A stretch of DNA of 64,000 bases, from assembly GCF_000312385.1 (NCBI RefSeq), contig NZ_HE997627.1, positions 1,009,282 through 1,073,281 of the forward strand. The letters are read 5' to 3'. The notes under the pieces were generated by a model. It saw nothing but the letters and a program-made list of their open reading frames with translations. It had not been told where the DNA came from and searched no databases. Below are positions 1 through 64,000 of the stretch, one piece after another (position 1 is the stretch's first letter; the number at the start of each line of letters is the position of its first letter). Position numbers and translations under genes: made by a program. This stretch comes from Tsukamurella sp. 1534 (GTDB lineage: Bacteria; Actinomycetota; Actinomycetes; Mycobacteriales; Mycobacteriaceae).

Positions 1-201
1 CAGCGGGGCCATCCGCGGCTGCGGATGCGGCACGTGCCGTTCCGGATCACCGAGATCGAACGCGACGCGTGGCTGCGCTGCATGGACACCGCGATCGCGT
101 CGATCGACGACGACCGGATGCCGGCGGATCGCAAAGAGGAGCTGCGGTCCTACTGTGTGATGGCCGCGCAGATGCTCGTCAACACTCCGATGGGCGCCTG
201 A
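1..201 (+). CDS. glbO: Group II truncated haemoglobin GlbO, C-terminal part
   Basis: The window opens inside this gene; the last 66 codons are present and end in TGA. The visible protein begins [14 protein letters not shown] and continues with an [13 protein letters not shown] segment. This is the conserved G/H-helix region of TrHbO-type haemoglobins, including the His-Pro-x-Leu-Arg-x-Arg-His signature and the GH-region Trp. Family knowledge: these small cytoplasmic haem proteins bind O2 and handle NO or peroxide. The next gene downstream is an alpha-glucosidase, the same order as glbO-aglA in mycobacteria, which supports the call. The N-terminal half and its start lie outside the window. Confidence 0.9.
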
Positions 202-244
202 CGGCGTAGACGCCCCGCGACAGCCCCCGCGAGAGAAGGAAGCG

Positions 245-1843
245 ATGACGCAGCCCGCGGCACCCCGCACCGCTTACGACGCGCCCTGGTGGAAGGACGC
301 CGTCTTCCACCAGATCTACCCGCGCTCGTTCTCGGACTCGAACGGCGACGGCGTGGGCGACCTGCGCGGCGTGATCGACCGCCTGGGTTATCTGGAGCTG
401 CTGGGGATCGACGCGCTGTGGCTCTCGCCGGTGATGCGCTCCCCCATGGCGGATCACGGTTACGACGTCTCGGACCCGCGCGACATCGATCCGTTGTTCG
501 GGTCGGTCGCGGACCTCGACGACCTGATCCGCGAGGCGCACGCGCGGCACATCCGCGTCACGATGGACCTGGTCCCGAACCACACGTCGGATCAGCACCC
601 GTGGTTCCAGGCAGCGCTGCGTGCCGGCCCGGGCAGCCGCGAGCGCGAGCGGTACGTGTTCCGCGACGGCCGCGGGCCGAACGGCGACGAGCCGCCGAAC
701 AACTGGCCGAGCGTGTTCGGCGGCCCCGCATGGCACCGCGTCACGGAGGCCGACGGCCGTCCGGGCCAGTGGTACCTGCACATCTTCGCCCCCGAACAGC
801 CCGACCTGAACTGGCTCGACGAGGAGGTCTTCCAGGACCTGGCGACCACGCTCCGGTTCTGGCTCGACCGCGGCGTCGACGGCTTCCGGATCGACGTCGC
901 GCACGGCATGGCGAAGCCCGACGGGCTTCCGGACATGGACATGATCACCAACCGGATCATGGACAACGACGAGAACGATCTCCGGTTCAACAATCCCGGC
1001 GTGCACGCGATCCACCGCCGGATCCGCGCCGTGATGGACGAGTACCCCGGGCGGGTCACCGTCGGCGAGATCTGGTGCAAGGACAACGACAGGTTCGCCG
1101 AGTACATCCGCCCGGACGAGCTGCACTTGGGCTTCAATTTCCGCCTGGCGGAGGCGGAGTGGGACGCCGCGGAGATCCGCGAGGCGATCGACAACTCCCT
1201 GATCGCGGTGGAGGGCGTGACCGGGATCCCCACCTGGACGCTGTCCAATCACGACGTGGAGCGGGAGGTCACCCGGTACGGCGGGGGTGCTCTCGGCACC
1301 GCGCGGGCGCGGGCGATGATCCTCGTGGAACTGGCGCTGCCCGGAACGGTGTTCCTGTACAACGGTTCCGAGCTCGGCCTGCCGAACGTCGACCTGCCCG
1401 ACGAGGCCCTGCAGGATCCGACCTGGGAGCGCTCCGGGCACACCGAGCGCGGCCGGGACGGTTGCCGGGTCCCGCTGCCGTGGCAGGGTTCGGCTCCGCC
1501 CTACGGCTTCTCGTCGAACGAGAGCACCTGGCTCCCGATGCCCGCCGATTGGCAGGACCTCACAGCGGAGGCGGAGCTCGAGGACCTGGACTCCACGCTC
1601 ACGCTCTACCGCACCGCGCTCGAACTGCGCAGGATGCGGCCGGAGTTCCGGGGCGACGCGATCGAGTGGTACGGCGCGCCGGGGCCCGGCCTGCTGGCCT
1701 TCCGCCGGATCGACGGCCGGCTCACGTGCGTCCTCAACGCGTCCGGCGCCCCGGTCGAGTTGCCGGACGGCGAGGTCATCCTGTCGAGCGCCCCGCTGGT
1801 CGACGGTCTGCTCCCGGCCGACGCCGCCTGCTGGCTCGCCTGA
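245..1843 (+). CDS. aglA: GH13 alpha-glucosidase (AglA-like)
   Basis: A 532-residue cytoplasmic glycoside hydrolase of family 13, the length of oligo-1,6-glucosidase and alpha-glucosidase enzymes. The catalytic barrel motifs are visible: NHTS at about 112-115, GFRID with the nucleophile Asp217, VGEIW with acid/base Glu275 and SNHD with Asp337. It should hydrolyse alpha-glucosidic bonds in maltose, isomaltose or trehalose-type sugars; the exact substrate cannot be read from sequence. There is no signal peptide. The ATG is preceded by GAAGGAAG at good spacing. It follows glbO by 43 bp and precedes an AraC-type regulator by 12 bp, so the regulator may be co-transcribed. The order glbO-aglA is the mycobacterial one. 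Confidence 0.9.
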   Translation: MTQPAAPRTAYDAPWWKDAVFHQIYPRSFSDSNGDGVGDLRGVIDRLGYLELLGIDALWLSPVMRSPMADHGYDVSDPRDIDPLFGSVADLDDLIREAHARHIRVTMDLVPNHTSDQHPWFQAALRAGPGSRERERYVFRDGRGPNGDEPPNNWPSVFGGPAWHRVTEADGRPGQWYLHIFAPEQPDLNWLDEEVFQDLATTLRFWLDRGVDGFRIDVAHGMAKPDGLPDMDMITNRIMDNDENDLRFNNPGVHAIHRRIRAVMDEYPGRVTVGEIWCKDNDRFAEYIRPDELHLGFNFRLAEAEWDAAEIREAIDNSLIAVEGVTGIPTWTLSNHDVEREVTRYGGGALGTARARAMILVELALPGTVFLYNGSELGLPNVDLPDEALQDPTWERSGHTERGRDGCRVPLPWQGSAPPYGFSSNESTWLPMPADWQDLTAEAELEDLDSTLTLYRTALELRRMRPEFRGDAIEWYGAPGPGLLAFRRIDGRLTCVLNASGAPVELPDGEVILSSAPLVDGLLPADAACWLA

Positions 1844-1855
1844 TCGGGTCCGACG

Positions 1856-2296
<441 letters not shown>

Positions 2297-2306
2297 CGTT
2301 GTCCGC

Positions 2307-2720
2307 ATGGACATCTACATTCAGCACGCTTTCCTCCCGGCCGTCGATTTCGAGGCCTCCCTCGCGTTCTACCGCGACGCACTGGGTTTCGAGGTCCGCA
2401 AGGACGTGGGCTACGGCGACATGCGGTGGATCACCCTGGGGCAGCCCACGGGCGAGCACACCACGCTGGTGCTGCAGCCGCCCGCCGCGGATCCGGGCCT
2501 GACGGACGACGAGAAGCGCACCATCGACGAGATGATCGCCAAGGGCAGCTACGGCTTCCTGGTGCTCTCCACCACCGATCTGCAGGCCGCCTTCGACAAG
2601 GTGGCGGCGACGGGCGCCGAGGTCGCGCAGGAGCCGATGGACCAGCCCTACGGAGTCCGGGACTGCGCGTTCCGGGATCCCGCCGGGAACATGGTGCGGA
2701 TCAATCAGCTGGAGGTCTGA
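2307..2720 (+). CDS. VOC-superfamily (glyoxalase/bleomycin resistance-like) protein
   Basis: A 137-residue single-domain vicinal-oxygen-chelate protein. It opens with MDIYIQHAFLPAVDFEASLAFYRD and ends with the typical MDQPYGVRDCAFRDPAGN block found in VOC proteins. A metal-dependent lyase, dioxygenase or antibiotic-binding role is possible, and the sequence does not decide between them. It begins 10 bp after the AraC-type gene, so it is probably the last gene of that operon. Its 3' end overlaps by 16 bp the end of the convergent DUF4188 gene on the other strand. Confidence 0.8.
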   Translation: MDIYIQHAFLPAVDFEASLAFYRDALGFEVRKDVGYGDMRWITLGQPTGEHTTLVLQPPAADPGLTDDEKRTIDEMIAKGSYGFLVLSTTDLQAAFDKVAATGAEVAQEPMDQPYGVRDCAFRDPAGNMVRINQLEV

Positions 2721-3211
2721 GCCGCGACGGCGCCGATGCGCTCGCGGGAGGTGCGGCCCCGTCGCTCGACGGGCTGCGCACCGACCGCCGCAGCCAGCCC
2801 TACCGGCGCCGACAGGTCCCCGTAGATCGTCTCGTGCGCACCGGCCGGGACCCGGTAGGTCTCGTGCCAGATCCCCACCCGCGCGCGGCCCGCGTCGTGG
2901 GTCATCGAGTAGAACTTGAGCCAGGCCGGGCGGTGCTCGAAATCGGTGGAGTGCGAGTACTTCTCAAGGTCGTCGAAGCTGCGCCAGTACTGCACCACGA
3001 GCGGGCCCGACGGGGCGAGCGCGTTGAAGCCGCCGAGGTAGCCGAGCGCCCCGCCCGCGGCGCGGTCGCGCTCGATCTCCGCCTGCATGCGCCGCATGGA
3101 CCGGGCCACGAACAGCGTCTGGTCGAGGCGCCAGGCCCGCTTGGGCTGCATGCCGAGCAGGAACACCACCACGTCGCCGTCGTGGGTGTCGGTCTGGATG
3201 TCGTGCTTCAC
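2705..3211 (-). CDS. DUF4188-type protein
   Basis: A 168-residue cytoplasmic protein resembling the DUF4188 family, a dimeric alpha/beta barrel distantly like haem-dependent aldoxime dehydratases. Visible features are DVVVFLLGMQPKRAW near the start, GPLVVQYWRSFDDLEKYS in the middle and IWHETYRVPAGAHETIYG towards the end. I set the start at a GTG preceded by AGGAGG at 4 bp, not the upstream ATG of the long frame, because the ribosome site fits only the GTG. It diverges from a MerR regulator with a palindrome between the two, so it is probably the regulator's target. Catalytic activity is not established for this family member. Confidence 0.75.
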   Translation of the reverse strand: MKHDIQTDTHDGDVVVFLLGMQPKRAWRLDQTLFVARSMRRMQAEIERDRAAGGALGYLGGFNALAPSGPLVVQYWRSFDDLEKYSHSTDFEHRPAWLKFYSMTHDAGRARVGIWHETYRVPAGAHETIYGDLSAPVGLAAAVGAQPVERRGRTSRERIGAVAAQTSS

Positions 3212-3231
3212 GGTTCCTCCTGGACAACATT

Positions 3232-3248
3232 GGATAGTGACACTACCC
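3232..3248. promoter_or_regulatory. Palindromic operator between DUF4188 gene and merR-type gene
   Basis: The sequence GGATAGTG-A-CACTACCC is an almost perfect dyad with core TAGTG-A-CACTA. It lies in the 76-bp space between two divergent genes, 21 bp from the DUF4188 start and 40 bp from the MerR start. A TTGACA-like element sits about 30 bp away on the minus strand. Its position and the adjacent MerR gene suggest the MerR binding site. This is inferred from symmetry and context only. Confidence 0.55.
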
Positions 3249-3287
3249 ATATTGGAGAGCGGACCTATCCCATGTCAAGATCTAGGC

Positions 3288-3938
3288 ATGAGATTGTCCG
3301 AACTCTCCGCGGAGACCGGCGTCAGCAAGGCCTCGCTGAAGTACTACCTGCGCGAATCACTGCTCGCGCCGGGGACCGCGATCAGCAAGACCCAGGCGCA
3401 GTACGGCCCCGACCACGTCGAGCGGGTCCGGCTGATCCGCGCGCTGGTCGAGTCCGGCGGACTCTCCCTCGCTCAGGTGCGCCGGGTGCTCGACGCGCTC
3501 GACAATCCGTCGGTCGCGCGACACGACCTGTACGGCGTCGCGCAGGAGGCGCTCGCTGAGACCACCGACGTCGAGGCGGACGCGGAGTGGACGGCCCTGG
3601 CCGCCTCTTACGTCGCTGATCGCGGATGGCGCGTCCAGGCCGGGGACGCCCTGATCCCCCAGCTCGGAGCGCAGCTCAAGGCCGTGGCGGACACCTGCCG
3701 CGTGAGCGGCCTCGAAACGCTCGACCGGTGGGCCGACGCCGTCGAGCGGATCGCCGAGGCCGACGTCGACACCCTCACCGGCGACGCCGCGGACGACCTG
3801 CGGACCGTCGTGGTGGGCACCGTGCTCTCGGACAGGGTGCTCGCCACCCTGCGCCGGCTGGCGCAGCAGGACCGCAGCGCACGCGTGTTCGGCGATGCCG
3901 ATCAGACGAGCAGCCCGGGCCCCGCCTCGCGCCGCTGA
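3288..3938 (+). CDS. MerR-family transcriptional regulator
   Basis: A 216-residue protein with an N-terminal MerR winged helix: MRLSELSAETGVSKASLKYY followed by a VERVRLIRALVESGGLSLAQV recognition region. The remainder is an alpha-helical domain of unknown ligand specificity with no metal-binding cysteine cluster. I start it at the internal ATG at 3288 because the protein begins there with the canonical MerR first helix; the longer frame upstream has no family character. It diverges from the DUF4188 gene. Its last 37 bp overlap the end of the convergent gene on the minus strand. Confidence 0.85.
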   Translation: MRLSELSAETGVSKASLKYYLRESLLAPGTAISKTQAQYGPDHVERVRLIRALVESGGLSLAQVRRVLDALDNPSVARHDLYGVAQEALAETTDVEADAEWTALAASYVADRGWRVQAGDALIPQLGAQLKAVADTCRVSGLETLDRWADAVERIAEADVDTLTGDAADDLRTVVVGTVLSDRVLATLRRLAQQDRSARVFGDADQTSSPGPASRR

Positions 3939-4546
3939 TAGAGCGAGCCGTACCGGGCGTCGATGCGCACCCAGGTCGCGGTCGTGGAGACCCGCACCGG
4001 CTCCTCCGGCCCGTCGGCGGCGAACCCCATGGCCTCCAGTGCGAAGGCGGTGCGCAGCGTGAGCGGCACCGTCGCACCGCCTCCGGTCACGCTCGCGACC
4101 TCCGAGTCCAGGAGCGACGGTGGCGGCCCCGCGGGCCCGCCGGTCTCCCGCCCCACCTCGACGCCGCGGGCGGCCACCTCGCGCAGCGCCTGCGCGGGCA
4201 CCGAATCCACCGGCGAGAACCCCGCCCGGGGCGGCAGCGCACCGCGCCACGCCGAGTCCAGGGCGAAGCCCACGTCCACGTAGCCCGTGGGATCCGACGG
4301 GGCGGAGCGGATCGAATCCAGCGCGGTCAGGGCGCTGCACACCACGGACTCCGGGGCGACGGTGCCGGTCAGCACGCGCATCGCGAGCACCCCGAAACCC
4401 GTACGCCCCCACACCTCCACGCGCTCCTCGTCGCGCCGGCGCAGCCGCAGCACGGCCGAATCATCGGTGCGCAGCAGGCGGGTCGCGAATGCCGCGAAGT
4501 TCGACCGGGGCGCCTCCCCGGCCACGGTCAGCCTCCGGTCGCTCAC
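3902..4546 (-). CDS. Conserved hypothetical protein (Rv2474c position)
   Basis: A 214-residue protein that I recognise only by position: it occupies the place of Rv2474c downstream of the thioesterase in mycobacteria. It starts with GTG overlapping the thioesterase stop (GTGA), so the two are translationally coupled. The sequence is mixed alpha/beta without obvious catalytic motif, signal peptide or membrane helix. A C-terminal TWVRIDARYGSLYQRR segment is notable. The longer upstream reading frame is GC-rich shadow sequence inside the thioesterase and was discarded. Confidence 0.7.
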   Translation of the reverse strand: MSDRRLTVAGEAPRSNFAAFATRLLRTDDSAVLRLRRRDEERVEVWGRTGFGVLAMRVLTGTVAPESVVCSALTALDSIRSAPSDPTGYVDVGFALDSAWRGALPPRAGFSPVDSVPAQALREVAARGVEVGRETGGPAGPPPSLLDSEVASVTGGGATVPLTLRTAFALEAMGFAADGPEEPVRVSTTATWVRIDARYGSLYQRREAGPGLLV

Positions 4547-5019
4547 CGCGAGAACGACTTCAGGTAGTCGCGCTGCTCGCCGGACAGCCGCCGCACGCGC
4601 TGCTCCCCCACGTCGAACGCCGCCAGCCGCACCTGCGCCACCACCGCCGCCGCCGAGTCCGGGTCGGCCGCAGCGGGCCGTACCTCGTGGTGCACCACGA
4701 AGTCCGCGGCCCGCACGGCGGAGGTCCACAGCGTCACCTGCAACGGCGAATCCTGGTGCCGGAGCTGGCCGCGGTACTCGACCTCCAGCTTGGCGAGCAG
4801 CAGCCCGTCCAGCAGGTCCCGCGTCGGCGCGTCCGGTGCGAACAACAACGGGATCCGCGCCTCCTCGAGCAGCGTCACCATGCGCGCGTTGTTGATGTGC
4901 TGGTACACGTCCATATCGGACCAGCGCACGTCGACGGGCACGGTCAGGCCCGATGCGCCGCCGTCGAAGGTGGTGCGCACGCCCGTGACGCCCGCCGCGG
5001 TGAAGCTGTACTCGGTCAC
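4543..5019 (-). CDS. Acyl-CoA thioesterase, 4HBT hot-dog fold
   Basis: A 158-residue hot-dog thioesterase. The signature RWSDMDVYQHINNARMVTLL is visible at about 32-51: Asp followed by Tyr-x-His-x-Asn-Asn, typical of 4-hydroxybenzoyl-CoA thioesterase/FadM-like enzymes that hydrolyse acyl-CoA thioesters. The GTG at 5019 is chosen because it starts just before the fold; the long frame running upstream is a shadow of gdh. It follows gdh by 34 bp and overlaps the next gene by 4 bp, as in the Rv2474c-Rv2475c-gdh block of M. tuberculosis. The physiological substrate is unknown. Confidence 0.85.
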   Translation of the reverse strand: MTEYSFTAAGVTGVRTTFDGGASGLTVPVDVRWSDMDVYQHINNARMVTLLEEARIPLLFAPDAPTRDLLDGLLLAKLEVEYRGQLRHQDSPLQVTLWTSAVRAADFVVHHEVRPAAADPDSAAAVVAQVRLAAFDVGEQRVRRLSGEQRDYLKSFSR

Positions 5020-5053
5020 CCGTCCAACGCTAGCCGACGGTCGCCGGCCCGAC

Positions 5054-8000
5054 CTACCCCACGTGCCGCAGCAGCGACCGCAACGCGCGGGTGGCCACCG
5101 AGAGGCTGGACTCCTTGTTCGCCAGCGCGCCGCTGCCGTCCGCGGGGTCCAGGATCTCGCCGAGCAGGGAGCCGACGCGGTTGAGGCGCTGCGCGTTGTG
5201 CGAGGCCCAGTCGGCGATCTTCTGCTCGGGCGCCTGGTCCGGGTCGGTGAAGTTGAGCACCTCGATGGTGAGGGCCCGCAACGCGCCGTACAGGTCGTCG
5301 CGCAGCGCGAGCCGCGCCATCTCGCTCCACCGGTCGCCGCGCGGCAGCTCCGCCACCGCGCCCAGCATCCGGTCCACACGCAGGTGCTGCATGAGCGCGA
5401 AGTAGAGCCGGCCGACCTCCTCGTCCTCACGCTCACTGATGTCCGCGATGTCCACCACGTCCAGCAGGCTGAACCGGTACAGGGCGCGCGCCACCTGGCG
5501 CGCCAACTCCTCGGGCACGCCGCCCGCGATCGCGCGCTCCGCGGACGTGCGGGCCTGGGAGTCGTACTCGATCCCCCAGCCCCCCATCTGCGCGGACAGG
5601 GCGGCCACCCGATCGGCGTACCGGTTGACCTCGGCACCGATCGCCAGCGGCTGCGGCCGGTTGGTGAGCATCCACCGGGAGGCGCGGTCGAGGATGCGGC
5701 GGCTCTCGGCCAGCAGCGCCGCGGATTCGTCCGCCGACACCGGGAGCTCCCTGATGGCCTCCCACGTCGCGGGCAGGTCGAACACGCGGCTCACCGCCAC
5801 GAAGGTCCGGACGGCGTCGCCCGCGGACGCACCCGCCTCCTCCGCGAGCCGGTACACGAAGCTCACGCCCGCGTTGTCGACCAGCTCGTTCACCACCTGG
5901 GTGGTGACGATCTCGCGGCGCAGCGGGTGCGCGAACACCGCCTCGCCGGCCCGCTCCCGGATCCGGTCCGGGAAGTACTCGGGCAGCCGCGAGGTGATCA
6001 CGTCGTTGTCCGGAAGGTCGCTGGAGAGCACGTCGTCCTTGACGGCGAGCTTCACGTGCGCCATGAGGTTGGCCAGCTCCGGCGAGCTCAGGCCCAGGCC
6101 CGCGGCCTGCAGCTTGTCGGTGTCCTTGCGGGTGGGCAACGCCTCGAGGCGCAGGTCCACTCCGCGGTTGCGGGACAGATCCGCGAGGATCCGCGCGTGC
6201 ACGTCCACCATCTTCGGCGCGAGCGAACGCTCCACCGAGAGCGCGGTGTTCTGGGAGACGTTGTCCGCCAGCACCAGCCGCGACACGTCGTCGGTCATCG
6301 ACACCAGCAGATCGTGCCGCTCGGAGGCCGGGATGTCGCCCGCCTCGATCCGGCGGTCGAGCAGGATCTTGATGTTCACCTCGTGGTCGGAGCAGTCGAC
6401 GCCGGCGCTGTTGTCCATCGCGTCGGTGTTGACCCGGCCGCCGCTGCGGTCGAACTCGATGCGGCCGAGCGGTGTGACGCCCAGGTTGCCGCCCTCGCCG
6501 ATCACCTTGGCGCGCACCTCGTTTCCGTCCACACGGATCGCGTCGTTGGCGCGGTCGCCCACTTCCAGGTTGGTCTCCGTGGACGCCTTGACGTAGGTGC
6601 CGATGCCGCCGTTCCACAGGAGGTCGACGGGCGCCACCAGCACCGCGCGCATGAGCTCGGGCGGCGTCAGTTCGGTCACCCCGTCGGGCAGCCCCAGCGC
6701 GGCCCGGACCTGCGGGCTGATGGGCACCGACTTCTGGTCGCGGCTGTACACACCGCCGCCCTCGCTGAGCTTCGAGCGGTCGTAGTCCTGCCAGGACGAC
6801 CGCGGCAGGTCGAACAGCCTCTGCCGCTCCGCGAAACCGGCCGCCGCATCGGGATTCGGGTCGAGGAAGATGTCCCGGTGGTCGAACGCCGCCACGAGCC
6901 GGATGTGCTCGGAGAGCAGCATGCCGTTGCCGAACACGTCGCCGCTCATATCGCCGACGCCGGCGGCAGTGAAGTCCTCGCTCTGGGTGTCCACCCCCAT
7001 CTCGCGGAAGTGCATCTTCACCGATTCCCACGCGCCGCGGGCGGTGATGCCCATGCCCTTGTGGTCGTAGCCCTCGGATCCGCCGGAGGCGAACGCGTCG
7101 CCGAGCCAGAACGTGTAGCCCGCGGCCACGTCGTTCGCGATGTCCGAGAACGACGCGGTGCCCTTGTCCGCCGCCACCACGAGATAGGTGTCGTCGGCGT
7201 CGCGGCGCACAACCCGTTCGGGCGGCAGCACCTCGCCGTCGGGCCCGAGGTTGTCGGTCACGTCGAGCAGGCCCGAGATGAACCTGCGGTAGCAGGCCAC
7301 GCCCGCCTCGCGCTGGGCCTCGCGGTCGGCGGCAGGATCGCCCGTGGCCTCCGGCGGCTGTTTGACCACGAAGCCGCCCTTGGCGCCCACGGGCACGATC
7401 ACGGCGTTCTTCACGGCCTGCGCCTTCACCAGGCCGAGGATCTCCGTGCGGAAGTCCTCCCGGCGGTCCGACCAGCGCAGGCCGCCGCGGGCCACCATCC
7501 CGAACCGCAGGTGCACGCCCTCGACCTGCGGCGAGTACACGAAGATCTCGAAACGCGGACGCGGCTTGGGCGTCTCGGGGATCCGGCCCGGTTCCAGCTT
7601 GAGCGAGAGCACCGGCTTGTCGGCGTAGTAGTTGGTGCGCACCGTCGCCTGGACCACGTGCAGGTACGCGCGCAGGATGCGGTCGGCGTCCAGGCTCGTG
7701 ACCGCGGCGAGGGCCGCCTCGACGTCGGCCTCGGCCTGCTCCGCCGCGTCGGGGTCCGCCTCGATCGGGTCGAACGTGGCGGTCCACAGCCGCTGCAGGG
7801 CGAGCACCGCGTCGCGATGCTCGAGCAGGACCTGGGCCATGTGTCCCGGGCTGTAGGCGAAGCCGCACTGCCGCAGGTACTGGCCGATGGCGCGCAGTAG
7901 CGCGACCCGGCGCCAGTCCAGGCCGAACGCGAAGATCAGCTCGTTGAACCGGTCCACCTCGGCGTCGCCGCGCCACACCGCCGCCGCGCCGTCGCTGGCG

Positions 8001-9274
8001 AGGCGGCGCAGTCCCGCCAGGTGCTCCGGCAGGTCCGCTTCGGCCACCCCATCGGAGGCGTTGTCGCGCAGCGCCTTCGGAACCCGCAGGCCGAAGTCGT
8101 AGAGCGAGCACAGCACACCGTCGGGCCGGCGCACCGTGTACGGCCGCTCATCCAGGACGTCGACGCCCAGCGACTGCAGGACCGGAAGCGCTTGGGACAG
8201 GGTGACCTTGCCCCCGGTGACGTACATGGCGAACCTCAGGCCCGCCTCCTCGTCCGTCTTCGGATCGTAGAAGACCAGGTCGAGCCCCTCCGGCGGCAGC
8301 GCCGCGATGCGCTGGACGTCCGCGATGGCCTGCTCGGGGGTGGTGTCCTCCTTGTAGTTCGGCGAGACGCCGGGGAGGTACTCGCGCACCGTCGCCGCGT
8401 CGGCGCCGGCCGCCGCGGCGGCGCTCACCACGTCCTCGTCCCAGGTGCGGCTCACGTCGCCCAGCCGCGCCCGTATCCGCGCCTCGTCCTCGGCGCGGAG
8501 CACCGGCACCGTCGTACCGTCCCGCGGCAGCAGGATGAATTGGATTCGGGCGATGGCGGACTCGGTCACGCGGGCGGTGAACCGGTCCACCTTCATCCCG
8601 GTCTCGTCCTCCAGCACGTCGATCAGCACGCCGCGGGCGCGCGAGGTGTACCGATCGCGCGGGAGGTAGACCAGCGCCCGCGCGAACCTGGCGAGCTTGT
8701 CGGTGCGCAAGAACAGTGCCAGATCGCCGTCACCCAGCTCGCGCAGGCCGCCGAACACGCGGGCGAGCTCGTCCTCGTCGGCGACCAGCAGCCGCAGGCG
8801 CGGGTAGGTCTGGATGTACTCGAGGAGCCGCTGATCGGCGTCGCCCGACGGGTCCACGCCGATCCGGGTGAGCACCCGCTCGATCTTGTTGCCGACCATC
8901 GGGATGCCGAACACGTTGTGGTGCAGGCCCAGCACGGTGAGGGCCATCGCGAACACCTCGGACGCGCCGCCGTCTGCGGGACGCGCGGCCAGCAGGAAGG
9001 GCGAACCGGCCGCATCGCCCAGGGGCCGCGCGAGCTCCACCACGGCGATGCCGCCGGGCTCTGGCGTGGGCAGCGCATCGATGACCGCGCGCACGTTCTC
9101 GTCGAGGTCCTCCAGGACACCCGTCCCGGTGCCGCCGCTCCAGGAGCCCAGGACGCGGGCGTTGCCGTCCGACAGCCAGTTCATCAGATCCGACGGGGAG
9201 CGCCCCGGCGGCTGCGTCGACACGGCGGCCGCGGTTCGGTTGAAGACGGACGGGTCTGTTCCGGGCTGCGCCAC
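5054..9274 (-). CDS. gdh: NAD-specific glutamate dehydrogenase, large type, short N-terminus
   Basis: A 1406-residue protein of the large bacterial NAD-GDH family, which interconverts glutamate and 2-oxoglutarate plus ammonium in the cytoplasm. The catalytic region is clear: FGMVARGGLRWSDRREDFRT is followed by VKNAVIVPVGAKGGFVVK with the substrate lysine. The GTG at 9274 is preceded by AGGAGG at 9 bp. Characterised relatives are about 1600 residues with ACT-like modules at the N-terminus. Here the protein enters directly at DLMNWLSDGNARVLGSW, so roughly 200 regulatory residues appear missing. No broken upstream coding remnant is visible. It lies between ettA and the thioesterase, as in mycobacteria. 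Confidence 0.92.
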   Translation of the reverse strand: MAQPGTDPSVFNRTAAAVSTQPPGRSPSDLMNWLSDGNARVLGSWSGGTGTGVLEDLDENVRAVIDALPTPEPGGIAVVELARPLGDAAGSPFLLAARPADGGASEVFAMALTVLGLHHNVFGIPMVGNKIERVLTRIGVDPSGDADQRLLEYIQTYPRLRLLVADEDELARVFGGLRELGDGDLALFLRTDKLARFARALVYLPRDRYTSRARGVLIDVLEDETGMKVDRFTARVTESAIARIQFILLPRDGTTVPVLRAEDEARIRARLGDVSRTWDEDVVSAAAAAGADAATVREYLPGVSPNYKEDTTPEQAIADVQRIAALPPEGLDLVFYDPKTDEEAGLRFAMYVTGGKVTLSQALPVLQSLGVDVLDERPYTVRRPDGVLCSLYDFGLRVPKALRDNASDGVAEADLPEHLAGLRRLASDGAAAVWRGDAEVDRFNELIFAFGLDWRRVALLRAIGQYLRQCGFAYSPGHMAQVLLEHRDAVLALQRLWTATFDPIEADPDAAEQAEADVEAALAAVTSLDADRILRAYLHVVQATVRTNYYADKPVLSLKLEPGRIPETPKPRPRFEIFVYSPQVEGVHLRFGMVARGGLRWSDRREDFRTEILGLVKAQAVKNAVIVPVGAKGGFVVKQPPEATGDPAADREAQREAGVACYRRFISGLLDVTDNLGPDGEVLPPERVVRRDADDTYLVVAADKGTASFSDIANDVAAGYTFWLGDAFASGGSEGYDHKGMGITARGAWESVKMHFREMGVDTQSEDFTAAGVGDMSGDVFGNGMLLSEHIRLVAAFDHRDIFLDPNPDAAAGFAERQRLFDLPRSSWQDYDRSKLSEGGGVYSRDQKSVPISPQVRAALGLPDGVTELTPPELMRAVLVAPVDLLWNGGIGTYVKASTETNLEVGDRANDAIRVDGNEVRAKVIGEGGNLGVTPLGRIEFDRSGGRVNTDAMDNSAGVDCSDHEVNIKILLDRRIEAGDIPASERHDLLVSMTDDVSRLVLADNVSQNTALSVERSLAPKMVDVHARILADLSRNRGVDLRLEALPTRKDTDKLQAAGLGLSSPELANLMAHVKLAVKDDVLSSDLPDNDVITSRLPEYFPDRIRERAGEAVFAHPLRREIVTTQVVNELVDNAGVSFVYRLAEEAGASAGDAVRTFVAVSRVFDLPATWEAIRELPVSADESAALLAESRRILDRASRWMLTNRPQPLAIGAEVNRYADRVAALSAQMGGWGIEYDSQARTSAERAIAGGVPEELARQVARALYRFSLLDVVDIADISEREDEEVGRLYFALMQHLRVDRMLGAVAELPRGDRWSEMARLALRDDLYGALRALTIEVLNFTDPDQAPEQKIADWASHNAQRLNRVGSLLGEILDPADGSGALANKESSLSVATRALRSLLRHVG

Positions 9275-9417
9275 GGGCGTGCTCCTCCTGCGGGTCGAGG
9301 CAAGCGGGCACGCCGAATACACGGTCAGCACGCGGCGCCGTTGCCTGGTGTGACGGAGCCTGTGAGCTCCGCGCACCACACTACGACCGAGGAGGGGGCT
9401 ACGTGCCAGTAATGACG

Positions 9418-9457
9418 GACGACGGCGCCCGGGACGGGTGTCCCGGGCGCCGTCGTC
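9418..9457 (-). terminator. Strong hairpin downstream of ettA
   Basis: An 18-bp perfect stem, GACGACGGCGCCCGGGAC paired with its complement, closes a GGGT loop 23 bp after the ettA stop. There is no clear U-tract, as is usual for actinobacterial hairpin terminators. It separates ettA from the gdh promoter region, so gdh probably has its own promoter in the roughly 140 bp that remain before its start. Confidence 0.8.
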
Positions 9458-9479
9458 ACCGCGGCTCGTGGAGCCGGCG

Positions 9480-11153
<1,674 letters not shown>

Positions 11154-11312
11154 AGTCCCTGCCCTGTCGTCACGCGTACCCGCCCACCGGTGTGCCGGGG
11201 GCAAAACGTCTCCAGCCTACCGACTCGCCCGCCGGGCCACGTACCCCGCGGCGACGAGTCCCAGCCCGCCGCGTCCCGGCGCCGCACCGCCCGCGCACAT
11301 ATCCTGGGCGGC

Positions 11313-11582
11313 ATGTCTCAGGTCGAGTACACCGCGTACGTCACCGCGCAGACCGAGTGGACGCGCGAGCAGGTGCTGGAGCACGTGACGGACATCATCC
11401 ACCGGCGCGAGAACATCCCCCGCGGCGTCGACCTCCGGGTCCGGCTCAGCGACGCCGACGACGACGCAGACACCGGGACCACGACGTGGCGCGTGCACTA
11501 CACGCTGTCCAGCGCTCGCCGATTCCCGGAGCCGCCGCTCCCGCTGAGCCCCGACTACACGGACGGGCGCCCGCACTCGTAG
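11313..11582 (+). CDS. Small hypothetical protein
   Basis: An 89-residue open frame starting MSQVEYTAYVTAQTEWTREQ. It has good GC3 bias and a plausible ATG, but only a weak ribosome site upstream. It contains an acidic run DADDDADTGTT and ends in a proline-rich tail. There is no signal peptide, membrane helix or recognisable domain. It diverges from ettA and converges on the quinone oxidoreductase gene. I consider it a real small gene of unknown role, although a chance frame in GC-rich DNA cannot be excluded. Confidence 0.55.
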   Translation: MSQVEYTAYVTAQTEWTREQVLEHVTDIIHRRENIPRGVDLRVRLSDADDDADTGTTTWRVHYTLSSARRFPEPPLPLSPDYTDGRPHS

Positions 11583-11617
11583 CCCCGCCGCGGGGCCGGA
11601 GCACGGCATCCGGCCGC

Positions 11618-12598
11618 CTACCCGGAGCCGCGGACCCCGAGGATCAGTTTGCCCACGGCACGGCGCTCGTCGATGGCGATGAGCGCGTCGCTCACCTTCT
11701 CCATCGGGTAGACGTCCCCCATCAGCGGCACGATCCCGCCCGCCTCGATCTTCGGCAGCAGTTCCGCCCACTGGCCCTGCAGGTAGCCGGGCCGCACCGT
11801 CGCGTACGCGCCCCAGGCCACGCCGACCACGTCGAGGTTGTTGAGCAGGAGCCGGTTGACCTTCACCTCGGGGATCGAACCTCCGGTGAAGCCGATCACG
11901 AGGATGCGGCCGTTGGCGGCCAGCGAGCGCAGGGAGTCGGTGAACCGGTCGCCGCCCACCGTGTCCACCACCACGTCGACGCCCTTGCCACCCGTGAGCT
12001 CCTTCACCGCGTCCCGGAACCCGTCGGCGAGGACGTACTCGTCGCTTCCGGCCGCGACGGCGGCCGCCCCCTTCTCCGGGGTGGAGGTCACGGAGATCAC
12101 GCGCCCGGCGCCGAAGGCCTTCGCCACCTGGATCGCGGCGGATCCGACACCGCCCGCGGCGCCGTGCACGAGCACCGACTCCCCCGCCGCCAGCCGGCCG
12201 CGACGGAGCAGCGCGAAGTGCGCCGTGAGGTAGTTGAACGGGATCGCCGCGGCGGCCTCGAAGGACAGGGAGTCCGGGATCGGGAACACCGCCTCGGGTG
12301 AGCAGGCCACCTGCTCGGCGAAGGCACCGAGGAACGGCAGCGCCGCGACGCGCTGCCCCACCGCGAGCCCCGAATCCTCCGGCGCCGATACGACCGTGCC
12401 CGCCACCTCGGCCCCCGGGATGAACGGGAGGTCCGGTTTCACCTGGTACTGGCCCCGGGACTGGAGCACCTCGGGGAAGGCGATCCCCGCGGCGTGGACG
12501 TCGATGAGCACTGTCGAGGACCCGGCGTCCGGATTCGGGGCGTCGAGCAGTTCCAGGGACGTGGGTCCGCCGAGCGTCGTGATCTGCACCGTCTTCAT
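11618..12598 (-). CDS. NADPH:quinone oxidoreductase-type zinc-independent dehydrogenase (MDR family)
   Basis: A 326-residue medium-chain dehydrogenase/reductase. The N-terminal GroES-like domain has GIAFPEVLQSRGQYQ and FIPGAEVAGTVV. The Rossmann domain shows SVLVHGAAGGVGSAAIQVAK at about 140-160, the AAGGVG dinucleotide loop. The catalytic-zinc cysteine/histidine set of alcohol dehydrogenases is absent, which places it with quinone oxidoreductase or enoyl reductase-like members using NADPH. The ATG at 12598 is the start of the fold. It diverges from the nitrate reductase gene with 144 bp between them. A link to nitrate metabolism is not evident. Confidence 0.85.
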   Translation of the reverse strand: MKTVQITTLGGPTSLELLDAPNPDAGSSTVLIDVHAAGIAFPEVLQSRGQYQVKPDLPFIPGAEVAGTVVSAPEDSGLAVGQRVAALPFLGAFAEQVACSPEAVFPIPDSLSFEAAAAIPFNYLTAHFALLRRGRLAAGESVLVHGAAGGVGSAAIQVAKAFGAGRVISVTSTPEKGAAAVAAGSDEYVLADGFRDAVKELTGGKGVDVVVDTVGGDRFTDSLRSLAANGRILVIGFTGGSIPEVKVNRLLLNNLDVVGVAWGAYATVRPGYLQGQWAELLPKIEAGGIVPLMGDVYPMEKVSDALIAIDERRAVGKLILGVRGSG

Positions 12599-12693
12599 GA
12601 CTGCACAGTAGGCCTCCGGATGGCATCGCACAGGCCGATTCGCCGCGTCTCACGCGCGGACGCGAGGACCGGCGCGAAGCTGGTGACACCGCC

Positions 12694-12742
12694 GTAACAA
12701 TCGGGCCCGAACCCGGAAACACCGCGCGGGCACCGTGGCTGC
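12694..12742 (+). promoter_or_regulatory. Candidate GlnR/NnaR-type control region of the nitrate reductase gene
   Basis: GTAAC and GAAAC elements lie 22 bp apart (12694 and 12716). They are followed by AACACCGC-N6-ACC-N-TGG (12718-12738), the same arrangement as upstream of nirB. The element ends 4 bp before the ATG, so if it contains the -10 region the mRNA would be leaderless. GlnR and NnaR control nitrate genes in related actinobacteria; their binding here is inference. Confidence 0.45.
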
Positions 12743-15700
12743 ATGGACATCGACACGGTGTGCGGGTACTGCGGCGTGGGCTGCGGCCTCACCCTGCGCG
12801 TACGCGACGGCGCGGTCGCCGACTCGGTCGGCGATCCGGCGCACCCCGCGAACCGGGGACGGCTGTGCACGAAGGGGCGGACCACCGTCGACCTGCTGAC
12901 GGCGGGCGGCCGGCAGAGCCGCGCCGAACTGCGGGAACAGCGCGACGCGGCCCGCAGCACCGTCGATCTGGGGGACGCGATCGCGGCCACCGGGCGACGG
13001 CTGCGGGCCATCCGCGACGAGCACGGGCCGGACGCGATCGCCCTGTACGTGAGCGGACAGATGACGCTCGAGGCGCAGTACCTCGCGACCAAGCTGGCGA
13101 AGGGGTTCCTGCGGACCAAGTGGATCGAGTCCAACTCGCGGCTGTGCATGGCCAGCGCGGGCACCGGCTACAAGCAGTCGCTCGGCGCCGACGGCCCACC
13201 CGGCAGCTACGACGACCTCGATCACGCGGACGTGTTCCTCGTGATGGGCGCGAACATGGCGGACTGCCACCCCATCCTGTTCCTGCGGATGATGGACCGG
13301 GTCAAGGCGGGGGCGAAGCTCATCGTGGTGGACCCGCGCCGCACCGCCACCGCCGCGAAGGCCGACCTGCACCTGCCGATCCGGCCGGGCACCGACCTGG
13401 CGCTGCTCAACGGGCTTCTCGCCCTCCTCGCGGGGAGCGGCGCGATCGACGAGGAGTTCATCGCGGCGCACACCGAGGGCTGGGACGCGATGGGCCCGCT
13501 GCTCGACGAGTATCCGCTGGACGGGGTCGCGGAGATCACGGGCCTCGACGCCGCGGACATCGCGCGCGCGGCCGAGCTCATCGGCGGCGCCGCGAACTGG
13601 ACCAGCCTCTGGACCATGGGGCTCAACCAGTCCACGCACGGCACCTGGAACACGGTGGCGCTGTGCAACCTGCACCTCGCCACCGGCGCGATCTGCCGCA
13701 CGGGCTCCGGGCCGTTCTCCCTCACGGGGCAGCCGAACGCGATGGGCGGCCGCGAGATGGGCTACATGGGCCCGGGCCTGCCCGGGCAGCGGACCGCGGG
13801 CGACGACGGTGACCGGGCGCACGTCGAGCGCCTCTGGGGCCTGCCGGAGGGCACGATCCGCGCGGAGGCCGGGCCCGGCACCGTCGAGATGTACCGGGCG
13901 ATGGCCGCAGGTGACGTCAAGGCGGCGTGGATCATCTGCACCAATCCCGCCGCCTCCATGGCGAATCGGTCCACGGTGATCGATGCGCTCCAGGCCGCCG
14001 AGCTGGTGGTGGTGCAGGACGCGTACACCGCTACCGAGACGTCGGCGTACGCGGACGTGGTGCTGCCCGCGGCACTCTGGGCGGAGACGGACGGGGTGAT
14101 GATCAACTCCGAACGGAATCTCACCCGGACCGCGGCGGCCGTGCCGCCGCCCGGTGACGCGCTCCCCGATTGGAAGCTGATCTGCCTGATCGCCGCGGAG
14201 CTCGGCTACGGCGACCACTTCGATTATCCGGACTCCGCGGCGGTCTTCGACGAGCTCAAGGGGTTTCACAACCCACGCACGGGCTGGGACCTGCGAGGCG
14301 TGGACCACGCGCGGCTCGAACGGGGCCCCGTGCAATGGCCCGCCCCGCCCGGCGCCGCCGAGCGCAACCCGATCCGCTACGTCGACGCGGGGCGCCCCGA
14401 GCGCGGCCCCCGCTTCCCGACGCCGTCGGGCCGCGCCCGTTTCCTGCCCCGCCCCTACCTCCCGCCGGCCGAGCTGCCCGACGACGAGTACCCGATGCTG
14501 CTGACGACCGGCCGGCTCGCGCACCAGTGGCACACCATGACCAAGACCGGCCGGGTCGCGAAGCTCACCAAGCTCAACCCGGAGCCCTTCCTGCAGCTGC
14601 ATCCGGAGGACGCGGACCGGCTGGGCCTGCGCGGAGGAGCGCGGGTGCGGGTGTCGAGCCGGCGCGGCGGGGCCACCCTGCCGGTGGCCGTGGACGAGGC
14701 CGTGCGCCCCGGAGTCTGCTTCGCCCCCATGCATTTCGCCGACGCCTTCGGAGAGGAGGTGGCCGTGAACGCGGTGACCAACGACGCCGTGGATCCCGAG
14801 TCCCTGCAGCCGGAGTTCAAGGTGAGCGCCGTGGCGCTCACGCCGGTCCCGGCGGACCCGGCGCCGCCCGCCGGCGCACCGGCGTCCCCGCTCGCCGCGG
14901 CGCTCGCGCCGTACGTGTCGGGGCCCGGCGAGCTCTCCGCGGAGGCGTCCGGCTACCTGGGCGGACTGCTCACGGGCCTCAGCGCCGCGCCACCGTCCGG
15001 GGTGCCGGCGGTGCCCGGGGACGCCCCCCTCGCGCCGATCGCCCGAGCCTGGCTCGAGGGCGTGCTGGCCGGCGTGTACGGCGCCGCGACGACGGGCGCG
15101 GATCCGTCCTCCTCGTCCACCGTGACCGTCGTGTGGGCCTCGCAGACCGGCACCGCGGAGGGCTACGCCGCCGATTGCGCCGCCGCCCTGCGCAGTTCCG
15201 GGATGACGGCGACGGTGATCGGCGCCGAGCAGGTGGCGCCCGCACACCTCACCGGCACCGTGCTGTTCCTCATGGCGACCACGGGCGACGGCGACGCCCC
15301 GGACAACGGCGTCGCACTGTGGGACGCGCTGGCCGGCGCGGAGCCGGGCGATCTGGACCGGCTGCGATTCTCGGTCCTGGGCTTCGGGGACCCCTCGTAC
15401 GCGGACTTCTGCGGCTTCGCCCGCAAACTCGATGCACGCCTGGAACACCTGGGCGCCACCAGGCTCGCCGCACGCGCGTCGTGCGAGCCGGACTACGCCG
15501 AGACCGCAGCCGCCTGGCTCGGCTCCGTGGTCTCGGCGCTCGCCCCGGCGGCGGCGCCCGCACCGCAGGCGGCGCCGGAACCGTCGGGGCACTCCCGGGC
15601 CAACCCACTCCGCACCCGCCTCCTGGAATCCGAACGACTCTCCGGCGACGGATCGTCGAAGGACGTGCGCCGCTTCACCTTCGAGCTCCCCGCCACCGCG

Positions 15701-16660
15701 CTGCCGTACCGCGCCGGCGACGCCCTCGGCGTGTGGCCGGTGAACTCCGGTGCCGTGATCGAGGAGTTCTGCGCGCGGACCGGCGTGGATCGCGACGCCG
15801 CGGACCTCGACCGCAAGGACCTCACCCGGATCACGCCCGAGCTCCTGCGATTCGTGGCCGAGCGGTGCGAGCACGACGACGAACTACGCGCGGTGATCGA
15901 CGATCCGACCGGGTTCGCCGACTGGTCGTGGGGGCGCCAGCTCCCCGACCTCCTCGCCGCGCACCCCGTGCACGCCGCACCCGAGGAGTGGGAGGCGCTG
16001 CTGCGCCCGTTGACTCCGCGCCTGTACTCCATCTCGTCGAGCCCGCGGGAGCACCCCGACCGCGTCTCGGTCACGGTGTCCGTCGTCGGTTTCGAGCACC
16101 GCGGCACCCGCCGGGCCGGGGTGTGCTCCTCGCATCTGTCGGCGCTCCCCGAGGGTGGCGAGGTGGACGTGTTCGTGCAGCCGACCCGCGCCTTCGTGCC
16201 GCCGGAGGATCCCGGGACGCCCGCGATCATGATCGGCCCGGGCACGGGCATCGCCCCGTTCCGGGGCTTCCTGCACGATCGTGCCCGCTCGGGCGCGACG
16301 GGGCCGAACTGGCTGTTCTTCGGCGAGCAGCACGCGGCGACGGACTTCTACTACCGCGACGAGCTCGACGCCCTCGCCGCGGAGGGGGTGCTGACGCGTC
16401 TCGACACCGCGTTCTCCCGCGACACCGACCACAAGGTGTACGTCCAGGACCGGATGCGGGAGAACGCCGCCGAGCTGTGGCGCTGGATCCGGGACGGCGC
16501 ACACGTGTACGTCTGCGGCGACGCGGCGCGCATGGCCCGCGACGTGGACGAGGCGCTGCGCGGTATCGTCGCCGAACACGGCCACATGGCGCCGCGCAGC
16601 GCGGACGCCTACGTGGCGGCGCTGTCCGCCGAACGGAGATATGTGCGTGACGTCTACTGA
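12743..16660 (+). CDS. Assimilatory nitrate reductase fused to a CysJ-like flavoprotein module
   Basis: A 1305-residue fusion. Residues 1-50 hold an N-terminal [4Fe-4S] site (Cys7, Cys10, Cys14 and Cys48 region, VCGYCGVGCGL). A molybdopterin oxidoreductase domain follows to about 720. A flavodoxin-like FMN domain at about 790-930 contains WASQTGTAEG. A ferredoxin-NADP reductase-type FAD/NADPH module at about 950-1305 has RLYSISSSP, GPGTGIAPFRGFL and VYVCGDAARMARDV. Nitrate is reduced to nitrite in the cytoplasm, and the C-terminal half should feed NADPH electrons directly to the molybdenum site, replacing a separate reductase. The stop overlaps the MobA-MoeA gene, and nirBD follow. Confidence 0.9.
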   Translation: MDIDTVCGYCGVGCGLTLRVRDGAVADSVGDPAHPANRGRLCTKGRTTVDLLTAGGRQSRAELREQRDAARSTVDLGDAIAATGRRLRAIRDEHGPDAIALYVSGQMTLEAQYLATKLAKGFLRTKWIESNSRLCMASAGTGYKQSLGADGPPGSYDDLDHADVFLVMGANMADCHPILFLRMMDRVKAGAKLIVVDPRRTATAAKADLHLPIRPGTDLALLNGLLALLAGSGAIDEEFIAAHTEGWDAMGPLLDEYPLDGVAEITGLDAADIARAAELIGGAANWTSLWTMGLNQSTHGTWNTVALCNLHLATGAICRTGSGPFSLTGQPNAMGGREMGYMGPGLPGQRTAGDDGDRAHVERLWGLPEGTIRAEAGPGTVEMYRAMAAGDVKAAWIICTNPAASMANRSTVIDALQAAELVVVQDAYTATETSAYADVVLPAALWAETDGVMINSERNLTRTAAAVPPPGDALPDWKLICLIAAELGYGDHFDYPDSAAVFDELKGFHNPRTGWDLRGVDHARLERGPVQWPAPPGAAERNPIRYVDAGRPERGPRFPTPSGRARFLPRPYLPPAELPDDEYPMLLTTGRLAHQWHTMTKTGRVAKLTKLNPEPFLQLHPEDADRLGLRGGARVRVSSRRGGATLPVAVDEAVRPGVCFAPMHFADAFGEEVAVNAVTNDAVDPESLQPEFKVSAVALTPVPADPAPPAGAPASPLAAALAPYVSGPGELSAEASGYLGGLLTGLSAAPPSGVPAVPGDAPLAPIARAWLEGVLAGVYGAATTGADPSSSSTVTVVWASQTGTAEGYAADCAAALRSSGMTATVIGAEQVAPAHLTGTVLFLMATTGDGDAPDNGVALWDALAGAEPGDLDRLRFSVLGFGDPSYADFCGFARKLDARLEHLGATRLAARASCEPDYAETAAAWLGSVVSALAPAAAPAPQAAPEPSGHSRANPLRTRLLESERLSGDGSSKDVRRFTFELPATALPYRAGDALGVWPVNSGAVIEEFCARTGVDRDAADLDRKDLTRITPELLRFVAERCEHDDELRAVIDDPTGFADWSWGRQLPDLLAAHPVHAAPEEWEALLRPLTPRLYSISSSPREHPDRVSVTVSVVGFEHRGTRRAGVCSSHLSALPEGGEVDVFVQPTRAFVPPEDPGTPAIMIGPGTGIAPFRGFLHDRARSGATGPNWLFFGEQHAATDFYYRDELDALAAEGVLTRLDTAFSRDTDHKVYVQDRMRENAAELWRWIRDGAHVYVCGDAARMARDVDEALRGIVAEHGHMAPRSADAYVAALSAERRYVRDVY

Positions 16661-18332
16661 CCACGACGACCCGGCCGCACCCTGTGACGCGGCCGTCATC
16701 GTGGCAGGCGGCGGCGCGCACCGGCTGGGCGCCGACAAGCCCGAGCTGGAGGTCGGCGGTAGGCGGTTGCTCGATGCGGCGATCGACGCCGTCGCGGGCG
16801 CGCGCACCGTCGTGGTGGGGCCGCCGCGATCGGTGCCGGACCACGTCGCCGTGGTCCGCGAGACCCCGCCGCGCGGCGGGCCGGTCGCCGCGATCGCCGC
16901 GGCGCTGGAAGCGGTTCCGCGCGAGGCGGCGACCATCGCGGTGCTCGCCGCGGACCTGCCCGAGGTCGCACCGTCGGACATCGCGCGGCTCGCGGCCCTG
17001 CGTGCGGCGTCCGGGGCGCCCGTGGCGCTCGCCGAGGACTTCCGCGGCCGGCCCCAGTACCTCCTCGCCGTCTGGGACGCGGGCGCCCTGCGCAGCGCCG
17101 TCGCGTCCCTCGACGGCCCCGAAGGCGCGCCCGTCCGCGCCCTCCTCCCGCCGGACGCCCCGCGGCTGCGGCTCCCCCTGGCCGACGTGGACACCCCCGA
17201 GGACCTGGGGCGCGCGCGGTCGGCCCCCGCCGCCGTCAGACGGGCGCTCCGCGCCGCGTTCTCCCCGCTGCCCGCCGCGCGCGGGCCGCTCGTGCCCGGT
17301 GCCGTCCTGGCCGAACCGCTCGTCGCGGCCGCGCCGTTCCCGCCGTTCGATCAGTCCGCCATGGACGGCTGGGCGGTCGCCGGGCCCCCACCGTGGACCC
17401 CGTCGGCGGCACCGCGCTGGCCGGTCACGACGCACCCCCGCCTGCGGGCCGGGGCCGCGGTGCGGATCGCGACCGGGGCCCGCCTCCCGAACGGCGCGCA
17501 CCGGGTGATCCGGGACGAGGAGATCGTCCACGGCGCGGGCGAGCTGGACTGTTCCGTTCCGGACCGCAACGACGTGCGGCCGGCGGGATCGGCATGGACC
17601 GACGGTGCGCTGTTGGCCCCCGCCGGCACGCGGGTGGACTCCGCGCTGCTGTCGCTGGCGGCCGCCGCGGGCGTGCGCACCGCCGTCGCCCGCGGGCCGG
17701 TTCGGATCCGATTGCACACCTCGGGCGACGAGGTCGGGGCCTCGGACGGCACCGGCCTGCCGGAGACCGCGTCCGGCCCCGTCGCCGCCACCCTCGAGGC
17801 CATCGGCGCGGAGGTCGTGCGCGGACCGCACCTGCGGGACGCGCCCGCCCCCTTCCGGGCGGCGTTGCTCCCGGGCGACGCGGATCTGGTGGTCGTCATC
17901 GGCGCCACCGGCCGCGGCGCCGCCGACCAGCTGCGGGGCGCGCTCGGGGACGCCGGTGCGGCGCTTCTCGTGGACGGCGTCGACGTCCGTCCCGGCGGTT
18001 CGGTCCTGGTGGCGACGGTGCCGGACGGCCCCGTCGTGCTGGGGCTCGGTGGCAACCCGATGGCCGCGCTGCTCGGCACCGCGCTGCTCGCCCGCCCGCT
18101 CTGCGCGGCGCTCCTCGCCGAGCGACCACGGACGTCGGAACTGATCACGCTCGCGGACCCCAACCCCGACGACCGGTGGCGGATGATCCCCGTCGAACCC
18201 GACGGCGCCGGGCGCTGGCGTGTGCCCGCCACCATCGCGACCCCGCACCTGCGCGACGCGGTCGGCCGCCGCGCCGTGGCCCTGCTGCCGCCGCTCGCCC
18301 GCCCCGGCGACCTGGTCGAACGCCTCGCCTGA
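16641..18332 (+). CDS. MobA-MoeA fusion, molybdenum cofactor biosynthesis
   Basis: A 563-residue protein. Residues 15-190 resemble MobA, the GTP-dependent guanylyltransferase making the MGD form of the cofactor: AVIVAGGGAHRLGADKPELE, the GGxxxRxGxDK signature, then VLAADLP. The rest resembles MoeA, which inserts molybdate: PFDQSAMDGWAV, AVRIATGARLPNGAH, LHTSGDEVG and GLGGNPMAALLG. The MoeA SGG-S-G-x-D region reads IGATGRGAADQ, so this half is divergent. It overlaps the nitrate reductase gene by 20 bp, or 14 bp if GTG 16647, which has better spacing to GGAG, is the true start. The coupling suits cofactor supply to that enzyme. Confidence 0.85.
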   Translation: MCVTSTDHDDPAAPCDAAVIVAGGGAHRLGADKPELEVGGRRLLDAAIDAVAGARTVVVGPPRSVPDHVAVVRETPPRGGPVAAIAAALEAVPREAATIAVLAADLPEVAPSDIARLAALRAASGAPVALAEDFRGRPQYLLAVWDAGALRSAVASLDGPEGAPVRALLPPDAPRLRLPLADVDTPEDLGRARSAPAAVRRALRAAFSPLPAARGPLVPGAVLAEPLVAAAPFPPFDQSAMDGWAVAGPPPWTPSAAPRWPVTTHPRLRAGAAVRIATGARLPNGAHRVIRDEEIVHGAGELDCSVPDRNDVRPAGSAWTDGALLAPAGTRVDSALLSLAAAAGVRTAVARGPVRIRLHTSGDEVGASDGTGLPETASGPVAATLEAIGAEVVRGPHLRDAPAPFRAALLPGDADLVVVIGATGRGAADQLRGALGDAGAALLVDGVDVRPGGSVLVATVPDGPVVLGLGGNPMAALLGTALLARPLCAALLAERPRTSELITLADPNPDDRWRMIPVEPDGAGRWRVPATIATPHLRDAVGRRAVALLPPLARPGDLVERLA

Positions 18333-18395
18333 ACACCTCCCCGGCTCCTCACACCCGCCGCGGGAAGCGCGTGAGGAAGCCGTGATCGACCGGCA

Positions 18396-18434
18396 ACACG
18401 GGGGCACGAGGCCGCAACACCGCCTCCCTACCTT
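18396..18434 (+). promoter_or_regulatory. nirB upstream motif shared with narK
   Basis: The stretch ACACG-GGGGCA-N3-GGCCG-CAACACCGCCTCCCTA matches the narK upstream region in 25 or more of about 35 positions with one indel. TACCTT at 18429-18434 fits a -10 element, placing transcription start about 27 bp before the nirB ATG. No good -35 is present, as expected for an activator-dependent promoter. NnaR and GlnR are the natural candidates. Confidence 0.6.
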
Positions 18435-18468
18435 GGGTTCCAACGAGTTCCGCCGAGAGGAGTCTTCA

Positions 18469-20994
18469 ATGGTTGCCGCGCGCACCGTCGTCGTCGTGGG
18501 TCACGGCATGGTCGGCCACCGGTTCGTCGAGGCGCTCCGCGCCCGCGACGAGGCCGGGGAATGGCGCATCGTCGTGCTGGGCGAGGAGGCCGACGCGGCC
18601 TACGACCGGGTGGGGCTCTCGTCCTACGTCGGCACCTGGGACCGGGGGGAGCTCGCGCTGGCCGGAAACGACTACGCCGGCGACGATCTGGTGGACGTGC
18701 GGCTCGGCGGCAGGGTCACCGGGATCGACACCGCCGCGAAGACCGTCACCACCTCCGGCGACGTCATCGCCTACGACGCCCTGGTCCTGGCGACCGGTTC
18801 GTACGCGTTCGTGCCGCCCGTCCCGGGCCACGACCTGCCGGGTTGCCACGTGTACCGCACCCTCGACGACCTCGACGCGATCCGCGCCGACGCCGAGGCC
18901 GCGCTCGCCCGCGACGAGGGCGCGGTCGGCATGGTGGTCGGCGGCGGCCTTCTCGGTCTGGAGGCAGCGAACGCGCTGCGCACGTTGGGCCTGCGTCCGC
19001 ACGTCGTCGAGGTGAACCCGAGACTGATGCCGCAGCAGGTGGACGGCGGCGGCGGCGAGCACCTGGCGCGGATGATCGGCGAACTGGGTATCGACATCAC
19101 CCTCTCCTCCGGCACGACCGACATCGCGCCCGCCGAACACGGTCTCGCCGTGACACTCAAGGACGAGAGCGTCGTGAACGCCGCGGTCGTGGTGTTCGCG
19201 GCGGGCGTGCGCCCTCGGGACGAGCTGGCCCGCGAGGCGGGCATCACGGTGGGTGAGCGCGGCGGCGTCATCACCGACCTCGGTTGCGCCACCTCGGATC
19301 CCGACGTCTACGCCATCGGTGAGGTGGCCGCGATCGAGGGTCGCTGCTACGGCCTGGTCGGCCCCGGCTACGCGACGGCGGAGGTCGTGGCGGACCGGCT
19401 GCTCGGTGGCGACGCGCAGTTCCCCGGCGCGGACATGTCCACCAAGCTCAAGCTGCTCGGCGTCGACGTGGCGAGTTTCGGCGACGCCCTCGGCACCACG
19501 CCGGGCGCGCTCGACGTGGTGGTCAGCGATCCGATCGGCGGCACCTACGCCAAGCTGGTGCTCTCCGACGACGCGTCCACGCTGCTCGGCGGCGTGCTGG
19601 TGGGCGACGCCTCGCAGTACGGCGTGCTGCGGCCGCTGGTGGGCTCGTCGCTGCCCGGCGACCCCGTCTCCCTGATCTCCCCGGCCACCGGCGACTCCCC
19701 CGGAATCGGCGTGGGCGCGCTGCCGGAGTCCGCCCAGATCTGTTCCTGCAACGACGTTTCCAAGGGAACGCTGTGCAGCGCGATCGCCGACGGCTCGTGC
19801 ACGGTGGCGGAGCTCAAGGGCTGCACCGGCGCGGGCACCTCCTGCGGCTCCTGTGTGCCGCTGCTCTCGCAGCTCCTCGAGGCCGAGGGCGTGACGGTCT
19901 CGAAGTCGCTGTGCGAGCACTTCGCCCAGTCCCGCGCGGAGCTGTTCGAGCTGGTGCAGGCGAGCGGTATCCGCACCTTCTCGGGTCTCATCGAGCGCTT
20001 CGGCTCCGGAACCGGCTGCGACATCTGCAAGCCGACGGTGGCCTCGATCCTCGCGTCCACCAGTTCCGATCACATCCTCTCCGGCGAGCAGGCCTCGCTG
20101 CAGGACTCGAACGACCACTTCCTGGCCAACATCCAGCGCAACGGCACCTACTCCGTGGTGCCGCGGATGCCCGGCGGTGACGTCACCGCCGAGCAGCTGA
20201 TCGTGATCGGCGAGATCGCCCGCGACTTCGGCCTGTACACCAAGATCACCGGCGGTCAGCGGATCGACATGTTCGGTGCCACCGTCGACCAGCTGCCGCT
20301 CATCTGGCGCCGCCTGGTGGACGCCGGCATGGAATCCGGCCAGGCGTACGGCAAATCGCTCCGCACCGTGAAGAGCTGCGTGGGCAGCGACTGGTGCCGC
20401 TACGGCCAACAGGATTCCGTGCAGATGGCGATCGACCTGGAGCTGCGCTACCGCGGCCTGCGCTCGCCGCACAAGATCAAGATGGGCGTTTCCGGGTGCG
20501 CACGCGAGTGCGCGGAGGCCCGCGGCAAGGACGTGGGCGTGATCGCCACCGAGTCCGGGTGGAACCTGTACGTGGGCGGCAACGGCGGCATGACGCCGAA
20601 GCACGCGCAGCTGCTGGCGGGCGATCTCGACCGGGAGACGCTGATCCAGTACGTCGACCGGTTCCTCATGTACTACATCCGCACCGCGGACCGGCTGCAG
20701 CGCACCGCCCCGTGGGTCGAGGCGCTGGACGGCGGCATGGACCGCCTGCGTGAGGTCGTGATCGACGACGCGCTCGGCCTCAACGCCGATTTCGAGGCCA
20801 CGGTGGAGCGGCACGTGGACGGTTACGGCTGCGAGTGGAAGGGCGTGCTCGACGATCCCGACAAGCTCGCCCGTTTCGTCTCGTTCGTCAACGCGCCCGG
20901 CGCACCGGATCCCACCGTCGACTTCGGCGAGAAGAACGGCCGCAAGGTGCCCGTGCTCATGGGCACGCCCGCCATCCCGTCCCGGAAGGACTGA
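18469..20994 (+). CDS. nirB: Assimilatory nitrite reductase [NAD(P)H], large subunit
   Basis: An 841-residue cytoplasmic enzyme reducing nitrite to ammonium with six electrons. The N-terminal FAD/NAD(P)H domain (about 1-400) begins VVVVGHGMVGHRFVE. Two BFD-like [2Fe-2S] segments follow, the first with CSCND and CTGAGTSCGSC from about 425. The C-terminal sirohaem/[4Fe-4S] domain carries CVGSDWC (about 637-643) and CARECAEA (about 677-681), the C-x5-C and C-x3-C cluster ligands. The length is typical for NirB. The start is an ATG behind GAGAGGAG; the longer upstream frame overlaps the previous gene and lacks homology. nirD follows after 2 bp, and the sirohaem chelatase gene is nearby. Confidence 0.95.
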   Translation: MVAARTVVVVGHGMVGHRFVEALRARDEAGEWRIVVLGEEADAAYDRVGLSSYVGTWDRGELALAGNDYAGDDLVDVRLGGRVTGIDTAAKTVTTSGDVIAYDALVLATGSYAFVPPVPGHDLPGCHVYRTLDDLDAIRADAEAALARDEGAVGMVVGGGLLGLEAANALRTLGLRPHVVEVNPRLMPQQVDGGGGEHLARMIGELGIDITLSSGTTDIAPAEHGLAVTLKDESVVNAAVVVFAAGVRPRDELAREAGITVGERGGVITDLGCATSDPDVYAIGEVAAIEGRCYGLVGPGYATAEVVADRLLGGDAQFPGADMSTKLKLLGVDVASFGDALGTTPGALDVVVSDPIGGTYAKLVLSDDASTLLGGVLVGDASQYGVLRPLVGSSLPGDPVSLISPATGDSPGIGVGALPESAQICSCNDVSKGTLCSAIADGSCTVAELKGCTGAGTSCGSCVPLLSQLLEAEGVTVSKSLCEHFAQSRAELFELVQASGIRTFSGLIERFGSGTGCDICKPTVASILASTSSDHILSGEQASLQDSNDHFLANIQRNGTYSVVPRMPGGDVTAEQLIVIGEIARDFGLYTKITGGQRIDMFGATVDQLPLIWRRLVDAGMESGQAYGKSLRTVKSCVGSDWCRYGQQDSVQMAIDLELRYRGLRSPHKIKMGVSGCARECAEARGKDVGVIATESGWNLYVGGNGGMTPKHAQLLAGDLDRETLIQYVDRFLMYYIRTADRLQRTAPWVEALDGGMDRLREVVIDDALGLNADFEATVERHVDGYGCEWKGVLDDPDKLARFVSFVNAPGAPDPTVDFGEKNGRKVPVLMGTPAIPSRKD

Positions 20995-20996
20995 CC

Positions 20997-21404
20997 ATGA
21001 CCGCCGTTCCCTTCGACCTGCACCGCTGGACCCGGGACTGGACCGCCGCCTGCCCCGTCAGCCGGCTCGAGCCGCTGCGCGGCGTGGCAGTGCTGCTCCC
21101 CGACGGGGCGCAGGTGGCGCTGTTCCGGCTGGCCGACGACAGCATTCGCGCCATCGGCAACATCGACCCGATCGGCCGGGCCGCGGTGATGTCCCGCGGC
21201 ATCGTGGGCGACCGCGGCGGCTTCCCCGTCGTGCAGTCGCCGCTGAAGAAACAGGCGTTCAGCCTGCTCGACGGCCGCTGCCTGGACGCACCCGATGTCT
21301 CGATCCCCGTGTACGACGTGCGGATCGCACTGGACGGCACGGTGTTCGTTGCCAATTCCCCGGAGGTCCGGTTCGGGTTCCGTCCCCGTCCCGTCTCCGC
21401 CTGA
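20997..21404 (+). CDS. nirD: Nitrite reductase small subunit
   Basis: A 135-residue Rieske-fold NirD subunit that partners NirB. The Rieske-like beta fold is recognisable from QVALFRLADDSIRAIGNIDP through GGFPVVQSPLKKQAFSLLDG. The usual cysteine/histidine [2Fe-2S] ligands are absent, which is normal for NirD. Its start codon lies 2 bp after the nirB stop, so the two are translated from one message. A small hairpin sits directly behind its stop, consistent with the end of the nirBD operon. Confidence 0.93.
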   Translation: MTAVPFDLHRWTRDWTAACPVSRLEPLRGVAVLLPDGAQVALFRLADDSIRAIGNIDPIGRAAVMSRGIVGDRGGFPVVQSPLKKQAFSLLDGRCLDAPDVSIPVYDVRIALDGTVFVANSPEVRFGFRPRPVSA

Positions 21405-21423
21405 CGGGGAGGTCCGTTCCCCG
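21405..21423 (+). terminator. Short hairpin after nirD
   Basis: CGGGGA and TCCCCG flank a 7-nt loop immediately after the nirD stop. The stem is short with no U-tract, so termination is probably partial and some read-through into the next gene is possible. Confidence 0.4.
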
Positions 21424-21444
21424 CGCCCGGGCGCGCCGCATTAC

Positions 21445-21471
21445 TGTCTCCTCTGGCTGACGAAGGAGACA
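21445..21471 (+). promoter_or_regulatory. Inverted repeat enclosing the ribosome site of the pseudokinase-like gene
   Basis: TGTCTCC (21445-21451) and GGAGACA (21465-21471) form a 7-bp stem over a 13-nt loop. The right arm contains the GGAG of the ribosome-binding site for the ATG at 21476. A folded leader would hide the ribosome site, so translation control is possible; the repeat could equally be a DNA operator. Confidence 0.4.
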
Positions 21472-21475
21472 CGCG

Positions 21476-22153
21476 ATGGCAGCGCAGCAGGACGGGCGCA
21501 GGGACGGTGTGGCCCGGGAACGCGAGAGCGGCCCACTCACGGCGGGGCAGGTGGTGTTCCTGATGAACTCCGTCGCGCCCGACGTGGACGCGTGGGCCGC
21601 CGCGGGCGCACCGCACGGGCGGATCAGCCCCGAGGCACTGAGGATCGAGGCGGACGGCCGGGCCCGGCTGACCGGCACGCCGAGCGTCGCCGAGGCGGAG
21701 GCGCACGCGGCGCCCGAGATCCTGGCCGGCGCACCGTCGACCATCCGGTCCGAGGTGTTCTCGCTGGCGAGCACGACCTACACGCTCCTCACCGGCCACC
21801 CGCCGAACCCGTACGGCTTCGCGACGGTCCGGCGGGCCCGGCCGGATCTGGGCCCCGAGGTGGACGGCGTGATCGCGCAGGCCACGGCGCGCGGCCCCGA
21901 GTTCCGGTTCCCGTCCGCCGTGGCGTTCTCCGACGCCCTCGGCTGGGCGCTCGATTCTCCTGCCGTACCGATCGCGCCCGGGGATCACACTCCGGCGGAG
22001 CCGGTGCGGTCCGCTGCCTCGGCCGCCGGCGCAGCGGCCACGCGGCCCCGCGAGGTCAAGCAGTTCATTCCCGATGCGGCGCTGCCGTGGATCTTCCTCG
22101 TGCTCGTGGTGCTCGCGGCCTGGGGCTTCTTCGCCCTCATCCTCCCCGGCTGA
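21476..22153 (+). CDS. Pseudokinase-like protein with C-terminal membrane anchor
   Basis: A 225-residue protein that looks like a decayed Ser/Thr protein kinase C-lobe. HGRISPEALRIEADGRARLTG aligns with the kinase catalytic loop to DFG stretch (HRD-K-N then DFG), but the catalytic Asp, Lys, Asn and the DFG Asp are all replaced. Then come APEIL (about 79-83, APE motif) and SEVFSLASTTYTLLTGHPP (helix F region). The N-lobe with the ATP-binding lysine is missing. The last 25 residues form one transmembrane helix (WIFLVLVVLAAWGFFALIL), so the protein is probably anchored with its main part in the cytoplasm. A scaffold or sensing role is inference. Its 3' end overlaps the convergent chelatase gene by 17 bp. 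Confidence 0.7.
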   Translation: MAAQQDGRRDGVARERESGPLTAGQVVFLMNSVAPDVDAWAAAGAPHGRISPEALRIEADGRARLTGTPSVAEAEAHAAPEILAGAPSTIRSEVFSLASTTYTLLTGHPPNPYGFATVRRARPDLGPEVDGVIAQATARGPEFRFPSAVAFSDALGWALDSPAVPIAPGDHTPAEPVRSAASAAGAAATRPREVKQFIPDAALPWIFLVLVVLAAWGFFALILPG

Positions 22154-22883
22154 CCGAGCGTGCCCGGCCGCGGGCGATCGCCGACGGGGCGGCGGGCTCG
22201 AGGCCGGCGTGCGCGCGCCGCAGGCACGCCAGCCGCACCACCGAAGGGTGCAGGCCCAGCGGCTCGGCCACCACATCGGCGCCGGAGTCCCGCAGCCGCT
22301 GCTGGAACAGGCCCTCCGCCAAGAGATACGAGGCCACGGCGACGGTGGGCGCACCGTCGGCCCGGACCCGCGCGACGACTTCCGGGACCGAGGGATAGCC
22401 CTCGCTCTGCTGACTGGGAGCGGCGAACGCGATCGAGACCCGTACACCGACGAGGGCGGACAGCGCTGCGGCGGTGCGCCGCAACTCGCCCTGCGCGTGC
22501 ACGTCGCGGGTACCCGCGGCGGCCATCACCACGGCGTCGCCGTGCCGCCACCCGGCCTCCTGGAGCCGGCACAGCATGGCGCGCGCCAGTTCGGGCGACG
22601 GACCGAGTGCGTCGGTCACGGTGACCGCGGCGTGTCCGGACTCCTCGACCTCGCGCGGCAGGTCGTGCCGCACGTGGAAACCGCTGGACAGGAAGGCCGG
22701 GACCGCGACCGTCGGTTCGTCGCCGAGACTCGCCAGGACCTCGGCGGGTGTGGGCCCGAGGACGTCGACGAACGCCACCCGGACCGTCTCACCGAGGCGG
22801 GCGGACATCGCGGCGGCGAGGTCGCCGATCATCGCGACGCCGTGTTCGCTCCGGGTGCCGTGAGCCACGAGCAGGGTTCCCAT
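22137..22883 (-). CDS. Sirohydrochlorin chelatase-type protein (CbiX/SirB)
   Basis: A 248-residue two-half chelatase. The first half begins MGTLLVAHGTRSEHG with the metal-binding His8, and the second conserved block is PAFLSSGFHVRHDLP. It should insert Fe2+ (or Co2+) into sirohydrochlorin. In this context the product is sirohaem, the cofactor of NirB. It is the last gene of the narK-nnaR-cbiX operon and starts 10 bp after the nnaR stop. The same gene set stands around Rv0259c-Rv0261c in M. tuberculosis. The choice of iron over cobalt rests on context. Confidence 0.85.
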   Translation of the reverse strand: MGTLLVAHGTRSEHGVAMIGDLAAAMSARLGETVRVAFVDVLGPTPAEVLASLGDEPTVAVPAFLSSGFHVRHDLPREVEESGHAAVTVTDALGPSPELARAMLCRLQEAGWRHGDAVVMAAAGTRDVHAQGELRRTAAALSALVGVRVSIAFAAPSQQSEGYPSVPEVVARVRADGAPTVAVASYLLAEGLFQQRLRDSGADVVAEPLGLHPSVVRLACLRRAHAGLEPAAPSAIARGRARSVSRGG

Positions 22884-22893
22884 GGATGCTCCT

Positions 22894-24018
22894 TCAGTGC
22901 TCGTCGAGCGCGAGGCGGTACCCGCGCTTGACGACGGTGGCGACGATCTCCTTGTGCCCCAGCCCCGACCGCAGCCGCGCGACGGCGGCCTCGACGGCGT
23001 GCGGGTCGTCCCCGCCCAGGGCCGTGAGCAGGTCGTCCCGGGAGACGACGGTGCCTGGCTCCTTGGTCAGCAGGCGCAGCAGCGTGATCGACGTGGGGGT
23101 CAGTTCGCGCCAATCGCCGTCGACGACGGCGCCGCGGGCGCGGATCCCGAGCCGGTGCCCGGCGACCGCCAGATCGGGTCGCCGGGTGGGGAGGTCCTGT
23201 TCCACGAGCCGCGCGAGGGCGCCCAGCCGCATCCGCTCCGGTGTCACCGACGTGATGCCCACGCGGTCGAGCGGGGTGGCGGTGACGGGGCCGACGCAGT
23301 ACGGGACGACGGGGCCGCGCAGCGCGGCGGCGACCGCGCCGTCGAGGCCGAGCTCGGCCGCGCGTTCCAGCAGCGATGCGGCGGCCGGCGCGGAGGTGAA
23401 CGTGACGGCGTCGACCTCGGCCACGGAGATCCCCTCGACGATCCGGTTCAACCCGGTTCGGTCGGCGGGCTGCTCCCAGCGGTAGACGGGGACCGACACG
23501 ATCTCGGCGCCGAGGTCGCGCAGCCCGTCGAGCAGGCCCGGATTCGGGTCCCACTCGTCGGTGGCGCCGTGCAGCTGCACGGCCACCCGCTGCCCCGTGA
23601 GGTCGCTTCCCGAGAGGTGCGAGAGCACCTCGGCCGAGGACTCCGACGGGGGTGACCATTCCTCGCGCAGACCGGCTGCTCGGAGCGCCCCCGTGGCCTT
23701 GGGGCCGCGGGAGATCACACGGCCCGCGCCGAGCGCGGCGAGCAACTGCTCGGCGACGCCCCAGCCCTCCGCCGCCTCGAGCCAGCCGCGGAAACCGATA
23801 CCGGTGGTGGCCACCAGCAGATCGGGGGGCTCGGCGAGGAGCTCGTCGGTGGCGGCACGGAGCCGCTCGTCGTCGGCCAGCGGCACCATCGAGATGGCGG
23901 GCGCGGCGGTCACGGCGGCGCCGCGCCGTTCGAGCATCGTGGTGAGCTCGTCGGCGCGGCGCGCGGCCGTCACGGCCACGGTGAACCCCGTCAGGGGTGC
24001 GGCCTGGGCCACGGTCAT
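22894..24018 (-). CDS. nnaR: NnaR-type nitrate regulator: HemD-like domain plus winged helix
   Basis: A 374-residue fusion. Residues 1-270 resemble uroporphyrinogen-III synthase (GFTVAVTAARRADELTTMLE, then VAVQLHGATD). The C-terminal 90 residues form an OmpR-like winged helix (LTPTSITLLRLLTKEPGTVVSRDDLLTALGG, then VEAAVARLRSGLG). Proteins of this architecture (NnaR, Rv0260c-like) co-activate nitrate and nitrite assimilation genes with GlnR in Streptomyces and Mycobacterium smegmatis. The HemD-like part is probably a ligand sensor more than an enzyme. The ATG at 24018 has GAGAGGAG ahead of it. It lies between narK and the sirohaem chelatase, matching a pathway-specific role. Confidence 0.85.
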   Translation of the reverse strand: MTVAQAAPLTGFTVAVTAARRADELTTMLERRGAAVTAAPAISMVPLADDERLRAATDELLAEPPDLLVATTGIGFRGWLEAAEGWGVAEQLLAALGAGRVISRGPKATGALRAAGLREEWSPPSESSAEVLSHLSGSDLTGQRVAVQLHGATDEWDPNPGLLDGLRDLGAEIVSVPVYRWEQPADRTGLNRIVEGISVAEVDAVTFTSAPAAASLLERAAELGLDGAVAAALRGPVVPYCVGPVTATPLDRVGITSVTPERMRLGALARLVEQDLPTRRPDLAVAGHRLGIRARGAVVDGDWRELTPTSITLLRLLTKEPGTVVSRDDLLTALGGDDPHAVEAAVARLRSGLGHKEIVATVVKRGYRLALDEH

Positions 24019-24049
24019 CGGGCTCCTCTCGCGGGAGGGTTCGGCACGG

Positions 24050-25462
24050 TCAGGTGTCCACGGAGGTGCCGAGGGTCTCGGCACGACGCGTATCTGCAAG
24101 GGTCCCACGCCCGCGGGGTGCGGGAGTGCGCACGTACACCCGCCAGGTCACCAGGGCGGCCACCACGTAGAAGGCGCCGAACACCCAGAAGGCCGTGGTC
24201 GCGGTGCCGGATGCCTGGTAGGAGGCCCGCAGTACCAGGTTGATGCCCACGCCGCCGAGGCCGCCGACGGCGCCGGCGATTCCGATCACAGCGCCCGACA
24301 TGGCCCGCGAGTAGTGCGTCCGGGCGGCCTCGTCGCCCTCGATCGAGCGCGACTTGGCCTCGAACAGGCTGGGGATGATCTTGTACACGGAGCCGTTGCC
24401 GAGACCGCTGAGCAGGAACAGGGCGATGAAGCCGAGCACGTAGGCGGCCATCGCCGTGCCGGAGGGGGCGCCGGCGCCCGCCGAGGTGGCCGCGGCGATG
24501 AGGACGCCCGCGCCCGCGATCATGCCGCCGAACACGTAGAGGGTGACCCGGCCGCCGCCGATGCGGTCGGCCAGCTTGCCGCCGTAGACGCGGGAGATCG
24601 ACCCCAGTAGCGGCCCGATGAACGCGATCTGCGCGGCGTGCAGGGACGCCTGCGCGACGGACTCCCCGCCCGCCTTGAACGTGGCCTGCAGGACCTGCCC
24701 GAAGGCGAAGGAGAACCCGATGAAGGAACCGAACGTGCCGATGTAGAGCAGGGACACGATCCAGGTGTCACGGTCCTTGACGGCCTTGCGCATGGCGGCC
24801 GTGTCGACGGTCGGGACCTGCAGGTTGTCCATGAACAGCGCCGCGCCGATGCCCGCCACGGCGAGCAGCACCAGGTAGATCGCGCACACCCAGTACGGCT
24901 GCCGGTTGCCCACGGTGGCGATCACCAACAGCCCCACCAGCTGCACCGCGGGGACGCCGATGTTGCCGCCGCCCGCGTTGAGGCCCAGGGCCCAGCCCTT
25001 GAGCCGCTGCGGGAAGAACGCGTTGATGTTGGTCATCGACGACGCGAAGTTGCCGCCACCGAAGCCGGTCAGCGCGGCGCACGCGAGGTACACCCACAGG
25101 GGCTGCCCCGGATTCGCGAGGATGAGGATCGTCGCGATCACGGGGATCGCCAGCACGAACGCGCTGAAGATCGTCCAGTTCCGGCCGCCGAAGCGCGCGG
25201 TGGCCAGGGTGTACGGGATGCGCAGGCAGGATCCGACCAGCGTGGCGGTTGCGCCGATCAAGAACTTGTCGGCCGTGCTCAGCCCGTACACGTCCTGCGG
25301 CATGAACAGCACCATCACCGACCACAGGGACCAGACCGAGAAGCCGACGTGTTCGGCGATCACGGACCACAGCAGGTTGCGCTTGGCGATCTTCTCGCCT
25401 CCCGATTCCCACTGCTCCCTGTTCTCAGGATCCCATTCGGTGATCGTGTGTGTGCGCGGCAT
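24050..25462 (-). CDS. narK: Nitrate/nitrite transporter NarK
   Basis: A 470-residue MFS membrane protein with about 12 hydrophobic helices. The nitrate signature is present in the fifth-helix region, LTGFGGGNFASSMTNINAFF, together with a second glycine-rich segment, SGAVIGIAGAVGGLGGVGIN. It imports nitrate or exchanges nitrate for nitrite. The ATG at 25462 follows GGGAGG; the upstream extension is unrelated sequence. It leads the narK-nnaR-cbiX operon (31-bp and 10-bp gaps), and its promoter region shares a long motif with that of nirB. Confidence 0.93.
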   Translation of the reverse strand: MPRTHTITEWDPENREQWESGGEKIAKRNLLWSVIAEHVGFSVWSLWSVMVLFMPQDVYGLSTADKFLIGATATLVGSCLRIPYTLATARFGGRNWTIFSAFVLAIPVIATILILANPGQPLWVYLACAALTGFGGGNFASSMTNINAFFPQRLKGWALGLNAGGGNIGVPAVQLVGLLVIATVGNRQPYWVCAIYLVLLAVAGIGAALFMDNLQVPTVDTAAMRKAVKDRDTWIVSLLYIGTFGSFIGFSFAFGQVLQATFKAGGESVAQASLHAAQIAFIGPLLGSISRVYGGKLADRIGGGRVTLYVFGGMIAGAGVLIAAATSAGAGAPSGTAMAAYVLGFIALFLLSGLGNGSVYKIIPSLFEAKSRSIEGDEAARTHYSRAMSGAVIGIAGAVGGLGGVGINLVLRASYQASGTATTAFWVFGAFYVVAALVTWRVYVRTPAPRGRGTLADTRRAETLGTSVDT

Positions 25463-25500
25463 GGTTGACCTCCCGGAACCGTCGGCGACCTGTTGACCGG

Positions 25501-25543
25501 CAACGTTAGGGAGACGATGTTGCGCGGCCACTGCCCCGCGTGT
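25501..25543 (-). promoter_or_regulatory. narK upstream motif shared with nirB
   Basis: Read on the minus strand, ACACGCGGGGCA-N3-GGCCGCGCAACATCG-TCTCCCTAACGTT matches the nirB upstream element with one indel. TAACGT would be the -10. The motif centre is about 65 bp before the narK start. It probably binds the NnaR/GlnR system. Confidence 0.6.
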
Positions 25544-25601
25544 CCCGGCGGTGAACTCGTTCTCACAGCCGCACACATCGCACTGTGAGCCCTCCGCGGA
25601 A

Positions 25602-26147
25602 TCAGAAGTCCGGGGCCGGACGCGCCGGAACCGGTCGCAGTAGCACCGCGCCGGACAGGTCGTCCGAGGCCTCGCCCACGCGGTCTCCGTCGGATTCGAT
25701 CGCCTCCCCTCGCTCGGCGGCCGGCGCACCGTCGAGGGAACCCCCGGCCTGGTCCGGGGCACCCGGCATCGCGCGGGTGCGCTCCCCCGCGCCGGCGTAG
25801 TGGCTCGAGCAGAGCCGCAGGTTGAGGCCGATCGCGTCGGCCTTGAGGTCGAGCGAGCTGTGCTTGTGGCCGTCGGTCCCGTCGAAGGTCTCGTGCTTGA
25901 GCTCACCGTGCACCATGACGGGCCGCCCCTTGGCGATGGCGCCGCGCGCGTTGCGTGCCAGGGCGCCGAACGCCTTCACATTGAGCCACAGCGTGCTGGT
26001 CTGCTGCCACGTGCCGTTCTCGTCCACGTAGCCGTTGTTGTGGGCCATCGTGAAGCTGAGGAAGTCGTGGCGCGGATCGCGCTCGGATTCCCGGTAGAAC
26101 AGCTCGTTCGTCACGAACCCCGCTGCGAAGATCATCACTCCGGGCAT
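25602..26147 (-). CDS. Single-stranded DNA-binding protein paralogue
   Basis: A 181-residue OB-fold SSB-like protein. The fold runs from MIFAAGFVTNELFYRESERD through WLNVKAFGALARNARGAIAKGRPVMVHGELK, followed by a low-complexity acidic tail. The tail ends RPAPDF, which resembles but does not exactly match the DDDIPF-type tip of canonical SSB. It is more divergent than the replicative SSB and resembles the second SSB of mycobacteria (Rv2478c). It starts at ATG behind GAGGAGGGG. It stands alone, flanked by a hairpin upstream and the narK promoter downstream. A role in recombination or stress is plausible but not shown. Confidence 0.8.
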   Translation of the reverse strand: MPGVMIFAAGFVTNELFYRESERDPRHDFLSFTMAHNNGYVDENGTWQQTSTLWLNVKAFGALARNARGAIAKGRPVMVHGELKHETFDGTDGHKHSSLDLKADAIGLNLRLCSSHYAGAGERTRAMPGAPDQAGGSLDGAPAAERGEAIESDGDRVGEASDDLSGAVLLRPVPARPAPDF

Positions 26148-26216
26148 GGCGCCCCTCCTCGTCGTCCGACGGAACCGGGCCGATCCCGGCCGTCGAGGAC
26201 GAGTGTCACGCCACGA

Positions 26217-26245
26217 CCCCACCGCGAAGGGCGCTCGCGGTGGGG
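26217..26245 (-). terminator. Hairpin between the lipase-like gene and the SSB paralogue
   Basis: CCCCACCGCGA and TCGCGGTGGGG form a perfect 11-bp stem with an AGGGCGC loop. It lies 95 bp after the stop of the lipid operon and 70 bp before the ssb start on the same strand, so it most likely terminates the lipid operon. Confidence 0.65.
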
Positions 26246-26339
26246 CCTGTGGAGAAAAGACGTTACATACGCTCAGTTGTGGAGGATGCGCCTCTTAGCG
26301 CGGTCTGCGACACCGTGCCGCGCATCCTGTGACGAGGGG

Positions 26340-27125
26340 TCATGCGGCGTCGCGCGCGCCTCGGTTCCGCGGAAAGGCTCCCCTCAGGTATGCGGGCGCC
26401 CGGAACGGCCGCCAGGCGTCGACCGGTTCCTCAAGGCGGTCGAGCACGACGTACGCGGCCGCCAGGTTCGCCCCCAGTCCGCAGTGACTGCCGTACACCT
26501 CGACATTCTCACTGGTCGGGCCGTCCGGGACGAGGCACGATCGGTGATGGACTATCCCGTCGGTGCGGGTGTAGACCGACGTGAAGGGTACGTCGGGCAT
26601 CCGTCTGCGGGCTGCCCACTCGTCGAAGCCGTAGTCCGCCAGGTGGCGGTGCGCGAAGAGGTCGTAGACGGCACTCGCGCGCGACTGCATCCTGTCGGTG
26701 ATGCTGAGCGGACTACCGAGGGTGATCACGCGGTCGACGACCTCGGGCCGTAGGTTGGCGACCTCGCGGGCGAACAGGCCGCCGAGGCTCCATCCGATCA
26801 CGCTGATCTTCTCGCCGTTCCGCTCAGCGAGTTCCTCCGTGCGGCGCAGGATTCCGTCGATCACGGGACCGGTCGGCCCCACATTGCGTCCCAACCGCCA
26901 GGCGTGCGGGCGGTACCCAACGTCCGCGAGCAGCCGGCGCAGCGGCGCCGTGGAGCGATCGTCCGCCATCAGTCCGGGAATGACGAGGACGTGACGGCCC
27001 GCGCCGAGCCGGCCGAGGGCGACCATGTCGCGGCCGGCGACGAAGCCCGCGTAGTCGATGCCGGCCCTGTGCCCCTCGCTGAGGTAGTCGATCAGGCTCG
27101 GGCGGCGGACGGTGGCAGTGCTCAT
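26340..27125 (-). CDS. Alpha/beta hydrolase, lipase-like
   Basis: A 261-residue alpha/beta-hydrolase. Visible are HVLVIPGLMADDRST near the oxyanion region and the nucleophile elbow VIGWSLGGLFARE (G-W-S-L-G), plus a late YGSHCGLG segment that probably holds the catalytic His. No signal peptide is present, so it acts in the cytoplasm, perhaps at lipid-droplet surfaces. The ATG overlaps the stop of the WS/DGAT gene by 4 bp (ATGA), so the proteins are made together. Coupling to a triacylglycerol/wax synthase suggests a role in neutral-lipid turnover or esterification; the substrate is inferred. Confidence 0.8.
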   Translation of the reverse strand: MSTATVRRPSLIDYLSEGHRAGIDYAGFVAGRDMVALGRLGAGRHVLVIPGLMADDRSTAPLRRLLADVGYRPHAWRLGRNVGPTGPVIDGILRRTEELAERNGEKISVIGWSLGGLFAREVANLRPEVVDRVITLGSPLSITDRMQSRASAVYDLFAHRHLADYGFDEWAARRRMPDVPFTSVYTRTDGIVHHRSCLVPDGPTSENVEVYGSHCGLGANLAAAYVVLDRLEEPVDAWRPFRAPAYLRGAFPRNRGARDAA

Positions 27126-28564
27126 GAATCCTCCGATGTGGACGGTGCCGGGCCTTCCGGCTGATCCGGGGTCATGCGTTCCAGGAGGAGCTGGTGCTCG
27201 TCGAGGATGTACTCGGCCAGCCGATCGATCTCGGGGACTGCCCGCGGGCACCCGATCAGGCCGAAGTCGAGGCTGCCGTTGTAGCTGTGCAGCGTGATGT
27301 TGAGCGCCTGCCCGTCGGCGATCATCGAGACGGGATAGAACTCGAGGAGTTCCGAGCCCGCCAGATAGATCGGCTGCTGCGGACCTGGCACGTTGGAGAT
27401 CACCACGTTCGCGGGCATCACGTGCCCGGTGAGGTTGGTGCGCTGCAACTCCCGGGCCGCCGTCGCGGCGATCGCGGGCACCGCGAAGTCACTGAACCCG
27501 ATGATTGTCTGCACCGGCAGTGCGCCGTGCTCCGTCTTCGCTGTCTCCATCGCCTGGTTGACCGCGACCAGCCGCTCGACGGGGTCGCTGAGATGGGTCG
27601 GCAGGTCCGCCATGATCATCGAGACCTTGTTCCCCAGCGAGTCTTTGTCGTTCTCGGTCCGGATCGACACGGGGACCGCAGCCTTGAGCGGGCCGTCCGG
27701 AAGCGCATCCCGGTCCGCGAGCCACCGTCGGATACCACCGGCGCAGATCGCCATGACCACGTCGTTCACCGTGGCCCCGAACTCTCGCTTGATCGCCTTG
27801 ACCTCGGCGAGCGGGACCTGGAACGCGGCGAAGGTGCGGCGGCTCGTGGGACGGGTGTTGAACGGGGTCCGGGGCCCGCTCGGATTGCTGATCGGGCGGG
27901 ACATCATCTGCGCCAGGGCACCGCCCGGCGGCCATTTCGCGAAGTGGCTGAACATCTCCCACTGCATCTGCGCGGCCTTGAAGGGCCGCATGGCGTTGGC
28001 GGCCATGGCCGACGACAGCAGCGTCATGGGGTCAGGAGCGGGGCGGGGCCGCCACGGCGCGGGCTCGGGCGTGACGGTGTCGATGCCGGGGTCCGTGTCC
28101 AGGAGCGTCCCCATCAGATCGGTGCCCGACGCGCCGTCGATCAGCGCGTGGTGCACCATCGTCAGGACCGCGACCTTCCCGTCCTCCAGCCCGTTGATCA
28201 CCGCTAGCTCCCACAGCGGGCGCGACCGATCGAGCGGCTTGGCGACCAGGCGGGTGACGATGTCCATGAGCTGCGCCCGACTGCCCGGGGCCGGCAACCC
28301 GACTCCGTAGACGTGATCGTCGATGTCGAAGGTCTCGGCGTCGATCCAGTACGGGTGGTCGACGTTCATCGGCACCTCGAGCAGCTTGCGGCGGAAGATC
28401 GGGATCCGGTGCAGCCGCGCGGCCACACGGTCCCGGACCCGTTCCACGGTGAGCGGTTCGGCGGCGTTCGGCGAATCGTAGATGCACAGACTGCTCACGT
28501 GCCCGTACACGGGGCCGGACTCCATATTGAGAAAGGAGGCGTCGAGCCCGGTCAATTGCTGCAT
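27122..28564 (-). CDS. Wax ester synthase/diacylglycerol acyltransferase (WS/DGAT)
   Basis: A 480-residue acyltransferase starting MQQLTGLDASFLNMES, the standard WS/DGAT beginning. The active-site motif HHALIDG is at 138-144, and the second conserved block NVVISNVPGPQQPIYLAG is near 360. It joins acyl-CoA to diacylglycerol (or a fatty alcohol), forming storage triacylglycerol or wax esters at the inner membrane and lipid droplet. Its neighbours supply acyl-CoA (fadD gene upstream), a droplet-coating protein and a lipase-like hydrolase. The longer upstream frame overlaps fadD and was trimmed. Confidence 0.93.
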   Translation of the reverse strand: MQQLTGLDASFLNMESGPVYGHVSSLCIYDSPNAAEPLTVERVRDRVAARLHRIPIFRRKLLEVPMNVDHPYWIDAETFDIDDHVYGVGLPAPGSRAQLMDIVTRLVAKPLDRSRPLWELAVINGLEDGKVAVLTMVHHALIDGASGTDLMGTLLDTDPGIDTVTPEPAPWRPRPAPDPMTLLSSAMAANAMRPFKAAQMQWEMFSHFAKWPPGGALAQMMSRPISNPSGPRTPFNTRPTSRRTFAAFQVPLAEVKAIKREFGATVNDVVMAICAGGIRRWLADRDALPDGPLKAAVPVSIRTENDKDSLGNKVSMIMADLPTHLSDPVERLVAVNQAMETAKTEHGALPVQTIIGFSDFAVPAIAATAARELQRTNLTGHVMPANVVISNVPGPQQPIYLAGSELLEFYPVSMIADGQALNITLHSYNGSLDFGLIGCPRAVPEIDRLAEYILDEHQLLLERMTPDQPEGPAPSTSEDS

Positions 28565-28592
28565 GGTGGAACTCTTTTCGTGAGCGAGGTGG

Positions 28593-30116
28593 TCAACCGC
28601 GACGGGACGCGCGATAGTCGGCGAGGGCGGCGACGAGCGGATCCTTCTCGATCGCGCGCTTGAGGATCTTGCCCGAGGCGCCCTTGGGCAGCGCGTCCAC
28701 GAAGTGCACGACTCGGGGGTGCTTGTACGCGGCCAACCGCTCCGCCCCGTAGGCGCGGATCGCGGCGGAGTCCGCGACGGCACCGGGACGGAGCGCGATC
28801 ACGGCGGCGATCTCCTCCCCCAGGTGCTCGTCGGGAATGCCGAGCACGGCGACCTCGACGACATCGGGGTGTGCGTACAGTACGTGCTCGACCTCGCTCG
28901 GGTACACGTTGTACCCACCACGGATGATGAGTTCCTTGGCCCGGTCCACGATCCGGAGGTTCCCCTCCGCGTCGATCTCGCCGATGTCGCCCGTGCGCAA
29001 CCAGCCATCGATCACGGTCTCCGCGGTCGCCTCCGGGCGGCCGCGATAGCCGCGCATCACCACGGGTCCGCGCACGTACACCTCGCCGCGTTCACCCACC
29101 GGGACCTCCGGGGTGTCCGGGGCACCGAGCCGGATCTCCATCTCGGGGGCGGCGGGCCCGACAGTGCCCGTAGGGGCGGGGACTCCGGGCATGGAGAAGG
29201 TGGCGATGGCGGTGGTCTCGGTGAGCCCGTAGCCCTCACTGATCAGGCAGCCGAAGCGCCTCTGGAACGCCTCGTTGATCTCCGGGGCGAGCGAGGCTCC
29301 GCCGGAGACCGCCAATCGCAGGCGGGCGAAGGCCTCCGCAGGAGTGTCCGGTGCCGCGTGCAGCATCGCGTTCCACATGGTCGGCACGCCACTGAGAATC
29401 GTGAGTTCCTCACGGACCACCGCGTCGATCAGACCGGTCGCGGTGAACGGCGTGACCAGGGTGAGCGAGCAGCCCGAGCGCAGCGCGGCGAGCATCACGG
29501 AGGCCTGACCGAAGACGTGGAACAGCGGCAGCGCCGTGCCCAGCCTGTCCTGCGCGGTGGACTGCGAGAGCTGCCCGGCGATCCGCGCCGCGGCATCGAG
29601 ATTGCCGACGGTCAGCTCGGCGCCCTTGGGCCGGCCCGTCGTTCCCGAGGTGTACAGGATCGCCGCGACATCGTCGTCCGCGCGGTCCTCGGGCCCCTCG
29701 AGCGGCTCCACGCCCTCCGTGGGCGCGCCCGGACCAAGGGCGAGGAAGTCGATACCGGTCTCGCCCGCGGCGACACGGGCAGCCGCGTCGAGCCCCTCCC
29801 AGGCGATGATCAACCGCGACTCGGAGTCCTCGATGAAGTACTGGAGCTCGCTCGCGGTGCAGAGCGGATTGACCGGAACCACGGTCGCACCCACGGCCTG
29901 GATGCCGAGGTAGGCGATGACGAACTCGTCGACCGACGGAGCGATGAAGACGATGCGGTCGCCGGGTGCGATGCCCCACGCTCGCAGCATGGCACCGTAT
30001 TCGAGGGCCCGTCGGGCGAGGTCACGGTAGGTGATGATGCCGCCGGGACCGCGCAGCGCAGCGGACTCGGGGGCGGCGGCGGCGTGCTTCGCCACCGAGG
30101 CCACTAGACTGGGCAT
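28593..30116 (-). CDS. Long-chain acyl-CoA synthetase / AMP-dependent ligase (FadD-like)
   Basis: A 507-residue adenylate-forming enzyme. Motifs: YTSGTTGRPKG (P-loop), SEGYGLTET (A5), WLRTGDIGEIDAEG (A7), IIRGGYNVYPSEVE (hinge/A8) and PKGASGKILKR with the C-terminal catalytic lysine. It activates a carboxylic acid, probably a fatty acid, to its CoA thioester in the cytoplasm. It stands between the lipid-droplet protein gene and WS/DGAT, so supplying acyl-CoA for storage lipid is its likely purpose. A repeated leader carrying its ribosome site (CCATCCCAGCAAGGA) also precedes the droplet-protein gene. Confidence 0.9.
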   Translation of the reverse strand: MPSLVASVAKHAAAAPESAALRGPGGIITYRDLARRALEYGAMLRAWGIAPGDRIVFIAPSVDEFVIAYLGIQAVGATVVPVNPLCTASELQYFIEDSESRLIIAWEGLDAAARVAAGETGIDFLALGPGAPTEGVEPLEGPEDRADDDVAAILYTSGTTGRPKGAELTVGNLDAAARIAGQLSQSTAQDRLGTALPLFHVFGQASVMLAALRSGCSLTLVTPFTATGLIDAVVREELTILSGVPTMWNAMLHAAPDTPAEAFARLRLAVSGGASLAPEINEAFQRRFGCLISEGYGLTETTAIATFSMPGVPAPTGTVGPAAPEMEIRLGAPDTPEVPVGERGEVYVRGPVVMRGYRGRPEATAETVIDGWLRTGDIGEIDAEGNLRIVDRAKELIIRGGYNVYPSEVEHVLYAHPDVVEVAVLGIPDEHLGEEIAAVIALRPGAVADSAAIRAYGAERLAAYKHPRVVHFVDALPKGASGKILKRAIEKDPLVAALADYRASRRG

Positions 30117-30148
30117 GTTGTTGCTTTCCTTGCTGGGATGGTTTCAAC

Positions 30149-30180
30149 GCCCCCGTCGCCGTGGCAGCGGCGGCGGGGGC
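30149..30180 (-). terminator. Intercistronic hairpin between the droplet-protein gene and fadD
   Basis: GCCCCCGTCGCC and GGCGGCGGGGGC form a 12-bp stem (one G-T pair) around an 8-nt loop. It follows the small gene's stop by 60 bp and precedes the fadD start by 33 bp. As a leaky terminator or 3'-end stabiliser it would let the small droplet protein be made in excess over the enzymes. Confidence 0.6.
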
Positions 30181-30239
30181 ATCACAGAGGGGGTGGCAGC
30201 CCCCTCACAAGATGATGCGGCCCTTGCGGACCCCGATCG

Positions 30240-30527
30240 TCAGGCGTCCGCGGCCTTCGGGACGGACTTCTCGATCACCGCGAGTGTGAAGTCGCGGTGG
30301 GCCGCCAGAAGGCGCTCGGCCACACGGTAATTGGTCTCGATGACCTCCTTCGCATCCGGCAGGCCGGCCACGACGGAGCCGGGCAGCAGCGAGGACAGGT
30401 CCGGCAGATCGAACGACGGCGCCTTCGCGGCGCGGTCGATGCCGGCGGGAAGCGAGTCGGTGGCCTTCTCGACGGCGGCGACCCACTGGTCGGTCAGCTT
30501 CTCGGTGATCTCGGTGTACGTGGACAT
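30240..30527 (-). CDS. HbhA/MLDS-like small lipid-droplet (phasin-like) protein
   Basis: A 95-residue amphipathic helical protein: MSTYTEITEKLTDQWVAAVE, then a DLPDLSSLLPGSVVAGLPD stretch, then a helix with ETNYRVAERLLAAHRDFTLAVIEKS. The short N-terminal helix, Pro-rich middle and helical heptad tail resemble phasins and the HbhA/MLDS/TadA group that coats bacterial lipid droplets. The Lys/Ala/Pro-rich heparin-binding tail of HbhA is absent. An XRE regulator precedes it, as at Rv0474-Rv0475 (hbhA), and storage-lipid enzymes follow. Function is inferred from shape and context; sequence similarity alone would be weak. Confidence 0.65.
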   Translation of the reverse strand: MSTYTEITEKLTDQWVAAVEKATDSLPAGIDRAAKAPSFDLPDLSSLLPGSVVAGLPDAKEVIETNYRVAERLLAAHRDFTLAVIEKSVPKAADA

Positions 30528-30561
30528 TCGTTTCTCCTTGCTGGGATGGACACGGTGGACG

Positions 30562-30921
30562 TCATTCGTCGCCCACCATGGATTTGTAGGTCTGCACGAG
30601 CGCGGATCGCTGCCGCCCGTTGAGTCGGGGGTCCGCCTCGATCGCCGTGATCACGGCGTTCTTGTCCGGGCTCCCCTCGGGTGGCAGCCACCCCGCCAGC
30701 CGGAAGAGGACATCCGGCGACAGGCTCAGCCCCTTGGCGATGCTGGTGAGGACCTGCGCGGACGGCTGATGCCGCCCTCGTTCGATCTGACTGAGATAGG
30801 AATCGGAGACCTCCGCCACCCGTGCGAGGTGGCGAACGGAGAGCTGAGCGATCTCCCGTTGCGCCTTGATGTAGCGACCGAGGTCGTCGATCGCGTCGTC
30901 ACTGAACGGATTGTTCATCAA
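30562..30921 (-). CDS. XRE-family regulator of the neutral-lipid operon (Rv0474/MLDSR-like)
   Basis: A 119-residue protein with a Cro/C1-type helix-turn-helix: YIKAQREIAQLSVRHLARVA followed by EVSDSYLSQIERGRHQPSAQ. A helical C-terminal segment (SALVQTYKSMV) probably mediates dimerisation or lipid-droplet contact. It starts with ATG behind GAGAGGG. It is the first gene of the operon, and a promoter with a perfect palindrome in its spacer lies upstream, so autoregulation is likely. The pairing of such a regulator with an HbhA/MLDS-like gene is known from M. tuberculosis and Rhodococcus. Confidence 0.8.
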   Translation of the reverse strand: MMNNPFSDDAIDDLGRYIKAQREIAQLSVRHLARVAEVSDSYLSQIERGRHQPSAQVLTSIAKGLSLSPDVLFRLAGWLPPEGSPDKNAVITAIEADPRLNGRQRSALVQTYKSMVGDE

Positions 30922-30976
30922 ACCCTCTCCGCGCCAGGCGCATCCGCCGATTCAACCGTCGAACCCGCGCATGCAA

Positions 30977-31005
30977 ACTATATCACGCACGTGCGTGGTA
31001 CACAA
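30977..31005 (-). promoter_or_regulatory. Promoter of the neutral-lipid operon with palindromic operator in the spacer
   Basis: On the minus strand TTGTGT and TATAGT are separated by 17 bp, close to the sigma-A consensus. The spacer contains the perfect 14-bp palindrome CACGCACGTGCGTG (30984-30997). A dimer bound there would block RNA polymerase. The adjacent XRE protein is the likely ligand. Confidence 0.7.
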
Positions 31006-31141
31006 CGCACTCGGTGTCTTTCGTCGAGATTCCCGTCCGCCTCATGCCCGAAGCTACCCATATGGACGGACCCGTGCGTGCGATTCCCATGAGGTTCGCG
31101 TTCACGGTCGAACAGGCGAAATGCAGATGACAGAAGGGGGT

Positions 31142-31522
31142 TCACGCCGGGTTTCCGAGAAGAACGGCGAGGATCTCCACCGAACCCAACACGATCGTGC
31201 TCGCCGCCACGACTGCGGGCAGCCGAGCGCCGGGCATCGCGGATCCCACACTCCCCCGCCGCTCGACATCCCGGCGGACCGCACTGGTGCTCCGGCGATA
31301 CCGCCGGTGGATGAGTCTCATGATCACGATCGCCACGATCACCACCAGGCCGCACGCGAGCATCGCCCCCGCACCGGCGCGATAGGCCACGAGCCGAAGG
31401 ACGGCTGCGGACGTGGCGGCGAGGACCAGCGCTGTCCGCTGCCAGGCGAGCGCCGTCCGCTCCGCCTGAACGCCCTTGTCCGGAACTCGCGACGCGTCGC
31501 GCCGACCGCCCGAGTACGTCAC
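31142..31522 (-). CDS. DUF202 (YidH-like) membrane protein
   Basis: A 126-residue membrane protein of the DUF202 family. The family motif is at the start, ERTALAWQRTALVLAATSAAV (about 21-41), followed by two further hydrophobic helices, giving three in all. No biochemical function is established for the family. It follows a second DUF202 gene by 4 bp, which itself overlaps a sulfatase gene. This paired arrangement is the usual one for DUF202 genes. A direct role in sulfate-ester use is unproven. Confidence 0.8.
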   Translation of the reverse strand: MTYSGGRRDASRVPDKGVQAERTALAWQRTALVLAATSAAVLRLVAYRAGAGAMLACGLVVIVAIVIMRLIHRRYRRSTSAVRRDVERRGSVGSAMPGARLPAVVAASTIVLGSVEILAVLLGNPA

Positions 31523-31526
31523 CTGC

Positions 31527-31916
31527 TCACCACAGCGCGACCGCTCCCACCACGGTCACCCCGACCACCATGAGGATCACCGTGAGCACGAGGTACGCAC
31601 GGGCGCCGCCGAGCGGCCGCTGCTCCCGCAGCGACCGCTCGTTGACGTACCAGCGCCGGAAGGATTCGGCCGCACACGCCAGGCCCAAGGCGGCCGCGCC
31701 CACGGCGTAGACCCGCCCCAGTCCCCCGCTGTCGAGAGCCGGACCGATCGTGTGCAGTGCAGCTCCGAGCGCGATGAGGGCCAGCGCCGTGCGGATCCAC
31801 GCCAAGAAGGTCCGTTCATTGGCCAGACTGAATCTCGGGTCGGGCTCGCATCCCTCGCCGTATAGCCGGCGCGGCCACCGTCGATCCTCCTGCGCGCCAC
31901 CGGCGGAACGATTCAC
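31527..31916 (-). CDS. DUF202 (YidH-like) membrane protein, upstream partner
   Basis: A 129-residue protein with the DUF202 signature FSLANERTFLAWIRTALALIALG followed by two more hydrophobic helices (three in total). I start it at the GTG that overlaps the sulfatase stop (GTGA); the longer frame upstream lies inside the sulfatase. The translational coupling places both DUF202 genes in the MFS-sulfatase operon. The two small proteins may form a heteromeric membrane complex. Confidence 0.8.
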   Translation of the reverse strand: MNRSAGGAQEDRRWPRRLYGEGCEPDPRFSLANERTFLAWIRTALALIALGAALHTIGPALDSGGLGRVYAVGAAALGLACAAESFRRWYVNERSLREQRPLGGARAYLVLTVILMVVGVTVVGAVALW

Positions 31917-34243
31917 TGAATCGTGACCTCGATGTCGTGCAGCACCTTTGCAGGAGTCTCGGGTACGCCCGCCTGCTCGTCGATATCGATATCGACCCAT
32001 TCGATCGACCCGGTGAATTCGCCTCGGAGCGTGTCGTATCCGGACGGTACGACGCCGCTACCGATGTCGCAGCCGACGTCGGTGCTTCCGGAGTACAGGA
32101 ACGGGACCGTCCGCGCGATCCGGCCGGAGCCGGCCACAGCCCCGTCGACCGTGAGTGTGACACCCCCTCCCCGGCCGAAGCCGGGCTGCTCGTCCACCTC
32201 GAAGGCGAAGGCGACCTCGTGCGCGCCCGGCTCGACCGCGTCGACGCTCACGACGTCCGTGGACTCCATCGCGAGGTAGTTGTGCGTGTAGACCAGGCGC
32301 CCTGCCTCCATCCGCAGGCACCATCCCGAGAACCTGCTGCCCTGGGCGAAAATCACGCCCGCGGCGCCGTCGGGAACCGTGATCGACGCCGTGACGCGGT
32401 GCGACTTGTTCTTCACGTTCGGCACCGCCTCGCGCGCGAGACGGACCATCCCGGGGTAGAGCCGCATCGAGGTGCGGCCGCGCAGCAGGTCGGGTCGCCC
32501 GGCCACATCGGAATTGAACCGTTCCGAGCGGCGGTCGTCCAGCGGGAGAACGTGATTGCGCTCCGCCTCGTCGAGGAAGAGCTGCTGTAGCTCGGCGAGC
32601 TTCTCGGGCATCTCCGCCGCCAGATTCCGCGCCTGACTCCAGTCGTCCGGCGCGTACAGCTCCCAGTCGTCGTCCTCGAGGGGCGGGACGTTGGTCAGGT
32701 CCCACGGAGTCCCGTGCTTGGTGCAGGCCGACCAGCCGTCGTGGTACACACCGCGATTGCCGAACATCTCGAAATACTGGGTCACCACCCGCTCGGGGGC
32801 GTCCGGCGTGCGCAACGCCTCCGCGAAGCTGTGCCCGTCGATCCGCTGCTGCGGTACGCCGTTGACGGATTCGGGGACGGGCAGACCTGCGAGCTCGAGG
32901 ATCGTCGGATAGACGTCGATGACATGCTGCCAGTGGTCCCGGACGGTGCCGGCTCCGTCGATCCCCTCCGGCCAGTGCGCGACCATGCCCACGCGGGTTC
33001 CGCCCCAGTGCGAGGCGACCTGCTTGGTCCACTGGTACGGGGCATCCATCGCGTGTGCCCACGCGGCCGGGTAGTGGTTGTACGCGGTCGGCCCGCCGAT
33101 CTCGTCCAGCCTCGCGAGGATGTTCTCCGTGGTGTCGTGAACGCCGTTGAGAGCGGCGATCTCGTTGAAGTTCCCGGCCAGCCCACCCTCCCCGGACGCG
33201 CCGTTGTCGCCGAGGATGTACAGGATGACCGTGTTGTCGAGTTCGCCGGCCGTCTCGATCGCATCGACCAGACGCCCCACCTGGTGGTCGGTGTGCTCCG
33301 CGAAGCCCGCGAAGGCCTCCATCAGCCGACACGCGACCGTCCGCTCGTCATCGGACAGGCTGTCCCAGGCCGGGAGTTCGTCGTGGCGGCGGGTCAGCTC
33401 ACAGTCCTGCGGAACCACGCCGAGCGCCTTCTGCCGCTCGAGCATCCGCTCGCGCTCGACGTCCCAACCGTGGTCGAAGTGCCCGCGGTACTTCTCGATC
33501 CACTCCTGCGGCACGTGGTGCGGAGCGTGGGTCGCTCCGAAGGAGAGGTAGACGAAGAAGGGCTTGTCCGGCGCCAGCACCCGCTGGTTCCGGGTCCACT
33601 CGATCGCGCGATCGGTGATGTCCACACTGAAGTGGTAGTCGGGGTCGTCCGGCACGTCGACCGGAGTGGTGCCCTCGTGCAGCGACGGGGACCACTGGTC
33701 GGTCTCGCCGCCCATGAGGCCGTAGAACTTCTCGAAGCCCTCGCCCGTGGGCCACCGGTCGAACGGGCCCGCGGCGCTGACCTCCCACTCCGGGGTCTGG
33801 TGCATCTTGCCGAAGGCCGCCGTGTTGTAGCCGTTCATCCGCAGCACCTCGGCGAGGGTCGCAGCGGTGTTGGGCCGCACCGAGGTGTACCCCGGAACAG
33901 AGGTCGCGAGGTTCGTGATCGTCCCCATGTTCACGGCGTGGTGATTACGTCCGGTCAGCAGCGCTGCGCGCGTGGGCGAACAGAGCGCGGTGGTGTGGAA
34001 CCGGCTGAACTTGACGCCGGTGTCCCCGAGGCGTTCGGCGGTCGGCATCGAGCACGAGCCGCCGTACGCCGACGATGTTCCGAACCCCATGTCGTCGAGG
34101 AGGACGACGACCACATTCGGGGCGCCCTCCGGCGGACGCAACGGCGTCAACTTCTCGTACGAGGTGCCGCGTGCGTCGAGACGGTCGCTGGTGGGCGGTT
34201 CCACGTCGCGAATCGGTAGGTGGGAACGGTCGATTGGAGTCAC
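31913..34243 (-). CDS. Type I (formylglycine) sulfatase, arylsulfatase-like
   Basis: A 776-residue sulfatase. The active-site motif CSPTRAALLTGR has the cysteine (residue 88) that must be oxidised to formylglycine. Metal ligands DDMGFG are at 50-55, and a second metal site is probably ILGDNGASGEGG. The size matches the 770-790 residue AtsD-like subfamily, with a C-terminal beta-sandwich from about 600. There is no signal peptide or Tat motif, so it acts in the cytoplasm on imported sulfate esters. It starts at GTG behind GAGGTGA. It lies 64 bp behind the MFS gene and overlaps the DUF202 gene by 4 bp. The substrate is unknown. Confidence 0.93.
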   Translation of the reverse strand: MTPIDRSHLPIRDVEPPTSDRLDARGTSYEKLTPLRPPEGAPNVVVVLLDDMGFGTSSAYGGSCSMPTAERLGDTGVKFSRFHTTALCSPTRAALLTGRNHHAVNMGTITNLATSVPGYTSVRPNTAATLAEVLRMNGYNTAAFGKMHQTPEWEVSAAGPFDRWPTGEGFEKFYGLMGGETDQWSPSLHEGTTPVDVPDDPDYHFSVDITDRAIEWTRNQRVLAPDKPFFVYLSFGATHAPHHVPQEWIEKYRGHFDHGWDVERERMLERQKALGVVPQDCELTRRHDELPAWDSLSDDERTVACRLMEAFAGFAEHTDHQVGRLVDAIETAGELDNTVILYILGDNGASGEGGLAGNFNEIAALNGVHDTTENILARLDEIGGPTAYNHYPAAWAHAMDAPYQWTKQVASHWGGTRVGMVAHWPEGIDGAGTVRDHWQHVIDVYPTILELAGLPVPESVNGVPQQRIDGHSFAEALRTPDAPERVVTQYFEMFGNRGVYHDGWSACTKHGTPWDLTNVPPLEDDDWELYAPDDWSQARNLAAEMPEKLAELQQLFLDEAERNHVLPLDDRRSERFNSDVAGRPDLLRGRTSMRLYPGMVRLAREAVPNVKNKSHRVTASITVPDGAAGVIFAQGSRFSGWCLRMEAGRLVYTHNYLAMESTDVVSVDAVEPGAHEVAFAFEVDEQPGFGRGGGVTLTVDGAVAGSGRIARTVPFLYSGSTDVGCDIGSGVVPSGYDTLRGEFTGSIEWVDIDIDEQAGVPETPAKVLHDIEVTIQ

Positions 34244-34307
34244 AGGTCACCTCGAGGGATCGGTCGTAGGGATGGGAGTCATGGCGCGGTCCGTCGCGGA
34301 CCGCTGG

Positions 34308-35606
34308 TCAGGAGCGGAGGCCGAAGCGGCGCGCGTCGGCGTCGGGATGCATCGCGAATGCACCCACGATTCGGCAGACCAGCAGAATCGCCCCGGACAC
34401 GAGGAAGACCTCGTCGAACGCGGCCGCTGGTCCGCCTGCGGCGTCGATGATCCGGCCGGTCACGGTCGGCGCGATCACGCCGGTCATGGTCACGATCGCC
34501 GTGGCCGTGGCCATCACGGCGCCGCGTTGCTTGACCGGACTGATCCTGCCGGCCATGAGGAAGGACAGGGGGTAGAAGGCACTGGGGATGCCGAAGGCGA
34601 CGGCGACCAGGACGAGCAGCACCGTGCCGGAGGTGTGCCCGACGAACACCGCGCACACGCCGGCGAGGACGACCATCGCTCCGGCGAGCACCCCGAGCGA
34701 CCAACGTGCGCTCACACCCGCACGGACGAGCCGCTCGGAGACCAGGGGGATGACCAGGATCGCGACCGCGCTCACGATGTGCGGGCTGGACACCAACACC
34801 GCCGTGGTCTGCGCGGAGTACCCGCGACCGCGCTCGAGCAAGGTCGGCAGCCAGGCCGTCGACACGGCGAGGGCCCAGTACGCGCCGGCACCCGCAACGA
34901 TCGTGCCCAGCCAGGTCCGGGAGGTGAACAACCTCGCGTACCCGACGGTGCGCTCCTCGGACGTGCTCGTCGCCCTCGCCTCGGCGGTCGACGAGTACTC
35001 GCGGTACGGACCCTCCTTGCCGATGACGTACCATGCTGCAGCCCACACGATTCCGACGATCGCGAGCGCCGCGAATCCCGACCGCCAGCCGTGATTGGCG
35101 ATGAAGTAGGCGAGAGTCGGCGCCGTGACCGCGAGTCCGAGCGCTCCGCCCATCGTCGTCAAGGCGGTGGGAATCGCCCGGGCGTTCTCGGGGAACCACT
35201 TCTGCACGGCGTGGGCCGCCATCGGCGCGGTCGGCCCCTCGGCACCGCCGAGCGCGATGCGGCTGGCGTAGAGCATGGGGACGGACGCGGCGAGGAGTAC
35301 CGGCAGTGTCGCGAGCGACCACAGGACCGCGATGACGCCGAGGATCGTGGTCGTCGAGACGCGGTTCGAGACGAATCCGACGATCACCGCGGCAAGGCTG
35401 AACAACAGGTAGAAGCTGGACGAGATGCCGCCGAACTGCGTCGCACTGAGACCGAGCTCGGCCATGATCGGCTTCGCCGCGAGCCCGAGGACGGCCTTGT
35501 CGCCGAAGTTGATCATCATCAGCACGACGATCATGAGCGTGACCGCCCACGCACGCCGAGGCGAAGCCGACACCCGTTCTGCACCTACGGGTTCGATAGC
35601 GACCAT
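34308..35606 (-). CDS. MFS transporter, anion:cation symporter-like
   Basis: A 432-residue membrane protein with 12 predicted helices. The N-terminal segment FGDKAVLGLAAKPIMAELG and the loop between helices 2 and 3 resemble the ACS subfamily, which carries organic anions. It is the first gene of a minus-strand operon with the sulfatase and two DUF202 genes, so it probably imports a sulfated organic anion. Its upstream region holds a 33-bp element repeated at the LysR gene 9.5 kb away. The substrate is inferred from context. Confidence 0.85.
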   Translation of the reverse strand: MVAIEPVGAERVSASPRRAWAVTLMIVVLMMINFGDKAVLGLAAKPIMAELGLSATQFGGISSSFYLLFSLAAVIVGFVSNRVSTTTILGVIAVLWSLATLPVLLAASVPMLYASRIALGGAEGPTAPMAAHAVQKWFPENARAIPTALTTMGGALGLAVTAPTLAYFIANHGWRSGFAALAIVGIVWAAAWYVIGKEGPYREYSSTAEARATSTSEERTVGYARLFTSRTWLGTIVAGAGAYWALAVSTAWLPTLLERGRGYSAQTTAVLVSSPHIVSAVAILVIPLVSERLVRAGVSARWSLGVLAGAMVVLAGVCAVFVGHTSGTVLLVLVAVAFGIPSAFYPLSFLMAGRISPVKQRGAVMATATAIVTMTGVIAPTVTGRIIDAAGGPAAAFDEVFLVSGAILLVCRIVGAFAMHPDADARRFGLRS

Positions 35607-35673
35607 TATTCTGCTTCTCCGTTACTGCCGGCGACTCTCTTCCGTTCAGTGTGAGCCGCATCTCACCACATGG

Positions 35674-35706
35674 GAAGTGCATAGTCTTCATGCCAGTCAT
35701 GCATGC
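35674..35706. promoter_or_regulatory. Candidate LysR operator in the MFS/FGE intergenic region
   Basis: GGAAGTGCATAG-N12-TCATGCATG lies 68-100 bp before the MFS start and 113 bp before the FGE start. It matches the element at 45165-45197 in all 12 positions of the left arm and 7 of 9 in the right, with identical spacing. The gene encoding the likely binder is the LysR regulator at 44275-45147. Confidence 0.7.
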
Positions 35707-35819
35707 CGCGAATAGCCGAGGCGGACCGATCACGGAGAACGACCTCTAGGATGACACCGCGACCGAGCCGAACCCATCGGACGACAACATGATTCGCACC
35801 CCGCACCAGGAGGACGCGC

Positions 35820-36794
35820 ATGAGCGAGCCACGAATCACCGCCCCCAACACCTCGTGCTGCGCGCCGGCCGGCCCGGCGGCGGTGTCCCGAGCAGGGAGC
35901 ACCCCTCGACCGGACCGGCGCAACACTCGCGGGCAGATCCTGGTGACCGGCGGACGCTTCCGCATGGGCGACCCGTTCGACGAGGGCCATCCCGCGGACG
36001 GCGAGACTCCCGTCCACCACGTGGAACTCAGCCCATTCCACCTCGATGCCACCTCCGTGACCAACGCGCAGTTCGCCACGTTCGTCAAGGAGACCGGTCA
36101 CGTGACCAGCGCGGAGGACTTGGGACTGTCCGCCGTCTTCCACCTCGCCGCCGAACCGGCTGTGCGTGCCGCCGCCGGGAGGGTCGAGGAGGCCCCGTGG
36201 TGGCTGGTGGTCGACGGAGCCGACTGGCGTCACCCCGAGGGTCCCGGATCGACCGTGACGGATCGGCAGAACCACCCCGTCGTGCACGTCTCGTGGCACG
36301 ACGCCCTGGCCTACTGCGCATGGGCCGGCAAACGCCTGCCCACCGAGGCCGAGTGGGAGTACGCAGCGCGGGGCGGGCTGGTCGGCGCGCGGTATCCGTG
36401 GGGGAACGAATTGCTGCCGCGCGGACGGTGGCGGTGCAACATCTGGCAGGGCGAGTTCCCCACGCGCAACACCCTCGACGACGGGCATCTCACCACAGCA
36501 CCCGTGAAGTCGTACGCCCCGAACGGCTACGGATTCTGGCAGATGGCGGGGAACGTCTGGGAGTGGTGCGCGGACCGCTTCGGCGCGGACTACTACGCCC
36601 ACTCCCCGGTCGCCGATCCTTCCGGGCCCAGCGAACCCTCCGAGGGCGAGCGCCGAGTCATGCGTGGTGGCTCATACCTCTGCCACGACTCCTACTGCAA
36701 CAGATACCGGGTCGCCGCACGGTCCGGCAACACCGCGGACTCCGCGTCGGCGAACATCGGCTTCCGGTGCGCGAACGACGCCCGAGAGTCGTGA
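35820..36794 (+). CDS. Formylglycine-generating enzyme (sulfatase-activating)
   Basis: A 324-residue FGE-sulfatase domain protein. It converts the CxPxR cysteine of sulfatases to formylglycine using O2 and copper. The active-site cysteines Cys288 and Cys293 are in RGGSYLCHDSYCNRYRVAAR, matching Cys272/Cys277 of the Streptomyces coelicolor enzyme. FGE landmarks include FRMGDPFDEGHPADGE, KRLPTEAEWEYAARGG and MAGNVWEWCAD. The N-terminal SCCAPAG patch is common in actinobacterial FGEs. The ATG has AGGAGGA in front. Both sulfatases of this island (residue 88 and 89 cysteines) are presumed clients. It diverges from the MFS operon. Confidence 0.95.
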   Translation: MSEPRITAPNTSCCAPAGPAAVSRAGSTPRPDRRNTRGQILVTGGRFRMGDPFDEGHPADGETPVHHVELSPFHLDATSVTNAQFATFVKETGHVTSAEDLGLSAVFHLAAEPAVRAAAGRVEEAPWWLVVDGADWRHPEGPGSTVTDRQNHPVVHVSWHDALAYCAWAGKRLPTEAEWEYAARGGLVGARYPWGNELLPRGRWRCNIWQGEFPTRNTLDDGHLTTAPVKSYAPNGYGFWQMAGNVWEWCADRFGADYYAHSPVADPSGPSEPSEGERRVMRGGSYLCHDSYCNRYRVAARSGNTADSASANIGFRCANDARES

Positions 36795-36922
36795 TCAACC
36801 GAGGGACTTCAGGATTCGCAGAACCACTCTCGGGCGTGATCAACAACAAGCGTTTCAGTACGGCGCATCCTACTTTCTGACCACCTGTCAATTCTCCTTG
36901 GCGACCTGTCGAGCCGGATATA

Positions 36923-36944
36923 GCGTGTGAAACCAATCACACGC
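36923..36944. promoter_or_regulatory. Inverted repeat upstream of the ABC importer operon
   Basis: GCGTGTG-AAACCAAT-CACACGC is a perfect 7-bp inverted repeat with an 8-bp spacer, 33 bp before the permease start. A weak TTGGCG-N15-TATAGC pair just upstream would place transcription start inside it. It may be the operator of the tandem TetR-like regulator in this operon, or the FGE terminator. Confidence 0.45.
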
Positions 36945-36976
36945 CCCCCAAGTATCTTTCGCAGGGAGAGTTCACC

Positions 36977-37834
36977 ATGACCGACGATGGAATGGTCGCC
37001 ACGGCCGCCACCGAGGACCGGACGGCCACAGCGCGAGCACCGAAAGGCAAGAAGAGCCGCGCGGAAAGCCGACTCACCCTCAAGGTCCGCATCATCCAGG
37101 TCATGATCCTCATCGCGTGGCTCGCCCTCTGGCAACTGACGGCCGACCTGAAACTGCTCGACCCGGTGCTGAACAGGTCGCCCCTACAGGCCTGGGACTA
37201 CCTGGTCACGGCGTCGGAATCCGGTGAGCTGTGGTCGAATACGGTAGCCACGATGACCGCGGTCATCATCTCGTGGGTCCTCGCCAGTGTCGTCGGTACG
37301 ATCTGCGGCCTCGGACTCGGCCTTCTGCCCACTCTCGAACGGATCGTCGCTCCGTTCCTCGACGCGCTGAACGCCATGCCGCGCATCGCCCTCGCACCGC
37401 TGTTCATCGTCGCCTTCGGCATCGGCATGACGGCCAAGGTCGCGCTCGGTGTGACCGTCGTCTTCTTCATCGTCCTCTCCGGCGCCCGCGCCGGCGTGCG
37501 CACCGTCGATCAGGAGTGGTTGCGCATGTCCGCGGTGATGGGCGCGAGCAAGATCCAGGTCTTCATCAAGATCCTGTTCCCGGTCGCAACGCCCGCGATC
37601 TTCGCAGCGCTGCGCCTGGGCCTGATCTTCTCCCTGCTCGCGGTCATCGGCTCCGAGCTCATCTCGGCGAAAGACGGACTCGGTCAGCTCATCTCGAAGT
37701 ACTCCTCGCTGTTTCAGATGGAAGCCGTCTACGCGATGCTGATCCTCCTCGCCGTCGTCGCCGTGCTGCTCAACCAGATCATGCTCGCCGCGGAGCGTTG
37801 GCTCCTCCGCTGGCAGGCGCCGTCGGACGTCTAG
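36977..37834 (+). CDS. ABC transporter permease, SsuC/TauC/NrtB type
   Basis: A 285-residue inner-membrane permease with about six helices. The EAA loop that contacts the ATPase reads EWLRMSAVMGASKIQVFIKI (about 178-197). It follows the 130-bp FGE/permease gap and is first of a permease-ATPase-binding-protein set, which is a complete importer. Similar systems take up aliphatic sulfonates, taurine, nitrate or thiamine precursors. The sulfatase gene in the same operon makes a sulfate ester or sulfonate the most likely cargo. Confidence 0.9.
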   Translation: MTDDGMVATAATEDRTATARAPKGKKSRAESRLTLKVRIIQVMILIAWLALWQLTADLKLLDPVLNRSPLQAWDYLVTASESGELWSNTVATMTAVIISWVLASVVGTICGLGLGLLPTLERIVAPFLDALNAMPRIALAPLFIVAFGIGMTAKVALGVTVVFFIVLSGARAGVRTVDQEWLRMSAVMGASKIQVFIKILFPVATPAIFAALRLGLIFSLLAVIGSELISAKDGLGQLISKYSSLFQMEAVYAMLILLAVVAVLLNQIMLAAERWLLRWQAPSDV

Positions 37835-37872
37835 TCCGACCCCTCACCACTGCCACGACCAGGAGACCCGAC

Positions 37873-38655
37873 ATGACCTCATCCACGCCGGTCGAGAACC
37901 GCACCGACGCCGATATCGAACTCAAGGACCTCGTCGTCGAGTTCACCAGCCCCGACGGGGACACGAAGCGAGTACTGCACGACATCTCCCTCTCCGTTCC
38001 GACCGGCCAGTTCATCGCTCTCGTGGGCAAGAGCGGTTGCGGTAAGACGACGCTGCTCAACACGATCGCAGCGCTCGTCCAGCCCACATCGGGTTCCCTC
38101 ACCGTGCACGGCCAGCAGCCACGGGAGGCGCGTGCACACCTCGGCTTCATGCCCGCCCGGGATGCCCTGCTGCCCTGGCGATCCGCGCTCGGCAACGTCG
38201 AGTACGGCCTCGAACTGCGCGGCGTCGGGAAGAAGGAGCGACGCGAGACCGCGGCGCGATGGCTGAACGCGGTGCACCTCAAGGGCTCCGAATCCCTCTG
38301 GCCGTGGCAACTCTCCCAGGGCATGCGGCAGCGCGTCGCGCTGGCACGGACCTGGGCCCTCGATCCCGATGTGCTCCTCATGGATGAGCCCTTCGCCGCA
38401 CTCGACGTGACCACGCGCGTGGCGGTACAAGAGGAGTTCCTGCGATTGTGGCAGAGCGAGCGCCGCAAGACCGTCGTGTTCGTGACCCACGATCTCGGCG
38501 AGGCGATCGCGCTCGCAGACCGCATCGTCCTGCTCAACGGGGGCGAGGTGCAGTACGACGTCGAGGTCGGGATCGAACGCCCGCGGAATCTCCAGGACAT
38601 CGCCGCCGACCCCCGCTACCAGGAGATCCATCACCGGCTTCGCTCGGCGATCTGA
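37873..38655 (+). CDS. ABC transporter ATP-binding protein, SsuB/TauB type
   Basis: A 260-residue ATPase. Walker A is GKSGCGKTT at 52-60, the Q-loop is near 95, the signature is LSQGMRQRVALAR (LSQGM in place of the common LSGGM/Q) and Walker B is VLLMDEPFAALD, with the H-loop in VFVTHDLGEA. The start is an ATG behind AGGAGA, 38 bp after the permease. It energises uptake for the neighbouring permease and lipoprotein. Confidence 0.92.
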   Translation: MTSSTPVENRTDADIELKDLVVEFTSPDGDTKRVLHDISLSVPTGQFIALVGKSGCGKTTLLNTIAALVQPTSGSLTVHGQQPREARAHLGFMPARDALLPWRSALGNVEYGLELRGVGKKERRETAARWLNAVHLKGSESLWPWQLSQGMRQRVALARTWALDPDVLLMDEPFAALDVTTRVAVQEEFLRLWQSERRKTVVFVTHDLGEAIALADRIVLLNGGEVQYDVEVGIERPRNLQDIAADPRYQEIHHRLRSAI

Positions 38656-38714
38656 ACCGACTCACTCACCGCCCGAGTCGAATCCCGACCGGACATCACT
38701 GCAAGGAGAACCCC

Positions 38715-39689
38715 ATGAATCTCAGCAAGCGGATCGTCACGTGCGCCGCGGCCGGCGTGCTCGCGGCGTCGGGCCTCACCGCCTGCGGCGGCTCGGACAC
38801 CGGTGCCGACGACGGCACCTTCTCCCTGGGCACGTACCCGAACAGCATCCTTTCGCTCCCCACCGCCGTCGCCGAGGGCGAGAAGCTCTTCGAGGCCGAG
38901 GGACTCAAGGTCACCCGCGTCGACGCCAAGACCGGCCCGGAGATCGTCGCCGCCCTCATCGGCGGTACCACCCAGATCGCCGGAGGGTCGACCGGCACCG
39001 TCATCCCCGCCCTCGGGCAGGGGCAGGACCTCCGAGTCCTCCCCGTCTTCCAGGGCGAGACCAAGGTCATCATGGTCACCGGGAAGTCCGGCGTGACCTC
39101 GCTGGCCGGACTGGCGGGCAAACGTCTCGCGATTCCGGTCCGCGGCGGCGACGCCGAGACCTATGCGAACGAGGTGATCCGCGAGGGCGGCGCCGATCCC
39201 AGCACGATCACGTACGTCGCCGCCGGCGGGCCACCGGCGATCGCCGCCGCCGTGATGAACGGCGAGGTCGACGGGGCGATCGGCACGGTCTCCAGCGCCG
39301 AACTCATGCGGTCCAAGGGGGCGGACGTCAAGGTGATCGCCGCTCCGCAGGACAACACCGCGGGAGAACGCGGCAGGGCGGGTCTCTCCGGGTTCAACAC
39401 GACCACAGCGGCGTACTTCGAGAGCCATCCGAAGACGGTGAACTCCTTGTGCAAGGCCATGATCAAGGCCGCTACGTTCATCGCGGACCCCGCGAACAAG
39501 GAGAAGGTCGTCGGATACATCGCGACATGGGTCGGGCTGCCGAAGAAGAACGCCGAGGTCGTCTGGGAGTCCGAGCACAAGTCGTGGTTCACCACGCTCG
39601 ACCAGGCGCGGTGGGACGCCAACGTGAAGTTCGCGGGAGGCAAGCCGGTGTCCTTCGACAAGGTGGTCAACACCTGCGGCCAGAACTGA
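38715..39689 (+). CDS. Substrate-binding lipoprotein of the ABC importer (SsuA/TauA/NMT1 type)
   Basis: A 324-residue extracytoplasmic binding protein. The signal peptide ends in the lipobox LTAC with the acylated Cys24. The mature part has the NMT1/SsuA-like fold: SLGTYPNSILSLPTAVAEGE, then GGTTQIAGGSTGTVIPALGQGQ. It presents substrate to the permease. It stands 59 bp after the ATPase gene and 25 bp before the second sulfatase. The specificity cannot be read from sequence; an organosulfate or sulfonate is likely by context. Confidence 0.9.
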   Translation: MNLSKRIVTCAAAGVLAASGLTACGGSDTGADDGTFSLGTYPNSILSLPTAVAEGEKLFEAEGLKVTRVDAKTGPEIVAALIGGTTQIAGGSTGTVIPALGQGQDLRVLPVFQGETKVIMVTGKSGVTSLAGLAGKRLAIPVRGGDAETYANEVIREGGADPSTITYVAAGGPPAIAAAVMNGEVDGAIGTVSSAELMRSKGADVKVIAAPQDNTAGERGRAGLSGFNTTTAAYFESHPKTVNSLCKAMIKAATFIADPANKEKVVGYIATWVGLPKKNAEVVWESEHKSWFTTLDQARWDANVKFAGGKPVSFDKVVNTCGQN

Positions 39690-39714
39690 TCCCGCCCGAC
39701 ACGAAGGAGGCCAC

Positions 39715-42033
39715 GTGCCGAACGACCTACGGACGTACTCGCCGACGGAGGGCTTCACCGGGGTCCTCCGGGCCACCGCACCCGATTCGACGCCGGCCTG
39801 GCCGGCCACTCCCAGTTCCCCTCCCGGCGCGCCGAACGCCCTCACCATCGTCCTCGACGACATGGGCTTCGCCCAGTTGGGATGCTTCGGCGGCCTGGGC
39901 GGGCGGATCTCGACCCCGAACATCGACCGCTTGGCCTCGAACGGCCTGCGGTTCCGGGACTTCCACGTGACACCCCTGTGCTCGCCCACGCGCGCGGCCC
40001 TGCTCACCGGGCGCAACGCGCACTCCGTGGGCGTCGGCACGATCATGGAGTACGCGACCGGCTACCCCGGGTACGACACCGTGATCCCCGACGATGCGGC
40101 GATGACCCCCGCGGTCCTCCGGGAGGCCGGCTACTCGACGATGGCACTCGGCAAGTGGCACCTGACCCCGGACTGGGAGAACGGCCCGTGGGGCCCGTTC
40201 GACCGCTGGCCGCTGGCCAAGGGGTTCGACCGGTTCTACGGCTTCATGCCGGGCGAGACCTCCCAGTGGGCGCCGGACCTGTGGCAGGACAATCACCGGA
40301 TCGACGGATCCGATCGCCCCGACGACTACCACCTCTCGGTCGATCTGGTCGACCGGGCGATCGCCTGGACGGGCGAACTCGCGGCGGTCACTCCCGACCG
40401 GCCCTTCTACCTGTATTTGGCGTTCGGCGCGATGCACGCCCCGCACCACGCCCCCGAGGAATGGATCGAGCGCTACCACGGGGTCTTCGACGCGGGATGG
40501 GACGTGATCCGGGAGGAGACCCTCGCTCGGCAACGTGAACTCGGCGTCGTGCCGGACAACGCCGACGTGCCGCCCCACAATCCCGATGTCGCGGCCTGGG
40601 CGGACCTTCCCGACGACCACCGGCGCGTACTGTGCCGCCAGATGGAGGTCTTCGCGGGGTTCCTCTCGCACACGGACCACCAGATCGGCCGGCTGCTGGA
40701 CCATCTCGATGATTCCGGCCGCCTCGACGACACCGTCATCCTGTTCCTCAGCGACAACGGCGCGAGTGCCGAGGGCGGCGAACACGGGCTGTTCCACGAG
40801 CTCAGCTACTTCAACCGCAGTCCCGAGACCTTCGAGCAGATGTCGGAACGCCTGGACGAGTGGGGCACTCCCACGAGTCATCCCCATTACGCCTCCGGGT
40901 GGGCGGAGGCCGGGAACACTCCGACCCGGTGGTATAAGACCACGTGCCACGAGGGTGGCACCCGGGTTCCGCTGATCGCGCACTGGCCCGCCGGCATCCC
41001 CGATCCCGGCGCCGTCCGCTCCGAGTACACCCACGTGATCGATCTCGCTCCGACGATCCTCGACCTGATCGGCATCGAACCTCCCGAGACCATCCGGCGG
41101 ACCGCGCAGCGGCCGCTCGACGGTGCGACGATTCGGGACGTGCTCACCGATCCGAACGGGCGCGCATCACGCACCGCCCAGCACTTCGAGTGCTTCGGAC
41201 ACCGCGCGATGTGGAAGGACGGGTGGAAGGCCGTCGCGATCCATCCCTCGACGATGCACGCCCACCGGGTGCGCATGCCGCTCGATCTCGCGCGGGACGG
41301 CGACTACGCCGGCGATGTGTGGGAGCTCTACGACCTCGCTGCCGACTTCTCCGAGGTGCACGACAGGAGCGCCGATCACCCGGAGTTGCTCGCGGAGCTG
41401 ATCGACCTGTGGTGGGCGGAGGCAGGCCGGTACCAGGTGCTGCCGCTCGACGACCGGGGCGGAGTGCGCGCGCAGGACCCGCGCCCGTCCGCTCGGCGCG
41501 ATCGCTCGGAGTTCCACTACAGTGCTCCGATCATGCTCAGCACCAGCACCTCTCCCGATCTGCTCGATCGGGCGTTCGCCGTGGACGTGGACCTCGAGTA
41601 CACCGACGGCGCGGACGGCGTGCTGGTGAGTTACGGGACGGCTGCCGGCGGATTCAGCCTGTACGTGCTCGACGGACGGATCGCCGTGGACTTCGCGTAC
41701 CTCGGGCGGGAGCACTTCCACGCCACGGCGGAGGCCCCGATGGCGGGCGGGGCGCACCACGTCACCCTGCGCATGAGTCGCACGGGCCCCGCCACGGGAT
41801 CGGTCACCGTACTGGACGGCTCCACGGTGGTCGCCCGACTGCCCGTGGTGCGGACCAATCCGATCATCTGGTCGATCGGGTCCGGGCTGCAGGTCGGTGG
41901 CGACAGCGTCTCTCCCGTCTCCGCCGACTACCGCTCCCCGTTCCGATTCGCCGGGGGGCTGCGGTCCGTCACCATCGTCCTCGAGCCGGCGGATCCTGCG
42001 CCGACGGTCGACACGGCGCGCGTCCGGCAATGA
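39715..42033 (+). CDS. Type I (formylglycine) sulfatase, second copy
   Basis: A 772-residue sulfatase related to the one at 31913-34243 but clearly different in sequence. The active-site motif is CSPTRAALLTGR with Cys89, and the metal ligands are DDMGF at 48-52. A FLSDNGASAEGGEHG segment contributes further ligands, and a C-terminal beta-sandwich ends the protein. It starts with GTG behind GAAGGAGG. No export signal is seen, so it is cytoplasmic. It is in one operon with the ABC importer and the tandem TetR-like regulator (ATGA overlap). The importer probably brings in its substrate. Confidence 0.93.
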   Translation: MPNDLRTYSPTEGFTGVLRATAPDSTPAWPATPSSPPGAPNALTIVLDDMGFAQLGCFGGLGGRISTPNIDRLASNGLRFRDFHVTPLCSPTRAALLTGRNAHSVGVGTIMEYATGYPGYDTVIPDDAAMTPAVLREAGYSTMALGKWHLTPDWENGPWGPFDRWPLAKGFDRFYGFMPGETSQWAPDLWQDNHRIDGSDRPDDYHLSVDLVDRAIAWTGELAAVTPDRPFYLYLAFGAMHAPHHAPEEWIERYHGVFDAGWDVIREETLARQRELGVVPDNADVPPHNPDVAAWADLPDDHRRVLCRQMEVFAGFLSHTDHQIGRLLDHLDDSGRLDDTVILFLSDNGASAEGGEHGLFHELSYFNRSPETFEQMSERLDEWGTPTSHPHYASGWAEAGNTPTRWYKTTCHEGGTRVPLIAHWPAGIPDPGAVRSEYTHVIDLAPTILDLIGIEPPETIRRTAQRPLDGATIRDVLTDPNGRASRTAQHFECFGHRAMWKDGWKAVAIHPSTMHAHRVRMPLDLARDGDYAGDVWELYDLAADFSEVHDRSADHPELLAELIDLWWAEAGRYQVLPLDDRGGVRAQDPRPSARRDRSEFHYSAPIMLSTSTSPDLLDRAFAVDVDLEYTDGADGVLVSYGTAAGGFSLYVLDGRIAVDFAYLGREHFHATAEAPMAGGAHHVTLRMSRTGPATGSVTVLDGSTVVARLPVVRTNPIIWSIGSGLQVGGDSVSPVSADYRSPFRFAGGLRSVTIVLEPADPAPTVDTARVRQ

Positions 42034-42935
42034 CGGCCCCCGGACCACGTCGTCCGCCCGCTCCCGGGCGGGCGGACGACGGTGCGCCGGGGCGCGGCGA
42101 GGTACTGACCGTCCGCGGAGCGCGGAGCCGGGCGGCGCTCGTCCGGGCGGCACGCGAGATCTTCGAGCGGGACGGCCTGGTCGACGTGAGCCCGGCGAGT
42201 ATCGCCCTCGCCGCCGGGGTGTCGCGTGCCACGTTCTACACGTACTTCGCCGACCTCGAGGAGATCCTCCACGCGGTCGTGCGGGACTCGCTCGAGCCGG
42301 CGGGGGTGACCCTGCATCCGCCGCCGGATCCCGTTCGCGCGCGCCTCATCGACGAGGCGCGCTCGGTCTTCCTGCGGACGGGATTCGCCGACGCCCGTGC
42401 GGAGGACATCGCGAGGCGGGCGGGACTGCCGCTGCGGACCTTTCACGACCACTTCGCGGATACGTCCGAGGCCTTCACCGCGGTCCTCGACGCGACCCGC
42501 GAGGAGATGCTGCACCCGCGCAACGACCACCGCCCGCCCGGGGTCCGCGAGCAGATCGCCTCCCGTCACCGCGCCTACCTCGACTCGTACGCGCGGAACG
42601 CCCGGCTGATGGTGCTCCTCGAACAGGCGGCACTCGTGTATCCGGCGTTCCGCGAACTACGGTTGCGGCGGGCCGAGGCGTTCGTGGAGCGGAACGCCCA
42701 GTGGATCGCCCGACTGCAAGGCGACGGGGTCGCGGACCCCGACCTCGATCCGACCTTGACCTCCCGGGCCCTCAGCGCGATGGTCAGCCGACTCGCGCAC
42801 TTCCACTTCGGTCTGCGCTCCGCGACGACCGGAGTGGACGACCTGGTGAAGATCTCGACGGAGGTATGGGTGCGGACCCTCCGGATCTCCCCCGACGAAC
42901 CGAACAACCGACCCGAGAAGAAGGACGACTCATGA
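42030..42935 (+). CDS. Regulator with two TetR-like DNA-binding domains in tandem
   Basis: A 301-residue protein with two successive TetR-type helix-turn-helix regions. The first is at about 33-80 (AALVRAAREIFERDGL, then GVSRATFYTYFADLEEI). The second is at about 103-150 (RLIDEARSVFLRTGFADA, then GLPLRTFHDHFADTSEAF). A helical ligand-binding domain follows. Ordinary TetR proteins have one such domain and about 200 residues. The ATG overlaps the sulfatase stop (ATGA) and its own stop overlaps the DUF1254 gene, so it is made with the operon it probably controls. Confidence 0.8.
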   Translation: MTAPGPRRPPAPGRADDGAPGRGEVLTVRGARSRAALVRAAREIFERDGLVDVSPASIALAAGVSRATFYTYFADLEEILHAVVRDSLEPAGVTLHPPPDPVRARLIDEARSVFLRTGFADARAEDIARRAGLPLRTFHDHFADTSEAFTAVLDATREEMLHPRNDHRPPGVREQIASRHRAYLDSYARNARLMVLLEQAALVYPAFRELRLRRAEAFVERNAQWIARLQGDGVADPDLDPTLTSRALSAMVSRLAHFHFGLRSATTGVDDLVKISTEVWVRTLRISPDEPNNRPEKKDDS

Positions 42936-44239
42936 TCGACGACCGTGAACTGTACGAGCGTGCCGTTGAGGCCTACATCTACGCCTACCCCGTGGTCCTG
43001 ATGGATGCCACGCGTGACGCGGCCCGGCGTCGCGCGGAACGGGAGGGCTATCCGTTCCACAACGCCTTCCATCACCGAGCCACCTTTCCGGACGACACGT
43101 TCACCGAGGTGGTGCGTGCCAACGTGGACACGCTGTACTCCCAGATCTGGTTCGACCTCTCCGACGGCCCCTTGTTGATCCGCGTCCCCGACGCCGGCGA
43201 TCGCTACTACGTCCTCCCGTTCATGGACATGTGGACGGACGTCTTCGCCTCCGTGGGACCACGGACGACCGGTGCGGATTCCGGTGACTTCCTGCTGGTG
43301 GGACCGGGGTGGACGGGCTCTCCCCCGGAGGGCGCAACCGTGATCGCCAGCCCCACGACGTGGGGCTGGATCATCGGACGCACCCAGACGAACGGGGCCG
43401 CCGACTATCCCGCAGTGCACGCCTTCCAGCACGGCTTCTCCGCGGAGCAGGCGAATGTCGGCACGACACCGCCGGTACCGGCGGTGGCCGCCGGCCCCTG
43501 GACGGACATGCCGCCGGTGGTCGCCGTCGATGCCATGAATGCGCAGGAGTTCTTCGACAGGTTCTCCGCACTACTCGCCGTCGCGCAGCCGCATCTCACG
43601 GACCAGGCCCAGCTCGCGAGGCTGGCGCCGCTCGGTCTCGGGTCGGACACGCCCTTCTCCTTCGCGGAGACCGAACCGCGCGTGCGTCACGCGCTGGAGG
43701 AGGCGGTGTCGGAGGCCGTCTCCCGGATTCGCAACGTCGACTCGCGCCACTCGTGGAATCTCAACGGCTGGACCATGCGCCCCGGCACCGGGAACTACGG
43801 GATCGACTACGGCACGCGTGCGACGGTCGCGTTCGCGGGCCTCGGCGCGTTGCCGCCGCAGGAGGCGGTGTACCCGCGCGTGAACGTCGACAGCGAGGGC
43901 CGTGCGCTGTCGGGCGCGCACCGGTACCGCTTGCACTTCGCCGCGGACGCGCTCCCGCCTGCGCGGGCATTCTGGTCCCTGACGATGTACGGCGAGCACC
44001 AGTTCCTCGTGACCAACCCCATCGACAGGTTCGCGATCGGCGATCGCGACGATCTGGCCTTCGGCGACGACGGTTCACTCGAAATCCTCGTCCAGCACGA
44101 TGATCCCGGGAATCGTGACACGACGAACTGGCTTCCAGCTCCGGAGGGTCCGTTCAGCATGAACGTGCGGCTGTACCTCCCCGCACCCGAAGCGGTGGCC
44201 GGTACGTGGATGCCGCCGTCGATGCAGCGGATCGACTGA
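42932..44239 (+). CDS. DUF1254/DUF1214-domain protein
   Basis: A 435-residue protein of the DUF1254-DUF1214 family, two beta-rich domains. DUF1254 covers YIYAYPVVLMDATRDAARRR to TFPDDTFTEVVRANVDTLYS. DUF1214 covers MRPGTGNYGIDYGTRATVAFAG to FWSLTMYGEHQFL. No signal peptide is present, although many relatives are exported. The biochemical function is not established. It starts in the stop of the TetR-like gene (ATGA) and closes the importer-sulfatase operon. Co-occurrence with sulfatases suggests a role in sulfate-ester processing, but that is inference. Confidence 0.85.
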   Translation: MIDDRELYERAVEAYIYAYPVVLMDATRDAARRRAEREGYPFHNAFHHRATFPDDTFTEVVRANVDTLYSQIWFDLSDGPLLIRVPDAGDRYYVLPFMDMWTDVFASVGPRTTGADSGDFLLVGPGWTGSPPEGATVIASPTTWGWIIGRTQTNGAADYPAVHAFQHGFSAEQANVGTTPPVPAVAAGPWTDMPPVVAVDAMNAQEFFDRFSALLAVAQPHLTDQAQLARLAPLGLGSDTPFSFAETEPRVRHALEEAVSEAVSRIRNVDSRHSWNLNGWTMRPGTGNYGIDYGTRATVAFAGLGALPPQEAVYPRVNVDSEGRALSGAHRYRLHFAADALPPARAFWSLTMYGEHQFLVTNPIDRFAIGDRDDLAFGDDGSLEILVQHDDPGNRDTTNWLPAPEGPFSMNVRLYLPAPEAVAGTWMPPSMQRID

Positions 44240-44274
44240 GGCGGTTCCGCCCACGGTCTGCAGTGTGGCGTCGA

Positions 44275-45147
44275 CTATTGGGCCAGGCGGCGAGAGGCGA
44301 TGTCGACGATCTGCCGCCGGAGCCACACACTCGCGGGGTCGTTGGCGAGCCGCCTTGACCACGCGATGTGGTAGTCGAAGTCCGGGATGTCCACCGGGAG
44401 ATCGAAGGTTCTGACGCCGGGTTTGTCGAAGCCGTCCCACCCGACCGACACCAGCTCGGAGCCGGGGATCATGGACGGGACCAGATCACTGTTGTTGACG
44501 GTGACCGCAATGGTCCGCCGCAGTCCGGCGTCCGCCAACTTCTCATCGATGAGAACTTCGACGAGGGCTCTGGGGAACGAGATGTGCGGCATGGCGGCGT
44601 AGTCGGCCGGCGTGATCCCCTCGTCGAGTCCCGGCCTACCGACCGCGGCGATACCGGTCCAACTGACAGAACCGAGTCGTAGCGACGGATGGCCGGGCGC
44701 CACCCGCTGTGCCGGCATCGCGATCGCGTCGAGGGTTCCGTCGCGCCTCGCGTCGGAACGCACCGGGGTGCCCAAGACGTGCAGGACGACCTTGGGAGCC
44801 TGTTCTCGCACGACGACCGCCAATTCGGGAGCGATCATCGAGTTGAGGAAGTCCGGCATCGCCACGGTGAACGTCGTCGTGGCCGTACTCGGATCGAATT
44901 CCGGCGCCGAAAGACTCGTGTTGACCAGCCGCAGGATGTCCTCCACGATCGGCACCAGCCGTTCCGCCTCCGGTGTGAGCTGCAGGGATTGCCCCGAGCG
45001 CACCAGGAGCGGATCCCCGAAGCTCTTGCGCAACCTGGCGAGGGCGTGACTCGTCGCGGCTTGACTGAGTCCGAGCTGGGCGGCCGCCCTGGTGACATTG
45101 CGTTCGCGGAGGAGCTCCCCCAGTACGCGGAGGAGGTTCAGGTCCAT
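44275..45147 (-). CDS. LysR-type transcriptional regulator of the sulfatase island
   Basis: A 290-residue LysR protein: MDLNLLRVLGELLRERNVTR, then AAQLGLSQAATSHALARLRK (winged HTH) and a full effector-binding domain. The upstream in-frame ATG at 45171 would add 8 residues, but the family pattern begins at MDLNLL. The later start also leaves the adjacent 33-bp palindromic element entirely upstream. It is convergent with the DUF1254 gene and divergent from a small hypothetical gene. The same element sits in the MFS/FGE gap, so it probably controls both ends of the island. Confidence 0.85.
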   Translation of the reverse strand: MDLNLLRVLGELLRERNVTRAAAQLGLSQAATSHALARLRKSFGDPLLVRSGQSLQLTPEAERLVPIVEDILRLVNTSLSAPEFDPSTATTTFTVAMPDFLNSMIAPELAVVVREQAPKVVLHVLGTPVRSDARRDGTLDAIAMPAQRVAPGHPSLRLGSVSWTGIAAVGRPGLDEGITPADYAAMPHISFPRALVEVLIDEKLADAGLRRTIAVTVNNSDLVPSMIPGSELVSVGWDGFDKPGVRTFDLPVDIPDFDYHIAWSRRLANDPASVWLRRQIVDIASRRLAQ

Positions 45148-45164
45148 GGTCGCGACATTCACCA

Positions 45165-45197
45165 CATGCATAGACTAGATCGAAACTATGCACTTCC
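45165..45197. promoter_or_regulatory. LysR operator, perfect 7-bp inverted repeat
   Basis: TGCATAG (45167-45173) and CTATGCA (45186-45192) flank a 12-bp spacer. The full element on the minus strand is GGAAGTGCATAG-N12-CTATGCATG. It lies 18 bp upstream of the LysR start, consistent with autoregulation, and 117 bp upstream of the divergent small gene. It is repeated at 35674-35706. Confidence 0.75.
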
Positions 45198-45313
45198 GTG
45201 GAAGTTCCAGGTGAACGACACTGATGATGCCCACCCGAAGCCGCGTCCGATGCGTACCGCGGCCCCGGCGAACGAGCGCCATTGCCCGTGAATCCCATTT
45301 TGATGAGGCCGAC

Positions 45314-45622
45314 GTGATCAACGTGCACACACCCACCGCCCCTCGCAGCGCCGTCCGCGGGCGACCACGCCAACAGGGGATCCGCCCCAGCGACGTCCTC
45401 GACGAACGCTTTCTCGCCCGGACGTCGCCGAGGTGGGACCGGGCGTCCCAACAAGCCGGGTTCCGCGACCTCGTCGACGCCCTCGAGTGGGCGCACGCCG
45501 CCGCGCGATCTACACGGTTCGTCAACCCGATCGGAGTGCTCGCCGAGCGGCTGGGCGTGCCGTACCCGGTACTCGCGTCCGTCAAGGAGGTCCGGGACTA
45601 CTTCGCCAGCGGCGGTCGCTGA
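45314..45622 (+). CDS. Small hypothetical protein
   Basis: A 102-residue hydrophilic protein with no recognised domain, signal or membrane helix. The C-terminal half contains FRDLVDALEWAHAAARSTRF and IGVLAERLGVPYPVLASVKE, mainly helical. I choose the GTG at 45314, with GATGAGG six bases upstream, over an ATG at 45224 that lies closer to the LysR operator. Third-position GC is high, as in real genes here. It is transcribed away from the LysR gene and could be its divergent target. Confidence 0.55.
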   Translation: MINVHTPTAPRSAVRGRPRQQGIRPSDVLDERFLARTSPRWDRASQQAGFRDLVDALEWAHAAARSTRFVNPIGVLAERLGVPYPVLASVKEVRDYFASGGR

Positions 45623-45635
45623 CGGGCGGACTCGC

Positions 45636-48600
45636 TCACCGTGCGAGCCACCCGGCGGCCTCGAAATCGTGCAGGTACTTCTCGATGAGCGCGCGGTCGA
45701 GGTGCGGGATGTCGCCCGGGCCGACGCCCGCGTCCCGCACGGCGGCCCGGAACCGGTCGGCGGTGAGGGCCTGCGTGCCGCCCGCCGGAGCGGGGTGCTC
45801 CAGCGAATGCAGCAGGGGCAGAACGGACCGCCTGCGCGCACCGTCGGGCAGAGCCCGCAGCGCGGCCTCGAACCGGGAGAACCACTCGTCGTAGTCCGCG
45901 ACCCGCTCGATCTCCCGCCGCTCCCCGATCCAGTCGACGAAGCTGTCGAGGCTCACGCCGTCGTCGTTCACGTTGAGCACGTGGAACGTCCGGAAGCCCT
46001 CACGCCCCGCGGAGCCGAGAGTGGCGATGGCCTCCGCGGTGAAGTCGACCGGCAGTCCGTCGTAGTGCGGGCGGCGCCCGGCATCGTCCGGCAGGTAGAA
46101 GGACCGCGGCGCGAGACCGGTCTCGGCCACGCTGAACAGGATCCGAGTGAACTGGTCGGCGTCGTTGAACTGGCCGCGGAACCTGCTGTGCGCCAGGATC
46201 ATGTCCGAGCGGAACACCCGCACGGGCAGCGCCGCGAGGTCGGACGCCTCGCGTAGCAGCACCTCTCCCGCCCACTTGCTCACGGCGTAGCCGTTGGCGT
46301 AGGCGTCCGCCCCGATGCGCCGTTCGGCGCCCTCGACTCGGACGTCGTCGTCCTCCACCAGGAGACGGCCGTCGTCCTGCGGCACCACCGCCACCGTCGA
46401 GACGTAGTCGATCGACTTGCGCTTCGCGGTCACGGCGAGTCGCACGACCTCCGCGGTGGCCGCCACGTTCGGGCCGAACAGCTGGTCGTACGGCAGCACG
46501 TGGTTCACCAGGGCACCGCAGTGCACCACGTGGTCCACGTGGCGGGCCAGCCGGTCCCAGGTGGCCTCGTCCAGTCCCAGCGACGGGCTGCCGAAATCGC
46601 CGGCCACCACGTCGAGGTGGTCCGCGGCGAGCCGCGAGAACTCTTGGGCGAGCGCCGGATCGGCGTCGCCGATGGCCGCCCCCACGCGGCGGCGCGCGTC
46701 CGAGGCGTCCTCACCGCGCACGAGGGCGACCACGGTGCCGCCGTACCGGGAGACGCGCCGCAGCCATTCGAGCAGCAGGAACCGGCCGAGGTACCCCGTG
46801 GCGCCGGTGAGCAGTACGACGTGCGGCTCGCCGGTCGCCGCGGGAAGCGCCGGAGCCGCGGCGAGCAGCTCCGGATCGATGAACTTCTCCAGGGTGAGAT
46901 CCGCGGCGCGGGCGATCAGCGCGCCCTCGCCGTGCACGGACGCGGCGGTGGGGGCGGCGCCGACGCCGGACAACGCGCCGTCGATGTGTGCGGCCAGGCC
47001 GCCCAGCGTGGCGGTGGGGCCCACGATGGTCTGCACCGGGACCGGCACGTCGTACAGGCCCTCGAGGGTGGTGGCGAGCGACAGCGCGGAGAGCGAGTCG
47101 CCGCCGAAGTCGGCGAACCGCGTCTCGGCGCCGAGGCTCTCCGTTCCGACGCCCAACGTGAGCGCGGCCGCGCGGATCACCACGTCGACGGTGGGGCCGT
47201 CGGTGTCGAGCCCGCGCAGGCCGTCGCGGCGCCGCTCCTCCGCCGCGTCGTACAACGCCGCCAACCGGTCGCCGTACTGGGCGGTGAGCGCCGGGCGCAC
47301 GAGTTTCCCGATACCCGAACGCAACCCGTTCTCCTGGGAGAAGGGCTCGTGCTCGATGATCACGTCCCGGGGCACCTCGTACGAGGCGAGCCCGTTCTCC
47401 CGGGCCACCTGCGCCAGCGCGTCGAGCACCCGCGCGCGGGCCTCGATGTCGGTCTCCCCGTCGGGGCCGGGTGCGGGTACGACGACGGCGAGCAGGTAGG
47501 AGCGCTCGCTGGTGCCGTACAGGAACGCCTGGTGCACAGCGGGGCTCGCCGCGTACGCGGCCTCGAGCTGCGCGACCGGAACGAACTCGCCCTGCGCCAG
47601 TTTGATGACGTTGCTTCGCCGGTCGACGTACTCGAGGCGATCCGGTCCGAGCTCCGCCATGACATCGCCGGTGCGGTAGAAGCCGTCGTCGTCGAGCAGC
47701 GGCTGCGGCGCCCGGTAGTAGCCGGGGATCAACTGGGTGGACTTCACCAACAGCTCGCCGCGGGGGTGCGGGAGATCGGTGGTGAGGTAGCCGAGTTCCG
47801 GAACGTCGATCAGCTTGTACTCGGTCACCGGCGGCCGCGCGACCACGCCGTCGACGATCACGCCGCCGGCCTCGGTGGAGCCGTAGCCGATCCGGATGCT
47901 CACTCCCAGCATCCACTCCATAAAGGCTTGGAGGTCGGCGGAGAGGGCGGCGCTGCCGCACATGGCCGCCTCGATGCGGCCGCCGAGCACCTCGTCCCGG
48001 AGGTACACCCGAGCGGACTCCGCGTCGGACTCGGCCTCCAGCGCCAGGAACCGCTGGTGCACGAGCTCGCACACACGGGGCACCAGCGCGACGGCGGTGG
48101 GACGCGCGTCCGCGAGGTCGTCGAACAGGCTCGACATGTCGGCGGCGGCGGCGAAGTAGCCGGTGCCGCCGGACGCCAGTCCCGCGATGAGCCAGTTCCG
48201 TCCGTACATGTGGCTCATCGGCAGGAAGTGCAGCAACGCGCCGGTCGGCAGGTCGTCGTCGACGATGCTGTCCACCTTGAGCCACGCGTCGCGGACGATG
48301 CGCTCGGTGTACATGGCCCCCTTGGGGGTTCCGGTGCTGCCGGAGGTGTAGATCAGGGTGACGAGCGGATCGGTGCCGGGCCCGGGCGCGAACGGCGCGG
48401 GCACGGGGAGCGCCCGCCCGCGCTCGACCTCCTCGTCGAGGTCGGCGACGCCCCTCGACGGTGCCGTGCCGCCGGGCACGGCACTGTCGAACACGACGAT
48501 CCGCGGGTCGGCGCCCGACAGGCCGACCGCCTCCCGCGCGAAGTCGAGCTGGGCGGCGCTGACGGCGAGCAGCACCGGCGCGGTCTCGTCGAGGATCGCG

Positions 48601-48971
48601 GCGATGCGGGAGGCCGGCGCGCCCGCCTGCAGCGGCACGGTGGGCGCGCCGAGGAGAGTGGACGCCAGGTCGACGGCGGCGAAGTCGGGGCTCGTGAAGC
48701 CGAGGATCGCCACGAAGTCGCCCGGCCGGACCTCCCGTGCCCACGCGGCGCGGAGCGCGGTGACCCGCTCCCACACCTGCGCGTACGTCAGCGTCTCGTA
48801 CGGGCCGTGCGGGCCGCCGCGGCGAGTGGCGAACGCCGGACGGTCCGCGAACTCGGCGAAGACCCGCGAGATCACCTCGGGGAGGCGCTCGGGCGGGCCG
48901 TCGGCCCCCTCGGCATCGACGCGGACCACCTGGGGAGAGTTCTGGACGGCCTCGATAGACAAACTGAACAC
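45636..48971 (-). CDS. car: Carboxylic acid reductase (CAR)
   Basis: A 1111-residue three-domain enzyme that reduces carboxylic acids to aldehydes with ATP and NADPH. The N-terminal adenylation domain has IYTSGSTGTPKG, then GYGSTEAGG and FYRTGDVMAELGPDRLEYVD. The carrier domain has GGDSL with the phosphopantetheine Ser at about 625. The C-terminal thioester reductase has LTGATGYLGRFLLLEW at about 720 and YAVSK near 897. It is slightly shorter than the 1170-residue Nocardia enzyme. It needs a phosphopantetheinyl transferase, not found in this window. It starts with GTG and diverges from the sulfonate oxidation genes. The physiological acid is unknown. Confidence 0.95.
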   Translation of the reverse strand: MFSLSIEAVQNSPQVVRVDAEGADGPPERLPEVISRVFAEFADRPAFATRRGGPHGPYETLTYAQVWERVTALRAAWAREVRPGDFVAILGFTSPDFAAVDLASTLLGAPTVPLQAGAPASRIAAILDETAPVLLAVSAAQLDFAREAVGLSGADPRIVVFDSAVPGGTAPSRGVADLDEEVERGRALPVPAPFAPGPGTDPLVTLIYTSGSTGTPKGAMYTERIVRDAWLKVDSIVDDDLPTGALLHFLPMSHMYGRNWLIAGLASGGTGYFAAAADMSSLFDDLADARPTAVALVPRVCELVHQRFLALEAESDAESARVYLRDEVLGGRIEAAMCGSAALSADLQAFMEWMLGVSIRIGYGSTEAGGVIVDGVVARPPVTEYKLIDVPELGYLTTDLPHPRGELLVKSTQLIPGYYRAPQPLLDDDGFYRTGDVMAELGPDRLEYVDRRSNVIKLAQGEFVPVAQLEAAYAASPAVHQAFLYGTSERSYLLAVVVPAPGPDGETDIEARARVLDALAQVARENGLASYEVPRDVIIEHEPFSQENGLRSGIGKLVRPALTAQYGDRLAALYDAAEERRRDGLRGLDTDGPTVDVVIRAAALTLGVGTESLGAETRFADFGGDSLSALSLATTLEGLYDVPVPVQTIVGPTATLGGLAAHIDGALSGVGAAPTAASVHGEGALIARAADLTLEKFIDPELLAAAPALPAATGEPHVVLLTGATGYLGRFLLLEWLRRVSRYGGTVVALVRGEDASDARRRVGAAIGDADPALAQEFSRLAADHLDVVAGDFGSPSLGLDEATWDRLARHVDHVVHCGALVNHVLPYDQLFGPNVAATAEVVRLAVTAKRKSIDYVSTVAVVPQDDGRLLVEDDDVRVEGAERRIGADAYANGYAVSKWAGEVLLREASDLAALPVRVFRSDMILAHSRFRGQFNDADQFTRILFSVAETGLAPRSFYLPDDAGRRPHYDGLPVDFTAEAIATLGSAGREGFRTFHVLNVNDDGVSLDSFVDWIGERREIERVADYDEWFSRFEAALRALPDGARRRSVLPLLHSLEHPAPAGGTQALTADRFRAAVRDAGVGPGDIPHLDRALIEKYLHDFEAAGWLAR

Positions 48972-49019
48972 CTCATTTCACTACGGGACTCTAAGTAACC
49001 TAATAATGCATAGCGTAGC

Positions 49020-49031
49020 TACCGATCGGTA
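49020..49031. promoter_or_regulatory. TACCGATCGGTA palindrome between car and the ssuD-like gene
   Basis: A perfect 12-bp palindrome, TACCGATCGGTA, of the kind bound by TetR-family repressors. It is 49 bp upstream of the car start and 101 bp upstream of the SsuD-like start. A TGCATAG half-site like that of the LysR element lies at 49007-49013. The binding protein is unknown; no TetR gene is adjacent. Confidence 0.5.
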
Positions 49032-49132
49032 ACCGCGCACGTTCGGCGCAGACCGATCGCAAACCTTTCCCACCCCGGCCGGCGGTGATGGACTGGCTCC
49101 CCGTCACCCGTCGACACGACCGAAAGGCTGCC

Positions 49133-50323
49133 GTGACCTCGCGCAACCCCCTGCATCTGCACTGGTTCCTGCCCACGTACGGCGATTCCCGGAACCTGAT
49201 GGCGGGCGGCCACGGAAGCTCCATGAGCGGCGATCGCCCGGCGAGCCTGCACTACCTCAAGCAGCTGGCGCTCGCCGCCGAGGCGAACCGGTTCGAAGCG
49301 GTCCTGATTCCGGCGGGCCTGTGGTGCGAGGACGCGTGGCTCACCGCGGCGCTGCTCGCCGACGCCACCGACTCCCTGAAGTTCCTGGTGGCGCTGCGCC
49401 CCGGACTGGTGAGCCCGCTGTTGTCCGCGCAGATGGCGAGCACCCTGCAGTGGCAGTCGGGCGGGCGCGTCCTACTCAACGTGGTGACCGGCGGCGAGTC
49501 CTCGGAGCAGCGCGCGTTCGGCGACACCCTCTCCAAGGAGGAGCGGTACGAGCGCTGCGGTGAGTTCCTCGACATCACCCGGCGGCTGTGGACCTCCGAC
49601 CAGCCGGTCACGGTGGCCGGCAAGCACCTCACGGCCGAGGGCGCCGTGCTGGCCCGCCGACCGGATCCGGCGCCGCCGATCTTCTTCGGCGGCAGCTCCC
49701 CCGCCGCAGGCGACGTGGCGGCCGCGCACGCCGACACGTACCTCACCTGGGGCGAACCGCCCGCGCAGGTGAAGAAGAAGCTGGACTGGATCCGCGGCCT
49801 GGCAGCCGACCGCGGCCGCGAGCTCAGCTACGGCATCCGGCTGCACGTGATCTCCCGCGACACCTCCGAGGAGGCGTGGGCCGAGGCGAACCGCCTCCTG
49901 AACAACCTGGACCCGCAGACCGTCCGGAACGCGCAGGCCAGCCTCGCGCGCAGCGAATCCGAGGGGCAGCGCCTCATGCGCGACCTGCACGGCGGCGGCG
50001 CGGCGTTCGACGAGGCCGCGGACGCCCGCAGCCTGCAGGTGTACCCCGGCTTGTGGACGGGGGTCGGCCTCGTCCGCGGCGGTGCCGGCACGGCGCTCGT
50101 CGGCTCCCACGACGAGGTGGCGGACCTCATCGCCGAGTACGCCGACCTCGGCCTGGACCACTTCATCCTCTCCGGGTACCCGCACCTGGAGGAGGCGTAC
50201 CACTTCGGAGAGGGCGTCCGGCCCCGCCTCGCCGCCCGCGGCCTGCTGAACGACGGTGCGGCACCGTCGGAGCCCGTCCGCGGCGCCTTCCTGCCCGACC
50301 TCTCCCCCAGCCCCACCTCCTAG
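49133..50323 (+). CDS. FMNH2-dependent alkanesulfonate monooxygenase (SsuD-like)
   Basis: A 396-residue luciferase-fold flavin monooxygenase. It starts with GTG at 49133 (RBS-like GAAAGG) and opens LHLHWFLPTYGDSRNLMAGG, the SsuD pattern. LKFLVALRPGLVSPLLSAQMAS and GRVLLNVVTGGESSEQRAFG are the flavin-binding segments. It cleaves the C-S bond of alkanesulfonates to sulfite and an aldehyde with FMNH2 and O2. No flavin reductase gene is next to it, so reduced FMN must come from elsewhere. It starts the three-gene operon with the SfnG-like and acyl-CoA-dehydrogenase-like genes. Confidence 0.88.
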   Translation: MTSRNPLHLHWFLPTYGDSRNLMAGGHGSSMSGDRPASLHYLKQLALAAEANRFEAVLIPAGLWCEDAWLTAALLADATDSLKFLVALRPGLVSPLLSAQMASTLQWQSGGRVLLNVVTGGESSEQRAFGDTLSKEERYERCGEFLDITRRLWTSDQPVTVAGKHLTAEGAVLARRPDPAPPIFFGGSSPAAGDVAAAHADTYLTWGEPPAQVKKKLDWIRGLAADRGRELSYGIRLHVISRDTSEEAWAEANRLLNNLDPQTVRNAQASLARSESEGQRLMRDLHGGGAAFDEAADARSLQVYPGLWTGVGLVRGGAGTALVGSHDEVADLIAEYADLGLDHFILSGYPHLEEAYHFGEGVRPRLAARGLLNDGAAPSEPVRGAFLPDLSPSPTS

Positions 50324-50353
50324 CCCCGGTTCTCCGACCCGAAGGACACAGCG

Positions 50354-51463
50354 ATGACCACTGAGAAGATCGCCGACGAGATCAAGTTCGCCTACTGGGT
50401 GCCCAACGTGTCGGGTGGCCTGGTGACCAGCGACATCGAACAGCGCACCAGCTGGGACTTCGAGTACAACAAGAAGCTGGCGCAGACCGCCGAGCGCGCG
50501 GGCTTCGAGTACGCGCTGTCCCAGGTGCGGTACATGGCGAGCTACGGCGCCGAATACCAGCACGAGTCCACGTCGTTCAGCCTCGCGCTGCTCGGCGCCA
50601 CGGAGAAGCTCAAGGTGATCGCCGCGGTCCATCCCGGCCTGTGGCACCCGGCCGTGCTGGCCAAGTTCGGCGCCACCGCGGACCACCTCTCGAACGGACG
50701 GTTCGCCATCAACGTGGTCTCCGGCTGGTTCGCCGGCGAGTTCAAGGCGCTCGGCGAGCCGTGGCTCGAGCACGACGAGCGGTACCGCCGCAGTGCGGAG
50801 TTCCTCGAAGTGATCCGCAAGATCTGGACCGAGGACAACGTGGACTTCGGCGGCGACTTCTACCGCATCCGCGATTTCACGCTCAAGCCCAAGCCGCTCA
50901 ACACCCCCGAACGCCCGAACCCCGAGCTGTTCCAGGGCGGCAACTCGTCGGCCGCCCGGATCAACGGCGGCAAGTACGCCGACTGGTACTTCTCCAACGG
51001 CAAGGACTTCGACGGCGTCACCGACCAGCTCGACGATCTGCGCCGCGTGGCCAGGGAGGCGCAGCGGGAGGTGAAGTTCGGGCTCAACGGCTTCATCATC
51101 GCCCGCGACACCGAGAAGGAGGCGCAGGACACCCTGCGCGAGATCGTCGAGAAGGCCAACAAGCCCGCTGTGGAGGGCTTCCGCGACGCCGTGCAGCAGG
51201 CCGGCAAGTCCACCTCGGATGGACGCGGCATGTGGGCGGACTCCGGCTTCGAGGACCTGGTGCAGTACAACGACGGCTTCCGCACCCAGCTGATCGGCAC
51301 GCCCGAACAGGTGGCGGAGCGGATCGTCGCCTACAAGCAGCTGGGCGTGGACCTGATCCTCGGCGGCTTCCTGCACTTCCAGGAGGAGATCGAGTACTTC
51401 GGCGAGAAGGTGCTGCCGCTGGTCCGCGAGATCGAGGCGTCGAAGGCGGGGGCACTGGTGTGA
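50354..51463 (+). CDS. Dimethylsulfone monooxygenase (SfnG-like), luciferase fold
   Basis: A 369-residue flavin monooxygenase. KFAYWVPNVSGGLVTSD is the SfnG opening, and NGRFAINVVSGWFAGEFKAL is typical of this branch. SfnG oxidises dimethylsulfone to methanesulfinate with FMNH2 and O2. It starts 30 bp after the SsuD-like gene and overlaps the acyl-CoA-dehydrogenase-like gene by 4 bp (GTGA). The substrate may be another sulfone or sulfonate; the assignment rests on overall pattern. Confidence 0.85.
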   Translation: MTTEKIADEIKFAYWVPNVSGGLVTSDIEQRTSWDFEYNKKLAQTAERAGFEYALSQVRYMASYGAEYQHESTSFSLALLGATEKLKVIAAVHPGLWHPAVLAKFGATADHLSNGRFAINVVSGWFAGEFKALGEPWLEHDERYRRSAEFLEVIRKIWTEDNVDFGGDFYRIRDFTLKPKPLNTPERPNPELFQGGNSSAARINGGKYADWYFSNGKDFDGVTDQLDDLRRVAREAQREVKFGLNGFIIARDTEKEAQDTLREIVEKANKPAVEGFRDAVQQAGKSTSDGRGMWADSGFEDLVQYNDGFRTQLIGTPEQVAERIVAYKQLGVDLILGGFLHFQEEIEYFGEKVLPLVREIEASKAGALV

Positions 51464-52647
51464 CCCTGGCCGCCGGAATCGACACCGCCGAATCGGCATT
51501 CGCGGCGGCGCGGGACCTCGCGGAGCGTTTCGCCGCCTCCGCCGCCGACCGGGACCGCGACCGCCGGCTGCCGCACGCGGAGGTCGAGTTCCTCTCGGAC
51601 GCGGGCCTGTTCGCCCTCACCGTCCCGGTGCGGTTCGGCGGCCCCGACCTCCCTCCGTCCGCGGTCGCCGAGGTCTTCCGCATCCTCGCCACCGTCGATT
51701 CGTCGCTCGCCCAGATCCCGCACAGCCACTACGTCTATCTGACCGCGTTGCGCCTGGCCGCGCCGGAACATCTGCAGCGCAGCGTGTTCGAACGGGTACT
51801 GGACGGGGGGCGGATCGCCAACGCGCAATCCGAGAAGGGCGGGAGAACGGTGGCCGACATCGCCACGACACTCACCCGGACTCCCGACGGTGCGCGGCTG
51901 AGGGGCGAGAAGTTCTACTGCACAGGTTCGCCGTTCGCGCACATCCTGGCCGTGCTGGCGCGGGACGCCGACACCGACGAACAGCTCATCGCGTTCGTCG
52001 CGGCGGACACCCCCGGCATCACCATCGTGGACGACTGGAACGGACTGGGGCAGCGGACCACCGGTAGCGGCACGGTCCGATTCGACGATGTCGCCGTACC
52101 GGGCGATGCGGTGATCGCCCGCTCCGCCGCGGTGACCGAGCCGACCGGCTACGGCGCCTTCGCGCAGCTGTTGCACGCCGCCATCGACACCGGCATCGCC
52201 CGCGGTGCGCTCGACGCGGCGGCGGAGTTCGTGCGCACCCGGTCCCGGCCCTGGTTCGAGGCGGGGGTCGACAGGGCGCAGGACGATCCGCTCCTGATCC
52301 AGCGGTTCGGCGAGCTCACCGTCACGGTGCGGGCGGCGGAGGCTGCGCTCACCGTGGCCGCGGCGGCGGTGGACTCGGCGTTCGTCGAGCCCGACCCCGT
52401 ACACGCGGCGGAGGCTTCACTCGCGGTCGCGACGGCGAAGGCCCTCGCCGACCGGGCGGCCACCGAGGTGCCCGCCGCGTTGTTCGAGGTGAGCGGCACT
52501 CGCAGCGCGGGAGGCGATCTGGGGCTCGACCGGTTCTGGCGCGATGCCCGTACACACACGCTGCACGACCCCGTGCGATACAAGGTGTGGCACCTCGGCC
52601 GTCACACGCTCGGGCGGATCGACCCGCCCCTGCACGGCGTCCTCTAG
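51460..52647 (+). CDS. Acyl-CoA dehydrogenase-like flavin monooxygenase (SfnB/DszC-type)
   Basis: A 395-residue acyl-CoA dehydrogenase-fold protein. The FMN/FAD fold segments DWNGLGQRTTGSGTVRFDDV and FYCTGSPFAHILAVLAR resemble SfnB and DszC, flavin-dependent monooxygenases of sulfur compounds, rather than true acyl-CoA dehydrogenases. The catalytic Glu of dehydrogenases is not evident. The start GTG overlaps the SfnG-like stop, so the three enzymes are translated together. Its end overlaps the convergent DinB-like gene by 4 bp. The exact substrate is unknown. Confidence 0.82.
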   Translation: MTLAAGIDTAESAFAAARDLAERFAASAADRDRDRRLPHAEVEFLSDAGLFALTVPVRFGGPDLPPSAVAEVFRILATVDSSLAQIPHSHYVYLTALRLAAPEHLQRSVFERVLDGGRIANAQSEKGGRTVADIATTLTRTPDGARLRGEKFYCTGSPFAHILAVLARDADTDEQLIAFVAADTPGITIVDDWNGLGQRTTGSGTVRFDDVAVPGDAVIARSAAVTEPTGYGAFAQLLHAAIDTGIARGALDAAAEFVRTRSRPWFEAGVDRAQDDPLLIQRFGELTVTVRAAEAALTVAAAAVDSAFVEPDPVHAAEASLAVATAKALADRAATEVPAALFEVSGTRSAGGDLGLDRFWRDARTHTLHDPVRYKVWHLGRHTLGRIDPPLHGVL

Positions 52648-53297
52648 GCGCCGACGGCGCTCGCACCCAGCCGGTCCCTGGCCTGTTCCACGCCGTCGCC
52701 CGTCATCCGGTCCAGGCCGGCAGGACGGCCGCTGAGAACCAGGAGCAGATCGGCGACCGGGCCCGCGATCTCATCTCCACGGCCGGCCGACCAGTCGACG
52801 TCGGTGGCCCGGAACGAGAGACCGTCGTACCGCTTCCGCGCGCCGAACAGGAAGCCGACGTTCCAGATGCGGTCCGCCCCGACAGCGGCCGCCGCGCGGT
52901 CGACCTCCATCTCCAGCCCCAGCGGGCGGGCGATGTCCAGCGCGTGGATCTGCGTGTCGAACAGGATGTTCCGCCAGTTCGTGAGCTTCGGCAGGGCCGT
53001 GGACGCCGCGTCGGAACGAAGCATCGCGGCGGATTCCGTGCCGTAGCGCCGGCCCGCTTCCCGGGTGAGCAGGTCGATCATCCCGTGCAGGCGCCCGCGC
53101 GCACGGAACGCCGCCGACACCATCGCCCCGGCGGGCATCGGTCGCGGCACCGAGGCGACGTGTGCCGCCACGTCGGTGACGGCCCAGCCGGCGCACAGCG
53201 AGGGCGCCGACCACTGCTCGGCCGTGAGCGAATCGAGGAGGTCGGCCACGCGCAGCCGTTGCGCCGCGATCACGCCCCACGCCTGGTTCTCGTCCAT
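52644..53297 (-). CDS. Maleylpyruvate isomerase/DinB-like metal-binding fold protein
   Basis: A 217-residue protein of the DinB-like four-helix family (TIGR03083/mycothiol-dependent maleylpyruvate isomerase type). It shows AQRLRVADLLDSLTAEQWSAPS and CAGWAVTDVAAHVASVP, where the first metal-binding His is visible. Family members use mycothiol or bind metal. The ATG at 53297 is chosen; a GTG two codons upstream is an alternative. It diverges from the MarR gene with a 63-bp gap containing the repeats described there. The substrate is unknown. Confidence 0.78.
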   Translation of the reverse strand: MDENQAWGVIAAQRLRVADLLDSLTAEQWSAPSLCAGWAVTDVAAHVASVPRPMPAGAMVSAAFRARGRLHGMIDLLTREAGRRYGTESAAMLRSDAASTALPKLTNWRNILFDTQIHALDIARPLGLEMEVDRAAAAVGADRIWNVGFLFGARKRYDGLSFRATDVDWSAGRGDEIAGPVADLLLVLSGRPAGLDRMTGDGVEQARDRLGASAVGA

Positions 53298-53310
53298 GAC
53301 CACCCCCAGC

Positions 53311-53340
53311 TTAGTCAGCCACTCTGACCAGTTTAGTCAG
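53311..53340. promoter_or_regulatory. MarR operator region
   Basis: TTAGTCAG occurs twice (53311-53318 and 53333-53340), 22 bp apart, with inverted CTGAC (53324-53328) between. It overlaps a CTGACC-N18-TACCAT promoter for the MarR gene, whose -10 would make its mRNA leaderless. Binding by the adjacent MarR protein is inferred. Confidence 0.6.
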
Positions 53341-53360
53341 ATTCTTGTACCATCGCAAGA

Positions 53361-53789
53361 GTGGAGACAGGGACCGGAATCCTCATGTTCGTCGCGTACC
53401 GCGCCATGGAGAACCGCGCGATGCAGGCGGCGAGGGACGCCGGCTACACCGACATCACCCTCGCGCAGGCACGCATCGGCCAGCGCATCGGACCGGCGGG
53501 CACGCGCCTCACCGAGCTGGCCGAACAGGCACAGGTCACCAAGCAGACCGCGGGATTCCTGGTGGATCAGCTCGAGAGCGCGGGCTACGTCGAACGCGTT
53601 CCGGACCCCGACGACGGGCGGGCACGCCTGATCCGGCTCGCCCCGCGCGGCACCGAGGTGGCGGAGGTCGCCAACGCCGAGGTGGCCCGCATGGAGCAGG
53701 AATGGGCGGACCACCTCGGCCCCACCGGTTACCGGGAGCTCCGGCGCGCGCTCGAAAAGCTCCGCGAGATCACCGATCCGTATCGCTGA
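53361..53789 (+). CDS. MarR-family transcriptional regulator
   Basis: A 142-residue MarR protein: a winged helix with LTELAEQAQVTKQTAGFLVD (recognition helix) and the wing DQLESAGYVERVPDPDDGRA. It probably represses itself and the divergent DinB-like gene through the TTAGTCAG repeats between them. It starts with GTG and no clear ribosome site, consistent with a leaderless message. Its 3' end overlaps the convergent slipin gene by 20 bp. The ligand is unknown. Confidence 0.85.
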   Translation: METGTGILMFVAYRAMENRAMQAARDAGYTDITLAQARIGQRIGPAGTRLTELAEQAQVTKQTAGFLVDQLESAGYVERVPDPDDGRARLIRLAPRGTEVAEVANAEVARMEQEWADHLGPTGYRELRRALEKLREITDPYR

Positions 53790-54444
53790 ACACGATCTTC
53801 GCGCCCGGCGGCGCGGCCTCGATCATGCGCAGGCGAGCGAGCGCGGGCGACGCCTCGAGCATCCGCCCGGCGTTCGCCAGCGCGCGCAGCGACGCGGTCT
53901 CGGCCCTGGCCTCCTCGAGCCGCGCGAGACCGCGCGCCTTCGCGGTGAGCAGCCCGATCGACGCGGCGCGGATCTCCGCGGGCACGATCACGTCCTTCAC
54001 CACGGCGGCGAGAACCTCGACGCCGACCCCGCGTCCGGACTCCGCCACGCGGGCGATGATCGCCTCGGTGTCGACCGCGTCGGTCCGGCGCAGCAGATCC
54101 TCGACGGCACTGCCGCCCAGCGCTTCCCGCAGGGCGACCTGCGCCGCCAGGTACACCACCGCGTCCGGATCGGCGGCGCGCTCGGTGTAGGCGACAGCAT
54201 CGACGACCTTGATGCGCAGAGTCATCGACGCCCGGACCGGGACCGATTCGGCGGTCACGATCTCCTGCGGCGCGATCGCCAGTAGTCGCTCGGCGACCGT
54301 GACCAGGATCAGAGACTCGGGCCGGCGCACGCGGTACGCGCCCGGCCCGAGGACCCGCGCGACCACGCCGTCGCGGTATTCGAGGCCCTGACGACCCACC
54401 GGCACGACGATCCGGCGGCCGCGAACAGCACTGAAAACCGACAT
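53770..54444 (-). CDS. SPFH/band-7 (slipin) domain protein, no membrane segment
   Basis: A 224-residue SPFH domain protein: GRQGLEYRDGVVARVLGPGAYRVRRPES, then VAERLLAIAPQEIVTAESVPVRASMTLRIKVVDAVAY (slipin core), then an alpha-helical tail. The usual N-terminal transmembrane helix and the C-terminal extension are missing, so it is probably cytoplasmic or peripheral. I start it at the ATG at 54444. The upstream in-frame extension is low-complexity and unlike slipins. The gene converges on the MarR gene by 20 bp. A scaffold role is inferred from the family. Confidence 0.75.
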   Translation of the reverse strand: MSVFSAVRGRRIVVPVGRQGLEYRDGVVARVLGPGAYRVRRPESLILVTVAERLLAIAPQEIVTAESVPVRASMTLRIKVVDAVAYTERAADPDAVVYLAAQVALREALGGSAVEDLLRRTDAVDTEAIIARVAESGRGVGVEVLAAVVKDVIVPAEIRAASIGLLTAKARGLARLEEARAETASLRALANAGRMLEASPALARLRMIEAAPPGAKIVFSDTDR

Positions 54445-54838
54445 GGCGGATCTCCTTTCATGTGGTGGCCCGAAGGCACTGTCCACCAGCGGTCGCCGGC
54501 GGGAAGTCTGGCATGTGACACCGCGCCGCCGGGCGGGCGGTGACGGCGGGGTGCCCCGGATCCCGGCCGGGGCACCGCAGGACCGGTCACCGCCCGCGCG
54601 CCCGGCGGCGCGGCGGACGAGGGAGTCGAACCCTCTGAGCCCCAGGAGGGCCGTGCCACTGGTGGGTCCGGCGGGATCGAACGCGCGGAACCGGTCGCGG
54701 TAGAACCGCTCCGGCCGCTCCCCCACTCGGTGCCGTGATCCACGATCGCAGCGGACGACGGCCCAGCGCAACGGCTTTTTCACCGTCTGCGCGATCCGCG
54801 TACGGCGAGCACGCCTCCTGCGCACCTATCCTGGTCGG
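54445..54838. other. Intergenic region with hairpin and tRNA-like T-arm
   Basis: 394 bp without a convincing gene separate the slipin and hydrolase-ABC genes (divergent). A perfect 10-bp stem, GGTGCCCCGG (54550-54559) with CCGGGGCACC (54567-54576), is present. A 17-nt stretch (54617-54633, minus) folds as GAGGG-TTCGACT-CCCTC, like a tRNA T-arm, but I could not assemble a complete tRNA around it. The rest has nothing I can support. Confidence 0.6.
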
Positions 54839-57298
54839 GTGCCACCGAACCGCACCCTGCGCGGCGCCCCTCGGCGCCCCCTCCTGGTCGGCGCGGCCCT
54901 CGCCGCCGTCGCCCTCCTTCTCGGGGTCTTCGCGGCCTGCGGACCGGCGGGGCGCGGCGCACCGTCGGTCCAGCGCACGGACCAGATGCTCGACGGTGCC
55001 GGGGTACGGCTGGACACCTCGTTCTTCGCGCCGGCGGGCGCGACCGGCGACGCCCCTGCGGTCCTGCTCGCGCACGGCTTCGGCGGCTCCAAGGACGACG
55101 TGCGGGCGGAGGCCGAACAGTTGGCCGGCAGCGGCTACGCGGTGCTCACCTACACGGCGCGCGGGTTCGGGAAGTCGACCGGGCTGATCGGGCTCGACTC
55201 CCCCGAGGCCGAGGTGGCCGACGCCGGCCGCCTGGTGGACTGGCTGGCCGCCCGGCCCGGCGTGCGCACGGACGGCCCCAGCGACCCCCGGGTCGGGGTC
55301 GCGGGCGGCAGTTACGGCGGCGCGCTCGCGCTGCTCCTCGCCGGCCACGACCGCAGGGTGGACGCCATCGCCCCGCGGATCACCTTCTGGGACCTCGAGA
55401 AGGCGCTCTCGCCCGGCGGTGTCTACAAGAAGCAGTGGGCGGGAATCCTGTTCGCCATGGGCGGCGGTTGCGCGAAGTTCGAACCGGCCGTCTGCGAGAT
55501 GTACACGCGCCTCGCACAGGGCGGACAGGTCACGGAAGCCGACCGCGCGCTGTTCGCCGCGCGCAGCCCCGCCTCGGTCGGCGCCTCCATCCGGGTACCC
55601 ACCTACCTGGCCCAGGGCGAACTGGATTCGCTGTTCCCGCTCGACCAGTCCGATGCCGCCGCCCAGCGGATCGCCGCGAACGGCGCACCGGTGGCGATGG
55701 ATTGGATCGCCGGCGGCCACGACGGGGGCAACCGCGAGGACGCCCGGGTGAACGAGCGGACACTGGCCTGGTTCGACCGGTACCTCAAGGGCGACGACGG
55801 GGCGCCGGCGCTGCCCGCGTTCCAGGTGAGTCGTCCGGGCGGCTTCGACGCGGAGACGGGCGAGCGCACCATCCGCTCGTCGAGCACGGACCAGTACCCG
55901 GGTATCGACGGGAGCGTCACGCGCACCGTCGCGCTGGAGGGCACGCCGCAGTCCGTCGAGAACCCGCCGGGCGGCGCGCCCCCCGCGATCTCCAGCGTGC
56001 CCGGGTTGGGTGGTACGGGCCCCGCGAGCGCGCTGTTGGGCGCTGCGGGCCTCTCGCGGGATCTCCCCGCGCAGTCCGCGTCGTTCGACTCCGCGCCGCT
56101 GACGCAGAACGTCACCGTCACCGGGAGCCCGGCGATCACGGTGCGGATCGACTCGTTCGCGCCCGAGGCCGTGCTGTTCGCGAAGCTCTACGACGTGGGC
56201 CCCGACGGTGGGCAGAGCCTGCCGCAGCAGCTGGCCGCGCCGATCCGCGTCCCGATCGAGCGCGGCAGCGCGACCGTCCCCCTGCGGCTCCCCGTGATCG
56301 ACCACGAGTTCGCCGCCGGCCACCGCATGCGGGTGACGCTCTCCACCACCGATCTCGCGTACCTGACGCCGAACGCCCCTGCATCCCACACGGTCTCGGT
56401 GACGGGCCCGCTCACGGTGCCCGAGGTGCCGGGGCTCGTGACCGCACCCGCGCCGTTCCCGACGTGGGTGTGGGCGCTCCCGGCGGCCGCCCTCGCCATC
56501 GCCGCGGCGCTGGTGCTCACGGGCGGGCGGCGTACCGTCGTTCCCGCCGACCCGGAGCTCGCGGACGTGGCCCTGCAGATCACGGGCCTGTCCAAGAAGT
56601 ACTCCGGCGGCGACGGTTACAGCGTGCGCGACGTGACGTTCCGCGTCGAGCGCGGCCAGGTGGTCGGCCTGCTCGGACCGAACGGCGCGGGGAAGACGAC
56701 CACGCTACGCATGCTCATGGGGCTGATCACGCCCGACGAGGGTGGGATCCGCGTGTTCGGCCACACGATCCGGCCGGGCGCACCGGTCCTGTCGCGGGTG
56801 GGCGCGTTCGTCGAGGGCGCCGGTTTCCTGCCCCACCTCACCGGCCGCGCCAACCTCGAACTGTACTGGCGCGCAACCGGACGGCCCGCCGAGGACGCGC
56901 ACCTGGACGAGGCGCTCGCGATCGCCGATCTCGGGACCGCACTGGAGCGCCCCGTGCGCACCTACTCGCAGGGCATGCGCCAGCGGCTGGCCATCGCGCA
57001 GGCGATGCTCGGACTCCCCGACGTGCTCGTGCTCGACGAGCCGACGAACGGCCTCGACCCGTCGCAGATCCTGCAGATGCGCGACGCCATCGTGCGCTAC
57101 GGCGAGACCGGCCGCACGGTGATCGTGTCCAGCCACCTGCTGGCCGAGGTCGAGCAGACCTGCACGCACGTCGTGGTACTGCGGCGCGGGCTGCTGCTCG
57201 CCACGGGCACCGTCGACGAGATCGTCCGGGCCGGAGAGTCCGGCGGGTCGAAGAGCCTCGAAGAGGCGTTCCTCCAGTTGACGGGTGGTGACCAATGA
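54839..57298 (+). CDS. Membrane-tethered alpha/beta hydrolase fused to an ABC ATPase
   Basis: An 819-residue fusion. Residues 15-35 form a hydrophobic helix, with a FAACGP segment that could be a lipobox. An S15/CocE-type alpha/beta-hydrolase domain follows to about 440: LLAHGFGG oxyanion segment, nucleophile elbow VAGGSYGGALAL, GGHDGG near the catalytic His. A beta-sandwich domain leads to a second hydrophobic segment at about 540-565. A cytoplasmic ABC domain (from about 575) has LLGPNGAGKTTT, YSQGMRQRLAIAQ and VLVLDEPTNGLD. Hydrolase outside and ATPase inside is the implied topology. It starts at GTG and overlaps its permease gene by 4 bp. The fusion links a secreted hydrolase to an export pump. 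Confidence 0.88.
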   Translation: MPPNRTLRGAPRRPLLVGAALAAVALLLGVFAACGPAGRGAPSVQRTDQMLDGAGVRLDTSFFAPAGATGDAPAVLLAHGFGGSKDDVRAEAEQLAGSGYAVLTYTARGFGKSTGLIGLDSPEAEVADAGRLVDWLAARPGVRTDGPSDPRVGVAGGSYGGALALLLAGHDRRVDAIAPRITFWDLEKALSPGGVYKKQWAGILFAMGGGCAKFEPAVCEMYTRLAQGGQVTEADRALFAARSPASVGASIRVPTYLAQGELDSLFPLDQSDAAAQRIAANGAPVAMDWIAGGHDGGNREDARVNERTLAWFDRYLKGDDGAPALPAFQVSRPGGFDAETGERTIRSSSTDQYPGIDGSVTRTVALEGTPQSVENPPGGAPPAISSVPGLGGTGPASALLGAAGLSRDLPAQSASFDSAPLTQNVTVTGSPAITVRIDSFAPEAVLFAKLYDVGPDGGQSLPQQLAAPIRVPIERGSATVPLRLPVIDHEFAAGHRMRVTLSTTDLAYLTPNAPASHTVSVTGPLTVPEVPGLVTAPAPFPTWVWALPAAALAIAAALVLTGGRRTVVPADPELADVALQITGLSKKYSGGDGYSVRDVTFRVERGQVVGLLGPNGAGKTTTLRMLMGLITPDEGGIRVFGHTIRPGAPVLSRVGAFVEGAGFLPHLTGRANLELYWRATGRPAEDAHLDEALAIADLGTALERPVRTYSQGMRQRLAIAQAMLGLPDVLVLDEPTNGLDPSQILQMRDAIVRYGETGRTVIVSSHLLAEVEQTCTHVVVLRRGLLLATGTVDEIVRAGESGGSKSLEEAFLQLTGGDQ

Positions 57299-58170
57299 CC
57301 ACGCGGGATTCGGTGACGGCGCACGACGGTGCCGCGCCCGGGTACGCACCGAACCGCACCCTCACGGTGCGGGTGGAACTGGCGCGCCAGCTGCGCCGCC
57401 GGCGCACGCTGGTCATGGCGGGGCTGCTGGCCGCGCTGCCGATCGTGCTCATCGTGGCGCTGGCGGTCGGAACCGACGACGACGGGCGCCGTAACGGCCG
57501 CCCGTCGCTGTTCGACGTGGCGACCGCGTCGGGCCTCAACCTCACTGCGACGGTGCTGGTCGCCGGAACGGGCTTCCTGCTGGTGATCCCGGTGGCCCTG
57601 TTCTTCGGCGACGCCGTGGCCTCCGAGGCCGATTGGTCGTCGCTGCGGTACCTGCTCGCGGCCCCGGTGCCGCGCACCCGCCTGCTGCTCACCAAGGCGA
57701 TCGTCGCCCTCCTGCTGTCGGTCGCATCGATCGCGCTGCTCACCGCCGTGGCGCTCCTGGCCGGCACTCTCGCCTACGGGTGGGCGCCGATGCAGTCACC
57801 GACCGGCGTCCCGCTGGCCCCCGGCGACGCGCTGTGGCGGCTGCTGCTCGCGGCCGCCTTCATCCTGGGGTCCGAGCTGGCCACCGCGGGGCTCGCCCTG
57901 TGGCTGTCGACCCGCACCGACGCGCCGCTCGCGGCGGTCGGCGGCGCCGTGGGGCTGACGGTGATCGGCAGCGTGCTCGACCAGGTGACCGCGCTCGGGA
58001 GCCTTCGGGTGGTGCTGCCCGCGCACTGGCAGTACGCGTGGACCGACCTGCTGCAGCCGCAGATCGAGTGGGCCGGGATGGCGCAGGGCATCGCCCTCTC
58101 GGTGAGCATCGCCGTGGTCTTCCTCGCACTCGCCGTGCGCGGTTTCCGCACCAAGGACGTCGTGAGCTGA
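57295..58170 (+). CDS. ABC-2 type permease partner of the hydrolase-ABC fusion
   Basis: A 291-residue membrane protein with about six helices: RTLVMAGLLAALPIVLIVALAV (first), then GTGFLLVIPVALFFG and four more. It resembles ABC-2 permeases of exporters. It starts with ATG overlapping the fusion stop (ATGA), and a MerR gene follows with a 1-bp overlap. It forms the membrane pore for the fused ATPase. The substrate is unknown; drug or lipid efflux is possible. Confidence 0.85.
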   Translation: MTTRDSVTAHDGAAPGYAPNRTLTVRVELARQLRRRRTLVMAGLLAALPIVLIVALAVGTDDDGRRNGRPSLFDVATASGLNLTATVLVAGTGFLLVIPVALFFGDAVASEADWSSLRYLLAAPVPRTRLLLTKAIVALLLSVASIALLTAVALLAGTLAYGWAPMQSPTGVPLAPGDALWRLLLAAAFILGSELATAGLALWLSTRTDAPLAAVGGAVGLTVIGSVLDQVTALGSLRVVLPAHWQYAWTDLLQPQIEWAGMAQGIALSVSIAVVFLALAVRGFRTKDVVS

Positions 58171-58913
58171 TGGCCTGGAGTACACGGCAGTTGGCGGATC
58201 TCGCGGGAACCACCGTGCGGGCGGTGCGGCACTATCACCACGTGGGACTGCTCGCAGAGCCCGTGCGGCAGAGCAACGGCTACAAGCAGTACGGCGTGGA
58301 CCACCTTCTTCGCCTGGTGCGGATCAAGCGCCTCTCCGAGCTGGGCTTCTCGCTCCAGCAGATCGCCGAGATGGGAGAGCTGGAGACGCTCACCGCCGAC
58401 GCCGTGCAGGCGCTCGATGCGGAGCTCGCCGAGTCCATCGACCGGATGCAGCAGATCCGCGACGAGCTCGCCGCCCTGCAGGAGGAGGCGTTGCCCACCG
58501 ATCTGCCGCCGGAGCTCGCGGGCCTCGCGGGCGACCTGTCCGACGCGGACCGCTCTCTCGTGGTGGTGGCCACCCGCCTGCTCGGCCCGTCCGGTGTCGA
58601 CGCGTACGCGGAGATGCTGCGCTACGCGGCGCGGCAGGACCCGGCGACGGACCCCGCGCCCGCGTTCGACGCGCTGCCCGCCGACGCCGACGAGGACGCC
58701 CGCCAGGAGCTCGCCGAGCGGATGTACCCGTCGACCGTCGCTCTGTTGCAGAACAATCAGTCCGTCCGTAGGGCCACCGAGCAGGCGCCCCGGGGTGAAC
58801 GGTACTTCACCCGGAACCTGGGCGAGGCGATGCGGGATCTCTACAACCCCGCGCAGCGGGACGTCCTCGTGCGGCTCAGTCGCCTCCTCGACGAGCGCGG
58901 CGGCCGGCCGTAG
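58170..58913 (+). CDS. MerR-family regulator of the exporter operon
   Basis: A 247-residue MerR protein: MAWSTRQLADLAGTTVRAVRHYHHVGLL (HTH), then SNGYKQYGVDHLLRLVRIKRLSELGFSLQQI. A helical effector domain follows. The ATG shares one base with the permease stop (TGATG), so all three genes are translated together. MerR proteins with such a large helical domain often sense drugs. It is convergent with the S9 peptidase gene, 12 bp apart. Confidence 0.85.
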   Translation: MAWSTRQLADLAGTTVRAVRHYHHVGLLAEPVRQSNGYKQYGVDHLLRLVRIKRLSELGFSLQQIAEMGELETLTADAVQALDAELAESIDRMQQIRDELAALQEEALPTDLPPELAGLAGDLSDADRSLVVVATRLLGPSGVDAYAEMLRYAARQDPATDPAPAFDALPADADEDARQELAERMYPSTVALLQNNQSVRRATEQAPRGERYFTRNLGEAMRDLYNPAQRDVLVRLSRLLDERGGRP

Positions 58914-58925
58914 GGCCGCCGCAGG

Positions 58926-60833
58926 CTACTCCGTGCGCCCGCCGAGGTGCTCGGCGAGGAACCGCTCCGCGGCGCGGTGCATGTCAATGGTGTTCTCGGG
59001 GTTGACGAACCCGTGTCCCTCGTCGGCCTTGATCATGTACTCCACATCGCCGCCGCGCGCCCGCAGCGCCTCCACCAGGTTGTCGCTCTCCGCCTGCACC
59101 ACGCGGGGATCGTTGGCGCCCTGCACCACCAACAGCGGCGTGCGGATGCGGTCGACGTGGGAGATGGGTGAGCGCGCCAGCATGTCGGCCTCCTGCGCCG
59201 GATCCGCCGGATCGCCCACGTACAGGTACCAGTTGTTGGCCAGGAACGGGCGCGCGATCTCGGGCAGGGTGCGCATGAAGTTCGGCAGGCTCGAGATGCC
59301 CACGTAGTCGATAGCGGCCGCGAACACATCGGGGGTGAAGGAGACGCCGACCAGGGCCGCGTACCCGCCGTAGGAGCCGCCGAAGATCGCGACCCGGTCG
59401 CGGTCCGCGTACCCCCGCTCGACCGCCCAGTCGACGGCGTCGATGAGATCGTCGTGCATCGCGCCGGCGAACTGCCCGATCGCCGCCTTCGTGAACGCCT
59501 TGCCGTAGCCGGTGGAACCGCGGAAGTTCACCTGCAGCACGGCGTATCCACGGTTGGCGAGGTGCTGCACGGCCCCGTCGTAGCCCCAGCTGTCGCGGTG
59601 CCACGGGCCGCCGTGGACGAGCAGCACCAGGGGCAGGCCCACCGGTTCCACCCCGACGGGCAGCGTGAGGTACCCGTGCAGCGGCAGCCCGTCGCGAGCG
59701 GCGAAGGTGACCGGCGACATCGGCGCCAGCAGTTCGGGTTCCAGGTGCGGGAACGGGCGGAACAGCAGCCGCGACTCCCCCGTCGCGTGGTCGTAGAAGT
59801 ACGTGGCGCCCGGGTCCCGGTCGTGTACGAACGAGACCACCCAGCGCCGGCCCTCGCGGTCCGAGGAGAGGGCGCCCACGTCCCCGTCCGAGAGTGCCTG
59901 CAGCGCCGCGAGCACGTCGCCGAAGCCCGGGTCGAGCGCGTGGATGTCCTGCCGCTCGCCCAGGTACCGCACCCCCAGCAGCTCCCCGGTCTTCCGGTCC
60001 AGGATCAGCGGCGACGGGAGCACGGGCGAGACGAGGCCCGTGGTGTCGAGGTCGAGAGTGGGATGCGAGTCGACCTCGGTCTCCTCGCCCGTCTCGACGT
60101 CCAGGCGCACGGGCCGGGTGCGATCGGACCCGCGGTTGGAGCCGAGCCAGAGGCCGCCACCGTCCGGCGTGGCGATCACCGGGAACATGCCCAGCGGGTA
60201 GTCGGCCCCGTCGTAGAGGGCGATCCGGTTCAGTTCGCGCGCGGCGGAGTCCCAACGGCAGATCTCGATGTCACCGTCGTCGTTCTGCACCGACGCGTAC
60301 AGCTCGCCGCCCGGGCCGGGGATCCAGCCGGCGACGTTCCCGGGATTGCGTTCGAGCAACGTCATCTCGCCGGAGGCGATGTCGATCTCGTGGACGTCGA
60401 ACTCCTCCACCTGGCGGTTGTTGAGGGCGACGACCACGGTGCCCGGCCGCGACCGCGGCAGGTCCATCAGCAGGGCCATGGCCCCGTCGAACGGGGTCAG
60501 GTCCACCGCCGGCGCGTCGGGGTCGTCGAGGTCGACGCGGTGCAGGTGCCACTTCTCGTCGCCGCCGCGGTCCTGCAGGTACAGCAGCCAGCGCGGGTCG
60601 TCGGTCCAGTGGTACATCTGCACGCTGCGCGTGGAATCGGCTGTGACGCACCGGGCCGGTTCGTCGCCGTCCAGGTCCTCGACCCACACGTTGAGCCGGT
60701 TGTCCCGCGGGGCCAGGAACGCCAGGCGCGTCCCGTCGGGCGAGATCTGCGCGCCCGCGCGGACCGGGGAGTCGAAGAACTCCTCGACGGTGATGAGGCG
60801 GGGTGGGCTGTCGGGTGCCGGGTTCTCGGGCAT
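58926..60833 (-). CDS. S9-family (prolyl oligopeptidase-like) serine peptidase
   Basis: A 635-residue serine hydrolase. An N-terminal beta-propeller (about 1-370; repeated WVEDLDGDEPAR-like blades) precedes an alpha/beta-hydrolase domain. The nucleophile is in GGSYGGYAAL (Ser near 488), the Asp is in VVQGANDPRVVQAESD and the His is in KADEGHGF. There is no signal peptide, so it is cytoplasmic. It resembles acylaminoacyl-peptidases and dipeptidyl peptidases that trim short peptides. It stands alone, followed by the secreted lipase on the same strand. The substrate is unknown. Confidence 0.9.
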   Translation of the reverse strand: MPENPAPDSPPRLITVEEFFDSPVRAGAQISPDGTRLAFLAPRDNRLNVWVEDLDGDEPARCVTADSTRSVQMYHWTDDPRWLLYLQDRGGDEKWHLHRVDLDDPDAPAVDLTPFDGAMALLMDLPRSRPGTVVVALNNRQVEEFDVHEIDIASGEMTLLERNPGNVAGWIPGPGGELYASVQNDDGDIEICRWDSAARELNRIALYDGADYPLGMFPVIATPDGGGLWLGSNRGSDRTRPVRLDVETGEETEVDSHPTLDLDTTGLVSPVLPSPLILDRKTGELLGVRYLGERQDIHALDPGFGDVLAALQALSDGDVGALSSDREGRRWVVSFVHDRDPGATYFYDHATGESRLLFRPFPHLEPELLAPMSPVTFAARDGLPLHGYLTLPVGVEPVGLPLVLLVHGGPWHRDSWGYDGAVQHLANRGYAVLQVNFRGSTGYGKAFTKAAIGQFAGAMHDDLIDAVDWAVERGYADRDRVAIFGGSYGGYAALVGVSFTPDVFAAAIDYVGISSLPNFMRTLPEIARPFLANNWYLYVGDPADPAQEADMLARSPISHVDRIRTPLLVVQGANDPRVVQAESDNLVEALRARGGDVEYMIKADEGHGFVNPENTIDMHRAAERFLAEHLGGRTE

Positions 60834-60911
60834 GGCGTGTGCTCCTTCTGCTCGGTTGCCGACACCCAGCAGAAACCATGCCGTCGCGGCACGGTCAAGC
60901 GCGCGGCACGC

Positions 60912-62096
60912 CTACTTCAAGATCCGGGCCAGGAACGGGGTGGAATCCTTCATCGATTCGATGACGGTGCCGCTGTGATCCGCCTCCGGGTACTGGTGCA
61001 GTTCCACCGTGGTGCCGCTCTTGCGGAGCGCGGCGGCCAACGCGATCGAGGACTGTACGGGCACGTCGCGGTCCTTGAGTCCGACGCCGAGGAACACCGG
61101 CCTGTCGTAGCCCGACGTGGGCGTACCCATGTACCGGTCGACCGCTTCGGCCGCGCCGGGCAGAGTGCCGAGGTCCTTCGTGAAGTAGGCGGTGGGTCGC
61201 ACCCCCGAGAGGGAGTCGCTGAGTTGCGCGTAGCACTGCACCTCCGCCTTGGCGGCGGCGTCGCGGCCCTGCGGGCTGAGCACGGAATCGATGTTCAGGC
61301 CGGGGTTCGCCTCCCGGAACCCTGCCAGGATGTACGCGGTGTACGCGGTGGCCGCGGAGCCGAGGCCCGGCGGAAGAGTGAGATTCGGGCCCGCCTTCTT
61401 GATGATCTCCTCGATCTTGTACGGGGTGCCCGTCGCGACCACGCCGCGGTAGTCGAGGCCGCTGCCCGCACTGAACTCGGATGCCCAGCGGGCGCTGTTC
61501 ACCGCGGCCGCCCCGCCCTGGGACTGTCCGACAACGGCCCACTTCTTCGACAGCCGCAGCGAGGCGTCGCCGTGCGCGGAGACCACGGAGTCGACCACGC
61601 TGTGCGCGGTGGCCACGCTGTTGAGGTAGCTCATCAGGCCGGGTGTACCCAGGCCCGCGTAATCGGATGCGACGATCGCGTAGCCCTGCTTGAGCCAATG
61701 GCCCAGGTACTCGGAGTCGCGCGCCGAACGCGGGTTCGCGGACGGGGCGCACGCGTCGCCGAGCCCGACGGTGCCGTGCGCCCAGGCGATCACGGGCCAG
61801 CCACCGGCGGGCGGGGTGCCCTGCGGGGTGAAGATCGCGCCGGTGCTGGTGGCGGGCCGGCCGTGCTGGTCCGTAGTGGAGTACAGCACCCGCTTGGCGC
61901 TCGCGGCGCCGGGAAGGGACAGACCGGCCGCGAGCGGCACGGACCTGATGAGCTTCCCGCCCTGGGACGGCACGGGCCCGGCGTAGTCCGCCGCGTCGAG
62001 CCCGGACTGGTCAGGAGTCGCGACGGCCGGGGCCGCGACGACCGCGGTGGCGGCGAGCACCGCGAGGCCGGACGTGATCAGGCGATTGATCCTCAT
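60912..62096 (-). CDS. Secreted lipase (LIP family)
   Basis: A 394-residue protein with a Sec-type signal peptide (RINRLITSGLAVLAATAVVAAPAVA, cleavage near AVA-TP). The alpha/beta-hydrolase core has WAHGTVGLGDACAPS (oxyanion region), the nucleophile WAVVGQSQGGAAAVNS and LGVGLKDRDVPVQSS (Asp), with the His in YPEADHSGTV. Homologues of this PF03583-type family hydrolyse triacylglycerols or esters outside the cell. It stands between the S9 peptidase and the response regulator, both on the same strand; the 55-bp gap to the regulator makes co-transcription possible. Confidence 0.85.
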   Translation of the reverse strand: MRINRLITSGLAVLAATAVVAAPAVATPDQSGLDAADYAGPVPSQGGKLIRSVPLAAGLSLPGAASAKRVLYSTTDQHGRPATSTGAIFTPQGTPPAGGWPVIAWAHGTVGLGDACAPSANPRSARDSEYLGHWLKQGYAIVASDYAGLGTPGLMSYLNSVATAHSVVDSVVSAHGDASLRLSKKWAVVGQSQGGAAAVNSARWASEFSAGSGLDYRGVVATGTPYKIEEIIKKAGPNLTLPPGLGSAATAYTAYILAGFREANPGLNIDSVLSPQGRDAAAKAEVQCYAQLSDSLSGVRPTAYFTKDLGTLPGAAEAVDRYMGTPTSGYDRPVFLGVGLKDRDVPVQSSIALAAALRKSGTTVELHQYPEADHSGTVIESMKDSTPFLARILK

Positions 62097-62151
62097 GGAG
62101 AGGATCGTATCGAGCCGGAGGTCCTCCGGCGCGGTGTTCGCTTCGCTGCTC

Positions 62152-62811
62152 TCAGGCCAGGGCGTAACGCTGCCGAGGGCGGCCCGTCGAGCCGTATTGC
62201 AGTGCCATCGTGAGCGTTCCGGCCCGCACCTGGTCGGCGAGGTACCGGCGCGCCGTCGCCGGGGAGACGCCGACCTGTTCGGCGATCTCGTCGGCGAGGA
62301 GTGGCCGGTCCGCCGAGCGCAGCGCGTCCACGATCCGGCGCTCGGTCACGGACCCGCCGTCCTCGCGCTTGGCCCCGGGCCGCTCGGACCGCAGCACCGA
62401 GGCCGCGGCGTCGACCTGGTCCTGGGTCACCTCGAAGCCGTCGAGTATGCGGCGGTACGCCGTGTATCCGCCGATGCGGCGGGCCAACTCGGTCGCGGGG
62501 AACGGCTTGATCAGGTACTGCAGGGCGCCCGCGGCGAATCCGGCGCGGACGCTGGCGGCGTCGTCCGCCGCCCCCAGGATGAAGCAGTCGCAGCGGAGCT
62601 CGCGGACCAGGTCGATCCCGGAACCGTCGGGGAGGTAGACGTCCACGAGGGCGAGGTCCACCTTCTCCCGTGCGGCGATCGCGCGCGCCTCGGAGACCGT
62701 GCGGGCGGAGCCGACGGTCTGCAGGCCGGGCATGGTGTCGACGATCTTCGCGTGCATCGCGGCCACGCGGAAGTCGTCGTCCACCACCAGGACTCGGAGG
62801 TCGTCAGTCAT
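62152..62811 (-). CDS. CitB/DcuR-type response regulator
   Basis: A 219-residue response regulator. The receiver domain has VLVVDDDFRVAAMHAKIVD and the phospho-acceptor Asp in VDLALVDVYLPDGSG. The C-terminal winged helix contains LADEIAEQVGVSPATARRYL. This arrangement is that of CitB/DcuR/MalR, which control dicarboxylate or citrate use. Its start lies inside the sensor kinase gene (8-bp ATGACTGA overlap), so the two are made together. Confidence 0.9.
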   Translation of the reverse strand: MTDDLRVLVVDDDFRVAAMHAKIVDTMPGLQTVGSARTVSEARAIAAREKVDLALVDVYLPDGSGIDLVRELRCDCFILGAADDAASVRAGFAAGALQYLIKPFPATELARRIGGYTAYRRILDGFEVTQDQVDAAASVLRSERPGAKREDGGSVTERRIVDALRSADRPLLADEIAEQVGVSPATARRYLADQVRAGTLTMALQYGSTGRPRQRYALA

Positions 62812-64000
62812 CGTCGCGTACTCCTTCGGGGAGGGTGGCCATCACTGCGGTGGGTTCGTCGGAGGCGGGACCGCCGAGGGAGACGACGGTGACGTCGCCG
62901 CCGTGGCCGCGGGCCACCTGCCGGGCGATCGCGAGCCCCAGGCCGCGTCCGCCCGGCACCGTCGGATCGGTACGGGTGCTGACGCCTTCGGCGAACGGGT
63001 CGTCCACGACGAAGCCGGGGCCCGTGTCGGACACGACGATCGCGAGGTCGTGGCCGTCGCGGAGCACGTCGAGCTCGACTTCGCGGGGCTCCCGCCCCTC
63101 GGCGGCGGCGTCGATGGCGTTGTCGAGGAGGTTGCCGACGAGCGTCGTGGTGTCCACGGGGTGGGTGAGGACACCGACCAGCGCGGTGTCGCTCCCGACG
63201 CACAGGGTGACGCCGCGTTCGTGTGCGCGGGCGGCCTTCGCCGCGACGAAGGCCTTGAGGTGCGGCTCGTCGAGCCTGTCGAGGCCGGAGACCGGGGCGA
63301 TCCCGGCCCGGCCCGCGATCTCGTCGAGGTAGTTGACTGCCTCCTCGGTGCGGCCGTCCCGGAGCAGCCCCGCCACCACGTGCACACGGTTCGCCGACTC
63401 GTGCCGCTGGGCGCGCAGCGCCGAGCTCATGGCCTGCACCGAGTCCAGCTCTCGGGTGAGCGACTCGATGTCCGTGCGGTCCACGGCCGTCAGGACCGTG
63501 CCCAGGTCGGTGCCGGCGCGGAGCACGCGCCGGGAGGCGACCAGGACGACCCGCTCGTTGACGGCGGCCGCGACGGGTTTCTCGGTGGGGGTCGCGACCA
63601 CGGCCGAGACCCGTTCCGTGAGACCGAGGTCCGCGAGGGGCGTCCCCGGATCGGCGGTGACGCCGAGTAGTTCGCGTGCCCGCGCGTTGATCACGGTGAC
63701 GATCCCGTCGGCGTCGAACGCGATGACCCCCTCAGAACCCGAGTGCAGCACCGCGTCCTGCTCGCGGATCAGTTCGGCCATCTCCTCGGGTTCGAGCCCC
63801 AGGGTGAGCCGCCGCCACCGTCGGGCGAGGAGACCGGACCCGATGATGCCGACGACGAGGGCGAGCGACGCCAGGCCGACCAGGAGGAGCAGCGCCTTCC
63901 GCGCGGCCTCGTCGACCGTGACCGTCGAGACGCCGACGCTCACGAGCCCCACCACCGTGCCGTCCGCGGCGAACACCGGGGCCTTGGCGCGGACGGACGG
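62804..64000 (-). CDS. CitA/DcuS-type sensor histidine kinase, N-terminus beyond window
   Basis: At least 398 residues remain; the gene enters from the right edge. Visible in order: the end of an extracytoplasmic PAS-like sensor (APVFAADGTVVGLVSVGVST), a transmembrane helix LLLLVGLASLALVVGIIG, a cytoplasmic PAS domain (SEGVIAFDADGIVTVINARA), the DHp motif LRAQRHESANRVHVVAGLL with the phospho-His, and an HATPase domain with NLLDNAIDAA (N-box), VSDTGPGF and GRGLGLAI. Family members sense citrate or C4-dicarboxylates. The ligand cannot be read because the sensor is cut off. Confidence 0.9.
   Translation of the reverse strand, partial: PSVRAKAPVFAADGTVVGLVSVGVSTVTVDEAARKALLLLVGLASLALVVGIIGSGLLARRWRRLTLGLEPEEMAELIREQDAVLHSGSEGVIAFDADGIVTVINARARELLGVTADPGTPLADLGLTERVSAVVATPTEKPVAAAVNERVVLVASRRVLRAGTDLGTVLTAVDRTDIESLTRELDSVQAMSSALRAQRHESANRVHVVAGLLRDGRTEEAVNYLDEIAGRAGIAPVSGLDRLDEPHLKAFVAAKAARAHERGVTLCVGSDTALVGVLTHPVDTTTLVGNLLDNAIDAAAEGREPREVELDVLRDGHDLAIVVSDTGPGFVVDDPFAEGVSTRTDPTVPGGRGLGLAIARQVARGHGGDVTVVSLGGPASDEPTAVMATLPEGVRDDD

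Follow-up and report, generated by a model that had tools for sequence, protein, structure and literature searches.

The stretch analysed here, hereafter the window, comprises 64,000 nucleotides of Tsukamurella sp. 1534 and carries an inserted segment with genes for two sulfatases, a formylglycine-generating enzyme (FGE), transporters and two regulators, together with palindromic elements in the intergenic regions. In window coordinates, the features are the following:

26284-45642, no strand: insertion of about 19.35 kb, between an ssb-like gene and the end of a carboxylic acid reductase gene
31913-34243, minus strand: sulfatase 1, type I (CSPTR-AALLTGR), 776 aa (PF00884, motif, PDB 4cxk/1hdh)
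34308-35606, minus strand: MFS transporter (PF07690)
35678-35712, plus strand: site A, putative 35-bp operator, with TGCAT, TTCAT, ATGCA and GCGAA at offsets 0, 9, 21 and 30; rank 2 in the window with the de novo model
35820-36794, plus strand: FGE (PF03781, PDB 6muj/2q17)
36923-36944, no strand: second perfect palindrome, 8-bp arms and 6-bp spacer, upstream of the permease gene
36977-37834, plus strand: ABC importer permease, TauC/SsuC-like (family searches)
37873-38655, plus strand: ABC importer ATPase, TauB/SsuB-like (family searches)
38715-39689, plus strand: ABC substrate-binding protein, NMT1/SsuA-like (family searches)
39715-42033, plus strand: sulfatase 2, type I (CSPTR-AALLTGR), 772 aa (PF00884, motif, PDB 1hdh)
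42030-42935, plus strand: TetR-type regulator with two TetR_N domains (domain search)
42932-44239, plus strand: DUF1254/DUF1214 protein (domain match)
44275-45147, minus strand: LysR-type regulator, 290 aa (PF00126 and PF03466)
45158-45192, minus strand: site B, putative 35-bp operator, with TGCAT, TCGAT, ATGCA and GTGAA; rank 1 in the window with the de novo model

The gene content of the original prediction, namely two sulfatases with the CSPTR signature, an FGE, an ABC importer, an MFS carrier, a tandem TetR and a LysR, was recovered in full by domain and motif searches. The DUF1254/DUF1214 gene at the end of the operon had been absent from that list. Family membership and the C-x-P-x-R...LTGR motif assign both sulfatases to type I (formylglycine). 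The FGE matched FGEs in the PDB with E values of about 1e-136, and its segment SYLCHDSYC, read by eye, contains a C-x4-C pair, which we take to be the catalytic cysteine pair; family and cysteine pair together identify the protein as an FGE from its sequence. It is the sole PF03781 gene found in a search of its own genome, where a third sulfatase gene lies on another contig. For the importer, SsuABC/TauABC were the best family matches, yet all three subunits fell below the NCBIfam cut-offs shown. Relatives of the substrate-binding protein (36-38%) occurred in seven other genomes of 401 (E 1e-40) and none was found in plasmids at E 1e-20. The closest intact sulfatase 1 (66%, locus L087) has a sulfatase-2 relative and ABC genes as neighbours; that locus gave no match to the window LysR and no site within three mismatches.

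The insertion is evident from the empty site. In all eight genus relatives examined (by blastn, eight out of 15 other genomes of the genus) the flanks were contiguous within 5-50 bp, and a GC dip accompanies the inserted segment, which is a genomic island in this respect. No integrase was seen among the island ORFs scanned, no tRNA in the 64-kb window, and no 9-16-base words common to 26241-26420 and 45501-45720 that could represent flanking direct repeats. The locus had been described as a self-contained sulfate-ester island framed by the two sites. Its nature as an insertion stood, whereas its extent and content did not: the island extends beyond the framed segment and includes genes of a storage-lipid type. 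Nor is the gene set framed by the sites, since sulfatase 1 and the MFS transporter lie outside the interval between A and B.

The LysR start was taken as the ATG at 45147 (MDLNLLRV...). Both domains, the N-terminal HTH_1 (61.5 bits) and the C-terminal LysR_substrate (46 bits), scored above the curated cut-offs; as an equivalog of CysB (26.8 of 436 bits) or BsrA (130.7 of 480) the protein remained below those of NCBIfam. The survey covered 381 of the 401 family genomes that were searched for the exact core pattern described below, and among the candidates scored, LysR matches at E 1e-40 or better were present in two genomes, its own and that of Rhodococcus jostii (two of 301 genomes with at most 8 candidates scored each, none of 80 more with at most 30 each). 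Scanning of genome contigs with two peptide patterns confirmed R. jostii and one 29% match and nothing else. The R. jostii LysR is a truncated remnant, matching at 44% over its C-terminal half; its divergent neighbour is a sulfatase-1 orthologue (71%), likewise truncated. Among these genomes, the one match at this level outside the window's own genome adjoins a sulfatase-1 orthologue, in agreement with the predicted association of this LysR with the sulfatases. As the regulator was detected in 2 of 381 genomes, one of them holding a remnant, there is no orthologue footprint of the element.

The two sites had been noticed as a paired 33-bp element. The coordinates of B (45165-45197, minus strand) were correct and those of A were off by one (35673-35705, plus strand). 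The arms were as reported, with 12 of 12 positions of the left arm common to A and B (GGAAGTGCATAG), 7 of 9 of the right arm and a spacer of 12. Both elements had been placed outside genes; this holds for A, between the MFS (35606) and FGE (35820) genes, and for B provided that LysR begins at the ATG 45147, as the mechanical ORF start at 45171 would put 7 bp of the element inside the ORF. Pairs matching at 12/12 and 7/9 are formally not rare in this GC-rich window (84 observed versus a mean of 16 in 30 Markov simulations). Between the words of the two intergenic regions, however, such similarity is rare: the best 33-mer match was 23/33, whereas 300 dinucleotide shuffles reached 22 at most, and the local score was 15, with no more than 13 in 150 shuffles. 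Across the 4.5-Mb genome, only A and B (B on both strands) matched the core GTGCATAG-N13-YATGCAT with at most two mismatches; at three mismatches the 17 matches correspond to background, the reversed control giving 40 in all at up to three. The exact core occurred in 2 of 401 family genomes, the window's own and one other (G670); in the latter the neighbours, read by eye, were unrelated MerR-like and DnaJ-like genes, and this occurrence was taken as chance. Around A or B no sigma-70-like promoter was found, with 0.1 expected from shuffles.

To obtain a motif independent of the window, palindromic expectation maximization was run de novo on the 200-bp upstream regions of 18 distant actinobacterial LysR homologues (31-38% identity to the window LysR), from which A, B and the window were excluded. 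The 18 remained after removal by eye of near-duplicates, 7 of 25 homologue loci (L011, L013, L014, L015, L017, L018, L027). A plasmid set of 17 homologues was derived from 18 of 20 listed matches (340 records in all) minus the near-duplicate L147. The consensus of the 18 upstream regions, TGCAT.....GCAa.ga.tc.tTGC.....ATGCA, spans 35 bp and is palindromic, with four half-sites of the TGCA type, two in direct and two in inverted orientation, at offsets 0, 9, 21 and 30. In the 64-kb window this model ranked B first and A second at lengths 26 and 35, whereas three control runs on shuffled upstream regions (length 35, fewer seeds) gave ranks of 35-1206. The 35-bp sites overlap the 33-bp elements at both positions; B ends 11 bp before the LysR ATG and A lies between the divergent MFS-sulfatase 1 and FGE genes. 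Scores at length 26 were 21.4 for A and 24.3 for B, both above the best background score of 18.4 in 706,837 bases of other, partly overlapping loci. At length 35, A (14.9) stayed below the best background (17.6) and held a narrow lead over the next window site (14.0). Seeded 35-bp models likewise ranked B and A first and second in the window, with A below the best background (15.5 versus 17.7 and 21.4 versus 22.5). Lengths 26 and 35 and the palindromic symmetry were picked after the motif had been seen, and the seeded half-site word originated in the window. The plasmid-set model placed A fourth at length 26 and was shifted in register at both lengths, as was the combined-set model at length 26. 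A third TGCATAG was noted at 49007, upstream of a luciferase-like gene; it lay outside the top three printed for the actinobacterial and combined models and came second in the 26-base plasmid-set model.

The four-site word with its spacing outperformed all 119 permuted words both in the 18 homologues (z 6.8) and in the 17 plasmid-borne ones (z 4.3), and gave no signal in control upstream regions of 16 FGE (z -0.5) and 29 sulfatase genes (z -1.4). Offsets 9 and 21 came first among 77 geometries on the 18 homologues (12 permuted words each); in the plasmid set the spacer of 12 alone was marginal, 19 of 299 permutations being equally good. Of 35 homologues, 12 had their best site beginning between -48 and -38 relative to the LysR start, against 2.3 expected, and B starts at -45. 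A putative dyad-symmetric operator, found with the model from other LysR genes, precedes the LysR gene itself and is shared with its relatives. The assignment of the element to the LysR gained in silico support in this way: because a motif from other LysR upstream regions alone picks B and A, the best interpretation of the element is as the operator for this class of LysR proteins, and predicted LysR binding at A and B is well supported.

Computation establishes the gene content and the insertion, and shows that A and B fit one operator class. We consider it likely that the island LysR binds both operators and controls its own gene and the sulfatase module. At B, the LysR from the 19-kb island would control its own gene; at A, some 9.5 kb from B on the same island, it would control two divergent transcripts, leftward MFS-sulfatase 1 and rightward FGE, probably with the ABC importer, sulfatase 2, TetR and DUF1254 genes. 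LysR regulators usually activate at the target and repress at their own gene, and we infer the same here, with activation at A and repression at B in response to a ligand or a sulfate-starvation signal. The module would import organosulfate esters, the presumed substrates, and make FGE, which would convert the sulfatase active-site cysteine to formylglycine, and sulfate would be released. To a broader reading we give slightly less than an even chance: that a LysR subgroup across Actinobacteria and Proteobacteria shares the 35-bp four-TGCA operator, and that its second copy here, at a distant divergent promoter, places the sulfatases and the only FGE found in the genome under co-control of a mobile LysR.

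Sole control by one regulator, as originally proposed, is unproved, because a tandem TetR gene in the operon and the second perfect palindrome (36923-36944) are present. That palindrome may form an RNA hairpin or serve another regulator as its operator. The strongest alternative retains the LysR part of the preferred explanation and drops sole control: LysR would act through B on its own gene and through A on MFS-sulfatase 1 and FGE, and the importer-sulfatase 2 operon would have its own promoter, under separate control by the TetR at 36923-36944. The presence of two regulator genes, the 182-bp FGE-permease gap containing the palindrome, and the linkage of sulfatase 1 and LysR in the R. jostii remnant all fit this division, but FGE and importer are co-directional, promoter evidence was not found, and the palindrome scores as an RNA hairpin (z -3.5); we regard divided control as a real contender, if a somewhat improbable one. 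It is unlikely that A and B are themselves operators of the tandem TetR, with the proximity of LysR incidental. TetR proteins usually bind palindromic operators, and the gene is co-directional with its neighbours and overlaps them by 4 bp; this reading is however opposed by the motif and spacing upstream of LysR homologues in other phyla and their absence from control upstream regions, by the location of B where the homologues' sites cluster, and by the palindrome at 36923-36944 as another candidate TetR operator. Chance similarity of A and B, or a functionless duplication remnant, is very improbable: pairs of such formal quality are common among the window's GC-rich words, but shuffles of the two intergenic regions fall short and the independently learned motif selects both sites.

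If LysR control of the module is true, an acquired unit would place a maturation enzyme and its client sulfatases under a single switch, and the type I sulfatase activity of the genome, including that of the third sulfatase, would depend on the island FGE. The learned operator would also offer a direct route to predict targets in a LysR subgroup without orthologues.

In the literature within reach, from which subscription papers were mostly missing, no description of the island's gene set was found. SftR of Pseudomonas putida S-313 is reportedly a LysR-type regulator associated with sulfate-ester genes (the work of Kahnert et al. 2002); as a regulator for sulfate ester metabolism it would resemble the predicted role of the island LysR, and it differs in being gammaproteobacterial. 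The asf cluster, which serves sulfur scavenging under sulfate limitation, similarly combines a substrate-binding protein and an ABC transporter with a LysR-type activator, but acts by oxygenation of aromatic sulfonates, and the accessible text names neither FGE nor sulfatase there (PMC4267179). Rhodococcus qingshengii IGTS8 shares actinobacterial sulfatase genes with regulators nearby and importers raised with them; its genome is described as being without CysB, Cbl, CmbR and McbR homologues, and AtsA1 has a ROK protein as its neighbouring regulator (PMC8557817, accessible part). Mycobacteria, in the related genus group, have type I sulfatases and FGE, whereas a sulfatase-FGE operon under a LysR is not described in the accessible part of that source (PMC3141025). 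On the Shinella acesulfame plasmid a formylglycine sulfatase adjoins an amidase cluster with LysR and TauE/SafE genes, and so lies next to a LysR as here; the phylum is different, FGE is on other replicons and the text does not mention an "ABC transporter" (PMC11500405). Finally, LysR-type operators such as T-N11-A and CTATA-N9-TATAG are, like the putative operators A and B, dyad-symmetric and overlap the promoters of the regulator and its target, as far as the accessible parts of these papers describe them (PMC5002191, PMC4834489, PMC8407307). The island differs from these in having four TGCA half-sites within 35 bp, a LysR gene that is not divergent from its predicted targets, and another copy of the site at a distance of 9.5 kb.

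The original prediction took a paired 33-bp element for LysR operators on a sulfate-ester island, and the pair is present as claimed, except that site A lies one base further left. The features concerned are:

31913-34243, minus strand: sulfatase 1
35678-35712, plus strand: site A in its 35-bp form, between the divergent MFS and FGE (formylglycine-generating enzyme) genes
35820-36794, plus strand: FGE
39715-42033, plus strand: sulfatase 2
44275-45147, minus strand: LysR gene
45158-45192, minus strand: site B in its 35-bp form, upstream of the LysR gene

Leftward from site A, the minus strand carries MFS first and sulfatase 1 next; rightward, the plus strand carries FGE, permease, ATPase, binding protein, sulfatase 2, a regulator with two TetR_N domains and a DUF1254/1214 protein, the TetR gene overlapping both its neighbours, sulfatase 2 and DUF1254, by 4 bp. 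The LysR gene lies convergent at the module end. Both sulfatases contain the motif CSPTR-AALLTGR, and the importer subunits show likeness to the Ssu/Tau families, with scores under the cut-offs shown. A GC-rich inverted repeat (34286-34304), possibly involved in transcript attenuation, lies in the 64 bp that separate MFS from sulfatase 1.

The raw quality of the pair (12/12 plus 7/9) is common among the GC-rich words of the window, where 84 pairs were counted against a mean of 16 in 30 Markov simulations. For its two short, AT-richer intergenic regions the element is unusual, with 23/33 matches, where 300 shuffles reached 22 at most. Across the 4.5-Mb genome, the core GTGCATAG-N13-YATGCAT had no further match beyond A and B at up to two mismatches, and matches at three mismatches were at background level. 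No sigma-70-type promoter was recognised at A or B.

Of 381 family genomes tested, two had a LysR match at E 1e-40 or better: the window's own and R. jostii NBRC 16295. In the latter (L047, 8521-10365) the C-terminal half of LysR abuts, head to head, the C-terminal part of a sulfatase-1 orthologue (71%), a truncated arrangement that apparently arose by deletion. This remnant ties LysR to sulfatase 1 outside the window's genome, the regulatory region being missing there. Close by, an alkyl sulfatase is encoded at 15339-17285 and a double-TetR_N protein at 17485-18654.

Because orthologues were lacking, a related site was sought in distant LysR homologues. Outside the window's genome, a class-wide search of 394 genomes found 25 homologous loci (31-38% identity) spread over 24 genomes, and removal of 7 near-duplicates by eye left 18 upstream regions. 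In these, TGCATAG-N12-CTATGCA was enriched (mean best match 9.11/14 versus 7.99 for permuted words; 0/299 permutations equally good), and among 22 spacers tried 12 was best and 21 second. The signal was absent from FGE and sulfatase upstreams, used as controls. In 17 plasmid-borne homologues the two-arm form was marginal, 19/299 permutations being equally good. Inspection revealed four half-sites at offsets 0, 9, 21 and 30, and this form exceeded all 119 permuted words, with z of 6.8 in the 18 and 4.3 in the 17, compared to -0.5 and -1.4 in the FGE and sulfatase controls.

Since the half-site word was originally noticed in the window itself, motif finding was then seeded from homologue sequences only. 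The motif learned from the 18, TGCAT.....GCAa.ga.tc.tTGC.....ATGCA, picked B as the best site in the window and A as the next best at lengths 26 and 35 alike, as did the combined 35-sequence model (register shifted at length 26). The plasmid-only model, with shifted register, put B first at both lengths and A second at length 35 but fourth at length 26; with three training sets that had been shuffled, ranks ran from 35 to 1206. Against a background of 706,837 bases from other, partly overlapping loci, both sites exceeded the whole background with the 26-base model, and B alone did so with the 35-base model, as with seeded 35-base models. The best four-site match begins 38-48 bp upstream of the LysR start codon in 12/35 homologues (2.3 expected), some of these 12 sites being weak (12/20 positions); site B begins 45 bp before the start codon of the island LysR.

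In 8/8 genus relatives examined, out of 15 other genus genomes, the stretch up to ~26283 is joined within 5-50 bp to that from ~45643; the insertion therefore spans ~19.35 kb. Its GC content in 2-kb windows is 0.655-0.71, against 0.68-0.77 outside, and sulfatase 1 had no match at E 1e-200 among the 15 relatives. The insertion showed no integrase, tRNA or edge repeats. The empty site may alternatively reflect loss from all relatives rather than gain in the window's genome. Left of the sulfatase module, the inserted stretch carries an alpha/beta hydrolase, a wax-ester synthase/DGAT, an acyl-CoA synthetase, an XRE-type regulator and two DUF202 genes; the set at 26340-30921, comprising the first four and a 95-aa protein, resembles a storage-lipid module. 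Beside the insertion, a palindrome (TACCGATCGGTA, 49020-49031) upstream of two luciferase-like monooxygenases looks, by eye, like a TetR-type operator.

Genome-wide, PF00884 has three matches, two in the module and one on contig C3, and PF03781 a single one, the island FGE. The third sulfatase, on C3, has its own ABC genes alongside. FGE matches at E 1e-60 occur in 14/16 genus genomes, own included, with 44-59% identity in all but the window's own; the host may have lost its original FGE or had it replaced.

A perfect palindrome with 8-bp arms, GCGTGTGA-N6-TCACACGC (36923-36944), lies before the permease in the 182-bp FGE-permease gap and may serve the tandem TetR as an operator or form an RNA hairpin (fold z -3.5). 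Together with the tandem TetR it leaves room for what may be a second control layer besides LysR, so LysR is no more than a candidate for sole regulator. For LysR itself, site B would serve self-control, and site A, 89 bp from the MFS start and 125 bp from the FGE start, would control targets from between the divergent starts. The usual pattern of LysR regulators is a dyad site near the regulator's own promoter, with self-repression and target activation (PMC4834489; PMC8407307).
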